Source: Acidobacteriaceae bacterium (GTDB lineage Bacteria; Acidobacteriota; Terriglobia; Terriglobales; Acidobacteriaceae). From it: DNA of 64,000 nt. The notes below the pieces were generated by a model that had not been told where the DNA came from, made no database searches, and was given only the letters and a program-made list of their open reading frames with translations. The stretch covers positions 81,451-145,450 of the forward strand of contig JASHPJ010000124.1 in assembly GCA_030038195.1 (NCBI GenBank), written 5' to 3'. Made by a program: the position numbers and the translations under genes. Shown here one piece after another: positions 1 to 64,000 of the stretch (position 1 is the stretch's first letter; the number at the start of each line of letters is the position of its first letter).

Positions 1-388
1 GGGCGCAACCAGATGGATGTCCAGGACCCTCTCGGACGGACGATACATCACCCCGGAAATGGCCGAAATCCGCTGAAATTTAGACGTGACCATCCAGTTC
101 GTCCGGAGCCTGTTGCCTCGAAAGCTGTCCTATCACTTTTTTATGAATGTACCGGTTGCCCCGGACGGAGAGCTGAATTGCGCAGACGAAACTTCCGCTG
201 CAGGGAAGTGCATGGAGCTGCGCGCAGAAACAGATGTGCTTGATGCTCATCAGCAACTGCCCGCAATTAAACAACCCAGGGAATGCCTATAACCCTATGT
301 CGATTGAAGTGCTGATCTGGGATGCCTCAAGGCAACGTTCCGCAGAGTTTTTCGTTCATGTGATTGCCCCGGTTTTTGCCCCGGCCTC
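1..388. other. No gene seen upstream of fluoride operon promoter
   Basis: Only short ORFs without ribosome-binding sites or recognisable domains occur on either strand. I see no tRNA, repeat or terminator. It is the upstream flank of the promoter at 389-417. Confidence 0.5.
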
Positions 389-417
389 TTGATAAGGAGG
401 TGTGGCAGATATATACT
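389..417 (+). promoter_or_regulatory. Sigma70-type promoter of the fluoride operon
   Basis: A -35 hexamer TTGATA (389-394) and a -10 hexamer TATACT (412-417) are separated by exactly 17 bases. Each differs from consensus at one position. A start near 424 would place the fluoride aptamer (431-490) at the very 5' end of the transcript, as is usual for riboswitch leaders. Inferred by eye; no transcript data. Confidence 0.75.
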
Positions 418-430
418 GTTAGTAGTTTGT

Positions 431-515
431 GGTGACGGAGTTCACCCTTAACCGCTGTCCCATCCAATAGGCTGGACAGATGATGACTCCTGACAGGGAT
501 TCCTGTTGGGGGAGT
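431..515 (+). promoter_or_regulatory. Fluoride riboswitch 1 (crcB motif), upstream of eno
   Basis: P1 is GGTGA (431-435) with TCACC (442-446). Its loop contains GGAGT (437-441), which can pair with ACTCC (486-490) as the pseudoknot typical of the crcB motif. P3 is CTGTCC (455-460) with GGACAG (474-479), followed by the conserved GATGA-ACTCC region. In the expression platform the same ACTCC strand can instead pair with GGAGT at 511-515, extended by ACAGG (493-497) with CCTGT (502-506), so ligand binding and this hairpin exclude each other. The hairpin lacks a U-tract, and the next gene (eno, 778) is 263 nt away, so whether control acts on transcription or translation is not clear. Confidence 0.93.
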
Positions 516-777
516 TGTGTCCCGGCTCGATCCCTGATCAGAAAATCCAGGAGTTTGCGTTCATGTTGAGCGCTCGGATTTTGTCCGCATTCGGGGACTT
601 CATTCTGCTGACGGCCACGCTGTCTGCGATCCGTTTTCGGTACGCAGCGCTCTTGCCCGCTCCGATTCTGACCTCACCTAGAGCGCAGTTCTTGATGCGT
701 GTTCCTGGCGCACCCTTTTCCTTATTCATGCAACTTTTTTCTACCAATGGCCTGAATGGCTGAGAAAGTGTGAAACG
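516..777 (+). other. Long leader between fluoride riboswitch 1 and eno, unexplained
   Basis: 262 nt without a convincing gene. An ORF on the plus strand (ATG at 563, preceded by CAGGAG, stop at 763, 66 codons) and one on the minus strand (about 538-729, 63 codons, basic) overlap here; neither matches a family I recognise. The spacing is odd for a riboswitch and could be an insertion or the remnant of a gene that the switch originally controlled. Confidence 0.4.
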
Positions 778-2079
778 ATGTCCGAAATTGCAAGGCTCGA
801 AGCTCTGGAAATTCTCGATTCCCGTGGGAATCCAACACTCGCTGTCACCGCAACTTTGTCGAATGGCGTGCAAGCAACTGCAAAAGTGCCATCCGGCGCA
901 TCGACCGGAAAACGGGAAGCGGTTGAGCTGAGAGATGGCGATAAAAGACGCTATGACGGTAAGGGTGTCCTCAGGGCCAAGAGCCACGTGGAGACCGAGA
1001 TTCTGAATTGGGTCCGCGGTCTCGATGCCAACAATCAAGCCGCTCTTGACAAGACAATGTGCGAGCTTGATGGAACGCCAAACAAAGCCCGTCTTGGAGC
1101 CAATGCCATTCTTGGTGTTTCTCTGGCGGTAGCGCGGGCCTCGGCAGCCGATCGCGGCTTGCCGCTGTACGCCAGTCTTGGGGATCTTTCAGCCAACCTG
1201 ATTCCAGCTCCTTGGTTCAATGTATTGAATGGCGGAAGACACGCCGATAACAGTGTCGACTTCCAGGAGTTCATGATTTCGCCAGTGGGAGCGCCTCGAT
1301 ACAGCGACGGTTTGCGCGCCGCGGCTGAGACATTCCACGCGTTGAAGTCCGTTCTCCACAAAAAGGGCCTGAACACCGCCGTCGGCGATGAGGGCGGCTT
1401 TGCGCCCCAATTAAAGTCGAACGAAGAGCCGATTGAATTGATTCTCGAAGCGATTCACAAGGCCGGCTACAAGCCGGGAAAAGATGTAGTTCTCGTGCTC
1501 GATCCGGCAACAAGCGAGCTGTTCGAAGACGGCGAATATGTTTTTGCGAAATCGGGCAAGAACAGAATGTCGCCTGCGCAGATGATCGAATTCTGGAGCG
1601 GCTTGCTCGATCAGTACCCCGAGATATGGGCGCTTGAAGACGGAGTGGCCGAGGACGATCGTACGGGATGGCAGCGATTAACCAGGATGCTCGGCGATCG
1701 AATTCAGTTAGTCGGTGACGATAACTTTGTGACCAACCCATCGATCTTCAAGCAAGGGATCAAGGATGGAATTGCCAATGCGATTTTGATCAAGCTGAAC
1801 CAGATCGGCACGGTAACGGAAACACTGGAATGTATCCAGATCGCGCGCGCGAACGGCTATGGCGCGGTCATCTCCCATCGATCAGGAGAGACGGATGACA
1901 CCAGCATTGCGGACCTGGCCGTAGCCGCAGGCATGGGGCAGATCAAGACGGGCTCAACCAGCCGCGGAGAGCGCATCGCCAAGTACAACCGCTTTTTAGA
2001 GATTGAGCAGGAGCTTGGATCGAAAGCTCGCTATGCTGGTTCCAGTGTGTACGAGCGCTGGCAGGCGGTGAAGGCTTAA
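778..2079 (+). CDS. eno: Enolase (phosphopyruvate hydratase), in fluoride-controlled operon
   Basis: Interconverts 2-phosphoglycerate and phosphoenolpyruvate in the cytoplasm with two Mg ions. At 433 aa it is normal length. Seen: the phosphate loop SGASTG, VGDEGGFAP with the catalytic glutamate, metal ligands in VLDPATSE, ALEDG and QLVGDDNFVTN, the catalytic-lysine region ILIKLNQIGT, SHRSGETDDT and the substrate lysine in IKTGS. The active site appears intact. Odd: NGGRHADN, where most bacterial enolases have NGGAHA or NGGSHA, and ALEDGVAEDD in the loop usually IEDGLDE. Enolase is the best known enzyme inhibited by fluoride and is a known member of crcB-riboswitch regulons, which fits the aptamer upstream. 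Its ribosome-binding site (GAG then 12 nt) is weak. It may be a second, stress-specific enolase, but the rest of the genome is not visible. Confidence 0.96.
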   Translation: MSEIARLEALEILDSRGNPTLAVTATLSNGVQATAKVPSGASTGKREAVELRDGDKRRYDGKGVLRAKSHVETEILNWVRGLDANNQAALDKTMCELDGTPNKARLGANAILGVSLAVARASAADRGLPLYASLGDLSANLIPAPWFNVLNGGRHADNSVDFQEFMISPVGAPRYSDGLRAAAETFHALKSVLHKKGLNTAVGDEGGFAPQLKSNEEPIELILEAIHKAGYKPGKDVVLVLDPATSELFEDGEYVFAKSGKNRMSPAQMIEFWSGLLDQYPEIWALEDGVAEDDRTGWQRLTRMLGDRIQLVGDDNFVTNPSIFKQGIKDGIANAILIKLNQIGTVTETLECIQIARANGYGAVISHRSGETDDTSIADLAVAAGMGQIKTGSTSRGERIAKYNRFLEIEQELGSKARYAGSSVYERWQAVKA

Positions 2080-2097
2080 GAGAGCCAAAACCGATAT

Positions 2098-2171
2098 GGG
2101 TGTTGGAGTCCACCAGAGATCGCTCGCTAGGGCAGATGACTCCTCGGGAGCCAAAAATTCGGAGGAGTCAT
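2098..2171 (+). promoter_or_regulatory. Fluoride riboswitch 2 with translational expression platform
   Basis: P1 is GGTG (2099-2102) with CACC (2111-2114); its loop has GGAGT (2105-2109), complementary to ACTCC (2139-2143). A short P3 can form from GCTC (2122-2125) and GGGC (2130-2133). The ACTCC strand belongs to the run 2136-2145, which is perfectly complementary over 10 bases to 2162-2171; that second strand contains the Shine-Dalgarno GGAGGAG and the first two bases of the ATG at 2170. With fluoride the pseudoknot would occupy ACTCC and free the ribosome site; without it the start would be sealed. There is no promoter between the eno stop (2079) and here, so this looks like an intra-operon switch. 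Confidence 0.87.
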
Positions 2172-4272
2172 GCCCAACAAAGGTCTGGAAGTGGTGAAGT
2201 CCCGACGCCCAGGCGAGTTGAACGAGGCGCAGCAGCGGCGTCTGCTCGTCTCCTGCCAATACATTGACAAGCTGCTTGGCAGCATCGAAAACGCGCTGCA
2301 CTCCGCGTCGTCGCTATCGCCATTTCCACGGTATGTCGTCGACGTGACGCCCGCCCAGGCGCGCGTATTGGAAGACCACATACGCCGCATCCGGACTCAA
2401 CTGCTGCACGCCTTGGATTGGCAGTGCATGAAGCCGGAACCACCTGAAATTCCTGTCACGCGAGCGATCACTACCGATCTCGCATTCATCGATATCGCAA
2501 TCGAAGAACTCAGGCCGAGCTACATGCGTGGAAGTGGCGCTGTGCCCGAGGACGCGGTGGCTGAGCTGAACGGGGTCGTTCACGAGCTGCGCTCCATTGT
2601 TCAAAGCATGAACCACTATGTTCGTCAGGAGCTGGGCATCAATCTCGAATCGCGTCTGCGCAAGCTGGAAGCGACCGGGTATAATGTGGCTCTTTTGCGC
2701 CTGATCGAGGAACTCATTACCCGTCATGGGCTCGTAGAATTTCGCGCGCGCATTGACTCGCTGGCTTCCCGTCTCGAGGACAACAACCTTGAGGTTGCCC
2801 TGTTCGGCCGCGTCAGCAGCGGAAAGTCGTCGCTCTTGAATGCTCTTCTGAACACCAACGTTCTTCCCGTAGGCATCAATCCCATTACCGCCGTTCCAAC
2901 AAGACTGACTTATGGACCGGCCGTTCGCGCTGCCATCACATTCGGCAGCGGCAGAGAAGAGGAAGTCACTCTCGACGAGCTTGCCAAGCTGGTGACAGAG
3001 CAGGGAAATCCCGGCAATCTGCGCAACGTCGTGCGCGCTGTGGTTGAGGTTCCTTCTCCGCGACTCAAGCAGGGCATCGTCCTGGTGGACACCCCTGGGC
3101 TTGGCTCGCTGGCCCGGCGCGGCGCCGCAGAGACGCTGGCCTATCTGCCATCCTGCGATCTTGCGCTCTTTCTTCTTGACGCGGGAACTTCACTCAATGA
3201 CGAAGACATCGGCACTCTTCGCCTGCTTTATGAGGCAGGGATCCCCGCGATTGTGCTTCTCAGCAAAGCAGACCTTCTTGCTCCAGGGGACCTGCATCAG
3301 ACAACCGGCTACATTCAGGAACAGCTTCATGCCGAGCTCGGCCTCGGGACAAGCGTGCACGCCGTCAGCTCACTGCCGGAGCGGACGGTGCTGCTCGATC
3401 ATTTCTTCGAATGTGAGCTCCTTCCGCGATTTGAGCAGGCGCGTGCGCTTCGGAACAGCTCTATCGCCAGAAAAATTGGGGCATTGCGCGATTCCGTTGC
3501 CGCGGCCCTTACCACGATCCTGGACCAGACAAAGCGGAGAGGGCAGGAATACCCAAGCGATGTGCACGATCTTGAGGAGCAACTGCGCTTGATCACAGGT
3601 GAGATCGGGGAGCAGGGCTCCATTTTAAGCCACGCCTTCTTCAGGCTTGCCGAGATGCCGGATGCGATCCTTTCCGAAGCGGCGGACAGCGCAGTTGCGT
3701 GGGTGCTGGCAAACAAAAAACCTCGCGTCTCCTCGATGCGGCTTTCCGAGTGGCTGCACGACGCCGTCTGGAACGCGGTGGGGCGCAGTGTTGACGATGT
3801 CCGCGAGGTCTGTCGGCGCGCCATCTTTACTCTTCAGACCGTAGCCCAGGAGATGGGGCGTACAGACGTGCCATCTCCCGATGAAATAGAGATTCTGTTG
3901 CGCGATGTGCCCCGGTTCGAGTTGGCTACGCTTCCGGAGAGCGTGAATCTGCAGCCGTGGGTGTTTCTGGGAAACCGGTTCCTGCGGTATAAGGTGCGAG
4001 CGTCTCTTCGAAGCAATGTTGGCGGCCTGGTGAAACAAGAGCTGCATCTTTATGGGCAGGCGTTATCGCAATGGGGTCGGCAGTTCGCAAATAAGATCGT
4101 GCATCTGGTGGGGTCGTATGCCGATGCCTACCGTGTTCAACTGCACCGGATTACCGGAACCTCGAATGACGCTGTGGACGTTCCCCAGCTTGAGCGGGAT
4201 CTATCTCTGTTGGCAAGCTGGACGGCAGATGAAGGCGCCGGCGTGACCGACACCCTGCAGAAGGAGGCCTGA
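2170..4272 (+). CDS. Dynamin-like GTPase, fluoride-riboswitch controlled
   Basis: 700 aa. About 200 mostly helical residues precede a GTPase domain with P-loop GRVSSGKS (213-220), G3 DTPGLG (about 307-312) and G4 SKAD (about 365-368). A long helical region follows, with no obvious stretch long enough for a certain transmembrane helix. The layout is that of bacterial dynamin-like proteins, which use GTP to assemble on and remodel membranes. The start is fixed by GGAGGAG at 2161-2167 and by the overlapping riboswitch 2. The TGA is followed after two bases by the TTG start of crcB, so translation is probably coupled. A dedicated role in fluoride stress (membrane protection, or organising CrcB) is inference. 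A second, only distantly similar GTPase lies at 6451. Confidence 0.85.
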   Translation: MPNKGLEVVKSRRPGELNEAQQRRLLVSCQYIDKLLGSIENALHSASSLSPFPRYVVDVTPAQARVLEDHIRRIRTQLLHALDWQCMKPEPPEIPVTRAITTDLAFIDIAIEELRPSYMRGSGAVPEDAVAELNGVVHELRSIVQSMNHYVRQELGINLESRLRKLEATGYNVALLRLIEELITRHGLVEFRARIDSLASRLEDNNLEVALFGRVSSGKSSLLNALLNTNVLPVGINPITAVPTRLTYGPAVRAAITFGSGREEEVTLDELAKLVTEQGNPGNLRNVVRAVVEVPSPRLKQGIVLVDTPGLGSLARRGAAETLAYLPSCDLALFLLDAGTSLNDEDIGTLRLLYEAGIPAIVLLSKADLLAPGDLHQTTGYIQEQLHAELGLGTSVHAVSSLPERTVLLDHFFECELLPRFEQARALRNSSIARKIGALRDSVAAALTTILDQTKRRGQEYPSDVHDLEEQLRLITGEIGEQGSILSHAFFRLAEMPDAILSEAADSAVAWVLANKKPRVSSMRLSEWLHDAVWNAVGRSVDDVREVCRRAIFTLQTVAQEMGRTDVPSPDEIEILLRDVPRFELATLPESVNLQPWVFLGNRFLRYKVRASLRSNVGGLVKQELHLYGQALSQWGRQFANKIVHLVGSYADAYRVQLHRITGTSNDAVDVPQLERDLSLLASWTADEGAGVTDTLQKEA

Positions 4273-4274
4273 AC

Positions 4275-4649
4275 TTGCAAAGATATTTCTTTATTGCGAT
4301 TGGCGGCGCATTGGGCTCGATTACCCGGTACTGGGTGGGCTCGGAAGTCGCCGATCGCATGGGAACCAAGTTTCCATACGGCACATTCTTCATCAATATC
4401 TCGGCCTGCGTGATTATCGGGTTCTCTCTCACTCTGCTGGCAAAGCGGGCAGAGTTGAGCCCCGCCTGGAGGTTCCTGGTGCCGGTCGGTTTTGTCGGCG
4501 CCTACAGCACTTTTTCGACCTATGAATGGGAAACCCTATCTTCCATTCGAACGGGGGCTTTTTTCATTGCGGCGTTATACGCGGTCAGCAGTCTTCTTCT
4601 TGGGCTCGTTGCGGTCTGGTTTGGCTCTCTTATCGCGGAGATCATCTAA
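4275..4649 (+). CDS. crcB: Fluoride-specific ion channel CrcB/Fluc
   Basis: 124 aa inner-membrane protein with four hydrophobic segments, the usual size of a dual-topology Fluc subunit. Seen: GGALGSITRYW near the N-terminus, GTFFINISACVIIGF (family pattern GT-x3-N-x3-G) and GFVGAYSTFSTYEWE, which carries the Phe-box and the polar TxFS track of fluoride channels. It exports fluoride and is the diagnostic gene for the crcB riboswitch. The start is TTG at 4275, preceded by AAGGAGG at 4261-4267 inside the end of the GTPase gene. Its TAA overlaps the ATG of the next gene (TAATG), showing one operon. Confidence 0.96.
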   Translation: MQRYFFIAIGGALGSITRYWVGSEVADRMGTKFPYGTFFINISACVIIGFSLTLLAKRAELSPAWRFLVPVGFVGAYSTFSTYEWETLSSIRTGAFFIAALYAVSSLLLGLVAVWFGSLIAEII

Positions 4650-5215
4650 TGAGAACGCAAAAGCAACTCGCTTTTTACCAGTCAATCCTTGAAGCGCTTG
4701 CAGAGGCCGGGTGCCCGTTTTGCCGGTTCTTAAAGGACTACCAGGCAGCACGACTTCAAATTCACTCGAACCGCCAGTTCCAATACCTGTGTAATTTTCA
4801 TACCTGGGGCCTGGCTGCGGTACAGAACGCCCTGACTGCCGCAGAGGTCTTTCTGGACCTGGTCGAGAAATCGGCGATAGTCACTGGAGAGCATCCAAGC
4901 TGTGAAATCTGCAGCGAAGTTGCTGCCGAAGAGGATAGGCGGATTCGGGAGCTGGCAAGCTGCATTCACCGGACCGATGTTACCGATTGGCTGCGCAAGG
5001 ACGCGATATTCTGCATTCCTCATGGAACCAAGCTGCGCCACCAGGTCCAGCCTGTCGTCGCCGCCCGTATTGATGCAATTATCGACAACCACCGCAGGCA
5101 ATTGATTCAGGAACTGGAGACATTGCATGACACGCCACAGACGGACAGGCCAGGCTGGGGCGCGCTGGGACGCGCCGCGGAGTTCCTGGTTTCGCAACGT
5201 GGTCTGCATGTATAG
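4649..5215 (+). CDS. Cys-rich protein of unknown function (CPFC and CEIC motifs)
   Basis: 188 aa when started at the ATG that overlaps the crcB stop (TAATG, 4647-4651). An upstream in-frame extension to 4526 lies inside crcB and is unlikely. Seen: CPFC (residues 22-25), a LCNFH segment, CEIC, and a Cys-x-Pro-His segment (FCIPHG) before a helical C-terminus. Pairs of Cys and the His suggest a structural zinc site; the arrangement recalls DUF6062-type proteins, but I cannot confirm that. No signal peptide, so cytoplasmic. Its position between crcB and the DUF190 genes implies a role in fluoride response, otherwise unknown. Confidence 0.8.
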   Translation: MRTQKQLAFYQSILEALAEAGCPFCRFLKDYQAARLQIHSNRQFQYLCNFHTWGLAAVQNALTAAEVFLDLVEKSAIVTGEHPSCEICSEVAAEEDRRIRELASCIHRTDVTDWLRKDAIFCIPHGTKLRHQVQPVVAARIDAIIDNHRRQLIQELETLHDTPQTDRPGWGALGRAAEFLVSQRGLHV

Positions 5216-5230
5216 AAGGAGCCAAGAAGC

Positions 5231-5977
5231 ATGTTGAATGCCGGCAAGGCTGTCAAGGTATCGATCTACGTGAGTGAAGGGGCAACACATCACGGCGTTC
5301 CCACTTATTCCAGCATCATCGACTTTCTTTTTTATCGAGGTATTTCAGGCGCGACGGTGTTGAAGGGCATTGCCGGATTCGGTGCTGACCATCATATGCA
5401 CTCTGCCGGTTACGTTGAAATATCTCATCACTTGCCTCTCAAGATTGAATTTATCGAGACGAAGGAAAAGGTGGACGAAATTCTCGGCAAGCTTGAAGAG
5501 ATGGCCGGGAGCGGGATGATCGAGATCCAGGAGACCACGGTGGCAAAACCCGCCCGGGTTTCAAAGTCGAAAAAGATGGCGCCGCCCGCGCACCTGAAAA
5601 TTGAGGGCAAGGCAAAAATGATGCGCATCTACATCGGCGAAGTCGATCGCTGGAGGGACAAGCCTCTTCATACTGCCCTCGTTGAGGCCATGCGGGCGAA
5701 CGATATCGCCGGTGTCACTGTGTATCGGGGCATCCTCGGCTACGGCGCTCATGGACGCATTCACAAAGACAAGGCATTACATATCTCCCACGACGCCTCG
5801 ATCATGCTGTCGGTGATCGATCGAGAAGAGAAGCTGCAGGCCTTCCTCCCGATTGTTGAGCAAATGGTGGAGGAAGGGTTGGTGGTTTTATCCGATGTCG
5901 ACATTATCAAGTATTCCTACCGCGCAATGGAGGTCGAATCACCAGAAGCAACTGGATCGGGAAGCAGTTCAGCATAA
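5231..5977 (+). CDS. Double DUF190-domain protein
   Basis: 248 aa with two copies of the DUF190 domain (about 8-100 and 128-230) joined by a basic Pro/Lys linker. Each has the family core: a first strand (KVSIYV, MMRIYIGE), a helix, then GISGATVLKGIAGFG or AGVTVYRGILGYG, and a C-terminal IEI or VVL strand region. DUF190 is a ferredoxin-like or PII-like fold often encoded beside crcB, in places fused to it. Small-molecule sensing by analogy with PII proteins is inference. AAGGAG at 5216-5221 supports the start. The second domain is closer to the single DUF190 protein that follows than to the first domain. Confidence 0.9.
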   Translation: MLNAGKAVKVSIYVSEGATHHGVPTYSSIIDFLFYRGISGATVLKGIAGFGADHHMHSAGYVEISHHLPLKIEFIETKEKVDEILGKLEEMAGSGMIEIQETTVAKPARVSKSKKMAPPAHLKIEGKAKMMRIYIGEVDRWRDKPLHTALVEAMRANDIAGVTVYRGILGYGAHGRIHKDKALHISHDASIMLSVIDREEKLQAFLPIVEQMVEEGLVVLSDVDIIKYSYRAMEVESPEATGSGSSSA

Positions 5978-5991
5978 GCGGAGGCTTAGCC

Positions 5992-6354
5992 ATGAAGGAA
6001 CAGTTTCAAGCGCGCATGTTGCGGGTCCATTTCGGCGAAGGCGATAAGTGGCAGGGTAAGCCGCTGCATGAAGCGATTGTCGCCAAATGCAAAGAGGTAG
6101 GCATGGCTGGCGCCATTGTGTACCGGGGCATCGAGGGATATGGATCCAGCACGCGAATACGGCATGCCAGGGCCCTGTCGCGCGATGCGCCCATCATGCT
6201 GAGCATCATCGACTCTGAAGAGCAGATCGCCAAACTGATTCCCCATCTCGACACAATGGTTGAGGAAGGGCTGATCGCTATGTCTCATGTGGAGGTCATA
6301 CGGTATTCGAAAGGCTCTGCGGGCGCTCAGAAATTCGATATTCCGATTGGTTGA
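5992..6354 (+). CDS. DUF190 protein
   Basis: 120 aa, one DUF190 domain with MLRVHFGEGDKWQGKPL at the start, AGAIVYRGIEGYG in the middle and a terminal VEVIRYSKG region. It closely resembles the second domain of the preceding gene and probably arose by duplication. GGAGG at 5980-5984 precedes the ATG by 7 nt, and only 14 nt separate it from the upstream stop, so it is in the same operon. PII-like oligomerisation is expected from the family; the ligand is unknown. Confidence 0.9.
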   Translation: MKEQFQARMLRVHFGEGDKWQGKPLHEAIVAKCKEVGMAGAIVYRGIEGYGSSTRIRHARALSRDAPIMLSIIDSEEQIAKLIPHLDTMVEEGLIAMSHVEVIRYSKGSAGAQKFDIPIG

Positions 6355-6450
6355 CTGCAGGGACTCGCCGATTTTGGAGAACGACAGTCTCAAGCGAGCG
6401 GCAACATCTCGGTGAACTCTGATCGAGCCGGCAGAATGCAAGGCGGCACC

Positions 6451-8205
6451 ATGACAGATCATGAATCTATACAGACGGATCGTGCGGCGCTCTTACAGTC
6501 CGTTGACGTTCTTTCCGACTTGGCAAAACGCAACCAGATCGAGGACCTGCAGGTCGCGCTGGCGGCGCTTTCGGAAAAGTTAGAGAGGAACCGCTTCAAT
6601 CTGGCCGTGCTCGGCCAAATGAAGCGCGGCAAGAGCTCGTTCATCAATGCATTGCTGGGTGCGGAAATATTACCTACCGGTATCCTCCCGCTCACATCCG
6701 TGATTACCCGAGTGACGTATGGGCCCGTGCCAACGGCAACCATCTTCTATAATTCGGGCCGATCGGAATCGATCGAAGTACCGGCTCTCCGCGAATACAT
6801 CACGGAAGCAGCTAACCCTGGGAACCGGAAACAGGTGGCCGCCGCGGAAGTAACCTATTCTGCCGGGCTCCTGCGCATGGGAATTGATCTCATTGATACA
6901 CCGGGGATCGGTTCAACTCACTCACATAACACGTCGACAACCGAGGACTATCTCAGCGAAGTCGATGCCGGCATCGTGGTACTTTCTGTCGACCCTCCGA
7001 TTACTGCCGTCGAATTGCAGTTCCTGCGGCGCGTTCATGAGGATATTCCCCGGTTGCTGTTCGTCATCAACAAGGCTGACATGGTGATGCCGAGCGAGCT
7101 GGAAACCATTCGGAGATTTCTTGAGCGCGAGCTGCGTAATCGTATCGGTATTGAGAGTCCCGAGCTTTTCCCGCTTTCTGCGCGCCAGGCGATGCGGGAG
7201 CAGTTAGATCCAACGCTGGAAAAATCCAGCGGCTTAGAGCAACTGGCTGCCCGGCTTCATTATTTTGCTTCCAAGGAGCGGGAACGGACCCTCCTTCAAT
7301 CGATCGGACTCGACTTATTGCGCATAGCAAACACTCTCCGCTTCACGGCACTCATCGGCGAAAGAGCCAGAGCGATGCGTGGCGAGGATCTCGAAAAGCG
7401 GAAACAATTGCTCGAAGCGGCGCTTGCGAAAAGCGATCAGGAATTCAAGGACCTGCGTCATCTGCTTCGACAGGACGCGGCCTCGATCGTCGCGCAGGTA
7501 GAGGCTGATCTTAAAGACCATGTTGCCGCGGCAAAGCCCGGAGTGCGTGAGCAGCTAACAAGATTAAGACAGGAGCATCCAACGGAAACCCGCTTGCGGC
7601 TGGGAGAGCTGCTGGATCGGTTCCTGGGTGATGAAGTTGCGGCTACGTTTGATGGATGGTGCACGAGAGAGGACGAATATATCCAAAAGAAATTGGCGGA
7701 ATTATCGGATCGGTTCGTTGAAAGAACGAACACGGTGCTGGAACGGCTGCAACAAGCAGCCGGCGCGTTGTTCGATGTTCCGGTTTCGCACGTAGATTTC
7801 AGTTCGGCTCTGACGATGGAGAGTCATCTTTATTACCATACGGACCCTGTTTTTATGTATCAACTGGACAAGTTGATCTTTATCCTGCCTAAATTCCTGC
7901 TGCGTCCCATCGTGTTTCGCAGGATGCTGAGCTATATCGACAGAGAGCTCGATCGCAACTCAGGGCGAATCCGCTATGACTACGTGCAGAGGCTGGAGAA
8001 ATCCATCGCTGCATTCGAGCAGGAACTGAAGAGCGCAGTTTCCATCGTCACCGATAATCTCCGTCGCGTGCTGCAATCGGGGGCAAAGGATGCCGAATGC
8101 TCACAGGCAACCGTATCGCAATTGGACCCAATCATTGCACAGTGCTCCTCGCTGCTGGCTGGAGCAAATCTGAATCCTCAATTTGCGGAAACTGCGGGAG
8201 GGTAA
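6451..8205 (+). CDS. Second dynamin-like GTPase
   Basis: 584 aa from the ATG at 6451, which has AAGGCGG (6440-6446) at good spacing; the frame is open to a GTG at 6412. GTPase motifs lie close to the N-terminus: P-loop GQMKRGKSS (about 55-63), G3 DTPGIGS (about 149-155) and G4 NKAD (about 207-210). Long helices follow. A hydrophobic patch with FILPKFLLRPIVFRR (about residues 475-490) could be the membrane-contact paddle. It lacks the 150-residue N-terminal region of the GTPase at 2170, so the two may form an unequal pair, as seen in some bacterial dynamin-like pairs. Same operon as crcB by position and orientation; the 96-nt gap upstream has no terminator I can see. Confidence 0.85.
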   Translation: MTDHESIQTDRAALLQSVDVLSDLAKRNQIEDLQVALAALSEKLERNRFNLAVLGQMKRGKSSFINALLGAEILPTGILPLTSVITRVTYGPVPTATIFYNSGRSESIEVPALREYITEAANPGNRKQVAAAEVTYSAGLLRMGIDLIDTPGIGSTHSHNTSTTEDYLSEVDAGIVVLSVDPPITAVELQFLRRVHEDIPRLLFVINKADMVMPSELETIRRFLERELRNRIGIESPELFPLSARQAMREQLDPTLEKSSGLEQLAARLHYFASKERERTLLQSIGLDLLRIANTLRFTALIGERARAMRGEDLEKRKQLLEAALAKSDQEFKDLRHLLRQDAASIVAQVEADLKDHVAAAKPGVREQLTRLRQEHPTETRLRLGELLDRFLGDEVAATFDGWCTREDEYIQKKLAELSDRFVERTNTVLERLQQAAGALFDVPVSHVDFSSALTMESHLYYHTDPVFMYQLDKLIFILPKFLLRPIVFRRMLSYIDRELDRNSGRIRYDYVQRLEKSIAAFEQELKSAVSIVTDNLRRVLQSGAKDAECSQATVSQLDPIIAQCSSLLAGANLNPQFAETAGG

Positions 8206-8281
8206 GTCAAGGGCAGCTTACTGTTGACTGGTCGAAAGTCGCGAAAAGTAAGTCACCAGAGTTTCGGAGAAGGATAAACCG

Positions 8282-8647
8282 GTGATTGCTTTCTGCACAC
8301 GTTGCTGGCGTGAGATTGACTCGGAGATCGCACAGTGCCCGCGCTGTGGGGCTGATCAGAGTCATGACCTGCGATCGTACGAAGAAAAGATTGTTGCTGC
8401 GCTCGCACACCCGCTGCCGGAGGCGAGGGCGCGCATCTGTTGGCTCATTGGGGAGACGCACATTCGCGCGGCGACTCCGAACCTGATAGAGATCGTGGAA
8501 AACGATCCGGATATTTTTGTCCAGAGGGCAGCCATAGAGGCATTAGGGGCATTACAGGATCCGCGCTCGGATGCAATATTATGTGCGATCAGTAGAAGCG
8601 ACAATCGTTTCCTGGCCAATGCCGCCCGAGAAAGCCTCAGAAAATAG
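8282..8647 (+). CDS. Zinc-ribbon plus HEAT-repeat small protein
   Basis: 121 aa. The N-terminus has CTRCWRE and CPRCGAD, two CxxC knuckles 13 residues apart that form a zinc ribbon. The rest is two to three HEAT-like helical repeats of the PBS-lyase type, containing EARARICWLIGE and VQRAAIEALGAL. The start is GTG at 8282 with GGAGAAGG at 8266-8273. Such repeats normally mediate protein-protein contacts. It ends the first fluoride operon, so an adaptor for the neighbouring GTPase is a reasonable guess only. Confidence 0.8.
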   Translation: MIAFCTRCWREIDSEIAQCPRCGADQSHDLRSYEEKIVAALAHPLPEARARICWLIGETHIRAATPNLIEIVENDPDIFVQRAAIEALGALQDPRSDAILCAISRSDNRFLANAARESLRK

Positions 8648-8663
8648 GCGTCAACATTGGCTA

Positions 8664-8698
8664 TTTATCTTACCGGAAATTAGGTGCTCGGTAGGATA
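8664..8698 (+). terminator. Stem-loop after the first fluoride operon
   Basis: TTATCTTACCG (8664-8674) pairs with CGGTAGGATAA (8688-8698) over 11 bp including one G-T wobble. It lies 17 nt after the last stop codon, in the right place for an operon end, but there is no T-run behind it, so it may be a 3' stabilising structure rather than an intrinsic terminator. The rest of 8699-8829 shows only a poor promoter-like TAAACT at 8818. Confidence 0.45.
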
Positions 8699-8829
8699 AG
8701 TGCGCTATTCCTTCGGAAAACTCAGCCACTTATTAAGTACTCGGCTATCCTATGCTTGCAAACGATATACATTCGTCTGGGCAGGTGATCAAACATTCTT
8801 GCGATCGATTACCGTGATAAACTAAGTGT

Positions 8830-8900
8830 GGCGAAGGAATCCGCCTTCGAGCGCCACCTGAGAGCAGGTGACTGATGATTCCTACCGATCTGGTAGGAGT
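8830..8900 (+). promoter_or_regulatory. Fluoride riboswitch 3 (crcB motif), upstream of the MutS-like pair
   Basis: P1 is GGCG (8830-8833) with CGCC (8842-8845). The loop contains GGAAT (8836-8840), which pairs with ATTCC (8878-8882). This is the same pseudoknot as in the other two aptamers with a compensatory base change, good evidence for the structure. P3 is a perfect CACCTG (8855-8860) with CAGGTG (8865-8870) closed by AGAG, followed by CTGATGA. The platform is an alternative hairpin of ATTCCTACC (8878-8886) with GGTAGGAGT (8892-8900). That second strand holds AGGAG (8895-8899), 5 nt before an ATG at 8905, so the design again points to translational control. Confidence 0.9.
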
Positions 8901-8904
8901 CTGT

Positions 8905-8997
8905 ATGCCCCTACCAAAGTTTTACTTGAAGCACATCCCTCTGGAGGCGAGTACGCTTACCTGGACAGAGGCGCCCGGTATGAGTGGTCACATTTGA
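8905..8997 (+). CDS. 30-codon leader ORF under fluoride riboswitch 3
   Basis: ATG at 8905 is 5 nt after AGGAG (8895-8899), which the riboswitch can sequester. The peptide begins MPLPKFYLKH and ends MSGHI, with TGA at 8995-8997. The next ATG, of the MutS-like gene, is at 9001 and in the same frame, so ribosomes could re-initiate after the TGA. No family recognised. It is either a real leader peptide that couples the switch to mutS, or the old 5' end of that gene cut off by a stop codon. Confidence 0.55.
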   Translation: MPLPKFYLKHIPLEASTLTWTEAPGMSGHI

Positions 8998-9000
8998 CGC

Positions 9001-10581
9001 ATGGTTAGCCGGTCTATGATGAACGGCTACTCAAGGCAAATTGCTATGACTTTTCACAGCATATTATTCGAAGGTGCAGATCAAGAATTCTCTGCAGAGT
9101 GCGCTACAGAGCCAGCATTCTTCAACGACCTGAACCTCGATCAATTTGTGAACAGAGTGACAACCGGGTGGGAGGAGTACAACCTTGCTCCCTTCTATTA
9201 CACGAGGCTAGGAGACTTACAGACCATTATCTTCCGCCAGCAAATCGTGCGGGACCTCGAGCCCCCAACTCTCTTCCAGGCAATCAAGTCTTTTTCCGCG
9301 CAGATGCAAGCCATGCGGCGGCGTATTGACCAGGCGAAACAATTTTTTTATGAACGTGCCAGCCAGAGAGGGTTTCTCGGCGCTGTCGAAATCTATTGCG
9401 CGGCTGTCGAGCGGCTGACCCTGGATATCTGCTCGCACGAACCGAAGTCCCAGGGCCTGATTCTGCTGCAGGATTATCTGGCTCATTATGTCTCTTCTGC
9501 TGGTTTCCGTGCACTTGTAACAGAAACGGAGGCTCTCAAGGCTGACCTGGCCACGATCAAATATTGCCTGCTGATCAAGGGAGATACGATAACGGTCCGC
9601 AATCCCGAGGATGAGGATGATTACAGCGTGTCGGTCGAGGAGACCTTCAAAAAATTCAGACGCAACGCGGACCAAAGGTTTCGAATCGAGGTGCGCCAAA
9701 TAGAGGGCGTCAATCACATTCAAGCCCAGGTACTCGATGGATTAGCAACGTTACATCCCGATACTTTCGAAACGCTGAAGACCTTTTGTACGATTCATGC
9801 CAACTATCTGGATCCTGTAATTGCGCGGTTTGACAGAGAAGTGCAGTTTTATATGGCCTATCTGACCTTTATGAACAAGCTGCGCATATTCGGTCTCAAT
9901 TTTTGCCTGCCGGAACTTTCACAAACCGCGAAAGCAGTAGAGGGGCATAACGTCTATGATCTTGTTTTAGCCGCAAAACTCGTCGATGACAAGGCAACAG
10001 CAGTCTGTAACGATTTCACTCTTTCTGGCGCAGAGAGGATCTTCGTCGTAACCGGTCCTAATCATGGCGGCAAAACTACGTTTGCCAGAATGTTCGGACA
10101 AATGCACTATCTAGCCAGTCTCGGCTTGCCGGTCCCAGGCACAGAGGCTCGTCTCTTTCTATTTGATCGCTTGTTTACTCACTTCGAACGGCACGAAAAT
10201 GTTGCCAATCTTCGCGGCAAGCTACAAGACGACCTGGTTCGAATCCGCAGCATCCTGGATAAGTCGACTCCAAACAGCGTGATCATCATGAACGAAATCT
10301 TCGCGTCTACAACTCTTCAGGATGCCACCTTTCTCAGTCGGCAGATTATTACCCATCTTTCCTCGCTTGACCTCCTTTGCGTGTGCGTCACATTTTTAGA
10401 TGAATTAGCTTCATTGAATGAAAAGACCGTCAGTATCGTGAGCACGGTTGACCCGGATAACCCGGCGATTCGAACCTTCAAACTGGAGCGGCGGCCTGCC
10501 GACGGGCTTGCGTATGCATTGGCTATCGCGCAGAAGCATCGCGTCACCTACGGATTCTTAAAGGAGCGCATTCCCGAATGA
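9001..10581 (+). CDS. MutS-family ATPase A, fluoride-riboswitch associated
   Basis: 526 aa. The C-terminal part is the MutS ATPase domain with Walker A GPNHGGKTT (about 351-359), a Walker B-like VIIMNEIF (about 426-433) and FASTT. The N-terminal 300 residues are helical, like the MutS core/lever domains; there is no mismatch-reading domain with an FxE motif, so it is not a standard mismatch-repair MutS. MutS-like genes are known members of crcB riboswitch regulons, but their function there is unknown. The start is uncertain: ATG 9001 sits 3 nt after the leader ORF stop (possible coupling), while ATG 9046 has AAGG upstream. Overlaps the next gene by ATGA, so the pair is likely made together and may form a heterodimer. 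Confidence 0.88.
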   Translation: MVSRSMMNGYSRQIAMTFHSILFEGADQEFSAECATEPAFFNDLNLDQFVNRVTTGWEEYNLAPFYYTRLGDLQTIIFRQQIVRDLEPPTLFQAIKSFSAQMQAMRRRIDQAKQFFYERASQRGFLGAVEIYCAAVERLTLDICSHEPKSQGLILLQDYLAHYVSSAGFRALVTETEALKADLATIKYCLLIKGDTITVRNPEDEDDYSVSVEETFKKFRRNADQRFRIEVRQIEGVNHIQAQVLDGLATLHPDTFETLKTFCTIHANYLDPVIARFDREVQFYMAYLTFMNKLRIFGLNFCLPELSQTAKAVEGHNVYDLVLAAKLVDDKATAVCNDFTLSGAERIFVVTGPNHGGKTTFARMFGQMHYLASLGLPVPGTEARLFLFDRLFTHFERHENVANLRGKLQDDLVRIRSILDKSTPNSVIIMNEIFASTTLQDATFLSRQIITHLSSLDLLCVCVTFLDELASLNEKTVSIVSTVDPDNPAIRTFKLERRPADGLAYALAIAQKHRVTYGFLKERIPE

Positions 10582-12152
10582 AGGCGTTACTCATGCATCG
10601 CGACCAGGACTTCAACGTCCAGCAGAAACGGCCGTGGAATGAAGCCATTCTCACACAGGATCTGGAGTTGAATCCTCTCTTCAGCGCTATGGCGGCCGGT
10701 GACCAATTCCTTTTCGAGGTCGCAAGAGCAGCCCTGTTCTCCGGACTCCAAAACAATCTGGAGACCATATTGTATCGGCAGGAGGTGCTTAAGGATTGCC
10801 TAGCAAGACCGGAATGGATAAAGAAGCTCTACGATCTCACGGTGGATGCCACGGACCGCACAAAGCGGATGTGGTGGGACTTATCCAGCCATTATCCCGA
10901 TTCTGTTCTCTTTGGCGCAGTCTCGCTGCTCGATTCGCTTCTGGAAGCGCTCAGGACGCTGAGGGGCATCGCGGAAGAAGCTGGCGGCCAGTTTTTCTCG
11001 GCGGGGTTTACGACTCTTTTCTCTACACTCCGCAGTGAGCTTGATAACGAGTATTTGGCAACGATTGAACAGTATTTAACAGATCTAAAATTTCGAAATG
11101 GAACTTTATTGCGTGCAACTCTGGGCGAAGACAACGAAGGCACAAATTATATGTTGGTCAAGCCGCCCAAAAGAGAACCAAGCTGGTTCAAGCGCATGCT
11201 CTCCAAAGCACCTCCAGGCTACACCTTCCATCTGGATCCGCGCGATGAGGCAGGTGCAAGGATTGTATCGGGAATAAGACAGCGCGGGATCAGTCGGGCT
11301 GCAATCACTTTGGCCCAGTGCGCTGATCATGTTTTAAGCTTCTTCAAAACATTGAAGGCTGAGCTGGCCTTCTACAAGGGATGTATGAATCTTCACGACA
11401 GATTGACAGCTAAAGGCGAGCCGGTGTGCTTCCCTGTTCCGGCTCCGCTTGTTGAGCGTAAGCATCGGTTCAAGGGGCTGTATGATGTGTGCCTTTCGCT
11501 CCACCTTGATCGTAAGCTGGTGGGCAATGAGGCGGATATGAACGGTAAAAGTTTGACCATTGTTACTGGCGCCAACCAGGGCGGCAAATCCAGCTTTCTA
11601 CGCTCAATTGGCTTGGCGCAGCTCATGATGCAAGCGGGCATGTTCGTTGGCGCTGAATGTTTCGAGGCTGAACTCTGCCCCGCTCTTTTTACTCATTACA
11701 TACGCGAAGAGGATGAGACTCTGAAGGGTGGAAAGCTGGACGAAGAACTTGCAAGAATGAGCGAAATTGCCGACTATATTGTGCCAGACTCGCTCCTGCT
11801 CCTCAACGAGTCCTTTGCCGCGACAAATGAGCGGGAGGGATCAGAGATAGCGAGTCAAGTAATCCGCGCACTTCTCGAAAAAAGAGTCAAGATATTCTTT
11901 GTCACACACCTATACTCGTTTGCAGCCGGCATCTTTGAACAAAAAACTGAAGAAGCATTCTTTCTGCGGGCCGAGAGGCTTTCCGACGGGACACGAACGT
12001 TCAGGCTGCTTGCACAGGGGCCACTTGAAACCAGCTACGGGGAAGACTTGTACCGGGAGATTTTTGCTGGAAGCCCAAACCGTGAAGCCACATCCTCGCG
12101 TGAAGCTGGCGTCACAAGCCGGGCAGAAGCGACTGCTTCTACGCCTACATAA
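10578..12152 (+). CDS. MutS-family ATPase B
   Basis: 524 aa; the start overlaps the stop of the upstream MutS-like gene (ATGA, 10578-10581). Walker A is GANQGGKSS (about 331-339), followed by the typical FLRSIGLAQLMMQAGMFV region, and Walker B-like LLLLNESFAATNEREGSE (about 406-423) with the helix and histidine region FVTHLYSF after it. Again the mismatch-binding domain is missing. Organisation and shared helical N-terminal parts suggest it arose with the upstream gene by duplication and that the two work as a pair. A strong terminator follows at 12255. The role in fluoride tolerance is unknown; the context alone links them. Confidence 0.88.
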   Translation: MKALLMHRDQDFNVQQKRPWNEAILTQDLELNPLFSAMAAGDQFLFEVARAALFSGLQNNLETILYRQEVLKDCLARPEWIKKLYDLTVDATDRTKRMWWDLSSHYPDSVLFGAVSLLDSLLEALRTLRGIAEEAGGQFFSAGFTTLFSTLRSELDNEYLATIEQYLTDLKFRNGTLLRATLGEDNEGTNYMLVKPPKREPSWFKRMLSKAPPGYTFHLDPRDEAGARIVSGIRQRGISRAAITLAQCADHVLSFFKTLKAELAFYKGCMNLHDRLTAKGEPVCFPVPAPLVERKHRFKGLYDVCLSLHLDRKLVGNEADMNGKSLTIVTGANQGGKSSFLRSIGLAQLMMQAGMFVGAECFEAELCPALFTHYIREEDETLKGGKLDEELARMSEIADYIVPDSLLLLNESFAATNEREGSEIASQVIRALLEKRVKIFFVTHLYSFAAGIFEQKTEEAFFLRAERLSDGTRTFRLLAQGPLETSYGEDLYREIFAGSPNREATSSREAGVTSRAEATASTPT

Positions 12153-12254
12153 ACGGGAGCAACTTGCTCTCAAAGAAGGCTATCGCACGCCGACGCACCG
12201 CGAGGGCCGCCTCTGTAAGCGGAATGCCGCTACGAGGAGAAAGTGGATGTCCAG

Positions 12255-12302
12255 AGCAGTTCCAGAGTTTGCGTGTTCTTTTGCAACTCTGGAACTGCTT
12301 TA
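12255..12302. terminator. Strong intrinsic terminator between convergent operons
   Basis: A stem of about 17 bp between 12255-12272 and 12282-12298, with one extra T in the left arm and a short loop, is followed by TTTAAAA on the plus strand. It separates the plus-strand MutS-like genes from the minus-strand receptor ending at 12340 and may act in both directions. Confidence 0.8.
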
Positions 12303-12339
12303 AAACCACCTTGCCCCTGACCTGCTTCCCTAGCGCTCT

Positions 12340-15228
12340 TCAGAACGTCAGGCGTGCGCCTAGCTGGATGCTGCGTGGATCGCCGACGGCGGTCGCCTGT
12401 CCGAAACTTACGTTCGGCGAGGCAGGGTAAGAGCCGGAGCCCCATGTTCCATTGGGAATCATGTTGTTGCGATGATTGAGCGAATTGAAGGCTTCTGCCA
12501 TGCCTTCGAGCTTAATGCGTTCCGTGATTGCAAAGGTGCGTCCCAGGCGCGCGTTGAGGCTGAAGAAGTCAAAGCCTCGGCCTGCGTTCCGCTCGATGAC
12601 GGCGCCGGGAAGCGCCTCAGTGCAGGGATTGAGACCTCCGTTGTCCGTCAGGCTGTACCCGGCGGCGCAAGGCCGTTGCGAGGTTCCCTGCTTGCTGGTT
12701 GTGCCGGTGATGATGTTGAACGGCAGCCGTGAATAGTACTGGAGAATGCCGCTCAACCGCCACCCGTGCGTCAGATGATCGGCAAAGTTGTGGACCTCAG
12801 GGGTTGGCGAGTTCACGGCCGCATTGAAGACCACGCGATTGCGCTGATCGTCGTCCGAGCAGCTGCGGTCCTGTCCGGGGAAGAAGTTGTTGATCGGAGC
12901 GCTGAAGAAGAACTCGCTGATATCGTCGATCGCCTTCGACCAGGTGTAAGAGATGCGCGCCGATCCCCACGGAACGGGTCGCTGCTCAAACGAGACTTCG
13001 AGGCCGTCGTAGTAGGAGTCAAACACCGAGCTGTACGGCTTGATGTTGCCGCGCGTGGGATCGGGGCGCGTTCCATCGGGATTGATATTCGTGTTGATCG
13101 AGCCGATCAGGTGAATGCCGCGCACATGCTGGTACGAGATTCCCAGCGTGCTCTTCGTCGAAAGCTGCTGCTCGATACCCAGGCTCGCCTGCTGCGAGTA
13201 AGGCGTACGGATGTTCGGGCTCATGAGCGAATAATTTTCAACCGCCGCTGCCGGCGGCTGAGAAGCAACGCCGGGAAACATCGGTGCTCCAGCCTGGCCG
13301 GGCGTGAAGGTGTAGCTCAGCAGAACCGCCTTATTCGGGTCTGTCGTGTTGTCCGCGGACAGCAGTGCGTTGGCGAGAGGACGCAGGGGAATACGGTCAG
13401 AGAAGATACCGTAGCTGCCGCGTACCACGGTCGTGTGGCCCTTGTAAGGCGACCAGGCAAAGCCAATCCTGGGCGAGAGATTGCTGTAAGCGGTGTTGAT
13501 GGTGCGTAGAAACTCGAGATCATAACGCAGTCCCAGATTGAGCGTAAAAGCCGGCGCGACCTTCCACTCGTCCTGCGCATAAAACCCGACGTTCGGGTTG
13601 TTCTGCCGCACGGTGGGGTTGCCGAAGTTCTGCGTATAGCCCTGCGTGTTGTAAATGCCGTTGAGGAAGTTCGCGAGAGAGGAGAACGTATAAGAGCCGC
13701 GGATTGATTGCGGATAGGTGATGGTGTCGTCGTTGTAGAGGAAATCGACGCCGGTCTTGAAGGTATGCGCTCCGCGTTGCATCACGAGGTTGTCAACAAT
13801 CTCTCCCAGGTAATTCAATCGAGCTGTCGGGGAAGAGGTGGAGCGGCCAAAGACTGCGACGCCCGAAATTGTGACAGCGGGACCGATTGGGTCATTGGGA
13901 GGAGCGTTGAGGTCGTCATAGCTAAACTGCGCGCGTGTCTCATTAAACGTATGGGCGGAGAGTGTAGCGATATTGCTGACGGCCACGGTATGGTCGGTGT
14001 CATAAACGGATGTTCCATTGCTTGCTTCGTTCAGACCGCCGACACCGCGAGCATTGACGCTGCTGAGCCTGTAAAAGCTGTAGCGCGCATTGAACTGGTC
14101 CCGGTCACTGAAGCGATGGTCCCCGCGCAGAAAGGCCGTATCGGTGTGCAGGGTGGTAGGGTAGAGCGTCGCTGACCCTGATCCGACGGGCAACAGCGGA
14201 GCCTGGTAGCCAACCGCTATCAAATGAGCGTCAATCGCAGCGGCGTTAACGGGCGTAATGGTGACAACGCCATCAGTATTCAGCCGGCCTTCTTCGAAGT
14301 TGCCAAAGTAGAAGGTACGATCTTTTTGAATCGGGCCGCCGAGGCTCGCGCCGTAAATCTCCTGAGTGAGTGGCAGCTTGCTGCCCGAAAGAGCATTGTC
14401 GGCGTTCAGGCGCTGGTTGCGCAGGAAGCCATACGCGGTCCCGTGCAAGTCGTTCGTTCCACTGCGGGTGATGATATTGAAGTATCCACCGAGCGCGCGG
14501 CCGAACTCCGCCTGCCCATCGGAAGTAACCACCTGAAACTCGCGGACAACGTCCATCCCGAAGACGTTGCCGGCGACTCCCGCGGCGTCATCGTTCGCCG
14601 AAAGGCCATCGACAATGAAGCTGTTCGAAAAGTTGCGCTGGCTGTTAACCGAATATCCCTGCCCCACGACTGCGGAGGTCTCAGCGAGGGTCTGCGTGCT
14701 GGCCGTGTTGGTTGGCGAGACGCCGGGTAGCAATAAACCCAGATCAAGGTAGTTACGCCCTTCATAAGGCAGGCTTGTTACCTCAGACTGGCTGACGGTT
14801 TCGCCGATCTGGCTCCGGTCCGTCTCGATCAGAGGCGGCTCTGCCGTTACCTGGACATTGGTGGTTGCTTGAGCGAGCGCAAGCTGAAGCGTCAGGTCAA
14901 ACGCAGCTCCAACCGTCAACTGCACCTGCTTGGCAACCTCGTGGAACCCGCTTGCTTGGGCGCGGATGCTGTAAGCCCCAACCGAGAGAAACGGGAAGCG
15001 GAATCGTCCCTGATCGTCGGTATAAGCAGTGTAGGTTTCGTTGGTGGCTGATTGCAGGGCGGATACAGTTGCCTGCGGCACAACGGCGCCGCTGGGATCG
15101 ACCACGCGGCCGGTGATCGATGCGCTGGTTAATGTCTCCTGGGCCAGAAGCGGAACAGCCGGAACCAGGAGGAGCGCGACGAGGCAAGAAGCGAGCACTC
15201 GTCGAGGACGAAATTCGATGCGAAACAT
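12340..15228 (-). CDS. Oar-like TonB-dependent receptor 1
   Basis: 962 aa outer-membrane protein. I start it at the ATG at 15228 with GGAG upstream and a clear signal peptide (basic MFRIEFRPRR, hydrophobic LVALLLVPAVPLLA, then QET). The ORF continues upstream to 15885, but that part overlaps another gene. Domains: carboxypeptidase-regulatory/CNA-B-like domain (about 38-115, GRVVDPSGAVVPQATV), plug (about 125-250, with NFSNSFIVDGLSANDD), then a 22-strand type barrel ending ARLTF. This Oar-like architecture is expanded in Acidobacteria. Substrate unknown; position beside a second receptor and a multicopper oxidase hints at metal or metal-complex uptake. Confidence 0.9.
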   Translation of the reverse strand: MFRIEFRPRRVLASCLVALLLVPAVPLLAQETLTSASITGRVVDPSGAVVPQATVSALQSATNETYTAYTDDQGRFRFPFLSVGAYSIRAQASGFHEVAKQVQLTVGAAFDLTLQLALAQATTNVQVTAEPPLIETDRSQIGETVSQSEVTSLPYEGRNYLDLGLLLPGVSPTNTASTQTLAETSAVVGQGYSVNSQRNFSNSFIVDGLSANDDAAGVAGNVFGMDVVREFQVVTSDGQAEFGRALGGYFNIITRSGTNDLHGTAYGFLRNQRLNADNALSGSKLPLTQEIYGASLGGPIQKDRTFYFGNFEEGRLNTDGVVTITPVNAAAIDAHLIAVGYQAPLLPVGSGSATLYPTTLHTDTAFLRGDHRFSDRDQFNARYSFYRLSSVNARGVGGLNEASNGTSVYDTDHTVAVSNIATLSAHTFNETRAQFSYDDLNAPPNDPIGPAVTISGVAVFGRSTSSPTARLNYLGEIVDNLVMQRGAHTFKTGVDFLYNDDTITYPQSIRGSYTFSSLANFLNGIYNTQGYTQNFGNPTVRQNNPNVGFYAQDEWKVAPAFTLNLGLRYDLEFLRTINTAYSNLSPRIGFAWSPYKGHTTVVRGSYGIFSDRIPLRPLANALLSADNTTDPNKAVLLSYTFTPGQAGAPMFPGVASQPPAAAVENYSLMSPNIRTPYSQQASLGIEQQLSTKSTLGISYQHVRGIHLIGSINTNINPDGTRPDPTRGNIKPYSSVFDSYYDGLEVSFEQRPVPWGSARISYTWSKAIDDISEFFFSAPINNFFPGQDRSCSDDDQRNRVVFNAAVNSPTPEVHNFADHLTHGWRLSGILQYYSRLPFNIITGTTSKQGTSQRPCAAGYSLTDNGGLNPCTEALPGAVIERNAGRGFDFFSLNARLGRTFAITERIKLEGMAEAFNSLNHRNNMIPNGTWGSGSYPASPNVSFGQATAVGDPRSIQLGARLTF

Positions 15229-15274
15229 AGTATCTCCAGTGCAATGGCAGCCGGATCGGCTGCGGGCCAGTCGA

Positions 15275-15712
15275 TTAGGTGGCTTGCGTCGATGAACCGG
15301 AGACAGGCGGACCCCGTAATGAATTGCGCTGGAGGAGCCAGAGCCGGCGCGCGTCCCGAAGAGCGGCAGATGCGCCTCTGAAGATGGGCGGGGGCGTTGC
15401 GAGAAGAGCAGTGGCCGGCGAATCTGAAATCTCGTGATGGAACAACGCGGGAAGAGCCGGGGTGCACGGACATTTCTCCGTGACCTGGGATACCCGGCCT
15501 TTGCCAGCTCCTTGAGAGTCTGCTGGCGCTTCGCGCATCCGCATGGAGCAGTGGTGCTTTCCATGCGCGCGGCAGCACGCCGGAAGCGAAGCTTCAGACG
15601 GAAGGCCATCTGAAGAGAAGCTCGGACAGAGCGGAGCCAGGAGAAGCAGCAGGAGGCCGAGCGCGCACGCGCGCTGGAGCCGGTTGTACCGATGCTGCCT
15701 GGATTGCGCCAC
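15275..15712 (-). CDS. Small secreted Cys/His-rich protein, paralog 1
   Basis: 145 aa from a GTG at 15712 with GAGAGG upstream. It has a long hydrophobic signal segment (ALGLLLLLLAPLCPSF), then LPACCRAHGKHHCSMRM, later KCPCTPA, and a C-terminal RGPPVSG. It is clearly related to the protein at 15948-16340: both have LPACC-x3-GKHHC-x-MRM, a CP motif about 30 residues later, and RGPP near the end. Cys, His and Met ligands at fixed spacing, secretion and the nearby multicopper oxidase suggest copper or other soft-metal binding. I do not recognise a named family. It lies 47 nt upstream of receptor 1 and is probably co-transcribed. Confidence 0.75.
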   Translation of the reverse strand: MAQSRQHRYNRLQRACALGLLLLLLAPLCPSFSSDGLPSEASLPACCRAHGKHHCSMRMREAPADSQGAGKGRVSQVTEKCPCTPALPALFHHEISDSPATALLATPPPIFRGASAALRDARRLWLLQRNSLRGPPVSGSSTQAT

Positions 15713-15947
15713 TCTCTACCTCTCTCGGTAGCTGGTTCGCCGAGCAAGTCGGCTTTGCATCCATGCCGCTGATCGAATCGAAAGCACCCGTTCGATCGCG
15801 CTTGCGCTCGACGGTCAACCCGGGGCCAATCTGCAGAGGGCTCGCGTCCATGGACGCGAACACGGTGCGGCTCCTTGCCGAGCAAAGCGCGCGCGCCATC
15901 CTGCAGGCGAGTGCCCGGTGTTTACGATCAGTTGCCGATCAGGAGGA

Positions 15948-16340
15948 TCAGGGAAGCTGTGAGGCAGGAGGGCCGCGCTTCTGGCGGGAACGATCGAAGG
16001 CAATGTGATAGAGAACCTCGGCCTGCACTGTTGCAGACGGATCATGCGACCCTGTCGCGCTGGGCAGACTGGCAGGGAGAGGAACGAATAGATGTCCCTG
16101 GGTTGTGTTCGGCAGTATGGTCCTCGGGAAGAAAGGGCACGTCTGCTTTGAAGCGAGGATGGGCTGCCCGGACCCATCAGCGTCATGCGCCGTATCCATG
16201 CGCATCATGCAGTGATGCTTGCCATTCCTCTGGCAGCAGGCGGGCAGATTCCCGTATGGGTCCGGCGAGGCGGCAAGCAGTGGCGCGCCCACGAATGAGC
16301 CAAAGACCGCGACCAATAAGATGGCTACGGCACGCTGCAT
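15948..16340 (-). CDS. Small secreted Cys/His-rich protein, paralog 2
   Basis: 130 aa from the ATG at 16340, chosen because it opens a good signal peptide (MQRAVAILLVAVFGSFVGAP); the frame is open further upstream without sense. The mature part has LPACCQRNGKHHCMMRM, then QTCPFFP, and KRGPPASQ at the end. It shares the CC-x5-HHC-x-M-R-M core with the neighbour at 15275-15712. Likely periplasmic or lipid-free exported; metal binding is inference from the ligand pattern. No strong ribosome-binding site is visible. Confidence 0.7.
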   Translation of the reverse strand: MQRAVAILLVAVFGSFVGAPLLAASPDPYGNLPACCQRNGKHHCMMRMDTAHDADGSGQPILASKQTCPFFPRTILPNTTQGHLFVPLPASLPSATGSHDPSATVQAEVLYHIAFDRSRQKRGPPASQLP

Positions 16341-16659
16341 ACAAGTTGAGCTTAACAGTAGAATCGGAAACTCCACAATCGCGAACGAGCAAGCGTAATG
16401 CCCGTTTGTGCTACAGCGTTTTCGGTTCAAGTCTTTACAGGGTTGATGTCGCCGAGTAGCTTTTTCCTCAAGAAAAAGCCATCCGCCGCGGCGGATACGA
16501 TGCCGGCTTGTCAACAGATGAACCAAAAACGCTCTAACTGCCCCGTTGCTTTCGTCACAACCATGCGGAGCATTCAGGTTGTCGATCTCCGGGTCTCCAG
16601 GGCGCTTCACCAAAGACTTCCGCGGAGGCCTGGTTCAAAATTCCTCTTCCATAGCCTTC
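16341..16659. other. Gap between paralog 2 and receptor 2
   Basis: No gene. It holds a hairpin TTTTTCCTCAAGAAAAA (about 16461-16477) that could terminate the receptor 2 transcript, and one copy of the 45-bp dispersed repeat at 16578-16626. Confidence 0.5.
16578..16626 (+). repeat. Dispersed 45-bp repeat, copy A
   Basis: Begins GTTGTCGATCTCCGG and ends GGCGCTTCACCAAAGACTT. Shares both blocks with copies at 23022, 25324 (inverted) and 26082 (inverted); the middle 8-14 bases vary. The second block in other copies contains the small palindrome GGCGCTTCGCC, here broken to GGCGCTTCACC. Confidence 0.75.
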
Positions 16660-19600
16660 CTAAAAGAAGAGCTTGAGCGCACCCTGCAGAATGCGCGGTG
16701 GAGCGGCGCTGATGACATCGCCAAAAGTTGTGCTAAGGTCGTCGATGTCGCCATCCACTGCCTGCGGGCCGAGGAACTGTGTGTGATTGAAGACATTGAA
16801 TGCCTCCACCCGGAACAGCAGGCTCTTCGCCTCGGTAAAGGACAGGTTTTTGGCGAGCGCCATGTCATAGTTGCCCTGCCCGGGACCATAGAAAAACCGC
16901 CTCTTCGAGGTACCTGGGGTTCCCGGCGCATTCTCACTGAAATCGGCAGTGTCGAAGTAATTGTTTGCGTTCTTACGCGGGTTCCGGTTGAGCTTCAAGA
17001 GACCGCCATTGTAGTCCGGCTCATCGATACTCGAGTTGTTCACGCCATTTGGATTCGTGCCGATAAACGAGTTGTCTCCATTGTTGATCATCGTGACTGG
17101 GAAACCTGTCGAAAAGTGCGTAATTCCCGAGAGCGACCAACCTCTCGTCAAGCGGCTGGGATGAAAGAACTGATCGAAGGGAAGCTGATAGTCGTAGCTG
17201 ACGACGAAGTTGTGCTTGATGTCGTACGAAGAAATCGCATAACTCAACGCCGGCTTGAACGGGTTGACTTCCTCGCCGATATTCGATGACTGGTCCATGG
17301 ACTTACCGTACGTGTAGGAGGCGTCGAACTCGAGCCGGCCAGTCGTATGGCGCGCGCTCAACTCAAGCGCGTTATAGTTCGCGTGGCCGATGTTGGACTG
17401 CAGCGCATTGCTGCCGAAGTTGGGTCCCAACTGCTGGCGTGTGCCGTTCACGATGCCGCCTGAGGCCGGATAGTAAACCGTATCTTCGCCAAAGGCATTG
17501 CAGGTGGGCGTTCCGAACAGTACGTCGCTGGACTGGTAGAGGCTCAGGCAGAGAGCGGGATTGCCTGGATTCTCCGCAATCAGCACGCGCTCGCGGTGCG
17601 TAGCAGAGCCGATGTAGGTGGCGTCAAAGACAGTTTTGGGGCCTGCCTGGCGCTCGATCGACAGCGACCATTCTTCTGTATAGGGGGTATGGTTGTGGAT
17701 GTCGTATCCGGGAATGCCGCTGATCGGTTCGTAGGTGGCCCAGTTGATATTCGGATCGGGGTTGCTCCGTGACGAGTCAAGCGGGGCAAACGTGTATGGA
17801 AAGGGCTGGCCGTTGTTGGCTCCGTCGGCAGCGCCGATGAAGGGTGTTGCGAAGAGTGGAGGCTCGGGGCTCGAGTAGGTGGTGCCGTAAGGAGCGTTGG
17901 CCGCCAGCACTCCAATCGAAGTCGCATCGATGGCGGTATAGAACATGCCGAAGCTGGCGCGAACACTCGTCGTTCCAGGCAAGCCCGCCAGTTTACCGAG
18001 AGTGGTGTCTTGACTGGCCTGCGGAGACCATGCGATGCCGACGCGCGGCGAGAGATCCAGCTTGTCGATGGGAGCGAGCGTGTTGGGAATACCCGGATCG
18101 CCGGGGTAGAGGATTCCCGGAGGCGCGCCAGGGAAAACTACCGACTGCGCATCGGGCACGAAGGTCGAGATCTGGTTGTATTTCTCCGACCACGGCGCAA
18201 TGCGGTCCCACCGCAATCCGTAGTTGAGCGTCAGGTTCTCAAGGACATGCCAACTGTCCTGCGCGAAGACGCCGACATACTTGTTCCGGTCATAGAAGGG
18301 ATTGAGCTGGCTCTGGTTGTATTGGGCGGGCACGCCGATCAGGAAGTCTGCGAAGTCCACGCCGGTTTCCTGTCCCTGAAATACAAAATTGCCGTTGAAC
18401 TGCGCGATTGGTGCAGCGTTTACCTGATCGGCATGAAATTCCGCTCCGAACTTCATGGTGTGATTACCAAGCACCTTGGAGAAACTATCGGATGTCTGGT
18501 AGGTGTTGTTGACCTGAATGAGCTGGTTGGCGGCAGCGCCGGTCGAATAGGCGTTGAAGTTGAGGTTTTCGACGCCCTGGCTCTTGGGGTTGAGAGCGAC
18601 GATGCTGTCTGTTCCATCCGCGTTGACGAATCCCTGCGAGGCGAGGCTGACACCGAGGCCGCCGATGGGCTGGCCGAGATTGGTGTTGTCGCGCATGAAA
18701 CTCAGGTGAAACTCGTTGACCATGGTCGTGCCGAAGCTCTTCGTATCACCAAGCGTGAGAAGCTGCGCGCGCCCGGTGGTGGCGGCGGAGAAGCCGGGAA
18801 CGCTCGCGCCGCTCTGCGCGACCGGATAGGGATTGACAAGGTAGAAGTCATCGATGAAGTAGTACGCCGACATCAGTCCCCAGCGCGTGTTCCAATCGAC
18901 ACGCGATCCCGCCTTATCATCGCGCACCGTCTGGTTATAAGCAGAGGTGGCAAAACCCTTGGATGTATTGGGTGCGGGAATGTATTGCAGCATCTTCTGC
19001 GCCGGGACCGACCAGGCGCTTTGAGGAATGACCGCGTTTGGAAAGACGCAGGTGGACGTCGCAGCACAACCGGGCAGGTAGTAGGGCTCGCCCGCCGCGA
19101 CCTCGTAGCCAAGCCTTTGGGTGAGGATGTTGGCGAAATATGAGCCGCTCACGAGACCCGATAATTGGTTTCCGGCGGCTCCGGTCGTGAAATCGAGAAG
19201 ATTTCCAGTGCGATCTGCATTCGAGGGCACGGCGATGTTGCCGGTATCGATGCCCTGCGTCTGCCGAGTACCCTGGTAGTCGAGGAAGAAGAAGAGCCTG
19301 TCCTTGCGAATCGGACCGCCAAAGGTCCCGCCAAACTGGTTCTGGCGGAATGCGCCGCGCGTGGGCGAGAAATAATTGCGCGCATCAAGGTCGGTATTGC
19401 GCAGGAAGTCGAAGGCGTTGCCATGAAACTCGTTGCTCCCGGATTTCGTAACCACGCTGATCTGCCCGCCGCTGTACTCGCCGTATTCCGCGTCGAAGTT
19501 GCTGGTGATGATGCGGAACTCCGCAATCGCGTCGAGGTTGGGAATCACGGCGGTGCCGGCGTTCACGTCTTCTTCCACGTCGCTGCCGTTCACGCCGAAG

Positions 19601-20226
19601 TAATTGGCCGTTTCCCGCTGCCCGTTGACCGAGAGGTTGCCGGGATTGAGAGTCCCCGAGGGGTTCAAAATGGTTGCGCCCACATCCTGCACCGTCGTAT
19701 CAGTGATGGCGGTCTGGGGTGCAACGCCAGGCTGAAGAGACAAAAGATCCGTATAACTGCGGCCGTCGAGAGGCACTGCGGTCATCTGCCGCCCGGTAAT
19801 GACCTGGCCGATTTGTGTGCTGGCGATTTCAACATGGAGCGTGTTGTCGGCGACGGTCACACTCTGCGATACGCTGCCCATCGCAAGGGAAGCATCGAGC
19901 GTAAGCGCCGCGTTTGTATCGAGAACGATCGCTTTGCGCTCGTACTTGCCGAATCCGACAGCCTCAATATCGAGCACGTAATGTCCGACGGGAAGAACCG
20001 GAAAGGTGTAATACCCTTTGCTGTCAGTGCGGGTTTCGTAGGTCAGCCCGGTATTCGATTCCTGGACGGTGACATGCGCGCTGGCGACGACACTCCCCGA
20101 CGGATCCTTTACCGTGCCGGAGATGCTGCCGCTCACGCTGGCCCAGAGCACGTTGGCCGATAGACTCGCAGCGATGCAAACGACTCTCATGGTCTGGGCT
20201 AGAAGACGAAGGGCTCTGCTCGGCAT
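16660..20226 (-). CDS. Oar-like TonB-dependent receptor 2
   Basis: 1188 aa outer-membrane receptor. AAGGAGAG lies 5 nt upstream of the ATG at 20226. A short signal (MRVVCIAASLSANVLWA) precedes a carboxypeptidase-regulatory domain (about 32-115, SGTVKDPSGSVVASAHV), then a plug (about 125-290, with NYFGVNGSDVEEDVNAGTAV) and a long barrel ending ALKLFF with the expected terminal aromatic. The start is 35 nt from the multicopper oxidase stop, so the two are one transcript. Substrate unknown; co-expression with the oxidase argues for metal or oxidised-metal chelate uptake. Confidence 0.9.
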   Translation of the reverse strand: MPSRALRLLAQTMRVVCIAASLSANVLWASVSGSISGTVKDPSGSVVASAHVTVQESNTGLTYETRTDSKGYYTFPVLPVGHYVLDIEAVGFGKYERKAIVLDTNAALTLDASLAMGSVSQSVTVADNTLHVEIASTQIGQVITGRQMTAVPLDGRSYTDLLSLQPGVAPQTAITDTTVQDVGATILNPSGTLNPGNLSVNGQRETANYFGVNGSDVEEDVNAGTAVIPNLDAIAEFRIITSNFDAEYGEYSGGQISVVTKSGSNEFHGNAFDFLRNTDLDARNYFSPTRGAFRQNQFGGTFGGPIRKDRLFFFLDYQGTRQTQGIDTGNIAVPSNADRTGNLLDFTTGAAGNQLSGLVSGSYFANILTQRLGYEVAAGEPYYLPGCAATSTCVFPNAVIPQSAWSVPAQKMLQYIPAPNTSKGFATSAYNQTVRDDKAGSRVDWNTRWGLMSAYYFIDDFYLVNPYPVAQSGASVPGFSAATTGRAQLLTLGDTKSFGTTMVNEFHLSFMRDNTNLGQPIGGLGVSLASQGFVNADGTDSIVALNPKSQGVENLNFNAYSTGAAANQLIQVNNTYQTSDSFSKVLGNHTMKFGAEFHADQVNAAPIAQFNGNFVFQGQETGVDFADFLIGVPAQYNQSQLNPFYDRNKYVGVFAQDSWHVLENLTLNYGLRWDRIAPWSEKYNQISTFVPDAQSVVFPGAPPGILYPGDPGIPNTLAPIDKLDLSPRVGIAWSPQASQDTTLGKLAGLPGTTSVRASFGMFYTAIDATSIGVLAANAPYGTTYSSPEPPLFATPFIGAADGANNGQPFPYTFAPLDSSRSNPDPNINWATYEPISGIPGYDIHNHTPYTEEWSLSIERQAGPKTVFDATYIGSATHRERVLIAENPGNPALCLSLYQSSDVLFGTPTCNAFGEDTVYYPASGGIVNGTRQQLGPNFGSNALQSNIGHANYNALELSARHTTGRLEFDASYTYGKSMDQSSNIGEEVNPFKPALSYAISSYDIKHNFVVSYDYQLPFDQFFHPSRLTRGWSLSGITHFSTGFPVTMINNGDNSFIGTNPNGVNNSSIDEPDYNGGLLKLNRNPRKNANNYFDTADFSENAPGTPGTSKRRFFYGPGQGNYDMALAKNLSFTEAKSLLFRVEAFNVFNHTQFLGPQAVDGDIDDLSTTFGDVISAAPPRILQGALKLFF

Positions 20227-20261
20227 AATTTCTCTCCTTTACTCTCGGTGGGCAGAAGCCC

Positions 20262-22787
20262 TCACTGAATGGTGATCGGGACGTTGACGCTGGTCTGGTA
20301 CTGGGACGACCCGCTGCCTGCAGCGCCCGTGACAACGACCGTATAAGTGCCTTTCGCGGTTCCGGGATCAGTCTTTGCCGAACCGCCGCATCCCACGACG
20401 GTGAAGGCAATCGCAAGGATTGCCAATATACCCAGCGCGGCGTTGCGACCTTTGCGCCGCGGCAAGATCAGCAGGACGACACATGCCAGGCTCGCGCCTC
20501 CACCAGCCATCAGCCATCCCGGCCGGCTATTCAATCGGCTGCTGGCCGGATGCGCCGGCGTGGTGTTGACCGTGAGTTGCACGGTGCCCGTGCCGGTGAT
20601 CGAGTTGGGATTGACGAAGCATGCGCTTTCGGTAAGGTTCGACGGCAGTGTGCAACTGAGATCGATGAGGGTGGTGTAGTTGTTGGCAACGTTGACGCTG
20701 ACATTGGCGATTGCCGCTGCTCCGACGGCTGCGGCCGTACCTGAAGAGGTCAGCCCAAACGGCGAGACCGTAATGGGGATCGAGGGTGAAGTCGTTTCGG
20801 TGTAAGTCGTATCTCCCTCATAGAATGCTGCCAGGTTATTGCTGCCCACGTTTCCGTCCACTGCCGTGGTCAGCGTCGCCTGTCCGTCGGTGATGGTTGC
20901 GGGATCGCCGACATTTTCTCCATTCAACTGGAACTGCACGAGACCCGTGGGCATCGGATTGTCCGTGCTTGCATCCACGACGTTCGCCGTCAGCGTGACG
21001 TTCTGATTGGGTGCGATGCTGGAAGCAGAGGCGGTCACGGCCGCTATCGCAGCCGAACCCTGCGGCAGCACCTGGATCTCGCCCATCATGCCGCCGTCTT
21101 CGTGCTCCAGAATGTGGCAGTGATAGACGAAAGTCCCAACAATGTTCGGATCGCTGAAGTCCATGCGGACGGTAATGCTGTGGTACGGTCCGGTGCCGCT
21201 CCAGTAAGGAATGTCCATGGTGTCGCGCAGAGCCGGATCGTTCACCGGCTGACCGTCAATAGCCAGGACCTGGAAGTGAAGCTGGTGAATATGGAAGACG
21301 TGATCTTCCTGTGCCCTGTTCTCGACCGTCCAGTCTTCCACCGTTCCCGCATGGACGACGATGTTCGGCGCCTGGTCCATGGTGAAGAGCGTGGGCGTCT
21401 GTCCTTCTTCCGTGATGTAAAAGTTCGTGGGGCTATTCGGATCTGCCGGGTTCTGGAGTACTTCAGAGAAATACAGGTTGCGGTGAGCCACCGGTGTAAG
21501 GTTGGCCAGGCTATGGTAGAGCGTGGTATTCACTGCGCTGACCTGGGATGGGACCTGCGCCGGAGCCGGAGCGTCATTCTGGCTTACGATGTTGGCGATG
21601 GGACGTGTCGGATCATAATCTCCATCCGGGCCGGTGTTCTGGTATTGCGTGACCAGTTGCGCCTGGTCGCCGACATTGGGCGTCATGACGACAAACTCGG
21701 CGCGCGCACCGGGTCCCATCTGGATCGTGGTCTGGCTATTGCCGCCTCCTGAAGACACGGGATAGCCGTCCATGGAGTACACCTGCATCGGCTGAGGTGT
21801 TCCGTTCACGATGTACTGGAGGTTGAGGATGGTGTCGGCTGCGCTGTTCACAACGCGCCACAGTTCCTGCTCTTCCGGAAGGGTCTCGATCACCGCTGGC
21901 GTGTAGCTCGGATAAGTGACTGGCACGTAGTTGATCGAGAGATCCCACGCCGGGATATTTGCGTTATTGGCTTCCGATGCCGGCAGGTTCTGGTCGCGGA
22001 TCACCAGTGTCCGCTCGGGCATTCCAGCCAGGGACGGATAGACGTTCTGGATGCCCTGAACGATCAGGGCGCCGGTCGCTCCGCCCTGTACCTGGCTCTC
22101 GGAGATGCCGTGCGGATGCGGGTGATACCAGTAAAGGCCGGGCGGCTCGGTGGCGGGAATCGTCACGTTGTAGTCGAAGCTCTCACCCGGCTGAACCAGC
22201 GTATGAATGACCTCATCCTGTCCGCATACCGGAGCGATGTTCGTTCCATGGAAGTGGATGTTGGTGACGTTTGTCCCCATCGTGCCGTTGCAGGCCGGGC
22301 TGGCGCCGGTGATGGCGTCATTCGAGAGTGTCATCTTCATGCTGGCCATGTTGTCGCTTACACTCGACGCCGGGACCATGGGAAGCTCGTTCTGAAAATG
22401 GATGATCAGGTTGTCGCCGGGATTAACAACCAGTGTCGGCGATTCAAGCCCGGTATTCGTGACATAGCAATACCGGACGAGCCCCTGCGAATCGGTCACC
22501 GTGTAGAAACCGATCGTGACTTCGAGCACTCCATTCTGGCTCTGCAGCACGGGAGGGTCGATCACGGTCGATCCGGCAGTGTATCGGGCACATACCTGGT
22601 CGGCAGTGGTTGTGCCGCTCGCCGCAGGCGAAGTCAGCCTAGTGAGATCCTGAGCAGAGACCGCGCCACGGCCGGGATACTTGCGCTGGGCATGCACAGG
22701 GAGTGCAACCGCAAGCAAAAAGGCAACGAACAGGAAAGGGAAAAAGACGCGATCGCGCCACGCGGGCGTCAGCAAGGTACGGTTCAT
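20262..22787 (-). CDS. Multicopper oxidase with Ig-like and membrane C-terminal extension
   Basis: 841 aa, exported (hydrophobic N-terminus ending AVALPVHAQ). All four copper motifs are visible: HFHGTN (about 181), HPHPHG (about 224), HVFHIHQLHF (about 497-506) and HCHILEHEDGGMM (about 555-567), so types 1, 2 and 3 sites look complete. The family oxidises phenols or metals such as Cu(I), Fe(II) or Mn(II) with O2. After the cupredoxin domains come an Ig-like domain (about 580-690), then a hydrophobic segment with PRRKGR on one side and a second hydrophobic run ending in GCGG, and a final beta-rich tail. That tail is unusual for this enzyme and would anchor it at a membrane. First gene of the minus-strand metal operon. 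Confidence 0.9.
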   Translation of the reverse strand: MNRTLLTPAWRDRVFFPFLFVAFLLAVALPVHAQRKYPGRGAVSAQDLTRLTSPAASGTTTADQVCARYTAGSTVIDPPVLQSQNGVLEVTIGFYTVTDSQGLVRYCYVTNTGLESPTLVVNPGDNLIIHFQNELPMVPASSVSDNMASMKMTLSNDAITGASPACNGTMGTNVTNIHFHGTNIAPVCGQDEVIHTLVQPGESFDYNVTIPATEPPGLYWYHPHPHGISESQVQGGATGALIVQGIQNVYPSLAGMPERTLVIRDQNLPASEANNANIPAWDLSINYVPVTYPSYTPAVIETLPEEQELWRVVNSAADTILNLQYIVNGTPQPMQVYSMDGYPVSSGGGNSQTTIQMGPGARAEFVVMTPNVGDQAQLVTQYQNTGPDGDYDPTRPIANIVSQNDAPAPAQVPSQVSAVNTTLYHSLANLTPVAHRNLYFSEVLQNPADPNSPTNFYITEEGQTPTLFTMDQAPNIVVHAGTVEDWTVENRAQEDHVFHIHQLHFQVLAIDGQPVNDPALRDTMDIPYWSGTGPYHSITVRMDFSDPNIVGTFVYHCHILEHEDGGMMGEIQVLPQGSAAIAAVTASASSIAPNQNVTLTANVVDASTDNPMPTGLVQFQLNGENVGDPATITDGQATLTTAVDGNVGSNNLAAFYEGDTTYTETTSPSIPITVSPFGLTSSGTAAAVGAAAIANVSVNVANNYTTLIDLSCTLPSNLTESACFVNPNSITGTGTVQLTVNTTPAHPASSRLNSRPGWLMAGGGASLACVVLLILPRRKGRNAALGILAILAIAFTVVGCGGSAKTDPGTAKGTYTVVVTGAAGSGSSQYQTSVNVPITIQ

Positions 22788-23118
22788 CTGCTCTGCCTCA
22801 CAAGTGACTTGTCGTGAAGATCAAGAACTTCACGAGAGTTGAAACTTCGCGGGCAGGATCCCTATAGTGGGGGCAGCCCGCAGTCGATTCGGCTGTGGTT
22901 CCCAGGTTCTCGCGGTTCTCCGCCAAGAGTTAGCTGCAGGAACCTGGTCTGACCTTCCGTTAGAAGCACTTCCCAGGGGCTGATCTATCCTTTATCCTGT
23001 ACCCAGTCGTCAGCCCTGTGGGTTGTCGATCTCCGGGCCCCCGTGGCGCTTCGCCAAAAAGACTGCCGCGGGGGTTCCGTTTCTCAAAGAGTTTCCGGCG
23101 TACGTACACGTTCTTTCT
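22788..23118. other. Promoter region of the multicopper oxidase operon and 3' flank of fur
   Basis: About 330 nt without a gene. Contains repeat copy B (23022-23070). I could not pick a convincing promoter. Confidence 0.4.
23022..23070 (+). repeat. Dispersed 45-bp repeat, copy B
   Basis: GTTGTCGATCTCCGGG followed by CCCCGTGGCGCTTCGCC and AAAAAGACTGCCGCG. It contains two small hairpins, around CGGGCCCCCG and GGCGCTTCGCC. Lies between the multicopper oxidase start and the end of the Fur-family gene. Confidence 0.8.
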
Positions 23119-23625
23119 TCAGGGTGCTTGAGATTGTTTCCTCCGGCTCGCTTCTGCGGCGCAATCGGCACAGTAGCCGCCAATCTCCAGACGCGTGGTT
23201 TCGATCCTAACTCCTTGTTCCTGAGAGACCTGCTGCTTGAGCTGCTCAAAGAGAGGCGAAGCCAGTTCCGTGATCCGTCCGCAGCCGAAGCAAGCGAAGT
23301 GAAAGTGCTCGTTCCCGGTCCGGGCTTCGTAGTAGTGCATTTCGCCGCGCAGATGCATCAGGTCGAGCTCATCGACCAGCCCCGCTTTCTTCAGCAGATC
23401 CAGCGTCCGGTACACGGTGGCTCGGTCGATTCGCATCCGCTGCCGGGCAGCTTCCAGAAGGCCCGCAGCGTCCAAATGGCGGCTCGATTCTTCCAGGATC
23501 TCAAGCAGTGCGCGACGCCGGGGTGTGAGGCGGACTCCGTGTGCAGCCAACCGCTCACTCAATGGCTCCCGTGCGGGATTTCGTGCTCGCAGATAATGCG
23601 ACTGAGTCGCATTCTGTAAAACCAT
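23119..23625 (-). CDS. Fur-family metalloregulator
   Basis: 168 aa from the ATG at 23625 (AGGAG 8 nt upstream); the open frame upstream to 23721 is unlikely to be translated. N-terminal winged helix with GVRLTPRRRALLEILE, the recognition helix RIDRATVYRTLDLLKKAGLV, then the metal/dimer domain with HFHFACFGCGRITE and a C-terminal GYCADC: two CxxC pairs forming the structural zinc site and His residues for the sensory site. Family members repress iron, zinc or other metal uptake genes. Neighbours (Cys-free S4 paralog, receptors, bacterioferritin) fit a Zur- or Fur-like sensor; sequence alone does not decide which metal. Divergent from the AraC-type gene. Confidence 0.92.
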   Translation of the reverse strand: MVLQNATQSHYLRARNPAREPLSERLAAHGVRLTPRRRALLEILEESSRHLDAAGLLEAARQRMRIDRATVYRTLDLLKKAGLVDELDLMHLRGEMHYYEARTGNEHFHFACFGCGRITELASPLFEQLKQQVSQEQGVRIETTRLEIGGYCADCAAEASRRKQSQAP

Positions 23626-23747
23626 GAGAACTTCTCCTACTCTCGGTGGTTGAATTCGGACCCTTTTGATCGTATATAGATTATGACAAAAATTTCGGCT
23701 TGGCTTCGCCGTTTCTGTCAATCTTTACGTGAAAACTGCCAAATTCG

Positions 23748-24566
23748 ATGGAAAGAAGTACCAACCACCACTTCTACCAGACCGTGCCTCGTCCTGTTGG
23801 GGCCATGGCAAAGTCATGGCCAAGCGGTTATCCAGGGTTCCTGCACAGCCATCCGCGTGCTCAGTTCCTCTATGCCGAGCTGGGAACGATGAAGGTGACG
23901 ACGGACCGTGGCACGTGGATCATACCCCCGCATCGCGCGGTCTGGTTTCCTCCGAACTATCCTCATCAAACCGGCACCCTCACGGCAGTCGAAATGCGTA
24001 CTCTTTATATTCGGCCGGATGCCTGCCCACCGCATGCTCCACAGGAGCCCTGCGTCATTCAGGTTTCACCGCTGCTGCGTGAGCTGGTGCGCCGCGCCAC
24101 GATGATGCCGGTCGAATATGACGAACAGGGCCACGACGGCAGGATCATTGTCCTGTTGCTGGACGAGATCCACTGGTCGCGCGCCCACGTTCCGACAATG
24201 CCACGGCTGCTGGATTCGCGTCTCCTGGCCATTGAACGCGAGCTCGCAGCGAACCCTGGCGACTCGCGAACGCTCGAAGAATGGGCCGGCGTGGCGGGAG
24301 CCTCTCCACGCACTCTGGCGAGGCTCTTTCTGCGCGAGACCGGTATGACCTTCCGTTCCTGGCGAGAGCAATTCCGCGCCTCGGTTGCTGTTTCGCGGCT
24401 CGTGAACGGCAGCTCGATCACCGCTCTTGCCAGTGAGTTCGGCTATGAGACGGCGGGCGCTTTCACCACCATGTTCCGGCGCGTGATGGGTATGACCCCG
24501 AGCCAGTTTTTGTCCGAGTCCTTCAGTGGAAGCAGGTCTTCATCGAGTTCGCAAACACCGGGCTGA
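23748..24566 (+). CDS. AraC-family transcriptional regulator with cupin N-domain
   Basis: 272 aa. The N-terminal half is cupin-like (GFLHSHPRAQFLYAELG, with the His pair of the fold, and VWFPPNYPHQTG); the C-terminal 100 residues are the double helix-turn-helix of AraC regulators, with LEEWAGVAGASPRTLARLF and ITALASEFGYETAGAFTTMFRRVMGMTPSQ. No good ribosome-binding site precedes ATG 23748; an ATG at 23805 is an alternative. Divergently placed to fur with about 120 nt between, so both may share a control region. Confidence 0.88.
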   Translation: MERSTNHHFYQTVPRPVGAMAKSWPSGYPGFLHSHPRAQFLYAELGTMKVTTDRGTWIIPPHRAVWFPPNYPHQTGTLTAVEMRTLYIRPDACPPHAPQEPCVIQVSPLLRELVRRATMMPVEYDEQGHDGRIIVLLLDEIHWSRAHVPTMPRLLDSRLLAIERELAANPGDSRTLEEWAGVAGASPRTLARLFLRETGMTFRSWREQFRASVAVSRLVNGSSITALASEFGYETAGAFTTMFRRVMGMTPSQFLSESFSGSRSSSSSQTPG

Positions 24567-24670
24567 TCTGGTGTTCCCGCGTGTTCTTCGCAACCGGTCC
24601 GGCTCCCTTTTCCAACTCGACTTACAAGGGGGTTCCCTGAACGAAGGTCTCGGTATTAGGATGGAGCATC

Positions 24671-25144
24671 ATGAAGGGAAACGCGAAAGTTCTTGAAAGA
24701 CTGAACCAGGCCCTGCGGGACGAATTGACGGCGATCAACCAGTACTTTCTCCATGCGGAGATGTGCGAAAACTGGCGTTACGAGCGCTTGGCCAAGTACA
24801 TCAAAAAGCAGTCCATCGATGAAATGCGGCACGCGGAAAGACTGATGGAGCGCATCTTGTTTCTGGATGGGACGCCCAACATGGATCATCTTGATCTCAC
24901 CATCGGCTCGGGCGTCCGGGAGATGATTAACTCCGATCTCAAGCTCGAGCTGGGCGCCGTCGCTTCCTATAACGAATCTATTCGAATCTGTGTCGAAAAT
25001 CAGGACAACGGCTCGCGGGATATCTTCGTCTCTCTGCTGAAGGACGAAGAAGGGCACGTGGATTGGCTGGAGGCGCAGCTCCATCAGATTCAGGAAGTGG
25101 GGTACGAGCGCTACCTGAGCATGCAGATGGAGGAAGAAGCGTAG
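24671..25144 (+). CDS. bfr: Bacterioferritin
   Basis: 157 aa, full length. The diiron ferroxidase ligands are all present: Glu18, Glu51, His54, Glu93, Glu126 or Glu127, and His129; Met52, which binds the inter-subunit haem, is in SIDEMRHAER. It stores iron as a 24-subunit shell and detoxifies peroxide. GGAG precedes the ATG. It has no visible operon partner but sits next to the Fur-family and AraC-type regulators, as iron storage genes often do. Confidence 0.96.
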   Translation: MKGNAKVLERLNQALRDELTAINQYFLHAEMCENWRYERLAKYIKKQSIDEMRHAERLMERILFLDGTPNMDHLDLTIGSGVREMINSDLKLELGAVASYNESIRICVENQDNGSRDIFVSLLKDEEGHVDWLEAQLHQIQEVGYERYLSMQMEEEA

Positions 25145-25427
25145 CGGAACGCTGGCGATACTGCCGACAGTCATCGCCTGGAAGCACTGCTATCGGAAGA
25201 AAGATAGCTGGGCAAGTTGTAGAACGAAAAAGACAATCTTCCTCTTGTCTGAATTCAGCATTTGGATTATCGTGGAAGCAATGCGGATCATTTTGGTCCG
25301 AATTTAGGAATGCACTGCCGTAGAGTCTTTTGGCGAAGCGCTGCGGCAGCGCGGAGATCGGCGATGAGGGCTGAAGAGTTGGCAGAGAGCCAGCTTTGCC
25401 GTCTTCGTCCATCCAGGAGACGGCTGC
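25145..25427. other. Gap bfr - rpsD paralog
   Basis: No gene. Contains repeat copy C (25324-25365), about 60 nt before the S4 paralog start. Confidence 0.4.
25324..25365 (-). repeat. Dispersed 45-bp repeat, copy C (inverted)
   Basis: Plus strand reads AGTCTTTTGGCGAAGCG, then CTGCGGCAG, then CGGAGATCGGCGAT: the reverse complement of copy B's two blocks with a different, itself palindromic, middle. Confidence 0.75.
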
Positions 25428-26051
25428 ATGAGCGAACGGAAGAAGTTCCGTATCCAGCGTTCGCTGGGAATCGAACTGCCAGGCCTGGGCAAACCGGGCG
25501 CGCTTGAAAAACGAAATTACCCGCCTGGGCAACATGGCCGCCTACAAAAACGCAGGATCACCCAGTTTGGCGCGCAACTATACGAAAAACAGAAGCTGCT
25601 CTTCCACTATGGCCTGCGCGAAGAGCAGCTCCGCCGCTTTGTCCGCAAGGCAAAGAGCCTGAACGCGTCGAACTGGATGGAGAGCCTGATCGGCCTTCTG
25701 GAACGGCGTCTCGACAATGTCGTCTTCCGGCTTGGTTTTGCCCGCAGCATCGCCGGCGCGCGCCAGCTTGTTTCTCACGGGCACATTTTCGTCAACGGCC
25801 GTCGTCAGACAATCGGCTCGATGGTGCTTCGCATCGGCGAGCGGGTGCATCTGAGCGAACGGGCAAAACAGATGACAGCCGTGCAGAGCGCGCGGGAGAA
25901 TCCGCGCCTGGATCTACCGTCCTATCTCCAATTCGATAATCCGGCAACAAAGGAGTCCGGCATGATCCTCGCTTTTCCCGGCGTCGGTCATGTTCCCTTC
26001 GAATTCAGCGCGGCGCAGGTAGCCGAGTATTACGCCAAACGAGGCGTGTAG
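25428..26051 (+). CDS. rpsD: Ribosomal protein S4 paralog lacking zinc cysteines (C-minus type)
   Basis: 207 aa. Matches S4 from PPGQHGR onward: LYEKQKLLFHYGLREEQLRRF, LLERRLDNVVFRLGFARS and the S4 RNA-binding domain ARQLVSHGHIFVNGRR. The N-terminus, where zinc-binding S4 has four Cys, is RIQRSLGIELPG with none. Bacteria often keep such a C-minus copy for zinc shortage under Zur control, and a Fur-family gene is 1.8 kb away. The usual rpsD lies in the ribosomal alpha operon, absent here, so this is most likely an extra copy. Zinc control is inference. Confidence 0.88.
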   Translation: MSERKKFRIQRSLGIELPGLGKPGALEKRNYPPGQHGRLQKRRITQFGAQLYEKQKLLFHYGLREEQLRRFVRKAKSLNASNWMESLIGLLERRLDNVVFRLGFARSIAGARQLVSHGHIFVNGRRQTIGSMVLRIGERVHLSERAKQMTAVQSARENPRLDLPSYLQFDNPATKESGMILAFPGVGHVPFEFSAAQVAEYYAKRGV

Positions 26052-26081
26052 TGTGTGTTTTTTGAAAAGCTCTCCCAGGGA

Positions 26082-26124
26082 AGTCTTTTGGCGAAGCGCC
26101 CGATGAGAGCGGAGATCGATAACC
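26082..26124 (-). repeat. Dispersed 45-bp repeat, copy D (inverted)
   Basis: Plus strand AGTCTTTTGGCGAAGCGCC, a short variable middle, then GCGGAGATCGATAACC. Lies 55 nt before the ATG of the TonB-dependent receptor. Confidence 0.75.
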
Positions 26125-26178
26125 AGGCGGTGCAGTTGTTCACCCAATTGCGCTGCTGCAGCTTGGAAAGGCGCGACT

Positions 26179-28452
26179 ATGCGAAAGAGATTTGTTGTAT
26201 TTCTGTTCCTTGTTTCTGCTCTGGCCTGCGCACAGGTTCCTCAGAAGACCTTGTCAGGCCATGTCCTTGACCCATCCGGCAATGCGGTTACCCATGCCGC
26301 GATTACTCTTCGCAATACTCTCAGTGGAGCTGGCCTGGCAACGGAGAGTGGTGCGAGCGGTGAATACTCTTTCTCAGGAGTTGAACCGGGCGAATACGTT
26401 CTTACCGCATCGGCATCCGGCTTTGCTGCGCAGACGCGCATTATTACCGCGAAATCTGACATTCCGTCGGCGAACATCGACATTTCGCTCGCCGTGGCAT
26501 CCGTTCAACAGACGGTCACAGTCGTGTCGGGCTCACGAGTGGAGGAGCTACAGCAGGATTCTCCGTTGCCTGTCGATGTCAAGACGAAACAACAGATCGA
26601 GCGCACAGGCTTTGAGAGCGTGGCTGACGTGCTCAGCGAGCTGCCGGGGGTAGTGACGCGCAACAACGCGTCCTATTCCGGCTCGTCGCAGGAGATGATC
26701 GACGGCGTCGCTTCGCAGGATATCCTCGTTTTGCAGGATGGGCTTCCGATAGTCGGGGCGCGCGGCATCAACAGCGGCATCATCGACCTCGATCAGCAGA
26801 ACATCGGCAGGCTCGATCACGTGGAGGTGGTGCGCGGCGCTGCTTCCTCACTCTACGGCACCGACGCCATTGGCGGCGTAATCAACATGATTACGCACGA
26901 GCCAACGCACCCGCTGGAAGGAGGCTTGCGAATCTCCGGCGGTGACTTGGGCGTAGTTGATGGCGACCTCGATCTCGGCTCGCAGTGGAAGAAGCTGACG
27001 GCATACACCGATCTTGAGATGCATCGCATCGACTCCTACTCGCTGGTTCCCGGCGATGAAAGCACCGTCGGCGCGAACAACCGGCGTTACGATGCCTTCC
27101 TCAAGCTGCGCTATCGTTTCAATCCACGCGCTTCCATCGGTTATACGGGTGATGCTTATCATAACGATGCCAACGGCAAGAACGACGATTACACGGGGAC
27201 GGCCGCGTCGGGCTATGACTATGCTGCCAGCACAGACAGCACGCAGACCCATGCGATTGTGGGTGACTTTCTTCCCACCTCGACGACCGCTGTGCAAGCC
27301 CGGCTGTATGAGGCGCGCTACGATTCAAATTCCTACTCCAATCCGATCAATGCCGACAACAGCCTCGGTCCTGAGTTTGACTACGGCAATCTTTACGAGC
27401 GTTATCACCGCGCTGACGCCACGGTGTCGCAGCAGATCGGCACATGGCAATTCCTGCAGGGCGGAGACGAATGGGTACAGGATTCGTATCGCGGCCTGAA
27501 CCGCATTGTCGGCAACGATGATGGGCAGCAGATTACAACCAACGATCTCTGGCTCCAGGATCGCATTCAGTGGAAAAGGCTGATCGTCAATCTGGGCGGG
27601 CGCTACAATCACCACTCGCTTTATGGAAGCCATGTGGTGCCGAAGGTCGGCCTGGTCTATCGCGTCAACGGGCACTGGACGGTGCGCAGCGCGTACGGCA
27701 AAGGCTTCCGCTCGCCGACCATTGGAGAGCTCTATTACCTGTTATTGCATCCTGAGTATGGTTACCAGGTCCTTGGCAACCCAACTTTGCAGCCGGAGCG
27801 CAGCGAGAGCTGGTCAGTGGGCGGAGACTACCAGGTCAACCGGTACAGCCTCGGAGTAACGCTCTATCGGAACAACCTGAACCACCTGATTAACTATATC
27901 TACGCAGGCATGCCCACAGATGAGGCTGAACTCGAAGCTCTGCTTGCCGAGTACGGAATCCCGTTGTCCTTCGGCGCAGAGCCTGGCCTGATGACCTTCG
28001 TCTACACCAACGTCGATCAGGCCTACACGCAGGGCATCAACCTGAAAGGGAGTGTGCTGCTAAGCCGCAGCCTGCGCGTGGATGGCTTCTACGCCTATCT
28101 CGATCCATACGACGTAACCGACAAAGAAACGTTGACCGAGCGCAGCCGCAACTCCGGTTATTTCCGCGCGGAATATTCTGCGCCGCGCCTGGGTTTTGTC
28201 GCCAATATCCGGGGTAACTACTTCGGCCGCTATCTAATTACGCCGACTCCCGTGGAACATGAACAGGCTTACGCGATCTGGAATCTCTATGGCTCCAAGG
28301 AGATTTGTCCCGGCCTGCAGGTCTATGGCGCCATCGAGAACCTGGGCAACAGCCGTGACAGCTTACTGACGCAGAACCCACCCACCTACGACCGCACCGA
28401 CTATGGACGAACCTTCCGCATCGGCCTGCGCTACACGTTTCCGCACGAGTAA
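26179..28452 (+). CDS. TonB-dependent receptor 3 with carboxypeptidase-regulatory domain
   Basis: 757 aa. Signal peptide RFVVFLFLVSALACAQ; regulatory domain (about 28-105, SGHVLDPSGNAVTHAAI); plug (about 125-240) with DVLSELPGVVTRN, VLQDGLPIVGARG and the conserved VEVVRGAASSLYGTDAIGG; then a barrel ending FRIGLRYTF. Unlike the two Oar-like receptors it has the compact size and plug of true ligand-uptake receptors such as cobalamin or siderophore transporters. Followed within 20 nt by a CxC protein and then a CbiX-like chelatase, so one metal-uptake operon is likely. Ligand unknown. Confidence 0.92.
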   Translation: MRKRFVVFLFLVSALACAQVPQKTLSGHVLDPSGNAVTHAAITLRNTLSGAGLATESGASGEYSFSGVEPGEYVLTASASGFAAQTRIITAKSDIPSANIDISLAVASVQQTVTVVSGSRVEELQQDSPLPVDVKTKQQIERTGFESVADVLSELPGVVTRNNASYSGSSQEMIDGVASQDILVLQDGLPIVGARGINSGIIDLDQQNIGRLDHVEVVRGAASSLYGTDAIGGVINMITHEPTHPLEGGLRISGGDLGVVDGDLDLGSQWKKLTAYTDLEMHRIDSYSLVPGDESTVGANNRRYDAFLKLRYRFNPRASIGYTGDAYHNDANGKNDDYTGTAASGYDYAASTDSTQTHAIVGDFLPTSTTAVQARLYEARYDSNSYSNPINADNSLGPEFDYGNLYERYHRADATVSQQIGTWQFLQGGDEWVQDSYRGLNRIVGNDDGQQITTNDLWLQDRIQWKRLIVNLGGRYNHHSLYGSHVVPKVGLVYRVNGHWTVRSAYGKGFRSPTIGELYYLLLHPEYGYQVLGNPTLQPERSESWSVGGDYQVNRYSLGVTLYRNNLNHLINYIYAGMPTDEAELEALLAEYGIPLSFGAEPGLMTFVYTNVDQAYTQGINLKGSVLLSRSLRVDGFYAYLDPYDVTDKETLTERSRNSGYFRAEYSAPRLGFVANIRGNYFGRYLITPTPVEHEQAYAIWNLYGSKEICPGLQVYGAIENLGNSRDSLLTQNPPTYDRTDYGRTFRIGLRYTFPHE

Positions 28453-28469
28453 CCAGTTACGGAGAACTT

Positions 28470-28715
28470 ATGCATGACATCAATGTGGTCCTCGCAGACC
28501 TTCCCGGGCTTGGGCGCGTACGTCTGTGCGAGTGCAATGCGATTCACGTAAGCATCGGGCCGGTCACGCTCAACCTCGAGCCGGCTGCGTTTCTGCAGGT
28601 GGTGGCGCTGATGAACAAAGCCACGGACGAGCTTTCGAAGCTCCGGGAATCCCCCGAGACCGCCGAGAGCCCTTTCCAGATGTTTGGTACACCACAGAGC
28701 CGATTTACGCACTGA
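28470..28715 (+). CDS. Small cytoplasmic CxC protein of unknown function
   Basis: 81 aa, with GGAG 7 nt before ATG 28470 and 17 nt after the receptor stop. It has the segment VRLCECNAIHVSIG, then VTLNLEPAAFLQVVALMNKA, no signal peptide, and a polar tail. The CxC with a nearby His could bind metal. It looks like the small DUF6686-type proteins that accompany metal receptors in other phyla, but that is a weak recollection. Co-transcribed with receptor and chelatase by spacing. Confidence 0.7.
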   Translation: MHDINVVLADLPGLGRVRLCECNAIHVSIGPVTLNLEPAAFLQVVALMNKATDELSKLRESPETAESPFQMFGTPQSRFTH

Positions 28716-28732
28716 GAGAAAAGGAAGACACC

Positions 28733-29695
28733 ATGAAAAAAATTCTTCTTGCACTATTAGCGCTTGGCCTGTCCTGCGCGGCCGCCTTCGGCCAGACACC
28801 GGCAAGCTCGAAACCACCGCGACCGGGCGTGCTCCTGCTGGCACATGGCGGCTCGCTTGAATGGAATGAAGAGGTTCGTCATGTCGCCGATCAGGTCGAT
28901 CTGCAGATTCCCACCGAGGTCGCTTTCGGCATGGCCACGCGATCGGCGATGCAGTCCGCGATCGACCGGCTCGTCGCCCGCAAGGTGACTGAGATTGTCG
29001 CTGTGCCGCTGTTCATTAGCTCGCACAGCTCGGTGATTGATAGCCAGGCCTACCTGCTCGGCCTGCGCGCGCAGATGCCGGAAGACCTCAAAGACTTTGC
29101 CGCAATGGATCACGGAGCGATGGGACACGACGGGACAATGGATCATAGCGCCATGCACGATGCAGCCGCATCCGACGACGCTATGAAGCCGCTTGTCTCG
29201 CCTGTCCCCATCCGCATGGCCTTGGCGCTCGATGCTCACCCGATTGTCGCGGACATTCTCATTGACCGGGCGGCATCCATCAGCAGAGAGCCTGCTCACG
29301 AGGTGGTGATCCTGGTCGCCCACGGTCCGGTTCCAGAAGACGACAACAAGCTCTGGCTCCGGGACATGGGCACGATCGCCGATCGAATGCGCACCAGGAC
29401 GCATTATGCCTCCATCGATTACCTCACGCTGCGTGACGACGCCGACGATCCGGTGAGAAATGCCGCTACTGAGCAGCTTCGGCGCAAAGTCGAAGATGTC
29501 ACGAAAAGCGGCAACACCGCATTGATCGTTCCATTGCTGCTCTCCTACGGTGGAATCGAAGGCGGACTGCGCAAGCGGCTCGATGGCCTGGCCTACCGAA
29601 TGCCTTCGCAGGCGCTTCTTCCCGATGAGCGGATGGTGAGCTGGGTTGTTGCGGCTGCGCAGGAGAATTCTTCTGCAGTTGCCCAGGGGAAATAA
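28733..29695 (+). CDS. Secreted CbiX-like chelatase with His/Met-rich insert
   Basis: 320 aa from ATG 28733 (AAGGAAG upstream); the frame is open further upstream but overlaps the preceding gene. Signal peptide ILLALLALGLSCAAAFGQ. Two CbiX/sirohydrochlorin-chelatase halves: GVLLLAHGGS with ATRSAMQSAID and VPLFISSHSSV, and later EVVILVAHGPVPEDDN with VPLLLSYGGIEGGL. Between them lies a run rich in His, Met and Asp (HGAMGHDGTMDHSAMHD) that looks like a metal chelator. CbiX enzymes are normally cytoplasmic and insert Co, Ni or Fe into tetrapyrroles; an exported version next to a receptor suggests periplasmic metal handling instead. Confidence 0.82.
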   Translation: MKKILLALLALGLSCAAAFGQTPASSKPPRPGVLLLAHGGSLEWNEEVRHVADQVDLQIPTEVAFGMATRSAMQSAIDRLVARKVTEIVAVPLFISSHSSVIDSQAYLLGLRAQMPEDLKDFAAMDHGAMGHDGTMDHSAMHDAAASDDAMKPLVSPVPIRMALALDAHPIVADILIDRAASISREPAHEVVILVAHGPVPEDDNKLWLRDMGTIADRMRTRTHYASIDYLTLRDDADDPVRNAATEQLRRKVEDVTKSGNTALIVPLLLSYGGIEGGLRKRLDGLAYRMPSQALLPDERMVSWVVAAAQENSSAVAQGK

Positions 29696-30238
29696 AAATG
29701 GATGGGCCTGAACACCGTTACCGTCGAGAAACCGCGGACAAGGCGCACCCGAGTCATGCTTGGCGCGGTTTTATTCGTTATGACTGGTGAACAGGTCCAG
29801 GAGATGCAATTGGCGCACTGGCTGCCCGCTACGCATCTCGACGGTTTCGCTGTAGCCGCGCAATAGCGTGGTGCTCGGCCATCGCAACGGGGAATTCTAT
29901 GCCGCCATGCAAGGAATTTCTGACCAGCGCCGTCGAAAGGCTGCCCTTCCGGGCCGCGACGGTCAGCGATCCATTGCCGATGTGGATGCAAACGACGTTG
30001 TTGAAGTGCCGTGCAGCATTGGCAACGACATAATTACCCCGGAGTCCTGCGGCTCATTGCCCGCTGCCGTGCGGGACCTGGTGCTCTCTTTGGGATTTGC
30101 AGGGATTTGCGGGGTTGTGCAAGGTTTTGCAGGGTAGAGACGTGCGGGTTTGACTATATAAGTTATTTATTTTGTTTTGGTTGCTTGGATTTTGAGGCTG
30201 GGAAAATGCGGTTTGGGGAGGGGTAGGGGGTAGCGGGA
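29696..30238. other. Gene-free stretch
   Basis: About 540 nt. Contains short overlapping ORFs without ribosome-binding sites and G/T-rich near-repeats of the type TTTGCAGGG (about 30098-30136). No supported gene or RNA. Confidence 0.5.
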
Positions 30239-30658
30239 TCAGCCGAATTTGGCGGGTTTGGGGGTGCGGAGCAGGGCGCTAAGCGCAACCTGGGCGGCGT
30301 AGAGGAGCTGGCCGCTGCGCTCGGACGGAATCGCTTCGATGAGGATGCCGTAGGCGACGCAGGCGATGAAGTCGCGGATGCCTTCATAGCCGACGAGCGG
30401 AGGCATGGCGCCACGGTAAGCAGCAGCGGCCTCATCAGCGGCGTTGCCTTGGGCCATGGGGCCGTCTTTACGGGCGTTCTTCTTCATGTATTCGTCGAAG
30501 GCCTGCTGCCAGGCTTCGCGGCAGCGGGTGATGGCGGTGGCAGTGCTGTCGGGCGTGGCCGTGGGAGCCGGGGGCAGCACGGTGACGGGCGCAGATGGAT
30601 CGGGCTCGGCGATGAGCTTGAGCAGGGCGAGCTCGAGATTGTCGTCGGACTGAGACAT
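30239..30658 (-). CDS. Hypothetical cytoplasmic protein
   Basis: 139 aa. AGGAG precedes the ATG at 30658 with 6-nt spacing. Acidic N-terminus, a Pro/Thr-rich linker (PAPTATPDSTAT), then two or three helices (CREAWQQAFDEYMKK; IRDFIACVAYGILIEAI). No signal peptide, no motif I recognise. Coding is supported by the ribosome-binding site and balanced composition. Confidence 0.65.
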   Translation of the reverse strand: MSQSDDNLELALLKLIAEPDPSAPVTVLPPAPTATPDSTATAITRCREAWQQAFDEYMKKNARKDGPMAQGNAADEAAAAYRGAMPPLVGYEGIRDFIACVAYGILIEAIPSERSGQLLYAAQVALSALLRTPKPAKFG

Positions 30659-30869
30659 GGTGGTCTCCTGTTCTGAGTGTGCGACGACGGGACATAATTT
30701 TATGCAAAGAGGAACTTCGCGTGGTGTGCCAGAAGTGCATAAGCTGACATCCCAAACCGCAGATTCCGTCCCGGCGTATCTTCGGCTTTCGAACTCGCTC
30801 CGTCGAAAATCATGGAGGCGGTTGGGTCGCCCCTACGGGGCTGGCCGAGCCTTGACCTGCTTGTCCCAG

Positions 30870-31010
30870 GGTTGCGTCCGCCACGGCGGACTTTACCCTG
30901 GGCTATTTTCCGCTGCCCCTCCGGGACGAAGGGACAGTGGTGCCGGCCGATCGGATTCCCAGGGTTCGGTCCGTGCGGCGGGCCGGACTCCACCCTGGGC
31001 TTACTTCGCT
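30870..31010 (+). repeat. Two degenerate copies of a CCCAGGGTT...ACCCTGGGC palindromic repeat
   Basis: Copy 1 (about 30870-30904): CCCAGGGTTGCGTCCG ... CGGACTTTACCCTGGGC. Copy 2 (about 30959-30999): CCCAGGGTTCGGTCCG ... CCGGACTCCACCCTGGGC. Each folds into a long hairpin and is followed by a similar tail with CTCC-GGGA. Intergenic between the hypothetical gene and the ArsR fusion. Confidence 0.7.
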
Positions 31011-31041
31011 TGCTCCATCCGGGAGCGAGGTTGTTGGGGTG

Positions 31042-32139
31042 CTACTGGGGTTTGGCGGCTACGGCGAGGAGGGTCTGGAAGTTGGGCGGGGTGGGTTCCT
31101 TGTCGACGATGCTGGTTTCGATGCGGGTGAAGCCGGAGTTGTGGAGCATGGATTCGAGCTCTTCTTCGGTGAAACCCAGCCATTCGTCGGCGTAAAGGTC
31201 GCGGGCTTCTTCGAAACGGTGGCGGGCGAGGTCGAGGATGATGACGCGGCCGCCGGGGACGAGGATGCGCGCGGCTTCGTGGAGAGCGCGGGCGGGGTGC
31301 AGGGCGTGGTGGAGGGACTGGGAGAAGAAGACGAGATCGACTTCGCGGTCGGCGACGGGCAGCTCCTCCATGTCGCCGAGGCGGTAGTCGATGTTCTGGA
31401 CGCCGTTACGGAGGGCTTCTTCGCGGCCGACTTCGATCATGCGGGCGGAGGAGTCGACGGCGATCACCCGCCTGGCGCGATGGGAGAGTAAGAGAGCGAA
31501 GCTCCCTTCGCCGGCGCCGAGGTCGGCTACGGTGACCGGGGGCATGAGCCGCAGCAAGGCTTCGGCGAGGCTCTTCCAGGACTTGCCGGGGACGTAGTTG
31601 CGGCCGAGGCGTCCGGCGACGGAGTCGAAGAAGGCACGCATCTTGTCCTGGCGCTTGCGCAGGACGCGGCGGCGGGTGGCCTGGTCGGCGGGAGCTTCGG
31701 GGATTTCGCGACGGGCGCGGTCGAGGAGTTCTTGCAGGAGGCTACCGGGGTTTCCCTCAGGGCCTAAAGGCCCATTGCATTGTGGGCTGTCGATGTACGG
31801 GCTGAAGCCCGTACCCTCCTTTTCAGGTCCCTGGTTTTCGGCACGGCTGAATCCGTGCCCTTTCAAGACGGTTGGATCAGTTGCTGTTTGGGTGGCCGGT
31901 ACTTCTGCCGGCCGGGAGATCAACCTATATAGATTGTTTTTGCCGGCGCGGCGGTCTTCGACCAGTCCCGCCTGCTTGAGCTGGGAGAGGTGGGTGGAGA
32001 TGGTGCTCTGGCCCATAACCAGGATTTCCTGTAGCTCGGCGACCGAGAGCTCCTCACCTTCGAGAAGGAGGAGGATACGGAGGCGATTGGGGTCGGCGAC
32101 GACCCGGAGAATTTTTACGATGGACGGCATTGACGGCAT
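31042..32139 (-). CDS. ArsR-type HTH fused to SAM methyltransferase, probable SAM-cycle regulator
   Basis: 365 aa from ATG 32139; the frame is open to ATG 32157, but that codon lies inside the operator. N-terminal winged helix (KILRVVADPNRLRILLLL, LQEILVMGQSTISTHLSQL), then a linker, then a methyltransferase domain with VADLGAGEGSFALLL, VIAVDSSARMI and the LGDMEELPV to HALHPARALHEAARIL region of the UbiE/Methyltransf_11 type. Fusions of this kind commonly stand beside ahcY/metF genes and are thought to sense SAM or SAH. Odd: the linker of about 45 residues is encoded by intergenic-type repeats (see 31795-31868). Divergent from ahcY. Confidence 0.87.
   Translation of the reverse strand: MPSMPSIVKILRVVADPNRLRILLLLEGEELSVAELQEILVMGQSTISTHLSQLKQAGLVEDRRAGKNNLYRLISRPAEVPATQTATDPTVLKGHGFSRAENQGPEKEGTGFSPYIDSPQCNGPLGPEGNPGSLLQELLDRARREIPEAPADQATRRRVLRKRQDKMRAFFDSVAGRLGRNYVPGKSWKSLAEALLRLMPPVTVADLGAGEGSFALLLSHRARRVIAVDSSARMIEVGREEALRNGVQNIDYRLGDMEELPVADREVDLVFFSQSLHHALHPARALHEAARILVPGGRVIILDLARHRFEEARDLYADEWLGFTEEELESMLHNSGFTRIETSIVDKEPTPPNFQTLLAVAAKPQ
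31795..31868 (-). repeat. Intergenic-type palindromes inside a coding region
   Basis: Two hairpins, GTACGGGCTGAAGCCCGTAC (31795-31814) and GGCACGGCTGAATCCGTGCC (about 31840-31859) followed by CTTTCAAG, lie in frame in the ArsR-methyltransferase gene and encode KGHGFSRAE and GFSPYI. The second is the same element as at 48539-48566. Confidence 0.8.
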
Positions 32140-32149
32140 GGGGCTGTTC

Positions 32150-32169
32150 TGATACATATCAATGTATCA
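32150..32169. promoter_or_regulatory. Perfect palindromic operator of the ArsR-type fusion
   Basis: TGATACATATCAATGTATCA: two 8-bp arms with a 4-bp centre (32150-32157 and 32162-32169). It lies 10 nt upstream of the ATG at 32139, which fits autoregulation, and on the way to ahcY, which it may also control from about 275 nt. Confidence 0.75.
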
Positions 32170-32293
32170 CGATGGGACGATGGATTGTGAGTGAAATTGG
32201 TGGTAGAGGATAGCGGAGTTGGCGAGACGGCGAGTTGGTGTCCGTTGCGCGGACAGTAGCGAGTTAGTGGGTGAATGGCCGGGGTAGGATTTG

Positions 32294-32350
32294 TGCTTTC
32301 CCCCTAGCGGCGTCCGCTGCGGCGGATGCCGCTAGGGGTGGGGCATCCAG
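32294..32350. repeat. Acidobacterial TTTCCC...GGGGCA palindromic repeat
   Basis: CCCCTAGCGGC (32301-32311) pairs with GCCGCTAGGGG (32328-32338) around an inner GTCCGC/GCGGAT. Preceded by GCTTTC and followed by TGGGGCATCC, features shared with copies at 35147, 41207, 46041, 47489, 59730 and 62019. Confidence 0.75.
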
Positions 32351-32444
32351 AACCCAGGCATCCGGGATTTTGTGGCTCGTGAGAGAGGCAAGACGGTAAA
32401 AAGCTCGGATTCAGATTTTGAAGGGGAATAAGGAGAGATTGGAT

Positions 32445-33875
32445 ATGGCGAGTTCGACGCTGGAAGTGACGGAGCTGGGATACAAAGTGGCCGATATGGG
32501 TCTGGCCGACTGGGGTCGGAAGGAGATCACCATCGCCGAGCAGGAGATGCCGGGGCTGATGGCGATCCGCAACAAGTATGCGGCGGAGAAGCCGCTCAAG
32601 GGAGTGCGGGTGACGGGATCGCTGCATATGACGATCCAGACGGCGGTGCTGATTGAGACGCTGGTGAGCCTGGGCGCGGAGGTGCGCTGGGCGAGCTGCA
32701 ATATCTTCTCGACGCAGGACCACGCGGCGGCGGCGATTGCGGCCACGGGCGTGCCGGTGTTTGCGTGGAAGGGCGAGACGCTGGAGGAGTACTGGTGGTG
32801 CACGTACCAGGCGCTGAGCCACAAGAATGGCAAGGGGCCGGAGCTGGTGGTGGATGACGGCGGCGACGTGACGCTGCTGATCCACAAGGGGTATGAGCTG
32901 GAAGAGGGCGACGGGTGGGTGAATACGCCGAGCGGCAACCACGAAGAGCAGGTGATCAAAGATCTGTTGAAGCGCGTGCACGCGGAGGACCCGCAGCACT
33001 GGCACAAGGTGGCCAAGGAGTGGCGCGGCGTTTCAGAGGAGACGACCACGGGCGTGCACCGGCTCTACAAGATGATGGAGGCGGGCAAGCTGCTGGTGCC
33101 GGCGATCAACGTGAACGACTCGGTGACGAAGTCGAAGTTTGACAACCTGTATGGCTGCCGCGAGTCGCTGGCGGACGGCATCAAGCGCGCGACGGACGTG
33201 ATGATGGCCGGTAAGGTGGCGGTGATCTGCGGCTACGGCGACGTGGGCAAGGGCTGTGCGCACTCGCTGCGCGGCATGGGCGCGCGGGTGATCGTGACGG
33301 AGATTGACCCGATCAATGCGCTGCAGGCGGCGATGGAAGGCTTCGAGGTGACGACGGTGGAAGACGCGCTGGGCCGTGGCGATATCTACGTGACGTGCAC
33401 CGGCAATACCGACATCATCACCCTCGAGCACATGAAGAAGATGAAGGACCAGGCGATCGTGTGCAACATCGGGCACTTCGACAACGAGATCCAGATGGAC
33501 CGGCTGAACGCGGAGAAAGGCGTGGAGAAGCTGAACATCAAGCCGCAGGTGGACTTCTTCAAGTTCCCGGACGGACACGGAATCTTTATTCTGGCCGAGG
33601 GACGGCTGGTGAACCTGGGCTGCGCCACGGGACACCCGAGCTTTGTGATGTCGAACAGCTTTGCCAACCAGACGCTGGCGCAGATCGACCTGTGGAAGAA
33701 CAAGGATACGTACAAGGTGGCCGTGTATACGCTGCCCAAGAAGCTGGACGAGGAAGTGGCGCGGCTGCATCTGGAAAAGATCGGCGTGAAGCTGACCAGG
33801 CTCTCGCCGAAGCAGGCGGACTACATCGGCGTGCCGGTGGATGGGCCGTTCAAGGCGGAGCATTACAGGTATTAG
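32445..33875 (+). CDS. ahcY: Adenosylhomocysteinase (SAH hydrolase)
   Basis: 476 aa from ATG 32445 with AAGGAGAGA upstream; nine codons of open frame before it are not needed. Hydrolyses S-adenosylhomocysteine to adenosine and homocysteine with bound NAD. Seen: [29 protein letters not shown], the NAD-binding [51 protein letters not shown] and the C-terminal [11 protein letters not shown] and PFKAEHYRY. Lys and Asp of the active site are in the [13 protein letters not shown] segment. It starts the SAM-recycling pair with metF and is divergent from its likely regulator. Confidence 0.97.
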
Positions 33876-33929
33876 GGAATAGGGAATAGGGAATAGGGAA
33901 TAGGGAATAGGGAATAGGGAATAGGGAAT
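33874..33929 (+). repeat. Heptanucleotide microsatellite (AGGGAAT)x8
   Basis: Eight exact tandem units from 33874 to 33929, beginning within the TAG stop codon of ahcY. A partial hairpin (CCGCG/TCTTATT 33945-33956 with AATAAGA/CGCGG 33972-33988) follows and may end the transcript. Confidence 0.95.
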
Positions 33930-34036
33930 AGTAACAACTTCGTGCCGCGTCTTATTGCGGGTAAGTTACGGAATAAGATGGGGCGCGGAGTTGGTTCGTT
34001 CGTGGAGATAGAGTTTTTTGGTTGGATACTCAAGGT

Positions 34037-34903
34037 ATGAGTTCGCCGAAGTTTTCGTTCGAGTTGTTTCCGCCGCGGACGCCGGAGGGGGTGGCGAAGC
34101 TGCCGCAGGTGATTTGTGAGCTGGCTACCGCGCGGCCGGATTATTTTTCGGTGACCTATGGGGCGGGCGGCTCGAACCAGAACGGCACTTATGAAACGCT
34201 GCTGACGGTGGTGAAGCACTGCGGCATTGAAGCTGCGCCGCACCTGACGTGCGTGGGGTCAACACGCGCGCATATTGCCGCGCTGCTGGACCGGTATCGC
34301 GAGGCGGGCGTGAAGCGGATCGTGGCGCTGCGTGGCGATCTGCCGGCGGGGATGGATACGGCTTCTGGGTCCGCATCCGGATTGGGCGAGTTTGGCTATG
34401 CGAACGAGCTGGTGAGCTTCATCCGCGAGCAGCATGGGGCCGCGTTTCACATTGCCGTGGCCGCGTATCCGGAGATGCATCCGCAGGCGGCGGGACCGGG
34501 CGTGGACTTCGACAACTTCCGGCGCAAGGTTGAGGCGGGCGCGGACTCGGCGATTACGCAGCTCTTTTACAACGCCGATGCGTACTTCGACTTTATGGAG
34601 CGGTGTGCGAAGGCGGGGCTGCGGATTCCGGTGATTCCGGGGATCATGCCGATTACGAATACGGCGAGCGCGGTGCGGTTCTGCTCAGGATGCGGCGCGG
34701 ATTTGCCACGCTGGGTGCGGCTGCGGCTCGAAGAGCTGAAGGAGGACAAGGCGGCGGTGGTGGAGTTCGGGCTGGGCGTGGTGACGCGGCTGTGCGAGAC
34801 GCTGCTCAAGAACGGTGCGCCGGGACTGCACTTCTACACGATCAACCAGTCGGAGCCTACGCTGCGGTTGTGGGAGAGGCTGGGGCTGGGCGTGACGGCG
34901 TGA
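34037..34903 (+). CDS. metF: 5,10-methylenetetrahydrofolate reductase
   Basis: 288 aa from ATG 34037 (TTG 34022 is possible). Flavin-dependent TIM barrel making 5-methyl-THF for methionine synthesis. Seen: FSFELFPPRTPEG with the catalytic Glu, VTYGAGGS, LTCVGSTRAHI, VALRGDLPAG, IAVAAYPEMHP, SAITQLFYNADAYFDF, VIPGIMPI and the C-terminal GLHFYTINQSE. Together with ahcY it completes recycling of homocysteine to methionine. The start has only a poor ribosome-binding site. Confidence 0.95.
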   Translation: MSSPKFSFELFPPRTPEGVAKLPQVICELATARPDYFSVTYGAGGSNQNGTYETLLTVVKHCGIEAAPHLTCVGSTRAHIAALLDRYREAGVKRIVALRGDLPAGMDTASGSASGLGEFGYANELVSFIREQHGAAFHIAVAAYPEMHPQAAGPGVDFDNFRRKVEAGADSAITQLFYNADAYFDFMERCAKAGLRIPVIPGIMPITNTASAVRFCSGCGADLPRWVRLRLEELKEDKAAVVEFGLGVVTRLCETLLKNGAPGLHFYTINQSEPTLRLWERLGLGVTA

Positions 34904-34995
34904 GTTTTTCTGTGGCGGGTTGCGGGTTGTGGCTTCCCACCTTCTAGCGTGGTATCCCAGAAGTTCGTATCCTAAATTGGCATCCCAAGCTGCAG

Positions 34996-35070
34996 GTCCC
35001 GCCACGGCGGATCTTCGACCTTCGACTCTCCGCCGCGGCGGACCGCGGCGACCCTCGCTCAGGATGACAG
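34996..35070 (+). repeat. GTCCCGCCACGGCGGATC...CTCAGGATGACA repeat, copy 1
   Basis: Begins GGTCCCGCCACGGCGGATC, then TTCGACCTTCGACT, a GC-rich hairpin and CTCGCTCAGGATGACAG. Same order of blocks as at 36429 and 57748. The rest of 34904-35253 is gene-free. Confidence 0.75.
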
Positions 35071-35146
35071 CGGTATTATGTCATGAACTTCAGAGACAGG
35101 ACACTAGCGCTGGATATGGATTGAAAGGGTAGTTGGTTGGAGGCGT

Positions 35147-35181
35147 GCTTTCCCAGGTCCGAAAATCCGGACCTGGGGCAC
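35147..35181. repeat. TTTCCC...GGGGCACCC palindromic repeat
   Basis: CCCAGGTCCG (35152-35161) pairs with CGGACCTGGG (35168-35177), preceded by GCTTT and followed by GCACCCG. Confidence 0.7.
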
Positions 35182-35253
35182 CCGTTTTCATGCTGGAGTG
35201 CAATTCTTAAAAACCACTTTCCAAAAATCTTCAACAAGCTGGTTGTGTGTACG

Positions 35254-36354
35254 CTATTCGCTGAGCTTTTCGAGGTGGATGGTGCGGGCTTCGCGGGCCG
35301 AGGTGCGGGCGGCGTCGAGGATTTGCATGACTGTGACGTTGGTACCGAGCGCGCTCAGGTCGCCCTGATCCTGGATCTGGCCGTTCAAGACGGCGGCCAG
35401 GTAGTCGAGAGAGTTGCTTTCGCCGGTTGCGAGGGGTGGGGCGGTGATTTGCCGCTCGCCGGGGTCGTGCTGGTGGCGCAGGCGGAGCTGGTCAGGGCCC
35501 ACGGTGATGGCGTAACCGGTGGCGCCGTAGACTTCCATGTCTTTGCGGCCGAAGGGCCAGTTCCATGAGGCCTGGATGATGGCCTGGGCGCGCGGGTACT
35601 GGAGGATGATGGTGGCGTCGTCGTCGACGCGCGGGTAGATTTGCGGCTTGTCGTGGTTGACGACGGCGGTGACGGTGAGCGGGGTTGCACCGTGCATGAG
35701 CCAGGTCATGAGATCGACGCCGTAGCAGCCGAAGTCGTAGAGCGCGCCGGCGCCGTTCTGCGCGGGGTCAGTGAGCCAGTTGAGGAACTCGGGCGGGACA
35801 CCGATCTCCTTGGGGCCCTGGTGGCCGTCGTGGACGACGACGCGACGGACGTCGCCGAGCTGGTGCTGGGTGAGCTGGTCGTAGGCGGCTTTATTGCTGG
35901 AGTACCAGGTGGTCTCGTAGTTGACGAGGACGTGGATTCTGGATTTGCGGGCGAGAGCGCGGATGGCGAGCGCATCGTCGAGGGAGATGGTGAGCGGCTT
36001 TTCCACCATGACGGAGACGCCGTATTGGGCGGCGATCTCGATGGCGTGGCGGTGCCCGGCGATGGAGGTGTAGACGAGCACGGCCTGGGGGTGGGCGCGC
36101 TCGATCATGTTGGCCTCTGATTTGTAGAGGATGGTTGCGGGGAGCGAGAACTTCTGCTGGTACTTGGCGAGGAGCGCGGGGTCGGCGTCGGCGACGCCGA
36201 CGAGCTGGACGTTGCTGTGGCTGGGCAGGGCATGGAGGAAGCCTTCGACGTGGCCGTGCTCGAGGCCGACGATGGCGACGCGGAGGGGGCGGTCCTGTGC
36301 GGCGGCGGAGATGGATAAGATTGCGGCGAGGAGGGTGAGGATTACGAGACGCAT
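35254..36354 (-). CDS. Exported Gfo/Idh/MocA-family oxidoreductase
   Basis: 366 aa from the ATG at 36354, which opens a signal peptide (MRLVILTLLAAILSISAAAQ). Rossmann start RVAIVGLEHGHVEGF, where the usual GxGxxG is GLEHGH; ADADPALLAKYQQKF; the family hallmark VMVEKPLTIS; and a C-terminal Gfo-like beta domain with GALYDFGCYGVDLMTWLM. Members act on sugars or inositols with NAD(P). Export and the altered glycine motif make normal cofactor use uncertain; exported proteins of this family usually carry the cofactor in by Tat, but no twin Arg is visible here. Confidence 0.85.
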   Translation of the reverse strand: MRLVILTLLAAILSISAAAQDRPLRVAIVGLEHGHVEGFLHALPSHSNVQLVGVADADPALLAKYQQKFSLPATILYKSEANMIERAHPQAVLVYTSIAGHRHAIEIAAQYGVSVMVEKPLTISLDDALAIRALARKSRIHVLVNYETTWYSSNKAAYDQLTQHQLGDVRRVVVHDGHQGPKEIGVPPEFLNWLTDPAQNGAGALYDFGCYGVDLMTWLMHGATPLTVTAVVNHDKPQIYPRVDDDATIILQYPRAQAIIQASWNWPFGRKDMEVYGATGYAITVGPDQLRLRHQHDPGERQITAPPLATGESNSLDYLAAVLNGQIQDQGDLSALGTNVTVMQILDAARTSAREARTIHLEKLSE

Positions 36355-36428
36355 GGAGATTCCCCTTTTCAGACTGCGGATTGATTGTACGGGGTGGTGA
36401 GTCAGAAGTTCGTTGAAGAACAACCGCG

Positions 36429-36493
36429 GGTCCCGCCACGGCGGATCTTTGACCTTCGACTCGTCGCCGCGGCGACTCGCTCAAGGTGACAGC
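36429..36493 (+). repeat. GTCCCGCCACGGCGGATC...GACA repeat, copy 2
   Basis: GGTCCCGCCACGGCGGATC, TTTGACCTTCGACTC, a GTCGCCGCGGCGAC hairpin, then CTCGCTCAAGGTGACAG. Confidence 0.75.
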
Positions 36494-36645
36494 TTATTTG
36501 TGATGTGAACTTCTGACTCAGGACACTAGATTATGAAGCAGCTTGTAGGGCGGGGCACCCGTTTTTGTGGCTGGTTTGGGAGGGAATCACTGGGTTCTGT
36601 GATGGGTGATGTAATCAACTCCGGCCTAGCTCTCGTCCATTTCTT

Positions 36646-36900
36646 GTGGCGCAGGTTGAAACGCGATATCGTTGCCCGTGTTGCGGATACAGGACGCTGG
36701 AGGCGCCCGGCGCGCTGGCGCTGTGCCCGGTGTGCTGGTGGGAGGACGACGGGCAGGAGGATGAGGACGCGGCGGAGGTCCGGCTGACGGTGAACGGGGA
36801 GCTGAGCCTGGCTGAGGCGCGGGCGCACTACGCGGAGTGTGGGGCGGCACATCCGCGGTTTTTGCCGTATGTGCGCAGACCGGCGAGGTCGGAGCTGTGA
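36646..36900 (+). CDS. Cysteine-rich CPCC protein
   Basis: 84 aa from a GTG at 36646. Contains YRCPCCGYRTL and LCPVCWWEDDGQ, then LSLAEAR: the pattern of the small CPCC family (zinc-ribbon like, function unknown). No clear ribosome-binding site; the GTG is the first start in frame. Confidence 0.75.
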   Translation: MAQVETRYRCPCCGYRTLEAPGALALCPVCWWEDDGQEDEDAAEVRLTVNGELSLAEARAHYAECGAAHPRFLPYVRRPARSEL

Positions 36901-37308
36901 TCAGCACAACCGGACAACCGGCGCGATAAGCTGCGCGATGCAAAGGCGCTGGCGGGCTCCACCCCAACGACAAAAGACCTGTCGCCGGGGATCCTGGACG
37001 GGAGACCGGTGGTACAAGATAGAAGGTTGGCACCACGAAAGACTGGCGTTGCGGACGTCACCCCGGAGTTACGTGCCTTGGACGGTGCGGGCCGGTTTGC
37101 GGACAGTCCGGGACGGTTTGACCCTGCCCTGCAATCCCTCTTACCATGGAACAAGGTATTTTCCCGGCCACAGTGTGCTTGGCGGCACAGAGCGGCGGAC
37201 GAAAGCGAAGTTCGGCAGCGCCGTCAAAGCGGGCTGTGTCCTGCCGCTGCGAGCGGCGCAAAACGCGAGTTTCTATCGGCGCCTGTCGCGCGCCTGGAAG
37301 GCGATACG
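36901..37308. other. Gap before trigger factor
   Basis: The trigger factor reading frame stays open back to 37009, but that 100-codon stretch (rich in Arg, no domain) is not typical and has no ribosome-binding site. I see no other gene. It should hold the tig promoter. Confidence 0.4.
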
Positions 37309-38694
37309 TTGAGTTCTACCGACACCCTCGAAAACAACCCCCAACCGGAAACGGCGGAAGGGACGCACGACCACTCCCACGACCAGGATCAGGGTCACGA
37401 GCATCAACATGGGCCGGTTCTGAATCCGGATTGCACGCGCGAACTGGTGGTGGACGTGGAGGCGGCGGAGGTGACGAAAGCCTATCGCCGCGCGGCGAAT
37501 CACTACCGGCAATATGCGCGCATTCCCGGGTTCCGTCCGGGCAAGGTGCCGGAGACGGTGATCCGGCACAAGTTTGCCAGCGAGATCCGCAAGGAAGTGA
37601 TCGACAGCCTGTTGCCGGATCGGTTCAACCGGGCGGTGAATGAGCTGGGGCTGCGGCCGGTGGGCCAGCCGCAGGTGACCGAGCTGAGCGTGGAAGACGG
37701 CGCGCCGCTGCATGTGAAGGCGGTCTTCGAGTACATTCCTGATTTTTCGATCGAGGGCTATACGGACGTGAGGGTCGAAAAGCCTGCGGCCGAGGTGACT
37801 GAAGAGGAGTTCCAGCAGGAGATTGAGCGCCTGCGGGAGTCGCGGGCCACGATTGAGCCGGTAGAGGAAGACCGGGCGCTGAAGGACGGCGACTGGGCGC
37901 AGATCAGCTACAAGGGCCGGATTCAAGATTTACCCGAAGGCGAGGACGCCGACGCGCCGGTGGAGGGTCAGGACTCGCTGGTGGAGATTGGCGGCAAGGA
38001 GACGGTGGAAGCCTTTACGCATGCACTGCGCGGGGCCAAGCCGGGGCAAGAGCTGAAGGCCGAGGTGGTGTATCCGGCCGATTATGGCGAGGCGGGCCTG
38101 GCGGGCAAGACGGTGGCCTACGACGTGGAAGTGAAAGCCATCAAGAAGCGGACGCTGCCGGACCTGGACGACGAGTTCGCCAAGGAGATTGGCAACTACG
38201 AGAGCTACGCCGACCTGGAGACGCGGGTGCGCGAGTACCTGGCGAACCGCAAGCGCCGGTCGGTGGAAAGCGAGACCAAGGATCGGCTGTTTGCGGCGCT
38301 GGCTGAGCGATTTCCGTTCCCGGTGCCGGAGTCGCTGGTGCAGGATCAGATTGACCAACGTCTGGACCGCGGACTGCGGGCGCTGGCGGCGCAGGGGATG
38401 AGTCCCGACCAGATGCGCCGGATGGATTTTACGCGGCTGCGAGCGGCACAGCGCGACAGCGCCGCGGCCGAGGTAAAGACCTCGATTCTGCTGGATCGGA
38501 TTGCCCATGAGGAAAACATTACAGTCAGCGACGAGGACATGGACCACGAGCTGCAAATGGCTGCACTGCAATCACGTGAGCCGCTCGATACCCTGAAAGT
38601 GCGATTGACCGAGAACGGCGGACTGGCTAGAATTCGGGAACAGTTGAAGCGCGAAAAAACAGCCAATCTGCTCTATGAACGGCTGCCTGGATAG
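37309..38694 (+). CDS. tig: Trigger factor (peptidyl-prolyl isomerase chaperone) with His-rich N-terminus
   Basis: 461 aa from a TTG at 37309 with GGAAGG 7 nt upstream. Ribosome-bound chaperone. N-terminal ribosome-binding domain with the signature GFRPGKVPETVI (about residues 72-83), central FKBP-type domain (about 185-270), C-terminal helical chaperone domain. Odd: before the family start is an acidic, His-rich extension, HDHSHDQDQGHEHQHG, not normal in trigger factor and a likely metal chelator. Heads the tig-clpP-clpX order found in many bacteria. Confidence 0.93.
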   Translation: MSSTDTLENNPQPETAEGTHDHSHDQDQGHEHQHGPVLNPDCTRELVVDVEAAEVTKAYRRAANHYRQYARIPGFRPGKVPETVIRHKFASEIRKEVIDSLLPDRFNRAVNELGLRPVGQPQVTELSVEDGAPLHVKAVFEYIPDFSIEGYTDVRVEKPAAEVTEEEFQQEIERLRESRATIEPVEEDRALKDGDWAQISYKGRIQDLPEGEDADAPVEGQDSLVEIGGKETVEAFTHALRGAKPGQELKAEVVYPADYGEAGLAGKTVAYDVEVKAIKKRTLPDLDDEFAKEIGNYESYADLETRVREYLANRKRRSVESETKDRLFAALAERFPFPVPESLVQDQIDQRLDRGLRALAAQGMSPDQMRRMDFTRLRAAQRDSAAAEVKTSILLDRIAHEENITVSDEDMDHELQMAALQSREPLDTLKVRLTENGGLARIREQLKREKTANLLYERLPG

Positions 38695-38847
38695 GGCGGC
38701 GAGAAGCAGTCTTCCGCTTCCCGCTTCCAGTTTTTTGAGAGGCGGCGGCGAGTGAAGTTCACCTATGCTGAAGCGAGCAGAAAAGAGCTAGAAGCTGGCG
38801 GCCAGGGGCCGGCAGCCAGGAACTGGCAATAAGGGGTTGGGCATTCA

Positions 38848-39438
38848 ATGGCATTGGTTCCCATGGTGGTTGAGCAGACGAGCCGGGGCGAGCGCGCCTA
38901 CGACATTTACTCCCGTCTGCTGCGCGATAACATTATTTTCCTGGGCACGCCGATCGACGACCAGATTGCGAACCTGGTGGTGGCGCAGATGCTGTTTCTG
39001 CAGGGCGAGGACCCGGAGAAGGATATTTCGTTGTACATCAACTCGCCGGGCGGCTCGATCACGGCGGGGCTGGCGATTTACGATACGATGCAGTTCATCA
39101 AGAATCCGGTGGTGACCTACTGCATTGGCCAGGCGGCGAGCATGGGAGCGTTTCTGCTGCTGGCCGGCGACAAGGGCAAGCGGTTCGCGCTGCCCAACTC
39201 GCGCATCCTGATTCACCAGCCGTCGATGGGCGGGCTGAGCGGGCAGGCGACCGATATCGATATCCATGCCCGGGAGATTCTGCGCATCCGCGAGATTACC
39301 AACACGCTCATGGCGAAGCACACGGGCCAGCCGCTGGAACGGATCGAGCGGGACGTGGAGCGCGACTTCATCATGAACGCGCAGCAGGCCAAGGAATACG
39401 GGATTGTGGACGAGATTATCGACCGGCCGCGCACGTAG
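38848..39438 (+). CDS. clpP: ATP-dependent Clp protease proteolytic subunit
   Basis: 196 aa. Serine peptidase forming a double seven-membered ring. Catalytic Ser in [13 protein letters not shown], His in [11 protein letters not shown] and Asp in [13 protein letters not shown]; also [16 protein letters not shown] for the oxyanion region. Partners with ClpX encoded 36 nt downstream. The N-terminus [23 protein letters not shown] is typical, with little propeptide. Confidence 0.97.
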
Positions 39439-39474
39439 GGGAAGATACAAAGTCAGTCCGAGGGGAGACAAATA

Positions 39475-40743
39475 ATGAAAACGCGCACGGGACCTGAAGA
39501 AGCGCTGCGCTGCTCGTTCTGCCACAAGTCGCAGGACGCGGTTGCGAAGCTGATCTCGTCGCCCAGCGACTATCCTCGCGCCTATATCTGCGACGAGTGT
39601 GTCGCCGTGTGCAATTCGATCCTGGAGGACGACCGCGGTGAGGCCGCGCCGGCGACGGTGGCGGGTCACCTGCCCAAGCCGCAGGAAGTGAAGAGCTTTC
39701 TGGACGACTACGTGATCGGCCAGGACCAGACCAAGAAGAAGCTGGCGGTTGCGGTTTATAACCACTACAAGCGTGTGCAGATGAACCGGCTGCGCAACAA
39801 CGAGGTGGAGCTGGCGAAGTCGAATATCCTGCTGATCGGGCCCACGGGCTCAGGCAAGACGCTGCTGGCGCACACGCTGGCCAAGATGCTGGACGTGCCG
39901 TTTGCGATTGTGGACGCGACCACGCTGACCGAGGCCGGCTACGTGGGCGAGGACGTGGAGAACATCATCCTCAAGCTGTTGCAGGCCGCCGACGGCGACG
40001 TGACGCGGGCGCAGCAGGGCATTATTTATATCGATGAGATCGACAAGATCGGGCGCAAGGACGAGAACCCGTCGATTACGCGCGACGTTTCGGGCGAAGG
40101 CGTGCAGCAGGCGCTGTTGAAGATCCTGGAAGGCACGGTGGCCAATGTGCCGCCGCAGGGCGGGCGCAAGCATCCGCACCAGGAGTTCACGGCGGTGGAC
40201 ACGACCAACATCCTGTTTATCTGCGGCGGCGCTTTTGTGGGGCTGGAGCGCGTGGTGGGCCGGCGCGTGGGCAAGAAGGCGCTGGGCTTCCGCACGTCGG
40301 ACACCGAGGATGCATCGATGAGCCGCTCGCACCGCGACACCGAGCTGCTGCGCAAGACCGAGCCGCAGGACCTGATCAAGTACGGGCTGATCCCGGAGTT
40401 TGTGGGCCGGCTGCCGGTGGTGGGCATTCTGGACGAGCTGGACGAGCCGGCGCTGATCGAGATTCTTACCAAGCCGCGCAACGCGATCCTGAAGCAATAT
40501 CAGCGGCTGTTCGAGTATGAGAACGTGCGGCTGCACTTTACCAGCGAGGCGGTGATCGCCGTGGCCCGCGAGGCGCTGGCCCGCAAGGTGGGCGCGCGCG
40601 GACTGCGCATGATTCTCGAAGAGCTGATGCTGGATTTGATGTATCACCTGCCGAGCAACAAGCGGGTGCGCGACCTGGAGATTACGCGCGAGATGGTGGA
40701 GCGGCGGGATCTGTCGCTTTGCCTGCTGGAGAAAGCGGGATAG
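39475..40743 (+). CDS. clpX: ATP-dependent Clp protease ATP-binding subunit ClpX
   Basis: 422 aa AAA+ unfoldase. N-terminal C4 zinc domain (CSFCHKS ... CDECVAVC), Walker A GPTGSGKT (about 123-130), Walker B IIYIDEID, pore loop GYVGED, sensor regions, the ClpP-contact loop near GFRTSD, and the C-terminal [15 protein letters not shown] with sensor-2 Arg. GGGGAGA precedes the ATG. A terminator follows at 40770. Confidence 0.97.
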
Positions 40744-40769
40744 GTTTTCTTCGCGGTTGGTTTTTGACG

Positions 40770-40804
40770 AAGCCCTCATGCCTGGTGTGGGGGCTTTGTT
40801 TTGT
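40770..40804 (+). terminator. Intrinsic terminator of clpP-clpX
   Basis: AAGCCCTCA (40770-40778) pairs with TGGGGGCTT (40788-40796) over 9 bp with one G-T pair, followed by TGTTTTG. Confidence 0.75.
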
Positions 40805-40862
40805 GGATGTACGCGCGACGGTTGGATGCCAGCGCGTGAGTGAATGCTCGCGCGCCTGCCTG

Positions 40863-41102
40863 TTACAGCTTGGAGTGGGTGCCGTCGCAGAAGGGTTTGT
40901 CGCCGGTGTGCTTGCAGCCGCAGAGCCAGGCGGTGCCGGTTTCGGTGGCTTCGAACTTTACGGGAGTGATGCCGGTGCCGGCGTGGCTGCCGTCGCAAAA
41001 AGGCTGGTTGGCGCTGTGACCGCAGGCACACCAGTAATAGCTTTTGCCGGCTTCGAGCTCGACGGGGTAAGGGCCTTTCTGGGCGACGACGGGTTCGGGC
41101 AT
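40863..41102 (-). CDS. CDGSH iron-sulfur domain protein (two motifs)
   Basis: 79 aa. Two CDGSH-type sites: CACGHSANQPFCDGSH and CGCKHTGDKPFCDGTH, each with three Cys and one His for a [2Fe-2S] cluster, the mitoNEET-like tandem form. Soluble and cytoplasmic. GGAGG precedes the ATG at 41102 with 5-nt spacing. Convergent with clpX and divergent from lon; electron-transfer or iron-cluster roles are known for the family, specific role unknown. Confidence 0.93.
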   Translation of the reverse strand: MPEPVVAQKGPYPVELEAGKSYYWCACGHSANQPFCDGSHAGTGITPVKFEATETGTAWLCGCKHTGDKPFCDGTHSKL

Positions 41103-41206
41103 TGGTGATCCTCCACAGGCGGGAATGATTCATTATCGCTGACCGCGGCCGGTCTACGGGTTCTATGGCGGAGTAGGAATTATAAAAAGCTTTTAGATAG
41201 CAATAT

Positions 41207-41252
41207 CCCACCTTAGCCGTCCGCTGCGGTGGACATCGAAGGTGGGGCACCC
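41207..41252. repeat. Palindromic repeat upstream of lon
   Basis: CCCACCTT (41207-41214) pairs with AAGGTGGG (41239-41246) around CCGTCCGCTGCGGTGGAC; followed by GCACCC. Confidence 0.65.
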
Positions 41253-41367
41253 GGCAGGCGGTGAAAGCTGCGCCGGCGACCCATTCCGCTGTACAATCCC
41301 AACAAGAGCCATAGGCCGGCCCTGAGCCTGGGAGCCGACTGTAAACGTCTCAATTTCAGGTGTGTTC

Positions 41368-43779
<2,412 letters not shown>

Positions 43780-43828
43780 GGCGGTTCTCTCCTTTTTCCG
43801 TTACCCGGATGAGCTTTTGGACAGGTTC

Positions 43829-45008
43829 TTACTCCATGCGCAAGATTTTCATCGGGTCTACACTCGCGGCGCGTCGAGCCGGAACCCAAGCGGCGGCTAC
43901 AGCCAGCACGATCATCATAAGCACTACAGTTCCATAGGTTGCCGGATCGAGCGGCTCAACCTCGAAGAGGAACCGGCGCATGGTCTGTCCTACAAGCACC
44001 GCCGCGGCCAGTCCGGCAACCGATCCTCCTAGAGCGAGGGTGAGGCTCTGCTGCACGACCCGCTGCACGATCTGCCAGTGCTGCGCACCCAGGGCGAGCC
44101 GGATACCGAGCTCGCGCGTGCGCCAGCATCAGGTTGGCGACGTTGGCGCAGACGATGAGCAGAATGAGTCCTACGGTACCAAAGAACAGGAGCAACCATG
44201 GACGCATGGCGCCCACTTCTGAGTCGAGCAGCGGCACCACGGTCATGTTGGCTGCCCATATGTCGGGCATCTGCCAGGGAAAGAGAGACAACAGCGGCTT
44301 TTGTATGCGGCGCAGGTCAGACTGTGCCTGTGTGGGCGTGATTCCGCCTCGCAGCCGGCCAAAGGTGCGCAGATCGAAGCGATTCCAGGGGTCCTGTACA
44401 TCAGCGGGATTAAAAGTCACCGGTGTGAGGAACTGGGTGTCTGCGTATGGGAAATGCACGCCAACAGGCATGACGCCGATCACTCGCCGCAATATGCCGT
44501 CGATGCACAGAGTGTGCCCGATGATTTGAGGGTTGGCGGCGAAAGCATCACGCCAATAGCCGTAACTCAACACCACCACGGGGTCGTGTGCGGCCTGTGC
44601 GTCTTCCGATGAGAAGAAGCGCCCGCAAGCAGGAGAGACATCGAGCGTGGCCAGCGCGTTGACCATCACCTTTGCGCCAAAGACGCGGCTCGATGAACCG
44701 GCTTCTCCCACGTTCGATTGTGCATCGGGGCCGAATCCGCTGATGGCGGTGAAGGATTCTGTGTGTTCGCCGAGCGCACGAATCCGCCCCTTGGAGAAGA
44801 ATGCCATGTCGCTTTCGCCGTCACCGTACCCGATGCGCATCAGCCGCTGCTGCTGTGGAAAGGGGAGCGGACGCAGCATGATGGAGTCGACCAGCGCGAA
44901 GATGGCGATATTGGCGCCCACACCCAGCGCCAGGGTCAGAACCGCGGTGACTGCGAATCCGAGGGCGTTTCGCAACTGGCGCAGCGCAAACTTGATATCG
45001 GCGTACAT
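43829..45008 (-). pseudogene. Collapsed ADOP-type (FtsX/MacB-like) permease
   Basis: Two frames of one broken gene. The 5' part (45008 to about 44115) encodes an N-terminal hydrophobic anchor (LGFAVTAVLTLALGVGANIAIFALVD), a MacB-like periplasmic domain and the first FtsX helix up to VCANVANLMLA. The 3' part, in another frame (about 44125 to 43829), starts RTRELGIRLALGAQ and ends ARRAASVDPMKILRME, which is the second FtsX domain. Family members are about 800 aa with two such halves; here about 1.3 kb of the middle is missing and the junction is out of frame. Not expected to work. Confidence 0.88.
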
Positions 45009-45485
45009 GGCTCCTCCGCGTTATTCCAGCATAGGCCCGGCATTTTCGAGACCAGAGCGGAGGCCTGGAAGCGCTCTCAATAGAAAGCTTACAGAAACAG
45101 CGAGGGATGGATATGTACGCAATCGCAATTGCCTGTCCGGAAGCGGACAGGCTGGCGGACGACTCATGCAGGAAGAAGGAGTGAACGACAGGTCCATTGG
45201 CATATGGAGACGCGCGCGGCGCCCAAGCGCCGGGTGAAGCGGATTGGCGAGGCTTCACGGGACCTTGGTAATTCCGGAGCGGCACGGGAGCTGTCCTGGG
45301 AATGGAAAAGCCTTGCCTACGTGGAATTTGCACGAGATGCGCGGCAGGATAGCCCCAAAGTGGCATTTTCTTCGCGGCAGCGCGGGCGGACAATTTTTGC
45401 GAAGTCCAGAGTGTTTTTTCAAGACGCTAGCGGCTTCCGCGCGGACCGGAAAGATTCCGGGGAGCGCAGAAAAGAAGTGGTTGCC
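45009..45485. other. Gap with a small perfect hairpin
   Basis: CCTGTCCG (45132-45139) pairs with CGGACAGG (45144-45151) with a GAAG loop. The frame of the downstream gene is open here but lacks coding character. No other gene seen. Confidence 0.45.
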
Positions 45486-45947
45486 ATGAGATCATTTCGA
45501 TTGCTTCTGACTTTTGTTGTGGCGGGCGGGATGCTGGCGATGAGCGCGTCCCATGCTTATGCACAAAGCGCGAAGAGCGATGTGAGCTCCGCGGCGGCGC
45601 GCATGATTGCCGCCTGCCAGGTGGTGGAAGAAGCGACGCTGGTGCAGGAGACCCTGGACCGGTTTGACTCCGGGCTGGCGGCGCACGACATTCAGCAGTT
45701 GCAGGCTGCGGGCATTGAGCCGGTGAGCGCGAAGGGCTGGCAGCGGTTTTTCAAGAGCAATCCCAACGCGAAGGTAACCGATAGCTGCCCGGTGACGTCG
45801 CTGTTCATTGCCGGCGACAAGGCGCTGTGGAACTGCACGGAGACTTCGACGATTACCTCGGCGGGCAAGCCGATGCAGTATGCACACCTGATCCAGTTCA
45901 CATTTACCAAGAAAGATGGGACGTGGATGATCTCGGACCGGCGGTAG
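45486..45947 (+). CDS. Secreted SnoaL/NTF2-like protein
   Basis: 153 aa from ATG 45486, chosen because a signal peptide starts there (FRLLLTFVVAGGMLAMSASHAYAQ). The mature part has LDRFDSGLAAHDIQQLQAAGIEP, then beta-strands ending IQFTFTKKDGTWMISDRR, the usual end of SnoaL/DUF4440-like cone folds. Two Cys (SCPVTSL, WNCTETS) could form a disulfide. Periplasmic, function unknown. Confidence 0.75.
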   Translation: MRSFRLLLTFVVAGGMLAMSASHAYAQSAKSDVSSAAARMIAACQVVEEATLVQETLDRFDSGLAAHDIQQLQAAGIEPVSAKGWQRFFKSNPNAKVTDSCPVTSLFIAGDKALWNCTETSTITSAGKPMQYAHLIQFTFTKKDGTWMISDRR

Positions 45948-46040
45948 GGTGTGTAGTTTTCGATTCAATTTCCAGTGATTCCCTAGGTCTTCTGCGCGAG
46001 ACTTGGGGATTCGTTTTTTGTGCCAGGGGTGGGGTTGTGG

Positions 46041-46080
46041 TTTCCCATGTCCAAAAATTCGGACCTAGGGCACCCCTGTT
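46041..46080. repeat. TTTCCC...GGGCACCC palindromic repeat
   Basis: TTTCCCATGTCC, AAAAATT, then CGGACCTAGGGCACCCC. Degenerate copy of the element at 35147; sits upstream of engB. Confidence 0.6.
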
Positions 46081-46148
46081 CGTGCTGGGTTGAGTGCGGG
46101 CTGGATTGGGGATGTGCTCGCCGCGGCGGGCCGGTATCCTAGAAGGCG

Positions 46149-46739
46149 ATGCGGTATACGGCTCAGTTTTTGTTGTCGGCGGTGGGGGCGAGGCAGTTTC
46201 CCGCACTGGGCGCGACGGAGGTCGCGTTTCTGGGGCGGTCGAATGTGGGCAAGTCGAGCTTGCTGAATGCGCTGGTGGGCGAAAAGGCGGCGCGGGTTTC
46301 GCAGACACCGGGACGCACGCGGGCTATCAATTTTTTCTCCCTTGTGGATGACAAGCAGAGGCCGCGGCTGGTGTTTGCCGATCTGCCGGGGTATGGGTAC
46401 GCGAAGATCTCGAAGTCGATTGCGGCGGAGTGGCCGAAGTTTATCGAGCCGTATTTGCGGGAGCGGGAGACGCTGGGGCTGTGCGTGTGCCTGGTGGACT
46501 CGAATATTCCGCCGCAGGCGCGCGATGTGCAGTTGCTGGAGTGGCTGCGGGCGGCGGAGCGCGGGTTTGTGGTGGTGGCGACGAAAGTGGACCGGCTGAG
46601 CGGCAACGAGCGCACGCGCAACCTAGCGGCACTGGAGAAGGGGCTCGCTGTGGAGGAGATTCTGCCAGTTTCAGCGAAGACGGGGTATGGGGTGAGGGAG
46701 TTGTGGGAGCGGATTGAGGGGGTAGGGACTAGGGAATAG
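46149..46739 (+). CDS. engB: Ribosome-biogenesis GTPase YsxC/EngB
   Basis: 196 aa. P-loop GRSNVGKSSLLNAL, G2 Thr in QTPGRTRAINFF, G3 DLPGYGYAK, G4 TKVDRLS, G5 VSAKTGYG. Helps assemble the 50S subunit. The order of motifs and length fit the family exactly. The 3' end runs into AGGGACTAGGGAATAGGGG, similar to the microsatellite unit after ahcY. Confidence 0.96.
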   Translation: MRYTAQFLLSAVGARQFPALGATEVAFLGRSNVGKSSLLNALVGEKAARVSQTPGRTRAINFFSLVDDKQRPRLVFADLPGYGYAKISKSIAAEWPKFIEPYLRERETLGLCVCLVDSNIPPQARDVQLLEWLRAAERGFVVVATKVDRLSGNERTRNLAALEKGLAVEEILPVSAKTGYGVRELWERIEGVGTRE

Positions 46740-46742
46740 GGG

Positions 46743-47426
46743 TCAGGGGGTGGTTTCGATTTCTACGGGGGTGGCGATGACGCCGCTTGCGACCTGACGG
46801 TTGATTTCTGCAGTGAGCCGGTCAGCCTGTTGGCGCGAGATGCGGAGGATGCGCAGGTTCTTTGCAAGGCGGCCAAGATAGCGCGGGGCGCGCTCAAGCC
46901 AGCGTCGGGCGGCGGTTGCGTCGGGCGGAAGAATGTCGAGGGCGAGCACGTCGAGCCTGGGCAGCCAGTGCGCGGGGGATTGCACGGGACGCAGGGTGAG
47001 CCAGATGCAGGCGTCCGATGATGGCTGCGGCACGAGGTCGAGGCCAGAGATGGTCAAGTCGGGCTGGACGCCGCGGGTTTGCATCTCCTGCTCGATGGAC
47101 GCGGGATCGGCGGTGACACAGACGGCTACGGTTTCGCGCTTGCGAATCTCATTTTTGAGGATGCGCAGGGCTTCGTCGAGGGAGTGGACGAGGAAGTCGA
47201 CGATACCGTCGCGCATGGCTTGTTTCGCGGAACTCTGGTTGGCGGTGGCGGCGAGCGATGCGGCTCCGGCGATGTTGGCAGCGACGAGGGCGGCGCAGGC
47301 GGGGTTGGTGAGCTCGCCGGCGTAGAAGAGATGGCCGCCAAGGTGCAGCGCGGGGAACGCGGCGTAGTATGCGCCGGCCTGGGCGATGAAGGCGAAGGCT
47401 TGCGGCGATAGGGAATCGAGGGGCAT
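46743..47426 (-). CDS. Urocanase-like partial-domain protein, function uncertain
   Basis: 227 aa from ATG 47426; the open frame upstream is made of repeat sequence. The segment ALVAANIAGAASLAATANQ, then VHSLDEALRILKNEIRKRETVAV and EMQTRGVQPDLTISG recalls the NAD-binding middle and following part of urocanate hydratase, but the flanking conserved parts (TDQTSAHD) are missing. No signal peptide. Could be a degenerate enzyme or a distinct family; the enzyme name should not be assigned. Confidence 0.6.
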   Translation of the reverse strand: MPLDSLSPQAFAFIAQAGAYYAAFPALHLGGHLFYAGELTNPACAALVAANIAGAASLAATANQSSAKQAMRDGIVDFLVHSLDEALRILKNEIRKRETVAVCVTADPASIEQEMQTRGVQPDLTISGLDLVPQPSSDACIWLTLRPVQSPAHWLPRLDVLALDILPPDATAARRWLERAPRYLGRLAKNLRILRISRQQADRLTAEINRQVASGVIATPVEIETTP

Positions 47427-47488
47427 GGGCTTTTCTTTTTGTACGGGCTCAGGCCCGTGGTCTTCAATCGAGATCTGGGCGTTGTGCT

Positions 47489-47535
47489 TTCCCATCCTTG
47501 CGGTCCACCGTGGCGGACCGCAAGGATGGAGCACG
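47489..47535. repeat. Perfect 15-bp palindromic repeat
   Basis: CCATCCTTGCGGTCC (47492-47506) pairs exactly with GGACCGCAAGGATGG (47515-47529); preceded by TGCTTT and followed by AGCACGGCAGG. A second hairpin, ACGGGCTCAGGCCCGT, lies at about 47442-47457. Confidence 0.75.
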
Positions 47536-47561
47536 GCAGGTCGTGCTTCCTCATTCTTTCT

Positions 47562-48050
47562 TCAGTAGGAGTCCGGATCGCGCCAGTTGTGCTGGCGGAC
47601 GTAGAAGACGAATTCGCCGGGTTTGACGTCGAGGCGCGGGCGCTCGTATTTGCCTTTGAAGCACTCGTTGGGCGCGATGACGCCGGTGGAGAGGATGTCG
47701 GCGATGGAGTACCAGTGGAGGCGGCGGTCGTCGCGCTCCATGCCGGTGTCGCAGTTGATGTAGACCTCCATGGACCGGTCGTAGGTGCCTTCGACAGCAA
47801 GGAAGGATGTGCCGGCGGGGATGGTGATCTGGCCGGCGCCATCGTCATCGATGCGCAGCGTCTCGTTATGGATATCGTCCTGGTGGTCGAAGCGAACGAG
47901 AAAGTTGGAGGGCACGAGCTGGCGGCCGGAGCGCGCGTCGTACATGCGGATGGTGATGGTGCGGGCGGCGGGCGGGTTCTGCGCGCGAAGCAGAACGGCA
48001 CAGACCAGCAGGACAAGAAGCAGAAACCCACGGGAGCGTGGAGAGGCCAT
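47562..48050 (-). CDS. Secreted hypothetical protein
   Basis: 162 aa. Signal peptide RGFLLLVLLVCAVLLRAQ. The mature part is beta-rich: RTITIRMYDARSGRQLVPSNF, ITIPAGTSFLAVEGTY, then a Cys pair (INCDTG, PNECFKG) and a final VKPGEFVFYVRQHNWRDPDSY. Looks like a periplasmic carboxypeptidase-regulatory-type fold, not certain. Lies just downstream of the pseudopilin genes in the same direction and could be part of that operon. Confidence 0.7.
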   Translation of the reverse strand: MASPRSRGFLLLVLLVCAVLLRAQNPPAARTITIRMYDARSGRQLVPSNFLVRFDHQDDIHNETLRIDDDGAGQITIPAGTSFLAVEGTYDRSMEVYINCDTGMERDDRRLHWYSIADILSTGVIAPNECFKGKYERPRLDVKPGEFVFYVRQHNWRDPDSY

Positions 48051-48080
48051 GGAACTACTTTGCCATGGCAGGGCGGGAAT

Positions 48081-48566
48081 CTACCAGGAAGAATAGGGCT
48101 GGCCGTCGGTGCCGGTTTCGTCGGAGCCGGAGTGGACGTCAGAGATGCCGGGCTCGGTCTGGTCGATGGAGTACATGGCGTCGCTGGTGTCGGTGACCCA
48201 GGTGTCTTTGCTGTGGGTCATGGGGTCTTCCGGGATGACGCGCAGATAGCCGGACTGGACGAGATCGTCGAGGGATTGCGGGGCTTTCTGCTTGTCCATG
48301 GTGTAGGAGTCGATGGCGTTGCGCATGACGGAGAGGTCTTCGCGGAGCACGGCCTCGCGCGCGGCCTTGATGGCGCCGATGAAGCGCGGGATGGCCATGG
48401 TGGCCAGAATGGCGATGATGGTCATCACGATCAGCAGCTCGATGAGCGTGAAGCCGGATGCGGATTGGCGGGTCTTTTTCAATGCTGGGCCGTTCTTTGC
48501 CGGGACTAAGAGCCCCTTTTCTTTTTTAACTTGTCTTTCGGCACGGCTAAAGCCGTGCCCTTTCAA
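48081..48566 (-). CDS. Type II secretion-like pseudopilin (GspG-like)
   Basis: 161 aa as read from the only start available, a TTG at 48566. Prepilin peptidase site SASG/FTLIELLIVM followed by the hydrophobic helix, then LREDLSVMRNAIDSYTMDKQKAPQSLDDLV and a C-terminal DP-MT-S-TW region as in GspG. The leader before the cleavage site is about 37 residues, far longer than usual, because its first part (KGHGFSRAE) is translated from the dispersed repeat at 48539-48566. It begins 7 nt after the preceding pseudopilin stop. Confidence 0.88.
   Translation of the reverse strand: MKGHGFSRAERQVKKEKGLLVPAKNGPALKKTRQSASGFTLIELLIVMTIIAILATMAIPRFIGAIKAAREAVLREDLSVMRNAIDSYTMDKQKAPQSLDDLVQSGYLRVIPEDPMTHSKDTWVTDTSDAMYSIDQTEPGISDVHSGSDETGTDGQPYSSW
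48539..48566 (-). repeat. GGCACGGCTAAAGCCGTGCC repeat
   Basis: Palindrome followed by CTTTCAA; same element as inside the ArsR fusion (31840-31868). Here it supplies the TTG start and first codons of a pseudopilin ORF. Confidence 0.8.
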
Positions 48567-48572
48567 AAATAC

Positions 48573-49082
48573 TTACCAGGTGTTGTACTTGGTGCCGTCG
48601 AGGGCGGTGCCGTCGGACTTCGAGTAGACATCGAAGACGTTCTGGCCACCGAAGGAGTCGGAGTCGGGCTCGTCCTGCATGGAGCGCAGGCCCCACTCGG
48701 CTTTGCCGGTCATGGGGTCGACGGGGATGCGGCGGAGAAACTTGAGCTTTTTGCCCTGCACGTCCACGCCGTTGACGAGGGTTTCGAGATCGGGCGGGTA
48801 GTTCTGGCTGTCGACCTTGGTCTGGAAAGCGCCTTTGTCGGCGGCGTCCTTGTAGGCATCAATGGCGTCGCGCATCATCCACAGGTCGCGGCGCAACTCG
48901 CGCTCGGCTTGGCGCTTGTAAGCGAAGCGGGCGATGGGGAAGGCCGCGCCGGCCAGGATGGACAGGATGGTGATGGTGATGATGAGCTCGACCAGCGTCA
49001 GACCAAGCTCACTGCAGCGCGCAGGCTGGCTGGAGCACGGCCGGCGGGCGATGGAATCTCGAATTGACGCGTGCGTTGCCAT
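48573..49082 (-). CDS. Type II secretion-like pseudopilin
   Basis: 169 aa. Prepilin peptidase site SELG/LTLVELIITITILSIL, then AERELRRDLWMMRDAIDAYKDAADKG and LKFLRRIPVDPMTGKAEWGLRSM, a GspG-type body. Its ATG overlaps the stop of the secretin gene (TAATG on the minus strand), so the two are coupled. First residue after cleavage is Leu rather than Phe. Probably builds a periplasmic pseudopilus with the neighbour. Confidence 0.88.
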   Translation of the reverse strand: MATHASIRDSIARRPCSSQPARCSELGLTLVELIITITILSILAGAAFPIARFAYKRQAERELRRDLWMMRDAIDAYKDAADKGAFQTKVDSQNYPPDLETLVNGVDVQGKKLKFLRRIPVDPMTGKAEWGLRSMQDEPDSDSFGGQNVFDVYSKSDGTALDGTKYNTW

Positions 49083-51559
49083 TACCGGATGGTGACGCTG
49101 GCCTGCGCGCCGTCAGCCTGCACGGTCTGCGCCGCCGTGTTGACCACGGAGGCGTGGGTGGTGTTAAGCGCTGCGTGGCCCGCGGCCTTGGCCTTGAATG
49201 TAAGGACGCAGACGGCTCCTGAGCCGTTCATGCCGGGCGCGCCGGGCGGACGTGAAGCGACCACGGTGAGATTGCCCTGTCCGTCGTCGCGATGAATGAC
49301 GGCGGCGGCCTGGCCGTCGCGGTTGAGGAAGCCGCCGGCAGCGACGTTGACGAGGTCGAGACGCGACGCATCGTAGTGAAGCTGCAAGGGCACGGAGGCA
49401 ACGTTGACGCCGCCGGAGAGAATGACCGGGATCTGGAAGGTGGCTCCCTGGGTGAGCGGCGCCACGGGCGCGTTGAACGAGAACGCGGCGTGGGCCGGTG
49501 GCGCAGGCGTGGGCTGCGCTGCGGGTTGGGGCGGCTGAGCCGGTGGTGGCTGAGCCGGAGGCGGCGCGACCGGCGGTGGTGAAGCGGGCGGCGTGGCTTG
49601 AGCGGCGGGCGCGGCGGCAAAGCCCTGCTGCTGCGCGGCGCGCATCTGCGCCAGGGCCAGCGGCGCGGCGGTCTCCGCGCTCTGGCTGGGAACGGTCTCC
49701 ATGGCCGTGGGCCGAATGGCGGGCGAGACGATGGCCTGCGGGTTGGACTGCAGATGGTCCACGCGGCGCAGATCGATGGACTGGCCGGAGCCGGTGTCGA
49801 TGGCGCGCAGGTTCTGCTGATCGATCTGCTGTGAGCGCACGATGTGCGGCACCACGACGAAGACGATCTCGTCGTTCTGGATGGTGTGGTCCTTGGAGCC
49901 GAAGATGTATTTGAGGATGGGGATGGAGCTGAGGCCGGGGATGCCGGTCCAGGTCTGCTGATCCTGGTTGTCCTGGATGCCGCCGATGATGCTGGCCTCG
50001 CCTTCCTTGAGGCGAATCACCTGATCGACGACGCGCTGGCTGATGATGGGCTCGGTAACGCCGCTGATGGTCACCTGGCCGCTCTCCGCCGTGACCTGGA
50101 TTTTGACCTTGAGCGTCACGTCATTGTCGTAGTGCACGCTGGGCGTGACCTCGATCTCGACGCCGACATCTTCATACTGAAACTGGGTGTTGACGAGCGA
50201 GCTGACCAGGGCGGTAGCCGCGCCGGTCTGATAGGAACCGGTGGCGATGGGGATCCTAGAGCCGATCTTCATATCCGCTTTCTGGCCGTCGGTGGCGCGG
50301 ATGCGGGGATCCTGGAGGATCTGGGTGTTGGCGTCAGAGAGCAGGAGATTGAGCGTGGCCGAGCCGACGGTGACGGCGAAGTCGGACGCCTTGAGATGCG
50401 AGAGGTCGTAGAGCGTGGGCGAGGTGGTGCTGCTGGAGGTGCAATCCGTGGAGCCGGAGGTGCAGCTCGAGCTTGAGCTTGAGCTGCTGGACGAGGACGG
50501 CGACTGCAGGGCTACGCCGACGCTGCTGGGCCAGGAGATGCCGAGGGTGCGCTCCCAGTTTTTGCTTACTTCCAGCACGGCCGTGTCGACAACGACTTCG
50601 GGGCGCGGCTTGTCGAGGTCGTCGATGAGCTTCTGGGCAAGGAGCAGCTCGTCGGGCGTGCCGCGCATGACGATGGCATTCTGGCTCTGCACGCCGTAGA
50701 CCTTGGCGTTGGGCAGCACGTTGCGCAGGGCAGTCTGCACGTCGTTGAGGTCGTTCTGCTGCCAAGCATTGGCTAGGTAGAAGGTCTGCACCGCTTCTTC
50801 GTCGAGCTCGGAGCGCTTTACGCGGGTGTTCTGGGCCACGAAGATGGTGTTGTCGGTGACCGGACGCCAGAAGGTGTTGGACATGGTGCCGACGATGCGC
50901 AGCGCGTCGAGCAGGGTGACGTTGTTGAGGTCAACCTGGATGCGCTTGGAGTTATAGTCAGGATCGAAGAGGACATTGATGCCGGCGGCCTTGCCGATGG
51001 CCTGGTAGATGATCTTGGTGTCCTCGGTCATGTGCAGGGTAAGCGGCTCGGTGGAGACGGGCTTGAGCTGAGCGGGAGGGCCGATGGTGCCGAGCTCGGC
51101 CTGTTCGCCGACCAGCTCGGGAACGGCCATCTCGGAGGGCGCGGCGGCCTGGCCCTGCTTCTGGCGGACCAGCGCGATCTCCTGCTGCGCTTCCTCGTTG
51201 GAGGGGTCGATCTCGCGGGCGTGGAGGAACTCGGCCAGCGCGCCCTGGATGTCTCCGGACTGGAGCAGGGTGCGGCCCTTGCTGATGTGCGCAGCCGAGG
51301 CCGAGACGCGCACGCGGTAGAGGGCGACCTGGTAACGCTCGTCCTTGGGATTCTTCTGGTTGGCCTTCTGGTAGTCGGCGTAGGCGGTGTCGTAGTCCTG
51401 GCGGGCCTCGGCGGTGCGACCGTGCTTGTAATCGGAGTTGGCCGATTCGGCGCGGGCCGGAAGGGCAGAGACAGCGAGAAGAGCCAGGAAAGCAACCAGA
51501 AAAGCGGATGTCAGCGTGAAACAGCGGCAGGCGGCCGTCGGTGAGGTACGATGACTCAT
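49082..51559 (-). CDS. Secretin (GspD/PilQ-like) with TPR front and cohesin-like tail
   Basis: 825 aa from ATG 51559 (GGGAG upstream), opening a signal peptide (FLVAFLALLAVSALPARA). Domains: TPR repeats (about 30-115), secretin N0/STN-like domain (about 155-235, GINVLFDPDYNSKRIQV), N1-type domain (about 250-320, TALRNVLPNAKVYGVQSQNAIVM), secretin barrel (about 330-640, VGVEIEVTPSVH, EGEASIIGGIQ, IPILKYIFGS, EIVFVVVPHIV). A poly-Ser loop with Cys (about 350-380) and a Pro-rich linker (about 690-735) are odd. The last 130 residues resemble a cohesin domain (FQIPVILSGGVNVASVPLQLHYD). Outer-membrane pore for protein export. Confidence 0.92.
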   Translation of the reverse strand: MSHRTSPTAACRCFTLTSAFLVAFLALLAVSALPARAESANSDYKHGRTAEARQDYDTAYADYQKANQKNPKDERYQVALYRVRVSASAAHISKGRTLLQSGDIQGALAEFLHAREIDPSNEEAQQEIALVRQKQGQAAAPSEMAVPELVGEQAELGTIGPPAQLKPVSTEPLTLHMTEDTKIIYQAIGKAAGINVLFDPDYNSKRIQVDLNNVTLLDALRIVGTMSNTFWRPVTDNTIFVAQNTRVKRSELDEEAVQTFYLANAWQQNDLNDVQTALRNVLPNAKVYGVQSQNAIVMRGTPDELLLAQKLIDDLDKPRPEVVVDTAVLEVSKNWERTLGISWPSSVGVALQSPSSSSSSSSSSSCTSGSTDCTSSSTTSPTLYDLSHLKASDFAVTVGSATLNLLLSDANTQILQDPRIRATDGQKADMKIGSRIPIATGSYQTGAATALVSSLVNTQFQYEDVGVEIEVTPSVHYDNDVTLKVKIQVTAESGQVTISGVTEPIISQRVVDQVIRLKEGEASIIGGIQDNQDQQTWTGIPGLSSIPILKYIFGSKDHTIQNDEIVFVVVPHIVRSQQIDQQNLRAIDTGSGQSIDLRRVDHLQSNPQAIVSPAIRPTAMETVPSQSAETAAPLALAQMRAAQQQGFAAAPAAQATPPASPPPVAPPPAQPPPAQPPQPAAQPTPAPPAHAAFSFNAPVAPLTQGATFQIPVILSGGVNVASVPLQLHYDASRLDLVNVAAGGFLNRDGQAAAVIHRDDGQGNLTVVASRPPGAPGMNGSGAVCVLTFKAKAAGHAALNTTHASVVNTAAQTVQADGAQASVTIR

Positions 51560-51722
51560 TCTGCTCCCAGGCGTTCGCGCCGCGCCGGGTTCGGAGGCGG
51601 GCGGTTGCGGGCTGCCATAGCCTCCCGGAACGCAGTTCCTGTCACTGCTGAAGTGGTTCAGCCAGCAATGGTTCATTTTAGCAAAGCTCCACAGCCGTGA
51701 ATCCACCTGCGCCGATGCTAGG

Positions 51723-52298
51723 ATGAAGACTCGGAGAAGATGCCGGATGGGCCGCCAGACCAGCCATGTGATTGTCCCCCAAGGGACGCAGAGCGCGCAG
51801 AAGTCGCCCAAGCCGCGCGACCCGGTGGCCAGCGGCGAGCGCGACGCGGCGCACAACCGGGCGGCGGGGCACAACTACTTTCTGCTGGACAAGTTCGAGG
51901 CCGGGCTGGCGCTGCGCGGGACCGAGGTGAAGTCGATCCGCGAGGGGAAGGCAAACCTGAAGGACGCGTATGGGCTGGTCAAGGATGGCGAGGCTTTCCT
52001 GTTGAATCTGCATATCGGTCCTTATTCTCACGGAAACATCGCCAATCATGAGGAGACCCGCACGCGCAAACTGCTCCTGCACCGGGATGAGGTTCGCAAG
52101 CTACAGTCGAAGACGCAGATCAAGGGTCATACGCTCATCCCGACGCGGCTTTATTTCCGCAACGGACGGGTGAAGTGCGAGCTGGCCGTGGCCAAGGGCA
52201 AGCAGGACTGGGACAAGCGGGAGACGGAACGGCGACGCGAGGCCGACCGCGAAGCACGGGCGGCGATCAAAGCGAATCAGCATCGGAGCGGGCGGTGA
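51723..52298 (+). CDS. smpB: SsrA-binding protein SmpB
   Basis: 191 aa from ATG 51723 (ATG 51747 is also possible). tmRNA partner in trans-translation. Family body: NRAAGHNYFLLDKFEAGLALRGTEVKSIREGKANLKDAY, FLLNLHIGPYSHGN, RKLLLHRDEVRKL, HTLIPTRLYFRNGRVKCELAVAKGKQ and the basic DKRETERRREADRE tail. The N-terminal extension of about 40 residues is longer than usual. No ssrA gene was seen nearby. Confidence 0.94.
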   Translation: MKTRRRCRMGRQTSHVIVPQGTQSAQKSPKPRDPVASGERDAAHNRAAGHNYFLLDKFEAGLALRGTEVKSIREGKANLKDAYGLVKDGEAFLLNLHIGPYSHGNIANHEETRTRKLLLHRDEVRKLQSKTQIKGHTLIPTRLYFRNGRVKCELAVAKGKQDWDKRETERRREADREARAAIKANQHRSGR

Positions 52299-52342
52299 GG
52301 AACAGCTTTTAGCTGCCAGCCGTCAGCTTCTAGGGCGTGTCA

Positions 52343-52732
52343 TCAAATCAGCCAACTGGCTGTGGCGACGAGGTAGATCGCAGCCAAGAAGTTGCGGGCG
52401 GTTTTGTCGTAGCGGGTGGCGATGGCGCGGAATTGTTTGAGCTTTTCGAAGAAGTTTTCGATCAAGTGGCGGGCTTTGTAGAGTTCCTTGTCATACTGGC
52501 GTTGGACTTTGCGGTTGGCTTTTGGGAGAATCACCGCAGTTTTTCCCGCTTTTTCCAGCGGCATCAACATGCGCTCGTCGGCGTCGTAGCCCTTGTCGGC
52601 CAGCACCGTGTCGGCCGCGATTTGTTCCAACAGCACGTCGGCGCCCTCCAGGTCGCAGGCTTGTCCGCCGGTGAGATGAAATCCTGTGGGGTTGCCCAAG
52701 GCGTCGACGGTGGCATGAATCTTGGTGCTCAA
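52343..52732 (-). CDS. IS5-family transposase, second frame (orfB)
   Basis: 129 aa. Contains STKIHATVDALGNPTGFHLT, the second catalytic Asp in VLADKGYDADE and the Glu in ARHLIENFFEKLKQFRAIATRYDK, with the usual end FLAAIYLVATASWLI. Expected to be made as a fusion with orfA by ribosomal frameshift in the overlap at 52729-52790 (the run AAAAAAGGGG near 52768 on the minus strand is a plausible slip site). Confidence 0.9.
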   Translation of the reverse strand: MSTKIHATVDALGNPTGFHLTGGQACDLEGADVLLEQIAADTVLADKGYDADERMLMPLEKAGKTAVILPKANRKVQRQYDKELYKARHLIENFFEKLKQFRAIATRYDKTARNFLAAIYLVATASWLI

Positions 52733-53106
52733 TCCGCCCTTGCTGCGGCCAATGGCTTGGTCGATGCCCCTTTTTTGCGCGCGCCGGCGCTATGCTGGTG
52801 GGCGCGCACGATGGTCGAGTCGATCATGGCGTATTCGTTGTCGACCTCGGCGGCCAGATATTTGAAGATCCGCTCCCAGACACCGCGCCGCGCCCAACGG
52901 CTGAAGCGGGTATGCACCACGCGGAAATCGCCAAAGCGCTCGGGCAGATCGCGCCATGGAATGCCCGCACGATAGCGATATAAAACCGCCTCCACGAACA
53001 GACGGTTATCTTTGACCGGACAACCTACCGTCCCCCTGCGACCGGGTAATAGCCCCTCGATTCGATCCCACTGGTCATCCCGCAGTCCATAGCGCCTAAT
53101 CCCCAT
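52729..53106 (-). CDS. IS5-family transposase, first frame (orfA)
   Basis: 125 aa. YGLRDDQWDRIEGLLPGR at the start, LFVEAVLYRYRAGIPWRDLPERFG and the first catalytic Asp in AMIDSTIVRAHQHSAGARKKG. Overlaps orfB by a few bases in a different frame. Confidence 0.9.
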   Translation of the reverse strand: MGIRRYGLRDDQWDRIEGLLPGRRGTVGCPVKDNRLFVEAVLYRYRAGIPWRDLPERFGDFRVVHTRFSRWARRGVWERIFKYLAAEVDNEYAMIDSTIVRAHQHSAGARKKGASTKPLAAARAD

Positions 53107-53342
53107 AAAAATACGCTATGAAACTCTATCGGCTCTGCATATGATGACACGCCCTAGCATTGCCAATCTCTCTGCCAGCTTTCCGCTGCCTTGGTCGGCC
53201 TACGTTCGCCTGCTTGGAAAACCCCCATGGCGTTTCCCACTTTCCGACCGCTACGGCTGCGGCTGGCTGAGAAGTATTATGTGTATGCGGAAAACGGGGG
53301 CAGGCCAAAGACACAAACTCTTTAGCTCCGCTCTCATGTCCG

Positions 53343-54263
53343 TCAATTCGGCGATGGCTGCTCGATGTGATCGATGACGACAACCTGTAGTGGTACTTTC
53401 GTATCTCTCAATTCCAATCCAAGCTGCTCCCTTATCGCAGTTTCGACCGGAGGCCACATCGATCCATCATCAGGCTGCATATCTGAAAACGTCCCGTGGA
53501 ACTGGAGCGTGAAGTTATAAGTGCCGGTAATTCTAGTCTGGTCGATGACCCTCTTCCCTAGATAGAACTGCAGCCATCCGGCCAAATCCCAAGTCGAGGC
53601 GCCCCCAATCGATGCGCCGTGGGCAACAACTGACATTCCGCGCGGATCGCGCTCAGACTCAATCGGGGCTGGCCAAGGTCCAGTTTTGCCCTCCGGCCTT
53701 GGAGCCGGGGGTTCCCCTTTCTGCAGTTTGGGGCCGTGTCTCGCGACCGCGAGCGCAAAGGCCGGCTCCGGCCTTGTTTCCATGTGCACTTTCAGCCCAA
53801 ACCGGTCCGCCAACAGTGCCTGGAGCATGTGCCGCTTTTCCAACGTTGCATCATCATCGCTCAGCTTTGCCAATTTATTGTCTGTTGCACTATCTGATCT
53901 AGCCTGCACGGTGAATCGCACTTCGTTGGATCGCGCCGCCTTCACCCAATCGGGGCCGCCCAGTACCTGGACTCGATAGTCAACCCCGTATGCCCATCCG
54001 ATAAGCTGCTCGACCCAGACGCATCCTCCAGTGATTCGCCCGCTATGCAAGGGATCATGGAAGCCATTATTCTGAGGACCTGGCGAACATTGTCTGACCG
54101 AAGTCACGTCATAGGTGAGCGTTGGGACATAAGGTGCGCTTGGCGCCGGAGGACCTGCAGAGGTCGGCGAGATGTTTCGCTGCCCAAATGCCGACATGGC
54201 ACCTGCAGACACAAAGCACGAGACAAGAATAGCACCATGCAGAATTGTGAGCCAAAGGGACAC
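53343..54263 (-). CDS. TIGR03435-type secreted acidobacterial protein
   Basis: 306 aa if begun at a GTG at 54263, which opens a signal peptide (LWLTILHGAILVSCFVSAGAM); the frame is open to ATG 54563 but that part has no sense. Family features: YDVTSVRQCSPG, LLADRFGLKVHMETRPEPAFALAVARHGPKL, RITGTYNFTLQF and EQLGLELRDTKVPLQVVVIDHIEQPSPN. This family is highly expanded in Acidobacteria, often near BlaR/MecR regulators, function unknown. Start uncertain; no clear ribosome-binding site. Confidence 0.82.
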   Translation of the reverse strand: MSLWLTILHGAILVSCFVSAGAMSAFGQRNISPTSAGPPAPSAPYVPTLTYDVTSVRQCSPGPQNNGFHDPLHSGRITGGCVWVEQLIGWAYGVDYRVQVLGGPDWVKAARSNEVRFTVQARSDSATDNKLAKLSDDDATLEKRHMLQALLADRFGLKVHMETRPEPAFALAVARHGPKLQKGEPPAPRPEGKTGPWPAPIESERDPRGMSVVAHGASIGGASTWDLAGWLQFYLGKRVIDQTRITGTYNFTLQFHGTFSDMQPDDGSMWPPVETAIREQLGLELRDTKVPLQVVVIDHIEQPSPN

Positions 54264-54630
54264 AGAGCTAGATGGCAGAGATGCCAGCGCGCTCCTATAA
54301 TTGCGGCGACTTAAACGGAAAACACATTTTATATTCGAGATCCGCTGCCGACCGCTTGCGAAGCTACGGATTGTAGTTGCGCATTTAAGGCCCTTCTCAT
54401 GGTAATGTCCTCGTTGCGCAGAAGCAAAAGCTGCTGGCCCACGATCCGCTTGACCAATGTGCAGTCCGTGGATCACATCATTTACTCCACCGTTCAGTGA
54501 GTACATCTGCGAGCAGTCCCAGAGCCCGCTCGAATACACGACGCCTCGGGAGTTCAGCATCACAATGGGTTACGGGAATGCGAAATGTCAGCGGCCGACC
54601 CCACTCTTATTCAGTGGACAGCCTGAAAGC

Positions 54631-54864
54631 TTACTCCGGTCCGACGATTGTACCGCAAGGGCCGGTATTGGCGGGACCACATGCACAACCCAAATCCCCT
54701 GGACAGCCGCCGGGTTCTTTGCAGGCATAGGACTCACAGGTGCCTGCAGGAATCACTTTGAAAAATCTAATGGCTGCCCGCGCTGATATTGCTGAGATGA
54801 TTGTTCCTATCCCCAGAAGACTCATGGCTGCCGTGCGAACGAAAACATCTCTCGTTACCTTCAT
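54631..54864 (-). CDS. Small secreted Cys-rich peptide
   Basis: 77 aa with a strong ribosome-binding site (AAAGGAGG, spacing 6) before ATG 54864. N-terminal basic then hydrophobic segment (TAAMSLLGIGTIISAISARA); the last 40 residues carry six Cys: CESYACKEPGGCPG, then GCACGPANTGPC. Three disulfides or a metal cluster are possible. It directly follows the thioredoxin-like gene at 54883, which could fold or cleave its Cys pairs. No family recognised. Confidence 0.75.
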   Translation of the reverse strand: MKVTRDVFVRTAAMSLLGIGTIISAISARAAIRFFKVIPAGTCESYACKEPGGCPGDLGCACGPANTGPCGTIVGPE

Positions 54865-54882
54865 AAACTTCCTCCTTTTGTG

Positions 54883-55509
54883 TCAATGCGAATTCGATAG
54901 CGACTGTGAAAATGTGCGCGTGACTTCGGGAGATAACTCGCCGATCCATTCGCTGGTAACCTTTCCATGACCGTCAAGAATTATAGTTTCTGGTGTAAAG
55001 AAGAATCGGTAAGTGAGCGCAGTGGAAGCGGAGACCTGAGCAAACGTCGTGTATTGTTGCAGGCTGTGAGAGTTTAAATAAGAGGTGGTTACGGATTCGC
55101 CCGTGTTAACGAATACAGGACGCCAACTCAATGATTTTTGGGCGGCAAGGATGGAATTCCATCTGGGCCAGTTTTTGTTGCAAACCGAACATATTGGAGA
55201 GAAGATAAACAGAACAGTCGGACGGGTCTGATTCCTGAAGTCGACCAAAATAGGTTTGCCAAATTGATCCACCCCGCTCAACGGTGGTAGGGAAACTCCC
55301 TGAGGAGTCATTTGTTGGCTGCGCAAGATTTTAACTTTGCCGAGCAAATTGTGATTCTCAACAACCAACGTTACGTTCGCAGCTGACGAAGTGAGAAAAA
55401 CCAGCACTCCCGCGGAAATGAGCATTTTATCGACTCGTCTAATTCTACCTACAGGGTGGACGACCTGCTGTGATGTCGTTGACGGGAAGGTCTTTTCAAC
55501 TTCTGACAT
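54883..55509 (-). CDS. Membrane-anchored thioredoxin-like (TlpA/redoxin) protein
   Basis: 208 aa from ATG 55509 (GAGGAG upstream; TTG 55542 also in frame). One transmembrane helix (MLISAGVLVFLTSSAANVTLVV) then a periplasmic redoxin domain with the active site FIFSPICSVCNKNWPRW, IFV-type strands (VLFIF, WRPVFVNTG) and the cis-Pro region FFTPETIILDGHGKV. Resembles TlpA/MauD-type thiol oxidoreductases. The next gene, 18 nt away, encodes a six-Cys peptide, a likely substrate. Confidence 0.85.
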   Translation of the reverse strand: MSEVEKTFPSTTSQQVVHPVGRIRRVDKMLISAGVLVFLTSSAANVTLVVENHNLLGKVKILRSQQMTPQGVSLPPLSGVDQFGKPILVDFRNQTRPTVLFIFSPICSVCNKNWPRWNSILAAQKSLSWRPVFVNTGESVTTSYLNSHSLQQYTTFAQVSASTALTYRFFFTPETIILDGHGKVTSEWIGELSPEVTRTFSQSLSNSH

Positions 55510-55542
55510 CGGCTCCTCACTCCGTATCGAGTCGTCGCTCAA

Positions 55543-55935
55543 ATAATTAGGCTCAATGTCCTTGAGAAGTGAATTGTTCTTACCGCATCACTTAACATTG
55601 GATCAGAGCATCACACGGGTACTGCAGTTAAGATAGTGCGCACCTCGCGGCTGGTGATAAGGTGGATTCCCGCTTGTCCATCCTTTCACGCAAGACTTTC
55701 AATTGGGCGACGATAGTTGATGTATGGCCACGATCCCCTAAGGCTTGTCGGCCTACATACGTCCACTCCCTTCGCGTCACTGGAACGAGTGCAGTCCACC
55801 AATTTCAGGTTCCTCATACAACGATTTAAGAGTTCTGTCAAACGCCCACAAATTTTGTCATTTAACGGTGAGTTGAACTCCGGGATATGCATCTTTGTTT
55901 GCCATGTATCGGGCTGGGAATGAAAGAATGGAGCC
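55543..55935. other. Gap before pepA
   Basis: About 390 nt, lower in G+C than its surroundings. No gene, repeat or convincing promoter recognised. Confidence 0.4.
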
Positions 55936-57450
55936 ATGAGAACCGAATTTTCTTTTGCGAATCTTGCGGAAATTGAGACGGAGTTGCTGGCCGTTTTAGC
56001 GGCCGATGCACAGACGGCCAAGGAGGCGGATGCCAGACCGGCTCCGGCGCTGCTGACGGGGAACGAGGCCGTGAAGAAGGCGGTTGCAGACGTGCTGGCT
56101 AGCGGCGAGTTCAAGGCTGGGGCCAACGAAACGCTGCTGCTGCATGGGCCGGCGGGGTTGAAGGCGAAGCGGCTGCTGGTGGTGGGACTGGGCAAGGCCG
56201 GCAAGGCGACGGCGCATTCGGTGCGCAGCGCGGCGGGGACGGCGGTGCGGTTTGCCAAGCCGCGCGGGATTCGCGAGGTGGCGCTGGCGCTGCCGCTGCT
56301 GGTTTCGGATGGACTTGACGCGGCGGCGAGCGCGCGGGCCGCTGTTGAGGGTGCGCTGGTGGGCGACTTCGATCCGGATACCTATCGCAGCGACCGCAAG
56401 GACCAGAGCGTGCAGCGGTTCACACTGGTTGCGCCGGAGTCCGCGGATAAGAAGGCGCTGGAGGCGGCGTTTGCCGAGGGCGTGATCGTGGGCGAGAGCC
56501 AGAACTTTGCGCGGTCGCTGGTGAACGAGCCGGGCAACAAGCTGACGCCAACGATTCTGGGACAGCGTGCGGCAGAGATGGCGCAGGAAGTGGGCCTTGG
56601 CTGGGAGGTGCACTCGACCGAAAAACTGCACGAGCTGAAGATGGGCGCGTTCTGGAGCGTGTCGCAGGGATCGGAAGAGCCGCCGGCGTTGATTGTGCTG
56701 AGGTATGAGCCGGACGGCGTGGCGAAGGATGGGCCGGTACTGGGCCTGGTGGGCAAGGGAATTACGTTCGACACGGGCGGCATCTCGATCAAGCCGGCTG
56801 ACAACATGGAGAAGATGAAGTACGACATGGCGGGCGGCGCGGCGATGATTGGTGCGATGCGCGCCATTGCACTGCTCAAGCCGAAGGTGCGCGTGATCGG
56901 CATTGTGTGCGCGGCCGAGAACATGCCGGACGGCAAGGCGCAGAAGCCGGGCGACGTGCAGACAGCGATGAGCGGCAAGACGATCGAGATCATCAACACC
57001 GACGCCGAGGGGCGGCTGGTGCTGGCCGATGGATTGGCCTACGCAAAGCAACTCGGCGCGACGCACCTGATCGACGCGGCCACGCTGACCGGCGCGTGCG
57101 TGGTGGCGCTGGGGATGGTGAATGCGGGGGCGTTCTCGAACGACGATGCGACCTACGAGAAGTTCGATACGGCGCTGAAGGTGTCGGGCGAGAAGTTCTG
57201 GCGGCTGCCGCTGGGCGACGAGTACATGGAGATGATCAAGTCGGACATTGGCGACATCAAGAACACCGGCGGACGCTGGGGTGGCGCGATCACGGCGGCG
57301 GAGTTTCTGCACGCGTTTGCCGAGGAGACGCCGTGGGTTCACCTGGATATTGCCGGCGTGGCGTGGGTGGAGGATGCGCGGCCGTATATTGCAAAGGGAC
57401 CGAGCGGGATTGCGGTGCGGTCGATATTGGAGTGGGTGAGAAGCTATTGA
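55936..57450 (+). CDS. pepA: Leucyl aminopeptidase (M17 family)
   Basis: 504 aa. C-terminal catalytic domain has the two-metal motifs LVGKGITFDTGGISIKPADNMEKMKYDMAGGAA (Lys and Asp ligands) and NTDAEGRLVLADGL (signature), then ATLTGACVVALG and TGGRWGGAITAAEFL. The N-terminal macro-like domain spans about 1-170. Zn/Mn enzyme releasing N-terminal residues in the cytoplasm. GGAG lies 2-3 nt before the ATG, an unusually short spacing, so initiation may be weak. Confidence 0.96.
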   Translation: MRTEFSFANLAEIETELLAVLAADAQTAKEADARPAPALLTGNEAVKKAVADVLASGEFKAGANETLLLHGPAGLKAKRLLVVGLGKAGKATAHSVRSAAGTAVRFAKPRGIREVALALPLLVSDGLDAAASARAAVEGALVGDFDPDTYRSDRKDQSVQRFTLVAPESADKKALEAAFAEGVIVGESQNFARSLVNEPGNKLTPTILGQRAAEMAQEVGLGWEVHSTEKLHELKMGAFWSVSQGSEEPPALIVLRYEPDGVAKDGPVLGLVGKGITFDTGGISIKPADNMEKMKYDMAGGAAMIGAMRAIALLKPKVRVIGIVCAAENMPDGKAQKPGDVQTAMSGKTIEIINTDAEGRLVLADGLAYAKQLGATHLIDAATLTGACVVALGMVNAGAFSNDDATYEKFDTALKVSGEKFWRLPLGDEYMEMIKSDIGDIKNTGGRWGGAITAAEFLHAFAEETPWVHLDIAGVAWVEDARPYIAKGPSGIAVRSILEWVRSY

Positions 57451-58121
57451 AACGCGGGTCCCTTCGACATAGACCAGACGATGGAGCGGTACATGGAAGT
57501 GCATCATCACGCAGCGATGCAACCGGTCGACGCGCTGACGGCGATGCTGCCGGGAAAGAAGCAGGCAGCAAGTTGGCGAGTTAGCGTCGAAAAAGCGGCC
57601 TGCCTCTAGGCTTTCGGTATTGGGCCTTAAGTTCGAGTTTTCGGAGACCTGGATCGCCTGTTGTATTAGGCCGTGTCGACCTATAGGTTTGGCAAGAAAG
57701 ACTGGAAATCGGGCGTAATACGCGGGAAATGACGAAAAGCAACCACAGGTCCCGCCACGGCGGATCTTTGACCTTCGACTCCGCAAGCCGCACAAAACGC
57801 GGCTTGCTCCGCTCAGGATGACAACAGTATTGATGCTGCGAACTTCAGCTTCTTACAGCAACTGGAAAACTGCTGTAGATCCGGAGGTGATCGGAACAAG
57901 CTTGTATTGGCGCGCCACTGCGCCAGTGTTGTAGTCTGGTGTGCGAATCAGAAAGCTCTGATTCAGTCATTCACTCTTCTCTCAGGGGCTAAAGCTCCAT
58001 TCATCTTACGGCACTTACGGCACCCTTCGACAAGCTCAGGGCAGGCTCGAAGCCGTACCCTTTCAGAACTGTGGCTGAACCAGAGCTTCCTTGGAAGACA
58101 TTGACCTGAGGTGCATATTCG
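57451..58121. other. Gene-free stretch with two repeat copies
   Basis: 670 nt. Contains the GTCCCGCCACGGCGGATC-type repeat at 57748-57824, with an inserted GCCGC/GCGGC hairpin, and a mosaic of the KGHGFSRAE-type element (about 57978-58072: GGGGCTAAAGCTCC, then GGCACCC ... GGCTCGAAGCCGTACCCTTTC). No gene supported. Confidence 0.6.
57748..57824 (+). repeat. GTCCCGCCACGGCGGATC...CTCAGGATGACA repeat, copy 3
   Basis: Same block order as at 34996 and 36429; ends CCGCTCAGGATGACAACAG. Confidence 0.75.
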
Positions 58122-59711
58122 ATGGCCATTGTTGCCGGCGTCGACTTTGGAACGCTGAGCGTTCGCGTCACTCTTGTGGACAGCGTGAAGGGGCCGATCG
58201 GCACGGCGTCGGCTTCGTATCCGCTGCACCGGCGGCGCGAGGACCCGAACTACGCGACGCAGTCGCACGCGGACCAGATGGCTGCGCTGGCCGCGGCCAC
58301 GCGCGACGTGCTGAAGACCACGGGCGTGCGCGGCGATGCGGTGGAAGCCATTGCGCTGGACACGACTGGATCGAGCGTGATCCCGGTGGGCGAAGGGCTG
58401 GAGCCGCTGGACGAATATTATCTGTGGTGCGATCATCGCGCCTTTGCCGAGGCCGAGGAGATTACGCGCAAGGCCCATGAACTGGGCTTCGAGGGCATCG
58501 AGTGGTGCGGCGGCGTGTACTCGCACGAGTGGGGATTCGCCAAGCTGCTGCACTGGCTCAGGCACAATCCAGAAAAGCGCGCAAAGCTGGTCACGGCGCT
58601 GGAACACTGCGACATGGTGGCGGCCACGCTGAGTGGCGTGACCACGGTGAAAGGCCTCAAGCGCAGCGTCTGCGCGATGGGCCACAAGTGGATGTGGAAT
58701 CCCAAGTGGGGCGGGCTGCCACCGGAGGATTTCCTGGTCGCCGTCGATCCACTGTTGAAGGACGTGCGCGCCAAAATCGGCGGCGAGTACCTGACGAGCG
58801 ACAGCGTAGCCGGGCATCTGTCTGCCAGGTGGGCCGCGGAGCTGGGTCTGCGTGCGGGCATTCCGATTCCGGTGGGCGCGTTCGACGCGCACTGGGATGC
58901 GATCGGGTCAAATTGCCGCGAAGGCGACGCGGTGAACGTGGTGGGTACGTCGACGTGCATTATTGCGATGGCGCATGAGACGGAACTGGTGCCGGGCGTG
59001 TGCGGCGTGGTGCCGGGCAGCGTGCATCCCGCGTACACGGGGATTGAAGCAGGGCTTTCGGCGACGGGAGACATCTTTGACGCAATCGCCAAGCGCGCGC
59101 ATGCCACGGTGGCGGCGCTCTCCGACGGCCTCGATGCGTACAAGGCGGGACAGACCGGTCTGCTGCGCCTGAGCTGGGACAACGGCGACCGCACGGTGCT
59201 GGTGAATCCCGAGCTGGGCGGCGTGACGCTGGGGTGGAACCTGGTGCATACCGCGCAGGACGAGCTGTTTGCGGCGATCGAGGGGACGGCGTTTCATACG
59301 CGGATCATTCTGGAACGGATGGCCGAGCACGGCGTGCGCATCGATCGCGTGATCAATGCCGGCGGGATTCCGCAGAAGAGCGAAGTGCTCAATCGCGTGT
59401 ACGCCAACGTGCTGAACAAGCCGGTGCTGGTGCCGGCGGGAATTCCGACGAGCCTGGGGTCGGGAATCTTTGCGCTGCTGGCTGCGGGCGCGTACAAGAC
59501 GGTGGAAGAAGCGCAGGCCGCGGTGTGTTTGCCGCTGCGGACAGTCGAGCCGGATGCGCAGTCGGCGGCGGTGTACGAGCGGCTCTACCGGCACTATCGC
59601 GATGTATACTTCGCGCTGGGGACGCGGGATGCGGCGCCGGTGGCGCTGGGGCGGGTGTTGCCGGAGCTGCGCAAGATTGCCAGTGAGCAAGTCGGCGGGT
59701 TAGCAAGTTAG
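58122..59711 (+). CDS. araB: Ribulokinase (AraB, FGGY family)
   Basis: 529 aa. Phosphorylates L-ribulose in arabinose use. FGGY kinase features: GVDFGTLSVRVTLVD (ATP-phosphate 1), LDTTGSSVIPV, DEYYLWCDHRAFAEA, the catalytic-Asp region VGAFDAHWDAIGSNC, VVGTSTCIIAM and the C-terminal INAGGIPQKSEVLNRVYANVLNKPV with the ATP-binding GG. The sequence pattern around YYLWCDHRA fits ribulokinase more than xylulokinase. No neighbouring arabinose genes are visible. Confidence 0.92.
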   Translation: MAIVAGVDFGTLSVRVTLVDSVKGPIGTASASYPLHRRREDPNYATQSHADQMAALAAATRDVLKTTGVRGDAVEAIALDTTGSSVIPVGEGLEPLDEYYLWCDHRAFAEAEEITRKAHELGFEGIEWCGGVYSHEWGFAKLLHWLRHNPEKRAKLVTALEHCDMVAATLSGVTTVKGLKRSVCAMGHKWMWNPKWGGLPPEDFLVAVDPLLKDVRAKIGGEYLTSDSVAGHLSARWAAELGLRAGIPIPVGAFDAHWDAIGSNCREGDAVNVVGTSTCIIAMAHETELVPGVCGVVPGSVHPAYTGIEAGLSATGDIFDAIAKRAHATVAALSDGLDAYKAGQTGLLRLSWDNGDRTVLVNPELGGVTLGWNLVHTAQDELFAAIEGTAFHTRIILERMAEHGVRIDRVINAGGIPQKSEVLNRVYANVLNKPVLVPAGIPTSLGSGIFALLAAGAYKTVEEAQAAVCLPLRTVEPDAQSAAVYERLYRHYRDVYFALGTRDAAPVALGRVLPELRKIASEQVGGLAS

Positions 59712-59996
59712 CTCGATCATGGCGAGAGCTTGCTTTCCCAGGTCTTCTGCCGCGGCGGACGACAGGATGGGGCATGGATGCATGATTGTTTCATCTGATC
59801 CCTGATCTTTGATTCCCTGCAATCACTGCTGTTGCTGCATCTGCTGCATACCGAGGAACGATGAGTCTGGCGTGGATCTCCGCCTGTAGCCTGTTCTTAC
59901 GTTCTAACATGCGTGCAATAAAGGCACTATCAGGAATTAAAGTGGTTTCTATCAGCGTTTCGCCGCCAGGCTGCTCTTGATTCAAGGGAGATTTCC
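59712..59996. other. Gap between araB and the hydrolase
   Basis: Holds a degenerate TTTCCC...GGGGCA repeat (about 59730-59775) and a 64-codon minus-strand ORF (59791-59985) that I do not accept as a gene. Confidence 0.4.
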
Positions 59997-61940
59997 ATGC
60001 GGATGCTCAAACGGAAGATTTTGTTCGCTGGGTGCTTACTCGTTTTTGTTGCCGCTCCTATCACGATCCGCGCTCAGCAGCCGGCGGCCGATGCGCCGCA
60101 GGAGGAGTTTGTCCGCTCGCATTACACGAAGTACGAGTTTCGCATTCCCATGCGCGACGGGGTGCGGCTGTTTACGGCGGTGTACGTGCCGAAGGCATCG
60201 GCGTTTCCTGACGATCCGGGGCCGTATCCGTTTTTGATGGACCGGACACCTTATAGCGTTGCGCCGTATGGCGAAGACCAGTATCCGGCGCGTCTCGGGC
60301 CGTCGGACGAGTTCGAGAAGGGCGGCTACATCTTCGTCTACCAGGACGTGCGCGGGCGCTGGATGAGCGAAGGCCGGTTTGTGGAGATGCGTCCGCACAT
60401 CGACGTGAAAAGATCGCCACAGGATGTGGACGACTCCTCCGACACATCGGACACGATCGATTTCCTGCTGAAAAATGTGCCCAACAACAACGGCAAGGTG
60501 GGCATCTGGGGCATCTCGTATCCGGGCTTCTATACATCGGCGTCGATCATCGACTCGCATCCGGCGATTCGGGCGGCCAGCCCGCAAGCGCCGATGACCG
60601 ACCTGTTTCGCGGCGACGATTCGTATCACGGCGGGGCGTTCATGCTCTCGGCGAACTTCGGGTTCTACGCGCCATTTTTCTATCCGCAGAAGAATCCCGA
60701 GCCGTCCGAGCCGCCGGTCACATTTCAATTCAGCACGCCGGACAGCTACCGGTTCTACCTGCGGGCCGGCAACGTTGCCAATCTCGAAACGCAGTACCTC
60801 AAGGGCTCGAACCCGCTTTTTGACGACCAGTTCAAGCACGACACCTATGACGGCTACTGGCAGGCGCGCGATCTTTCGCGGCATATGAAGAACGTGGGCT
60901 GCGCGGTGCTGGTGGTGGGCGGGTGGTTCGATGCGGAAGACCTCGAAGGGCCGTACCGGACGTTTTACGCGATCAACCAATTCAATCCCGAGACGCCGAT
61001 TACGCTGGTGGAGGGTCCGTGGGTGCATGGAGGATGGGCGCGAACGGACGGCAGCCGCCTGGGCGATGTGGAGTTCAACGCCAGGACCGCTGACTACTTT
61101 CGCGCACATATCCAGTTTCCGTTCTTCGAGCATTACCTGAAGGGCAAAGGCGAGACGCTGCCGAAGGCGATCGTGTTCGAGACGGGCACAAACGTGTGGC
61201 GGCGCTACGATGCGTGGCCGCCGAGGGCCGCGACGCCGAAGATGCTCTACTTTCATGCGGACGGCAAGCTGAGCTTCGATCCGCCCACGGAGATCGAGAG
61301 CAAAGATGAATACCTCAGCGATCCGAATCACCCGGTGCCGTTCGTGGGCTATACAACGGACACGGTGCCGCAGCGGTACATGGTGGACGACCAGCGGTTC
61401 GCGCACGACCGGCCGGACGTGCTTAGCTATGAAACCGATCCGCTGACGGAGGACGTGACGATTGCGGGGCCAATCTCGCCTCGCCTGAAGGTGGCCAGCT
61501 CGGGAACGGATGCGGATTTCGACGTGAAGCTGATCGATGTGTATCCGGACGATTATCCCAATGACACGCACGGCAGCGAAGGCCAGCCCAGCAAGCGCGT
61601 GGTGGATGCGCCGCCGCTGCTGATGGGCGGCTACGAGCAGCTGCTACGCGGCGAACCGTTCCGCGCCAAGTTTCGTAACAGCATGGAGAAGCCGGAACCG
61701 CTGGCGCCGGGCAAGATGACGGAGATCGACTTCACCATGCCCGATCTCTATCACACCTTCCGGCGCGGTCATCGCATCATGGTGCAGGTGCAGAGCTCGT
61801 GGTTCCCGCTGACGGACCGCAATCCGCAGACGTTCACGGATATTCCGTATGCCAAGCCGGAGGATTTCCAGAAGGCGACCGAGCAGGTGTTCCACCAGAA
61901 GGACGCGGCCAGTGGTGTGGAAGTGCTGGTGATGCCGTGA
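59997..61940 (+). CDS. Exported CocE/NonD-family hydrolase
   Basis: 647 aa; GGGAG precedes ATG 59997. Signal peptide ILFAGCLLVFVAAPITIRAQ. Alpha/beta-hydrolase domain with the nucleophile in GIWGISYPGFYTSA (Gly-x-Ser-Tyr-x-Gly), an oxyanion-type YSVAPYG, VGGWFDAEDLEGPYR with the acid, and VEGPWVHGGW with the His; then a jelly-roll C-terminal domain (LTEDVTIAGPISPRLKVASS) typical of X-Pro dipeptidyl-peptidase/CocE. Acts on acyl or peptide bonds in the periplasm or outside; substrate unknown (related enzymes include glutaryl-7-ACA acylases). Confidence 0.9.
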   Translation: MRMLKRKILFAGCLLVFVAAPITIRAQQPAADAPQEEFVRSHYTKYEFRIPMRDGVRLFTAVYVPKASAFPDDPGPYPFLMDRTPYSVAPYGEDQYPARLGPSDEFEKGGYIFVYQDVRGRWMSEGRFVEMRPHIDVKRSPQDVDDSSDTSDTIDFLLKNVPNNNGKVGIWGISYPGFYTSASIIDSHPAIRAASPQAPMTDLFRGDDSYHGGAFMLSANFGFYAPFFYPQKNPEPSEPPVTFQFSTPDSYRFYLRAGNVANLETQYLKGSNPLFDDQFKHDTYDGYWQARDLSRHMKNVGCAVLVVGGWFDAEDLEGPYRTFYAINQFNPETPITLVEGPWVHGGWARTDGSRLGDVEFNARTADYFRAHIQFPFFEHYLKGKGETLPKAIVFETGTNVWRRYDAWPPRAATPKMLYFHADGKLSFDPPTEIESKDEYLSDPNHPVPFVGYTTDTVPQRYMVDDQRFAHDRPDVLSYETDPLTEDVTIAGPISPRLKVASSGTDADFDVKLIDVYPDDYPNDTHGSEGQPSKRVVDAPPLLMGGYEQLLRGEPFRAKFRNSMEKPEPLAPGKMTEIDFTMPDLYHTFRRGHRIMVQVQSSWFPLTDRNPQTFTDIPYAKPEDFQKATEQVFHQKDAASGVEVLVMP

Positions 61941-62018
61941 AGGCGGCGAGTTCGCACCCAGTCGGTGGATGTTAGCGGGTTAGCAAGTCAGCGTTTTGGC
62001 AGCGGGGTTGAGGGGCTT

Positions 62019-62073
62019 GCTTTCCCATCCTGGCGGCATCCGCTGTAGCGGACGCCACTAGGGTGGGGCACCC
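62019..62073. repeat. TTTCCC...GGGGCACCC palindromic repeat
   Basis: GCTTTCCCATCCTGGCGGC, then GTCCGC-like hairpin TCCGCTGTAGCGGA, then CGCCACTAGGGTGGGGCACCC. Best conserved relative of the element at 32294. Confidence 0.7.
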
Positions 62074-62141
62074 ATTTTCGCACCCATTTTCGTGCTGGCG
62101 CCACGTTAGCGGGCTGGGTGAGTGTGGGCAAAGAGGTGTGG

Positions 62142-64000
62142 ATGGGCGTGCGCGGCTTGCGTGTGGCAGTTCCGATTGTGGCTGCGCTGCTGGTGGGCGG
62201 AGCGTGCGCGACGCGCGGCGAAGAGGGCATGTGGACCTTCGACAACCTGCCTTTGCAACAGCTTGAAGCGCAATACCACTTTACGCCGACGCAGGCGTGG
62301 CTCGACCATGTGCGGCTGGCGAGCGTGCGCATCAGCAACAGCGGAGCAGGCGCCGGCTCAGGCGCGTTTGTGAGCGCGGACGGGCTGATGGTGACGAATG
62401 AGCATGTGGCGCGCACGCAACTGCAGAAGAGCTCGACGGCGGAGCACGACTATCTGCGCGACGGATTCTATGCCGCCAAGCGCAGCGAAGAGATGAAGTC
62501 GCCCGGTTTTGAAGCGGATGTGCTGGTGAGCATGAAAGACGTGACGGAACGCGTGATGAATGCGGCCAGGAACGCGGCCAGCGAGACGGAGGCGGAGAAG
62601 GCACGCGTGGCGGAGACGGCGGCGATCGAAAAAGAGAGCGAGGGCAAGACCGGGCTGCGCGCGGAGGTGGTGGCGCTCTACAACGGCAGCGAGTACTGGC
62701 TGTACCAGTACAAGGCGTATACAGACGTGCGGCTGGTGTTTGCGCCAGAACGGCAGGCGGCGTTTTTCGGCGGCGACGCGGATAACTTCACCTATCCACG
62801 CTATGACCTGGACATGGCGCTGTACCGGGTGTACGAAGACGGCAAGCCGATCAGAAGTGCGCACTACCTGCAGTGGAATGCGCAGGGCGCTACGCCGGGC
62901 GAACTGGTGTTTGTGACGGGCAATCCGGGCTCGACGGAGCGCCAGGACACGATGGCGCAACTGCTGGTGGAGCGGGACACGATCGAGCCGGAGTTCATCG
63001 AATACCTGAAGCGGCGCATCGCGGCTGCGCAGGCGTTTGCCAAACAGGGCGCGGAAGAAGCGCGGCTGGTGGGCAGCCAGATTTTCTTCTGGCAGAACGA
63101 CCTGAAGGTATATGAGGGACGGCACGAAGCGCTGATAAATAAGAGCCTGATCGCGCGGCGGCAGGCAGAGGAGGACGAGCTGCGCGCGCGGGTGACGGCA
63201 AATGCCGAATGGCAGAAGCAATATGGCGATGCGTGGGAGACGATAGCGCACGCCGAAGAGCTGGCAAAGCCGGAGATCAAGCTGCAGATCTTTCGCAAAA
63301 CCGGCAGCACGCTGTTTGGCTATGCGCTGGGCCTTGTGGAGTACGCGGCGGAGGTGAAGAAGCCGGACAGCGAGCGGCTGCCGGGCTTTAACGATGCCGC
63401 GCTGGAGGCGTTCCGGGCGCGCATGTTCGCGCCGACGCCGGTTCACGCCGAGGCGGAGAGATTTTATCTTAGCAGCGGATTGAAGCTGTCTGCCGAAGAG
63501 CTGGGCGTGGACGACGCGTATGTGCGGGCGTTCACGCAGGGCGGGGATATCGACAAGACCGTGGACGCACTGGTGGACGGGACGAAGCTGGGCGACCCGG
63601 CGTTCCGCAAGTCGCTGCTGGATGGCGGCGAGGCAGCAGTGAGCGCGTCGACAGACCCGATGATGGAGGCGGCGCGGCGCGTGGACCCGATTCTGCTGGC
63701 CAGCTACCGGCGCATGCGCTACGACATCGAGGGGCAGATTGCGCCGGCCGCAGAGAAGCTGGGCCGGGCGCGGTTTGCGGCGTACGGAAAAAATGTTTAT
63801 CCGGACGCGACGTTTACGCTGCGGCTGGGCTACGGCACGGTGGAGGGATACCCATATAACGGAACCGTTGCACCGCCGTTTACCACCTTTTACGGGCTCT
63901 ACGACCGGTCAGCGGGCTTTGGCAATCGGCCGCCGTTCGATCTTCCGCCGAAGGTGGCGGCGGCGCTGGGCAAGCTCAACCTGGCCACACCGCTGGATTT
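62142..64000 (+). CDS. S46-family dipeptidyl-peptidase, 3' end outside window
   Basis: At least 619 codons, open at the window edge. From ATG 62142 (AGAGG upstream) a signal segment LRVAVPIVAALLVGGACA precedes EGMWTFDNLPLQQLEAQYHF, the usual S46 opening. Catalytic His in DGLMVTNEHVAR and Asp in NFTYPRYDLDMALYR; also VFVTGNPGSTERQDTMAQL. The catalytic Ser is expected further downstream, beyond 64000. The family (DPP7/DPP11) removes dipeptides in the periplasm of bacteria that live on peptides. Confidence 0.92.
   Translation, partial: MGVRGLRVAVPIVAALLVGGACATRGEEGMWTFDNLPLQQLEAQYHFTPTQAWLDHVRLASVRISNSGAGAGSGAFVSADGLMVTNEHVARTQLQKSSTAEHDYLRDGFYAAKRSEEMKSPGFEADVLVSMKDVTERVMNAARNAASETEAEKARVAETAAIEKESEGKTGLRAEVVALYNGSEYWLYQYKAYTDVRLVFAPERQAAFFGGDADNFTYPRYDLDMALYRVYEDGKPIRSAHYLQWNAQGATPGELVFVTGNPGSTERQDTMAQLLVERDTIEPEFIEYLKRRIAAAQAFAKQGAEEARLVGSQIFFWQNDLKVYEGRHEALINKSLIARRQAEEDELRARVTANAEWQKQYGDAWETIAHAEELAKPEIKLQIFRKTGSTLFGYALGLVEYAAEVKKPDSERLPGFNDAALEAFRARMFAPTPVHAEAERFYLSSGLKLSAEELGVDDAYVRAFTQGGDIDKTVDALVDGTKLGDPAFRKSLLDGGEAAVSASTDPMMEAARRVDPILLASYRRMRYDIEGQIAPAAEKLGRARFAAYGKNVYPDATFTLRLGYGTVEGYPYNGTVAPPFTTFYGLYDRSAGFGNRPPFDLPPKVAAALGKLNLATPLD

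What the first reader, a model, noticed from the sequence alone, without database searches (positions are those of the whole stretch)
389..12302. Fluoride-response island with three riboswitches and at least ten genes
Three aptamers with the crcB fold lie within 8.5 kb, one at the operon head, one inside the operon and one before a second operon. Known crcB-regulon genes (crcB, eno, mutS-like, DUF190) are mixed with two dynamin-like GTPases, a Cys-rich protein and a zinc-ribbon/HEAT protein that I do not know as fluoride genes. The layout suggests a large multi-part fluoride defence.
Basis: partly seen in the sequence, partly recalled or inferred. Interest (0 to 1): 0.93.

Follow-up and report, generated by a model that had tools for sequence, protein, structure and literature searches.

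The report
Fluoride-sensing RNAs controlling dynamin-like proteins
This bacterial gene cluster carries three RNA elements of the fluoride-riboswitch family in front of a fluoride-exporter gene, a second enolase gene and two dynamin-like GTPase genes, and the same kind of RNA sits just upstream of related dynamin genes in many other bacteria and in a few genomes labelled as archaea, so cells likely switch on membrane-shaping proteins when fluoride gets in.

Summary
A covariance model built only from other genomes' aptamers finds all three riboswitches (E 3.3e-11, 5.4e-9, 3.6e-7; next 0.44); Rfam's own cut-off passes only the first. Element 2, missed by Rfam, has the aptamer's long-range A-U pair changed to U-A, a change that covaries in relatives. 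Elements 2 and 3 can, by prediction, hide the ribosome-binding site with the strand the aptamer needs. Ten genes follow, among them eno, crcB, DUF190 genes, a MutS-like pair and two dynamins.

The new point is the dynamins. In 149 phylum genomes 28 of 32 strong dynamin-family genes lie downstream of a fluoride aptamer. In 80 dynamin loci fetched by protein similarity 42 have one within 300 nt upstream (other ORFs: 9 of 358). They form one clade. The Cys-rich protein is also fluoride-linked: its four copies in three other genomes lie by an aptamer (3) or crcB (1).

Most likely the dynamins keep the membrane sound against HF; that step is inferred. No fluoride experiment was run. In the papers searchable here I found no report linking dynamins to fluoride riboswitches; the main gene list (Baker 2012) was not readable.

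The parts
389..417 (+). sigma-70-like promoter (TTGATA-17-TATACT) directly before aptamer 1
   Evidence: consensus scan; weak evidence (2 sites found in 250-12400, shuffles mean 6.5)
422..499 (+). fluoride riboswitch aptamer 1, head of operon 1
   Evidence: RF01734 37.5 bits, above gathering 34; R1 E 3.3e-11
778..2079 (+). eno, second enolase of the genome
   Evidence: TIGR01060 605.8 bits; the other enolase is on contig C37 with 710 bits, 61% identical over 423 columns
2092..2149 (+). fluoride aptamer 2 with the long-range A-U pair changed to U-A, directly before dyn1
   Evidence: R1 E 5.4e-9, not listed by Rfam at E <= 5; covariation
2137..2172 (+). predicted expression platform: UGACUCCUC (2137-2145) pairs with GAGGAGUCA (2162-2170), covering the ribosome-binding site and the A of the dyn1 start codon
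   Evidence: folding; kinds of platform in relatives
2170..4272 (+). dyn1, dynamin-like GTPase, 700 aa, with about 200 residues before Dynamin_N
   Evidence: Dynamin_N 85.1 bits at residues 209-348, gathering 27; own clade n=7, support 1.0
4275..4649 (+). crcB (Fluc fluoride channel), the only one found in the genome
   Evidence: TIGR00494 107.8 bits; PF02537 search of own genome, 1 match
4649..5215 (+). Cys-rich protein, 188 aa, conserved C/H motifs
   Evidence: 401 homologues at E <= 1e-5; copies in other genomes lie by aptamers or crcB; resembles the C-terminal part of the C90-type dynamin
5231..5977 (+). DUF190 protein with two domains
   Evidence: PF02641, 2 stretches, 203.3 bits
5992..6354 (+). 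DUF190 protein with one domain
   Evidence: PF02641 106 bits
6451..8205 (+). dyn2, dynamin-like GTPase, 584 aa (longest ORF starts at 6412)
   Evidence: Dynamin_N 101.3 bits; AlphaFold2 model pLDDT 91.4, pTM 0.85; BDLP/IniA/mitofusin matches
8282..8647 (+). zinc-ribbon/HEAT protein, 121 aa
   Evidence: HEAT_2 54.1 bits, gathering 27.7; zinc ribbon sub-threshold; present in fluoride loci L062, L065, L147, L163
8823..8888 (+). fluoride aptamer 3, head of operon 2
   Evidence: R1 E 3.6e-7; RF01734 27.9 bits at 8821-8891, below gathering
8877..8907 (+). predicted platform: GAUUCCUACC (8877-8886) pairs with GGUAGGAGUC (8892-8901), hiding the ribosome-binding site before AUG 8905
   Evidence: folding
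8905..8997 (+). possible 30-residue leader ORF ending 3 nt before the first mutS-like start codon
   Evidence: translated; its expression is not tested
9001..10581 (+). mutS-like gene a (MutS domain V ATPase)
   Evidence: PF00488 63.3 bits; below all MutS equivalog cut-offs
10578..12152 (+). mutS-like gene b (MutS domain V ATPase)
   Evidence: PF00488 69.6 bits; below all MutS and KamC equivalog cut-offs
12255..12301 (+). terminator-like hairpin (15 pairs, short T tail) after operon 2
   Evidence: read from the sequence; not listed by the scan

Best explanation
Window 389-12301 holds two gene sets headed by fluoride-riboswitch aptamers, with a third aptamer directly before the first of two dynamin-like GTPase genes; fluoride binding would free ribosome-binding sites that are predicted to be hidden, and the dynamins are predicted to keep the cell membrane sound while CrcB would expel fluoride. 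Shown: the three aptamers by covariance model and covariation, the ten genes, and the recurrent placing of fluoride aptamers upstream of this one dynamin clade. Predicted: the switch. At elements 2 and 3 the strand GACUCC/GAUUCC can pair either inside the aptamer's pseudoknot or with the ribosome-binding site, so a fluoride-stabilised pseudoknot would turn translation on; element 1 lies 280 nt before eno and would act on the whole transcript. Inferred: HF crosses the membrane, acidifies the cell and lowers the potential that drives CrcB channels; dyn1 and dyn2 would assemble as a heterotypic pair on the inner membrane and tether, patch or reshape it, much as is proposed for DynA or the Campylobacter DLP1/2 pair, while the second enolase replaces a fluoride-inhibited enzyme. 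The Cys-rich and zinc-ribbon/HEAT proteins would be partners of the dynamin machinery.
For: Aptamers. Structure: on 103 aptamers the pseudoknot and the long-range pair, neither part of the search model's structure, covary (long-range pair AU 90, UA 7, GC 4, other 2); over the whole structure 160 cells are changed on both sides, shuffles mean 36.4, slid controls at most 21. Platforms: of 103 aptamers 37 are followed by a stem of the pseudoknot strand over a ribosome-binding site and 22 by a terminator-like stem; stems of 8 or more pairs in 54 of 103 against 8.2% of shuffles. Dynamin link: 28 of 32 strong Dynamin_N genes (over 70 bits, my threshold) in 24 of 149 phylum genomes have an aptamer upstream on the same strand within 6 kb, 17 of 32 within 104 nt of the ORF start or overlapping it; in 80 loci fetched by protein similarity 42 have it within 300 nt and 11 more within 6 kb, against 9 of 358 other ORFs (odds ratio 43, p 1.5e-27), and 43 aptamers lie at that place against 4 just downstream and 4 upstream on the opposite strand. 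Rfam's own model passes its cut-off upstream of the dynamin in 10 of 10 such loci that I chose from those with an R1 hit, two with archaeal titles included. Six weaker dynamin genes of the phylum have no aptamer in the fetched flanks, and the aptamer-linked genes fall in one clade of 110 (support 0.953). Membrane role: model and sequence matches to BDLP, IniA, Campylobacter DLP1/2 and mitofusins; the most hydrophobic stretch after the GTPase domain (residues 466-484, above zero in 79% of 58 sequences) lies in the loop between two long helices; another operon of this genome puts a cyclopropane fatty acid synthase (CMAS 283.8 bits) and a third dynamin under a fluoride aptamer, an arrangement repeated in L149 behind a weak aptamer hit (E 0.01).
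Against: No expression or fluoride data exist for this genome, and ligand binding by the variant aptamer 2 is untested. The membrane role rests on fold and company, not on an assay; a stretch in the first long helix (284-302) is nearly as hydrophobic as 466-484. R1 was seeded from aptamers found next to dynamins, though position was not used in scoring. Of 53 phylum genomes with an aptamer at E <= 0.01, 31 have no strong dynamin gene, so the dynamin is not required for a fluoride regulon. 27 of the 80 similarity-fetched loci show no upstream aptamer: five have under 400 nt of upstream sequence, in one (L108) the aptamer lies inside the longest ORF, and six are one well-supported Desulfuromonadales-type group with none. 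Cyclopropane synthase appears in only 3 of the 97 neighbour proteins scanned. The dynamin of contig C90 has a Cys-rich C-terminal part where dyn2 has its trunk, so it may not touch membrane in the same way. Most loci are metagenome bins, so host labels, archaeal ones above all, may be wrong for single contigs.
Confidence: 0.6

Rival explanations
1. The dynamin-like GTPases and the MutS-like ATPase pair are cytosolic reactivating machines that pull apart enzyme complexes frozen by fluoride (Mg-F or Al-F trapped nucleotide sites, enolase-Mg-F-phosphate), not membrane proteins.
For: One MutS-like protein matches KamC, a reactivase ATPase, best among NCBIfam models, though far below its cut-off (66.9 bits against 300); the pair shares 6 of the 80 loci with the dynamin. 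The C90-type dynamin has a Cys-rich C-terminal part where dyn2 has a long trunk.
Against: The model of dyn2 has a full trunk and matches membrane dynamins over most of its length.
Confidence: 0.15
2. The dynamin is a general envelope-stress protein that many stresses induce; fluoride is only one input, and it does not add to fluoride tolerance.
For: 27 of 80 loci lack an upstream aptamer; known dynamins act in phage, antibiotic and envelope stress (start of the abstract of PMC8844932, seen in the listing; passages of PMC6104087).
Against: In the phylum sample 28 of 32 strong dynamin genes are downstream of a fluoride aptamer, and many share the locus with crcB, DUF190 or eno.
Confidence: 0.15
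3. The dynamin is a spare copy of, or a decoy for, a fluoride-inhibited GTPase, in the way the second enolase is a spare enolase.
For: Fluoride-metal complexes mimic phosphate in GTPases (recalled); the regulon contains a second enolase.
Against: Among the 24 phylum genomes with strong dynamin genes, a strong copy without an aptamer was seen only in G070 and, at a contig end, in G056, so there is mostly no housekeeping copy for it to replace.
Confidence: 0.05
4. Element 2 is a decayed, non-functional aptamer and dyn1 simply follows element 1.
For: Rfam does not list it at E <= 5 and the joining strand departs from consensus (GAUCGC for AACCGC).
Against: Its pseudoknot is complete, the long-range pair is changed on both sides in the same way as in 6 other aptamers, the linchpin A and U (invariant in 103 of 103) are kept, and its 3' strand can pair with the dyn1 ribosome-binding site.
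Confidence: 0.1

Closest known systems
Fluoride (crcB motif) riboswitch regulon, RF01734 (Weinberg 2010 PMC2864571, passages; Baker 2012, recalled)
   Same: Aptamer fold, pseudoknot and linchpin; crcB, eno and mutS-like genes; Na+/H+ exchangers and Usp under the same aptamers in relatives.
   Different: Adds a dynamin clade, a Cys-rich family and a zinc-ribbon/HEAT protein; three aptamers in 8.5 kb; one aptamer with U-A in place of the A-U long-range pair.
Campylobacter Cj-DLP1/DLP2 heterotypic dynamin pair (5OWV; PMC6104087, passages read)
   Same: Two dynamin genes in one operon, one with an N-terminal extension before a BDLP-like fold.
   Different: The word fluoride does not occur in that paper's text; its assembly domain is 119 residues while dyn1 has about 200 before Dynamin_N; homology of the two N-terminal parts was not tested; here crcB, the Cys-rich gene and DUF190 genes lie between dyn1 and dyn2.
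BDLP1 (2J68/2J69), IniA (6J72), DynA and other bacterial dynamins
   Same: Dynamin_N domain, G motifs, long helical trunk.
   Different: Only 17-18% identity to BDLP1 and IniA in the structural alignments; regulation of those genes by a fluoride riboswitch was not checked here.
Enterobacter cloacae FRM fluoride operon ppaC-uspA-eno-gpmA-crcB-orf5249 (PMC5533749, passages read)
   Same: One riboswitch heading a multi-gene fluoride-resistance operon with eno and crcB, tested by knockout.
   Different: No GTPase, DUF or MutS term occurs in its text; one aptamer.

Membership tests
Fluoride riboswitch (RF01734) | Rfam gathering score of 34 bits | tested here: inconclusive
   Element 1 met (37.5), element 3 not (27.9), element 2 not listed at E <= 5; phylum-tuned model hits all three
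Fluoride riboswitch (RF01734) | P1, P3, pseudoknot and linchpin A40-U48 | tested here: met
   All three are in alignment A6; pseudoknot 99.0% paired with changes on both sides in 5 of 6 pairs; the linchpin A and U columns are invariant in 103 of 103
Fluoride riboswitch (RF01734) | Binds fluoride and changes gene expression | not testable with these tools
   Needs in-line probing and reporters
CrcB/Fluc fluoride channel | TIGR00494 equivalog cut-off 80.45 bits | tested here: met
   107.8 bits
Enolase | TIGR01060 equivalog cut-off 300 bits | tested here: met
   605.8 bits
Dynamin superfamily | Dynamin_N GTPase domain above gathering, with G motifs | tested here: met
   dyn1 85.1 and dyn2 101.3 bits, gathering 27; GKS, D.PG and K.D positions invariant in the 58 sequences of A7
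Dynamin superfamily | Long helical trunk with membrane-binding tip | tested here: inconclusive
   Trunk predicted for dyn2 only; hydrophobic loop is suggestive; lipid binding not testable here
Bacterial dynamin DynA (NF052648) and LeoA (NF041922) | Curated NCBIfam cut-offs (1600 and 325 bits) | tested here: not met
   DynA model 47.1 (dyn1) and 77.5 (dyn2) bits; LeoA model 18.4 and 20.9 bits
DNA mismatch repair MutS | MutS1/MutS2 equivalog cut-offs | tested here: not met
   Best 75 bits against 480; of MutS domains only domain V matches in Pfam
KamC reactivase ATPase | NF052383 cut-off 300 bits | tested here: not met
   47.5 and 66.9 bits
Cj-DLP1/2-type heterotypic pair | dyn1 and dyn2 bind each other through the N-terminal part of dyn1 | not testable with these tools
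   Only co-location and a separate N-terminal ORF in L046 and L056 were seen

The most novel reading that the evidence does not exclude
Fluoride resistance in a wide range of bacteria and some archaea includes a dedicated dynamin: an ancient clade of dynamin-like GTPases whose default regulator is the fluoride riboswitch, often as a dyn1/dyn2 pair with Cys-rich and HEAT partners. It remodels or reseals the cytoplasmic membrane against HF, making membrane mechanics a third arm of fluoride defence beside export and enzyme replacement.
Probability: 0.5. Interest if true: 0.92.

Novelty: new variant of a known kind. Interest (0 to 1): 0.85.

Why it matters
Bacterial dynamins mostly lack a known natural trigger (recalled). 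A clade whose genes so often carry a fluoride-sensing RNA names a likely trigger and makes its role testable with one salt. It also suggests that fluoride hurts cells through the membrane as well as through enzymes, which bears on fluoride tolerance and on engineering microbes that release fluoride from organofluorines. The covarying long-range pair widens what counts as a fluoride aptamer and helps explain why a standard search misses element 2.

Tried and rejected
Phage-defence reading of the dynamins: PADLOC gives LeoA 63.1 (dyn2) and 35.0 (dyn1) bits and other weak matches, with no cut-off to judge by; set aside because of the aptamers. MutS-like pair as DNA mismatch repair: below every MutS equivalog cut-off. 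Cys-rich protein: BLASTP against the C90-type dynamin gave nothing (E 0.11), a profile of 23 against 2 sequences gave 22%, profiles of 120 against 120 gave 85% and E 6e-6, with a reversed control at 1.2%; I treat the link as likely, not proven. Its predicted model (pLDDT 79.9) had no PDB match below E 1.4, which shows nothing about novelty. ORF 506-763 between aptamer 1 and eno was not pursued. In one search I counted 126 dynamin ORFs including short fragments (61 near, 26 farther, 39 none); the stricter counts are used instead. One search used R1 hits to E 0.01 plus two found by R2 (L111, L136); weaker R2 hits upstream of dynamins (for example L113, E 0.01; L153) were left uncounted.

Papers: searches ('fluoride riboswitch' + dynamin; fluoride + dynamin-like + bacterial + riboswitch; crcB + dynamin) gave 0, 0 and 5 papers, the five unrelated by title and abstract start; searches were wider, and only their listed part was seen. 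Weinberg 2010 (PMC2864571), PMC7266159, PMC11139923, PMC5533749, PMC9971707, PMC10687018 and PMC6104087 were read as passages only. Baker 2012, the paper that lists riboswitch-linked genes, is not held, nor is PMC3331882, so an earlier mention of dynamins there cannot be excluded.

Full report
1. Is it there? Rfam's fluoride riboswitch model passes its own cut-off once (422-499) and sees a second site below it (8821-8891, 27.9 bits). The third site, near 2098, is not listed by Rfam at E <= 5. I therefore built a model from 11 aptamers found by a loose pattern in other genomes of the phylum, with no sequence from this genome. These 11 come from neighbourhoods of dynamin genes, so the model was seeded there, but position plays no part in its scores. 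It hits all three sites, E 3.3e-11, 5.4e-9 and 3.6e-7, and nothing else in 64 kb below E 0.44. A second, wider model finds five aptamers in the whole genome (E <= 2.1e-6, next 0.11): these three, one on contig C27 and one on C90. The genome itself is unnamed; named close relatives of dyn2 are Acidobacteriota such as Acidicapsa and Terracidiphilus.

2. Why Rfam misses element 2. In the solved aptamer a long-range reversed Watson-Crick pair joins a base of the P1 loop to the base after P3 (A10-U38 in Bacillus cereus numbering; PMC10687018, passages). On 103 aptamers this pair is AU in 90, UA in 7, GC in 4 and unpaired in 2. Element 2 is one of the seven UA cases; several of the seven come from related genomes, so they are not seven separate events. 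The pseudoknot was also left out of the search model's structure, and it too covaries: 99.0% paired, with changes on both sides in 5 of 6 pairs. All five summary measures of the whole structure exceed 500 of 500 shuffles and every slid control. Relatedness inflates the shuffle comparison, as the tool warns; the slid controls keep relatedness. The linchpin A and U columns are invariant in 103 of 103.

3. How the switches could work. In element 2 the strand UGACUCCUC can form the pseudoknot or pair with GAGGAGUCA, which holds the dyn1 ribosome-binding site and the A of its start codon. In element 3 GAUUCCUACC can pair with GGUAGGAGUC before an AUG at 8905, which opens a 30-codon ORF ending just before the first mutS-like gene. 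Across 103 aptamers a heuristic finds 37 ribosome-binding-site hairpins, 22 terminator-like stems, 26 other stems and 18 with none; stems of 8 or more pairs occur in 54 of 103 against 8.2% of shuffled sequences. The heuristic also labels element 1 a ribosome-binding-site hairpin, but eno starts 280 nt downstream, so I do not rely on that label. Fluoride binding itself is not shown.

4. The genes. Enolase, CrcB and DUF190 are certain. The enolase is a second copy; the other, on C37, scores 710 bits and is 61% identical. CrcB is the only one found in the genome. The MutS-like pair has only MutS domain V and fails every MutS equivalog cut-off; mutS was already linked to this motif in 2010 (PMC2864571, passages).

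5. The dynamins. A search of 149 phylum genomes with dyn1 found relatives in 24; the Pfam family gave 32 genes over 70 bits in the same 24, then a gap to 53 bits and many weaker matches. I fetched all 24 neighbourhoods. An aptamer lies upstream on the same strand within 6 kb in 28 of 32, and within 104 nt of the longest-ORF start, or overlapping it, in 17 of 32. The four without are one gene cut by its contig end and three distant dynamins of one contig. Six weaker dynamin genes have no aptamer in the fetched flanks. Conversely, 53 of 149 genomes have an aptamer at E <= 0.01, 22 of the 24 dynamin genomes among them, so 31 aptamer genomes do without a strong dynamin gene.

6. Beyond the phylum. 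One scan of public genome contigs with the dynamin alignment returned the best 80 loci of 486 relatives, chosen by protein similarity and not by RNA. Of the 80, 42 have an aptamer within 300 nt upstream, 11 more within 6 kb, 27 none; other ORFs of at least 200 aa in the same loci, outside the nine tested families, have it in 9 of 358 (odds ratio 43, p 1.5e-27). Of 81 aptamers in these loci 43 lie just upstream of the dynamin, 4 just downstream, 4 upstream on the opposite strand and 30 elsewhere. Rfam at its curated cut-off agrees in 10 of 10 loci that I picked from those with a model hit; by record title these include Methanolinea, Atribacteria, Planctomycetota, Bacteroidales and the isolate Moorella sulfitireducens. 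In a tree of 121 dynamins the aptamer-linked ones fall in one clade of 110 (support 0.953), while the six weaker phylum genes, two of G070's and three of L176 lie outside it; one subgroup of six inside the clade lacks aptamers, and one deep node is weak (0.399).

7. Partners. The Cys-rich protein has 401 relatives in the protein collection but few in reference genomes: 4 of 151 in the class, own included. The other three genomes hold four copies at about 31% identity; three have an aptamer within about 300 nt upstream, and one lies beside crcB and DUF190 genes on the opposite strand, with no aptamer in its 2.6 kb locus. Its profile resembles the C-terminal part of the genome's third dynamin (85%, E 6e-6; reversed control 1.2%), with the same order of C-C, C-H-W, C-C and C-H motifs. 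That third dynamin lies on C90 under an aptamer, in the order metallophosphoesterase, cyclopropane fatty acid synthase, HEAT protein, dynamin; L149 repeats the phosphoesterase, synthase and dynamin behind an aptamer that is weak there (E 0.01). Among 97 of 136 other proteins under aptamers, sodium/hydrogen exchangers (13), universal stress proteins (9) and MFS transporters (8) are commonest.

8. Mechanism. The model of dyn2 is confident (pLDDT 91.4) and matches BDLP, IniA, the Campylobacter pair and mitofusins. Its most hydrophobic stretch after the GTPase domain lies in the loop between two long helices, where the membrane tip of such proteins sits (the tip's role is recalled); a buried-looking stretch at 284-302 is nearly as hydrophobic. 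Campylobacter DLP1 and DLP2 form a tethering tetramer through an N-terminal domain of DLP1 (PMC6104087, passages); dyn1 also has an N-terminal part, which is a separate ORF in L046 and L056. Fluoride enters as HF and acid stress weakens the membrane potential that drives CrcB-type channels (PMC11139923, passages). I conclude, as inference, that the dynamins maintain the membrane under HF stress. I put about 0.9 on the fluoride-regulon reading and 0.5-0.6 on the membrane role.

9. Novelty. Within the papers searchable here I found no report that links dynamins to fluoride riboswitches. Baker 2012 was not readable, so this is not a claim about all print.

Noticed in passing
L039 (G000:C90) 3709-8671: Another fluoride-aptamer unit of this genome: metallophosphoesterase, cyclopropane fatty acid synthase, HEAT protein and a dynamin with a Cys-rich C-terminal part.
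   Followed up: partly
L040 (G000:C27) 11587-13181: A further fluoride aptamer, with a terminator-like stem, before an AAA ATPase of unknown role; an MFS-like transporter ORF (by eye) lies upstream.
   Followed up: no
L122, L123, L124, L129, L142, L146: A well-supported subgroup of this dynamin clade, with Desulfuromonadales-type names, shows no aptamer in the fetched flanks: regulation lost or replaced.
   Followed up: no
L115 (Moorella sulfitireducens SLA38): A named isolate with three Rfam-level fluoride aptamers, two adjacent crcB genes, a dynamin and a MutS-like pair in one 13.5 kb stretch: a possible test organism.
   Followed up: partly
window 8905-8997: Possible 30-residue leader ORF between aptamer 3 and the mutS-like genes, which could couple their translation to the switch.
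   Followed up: no
window 12340-15885 (minus strand): Long ORF that reads like a TonB-dependent, Oar-type outer-membrane protein (recalled resemblance only), convergent with operon 2.
   Followed up: no
L058 (G070:C105) 112-4932: Three distant dynamin genes in a row without a fluoride aptamer.
   Followed up: no
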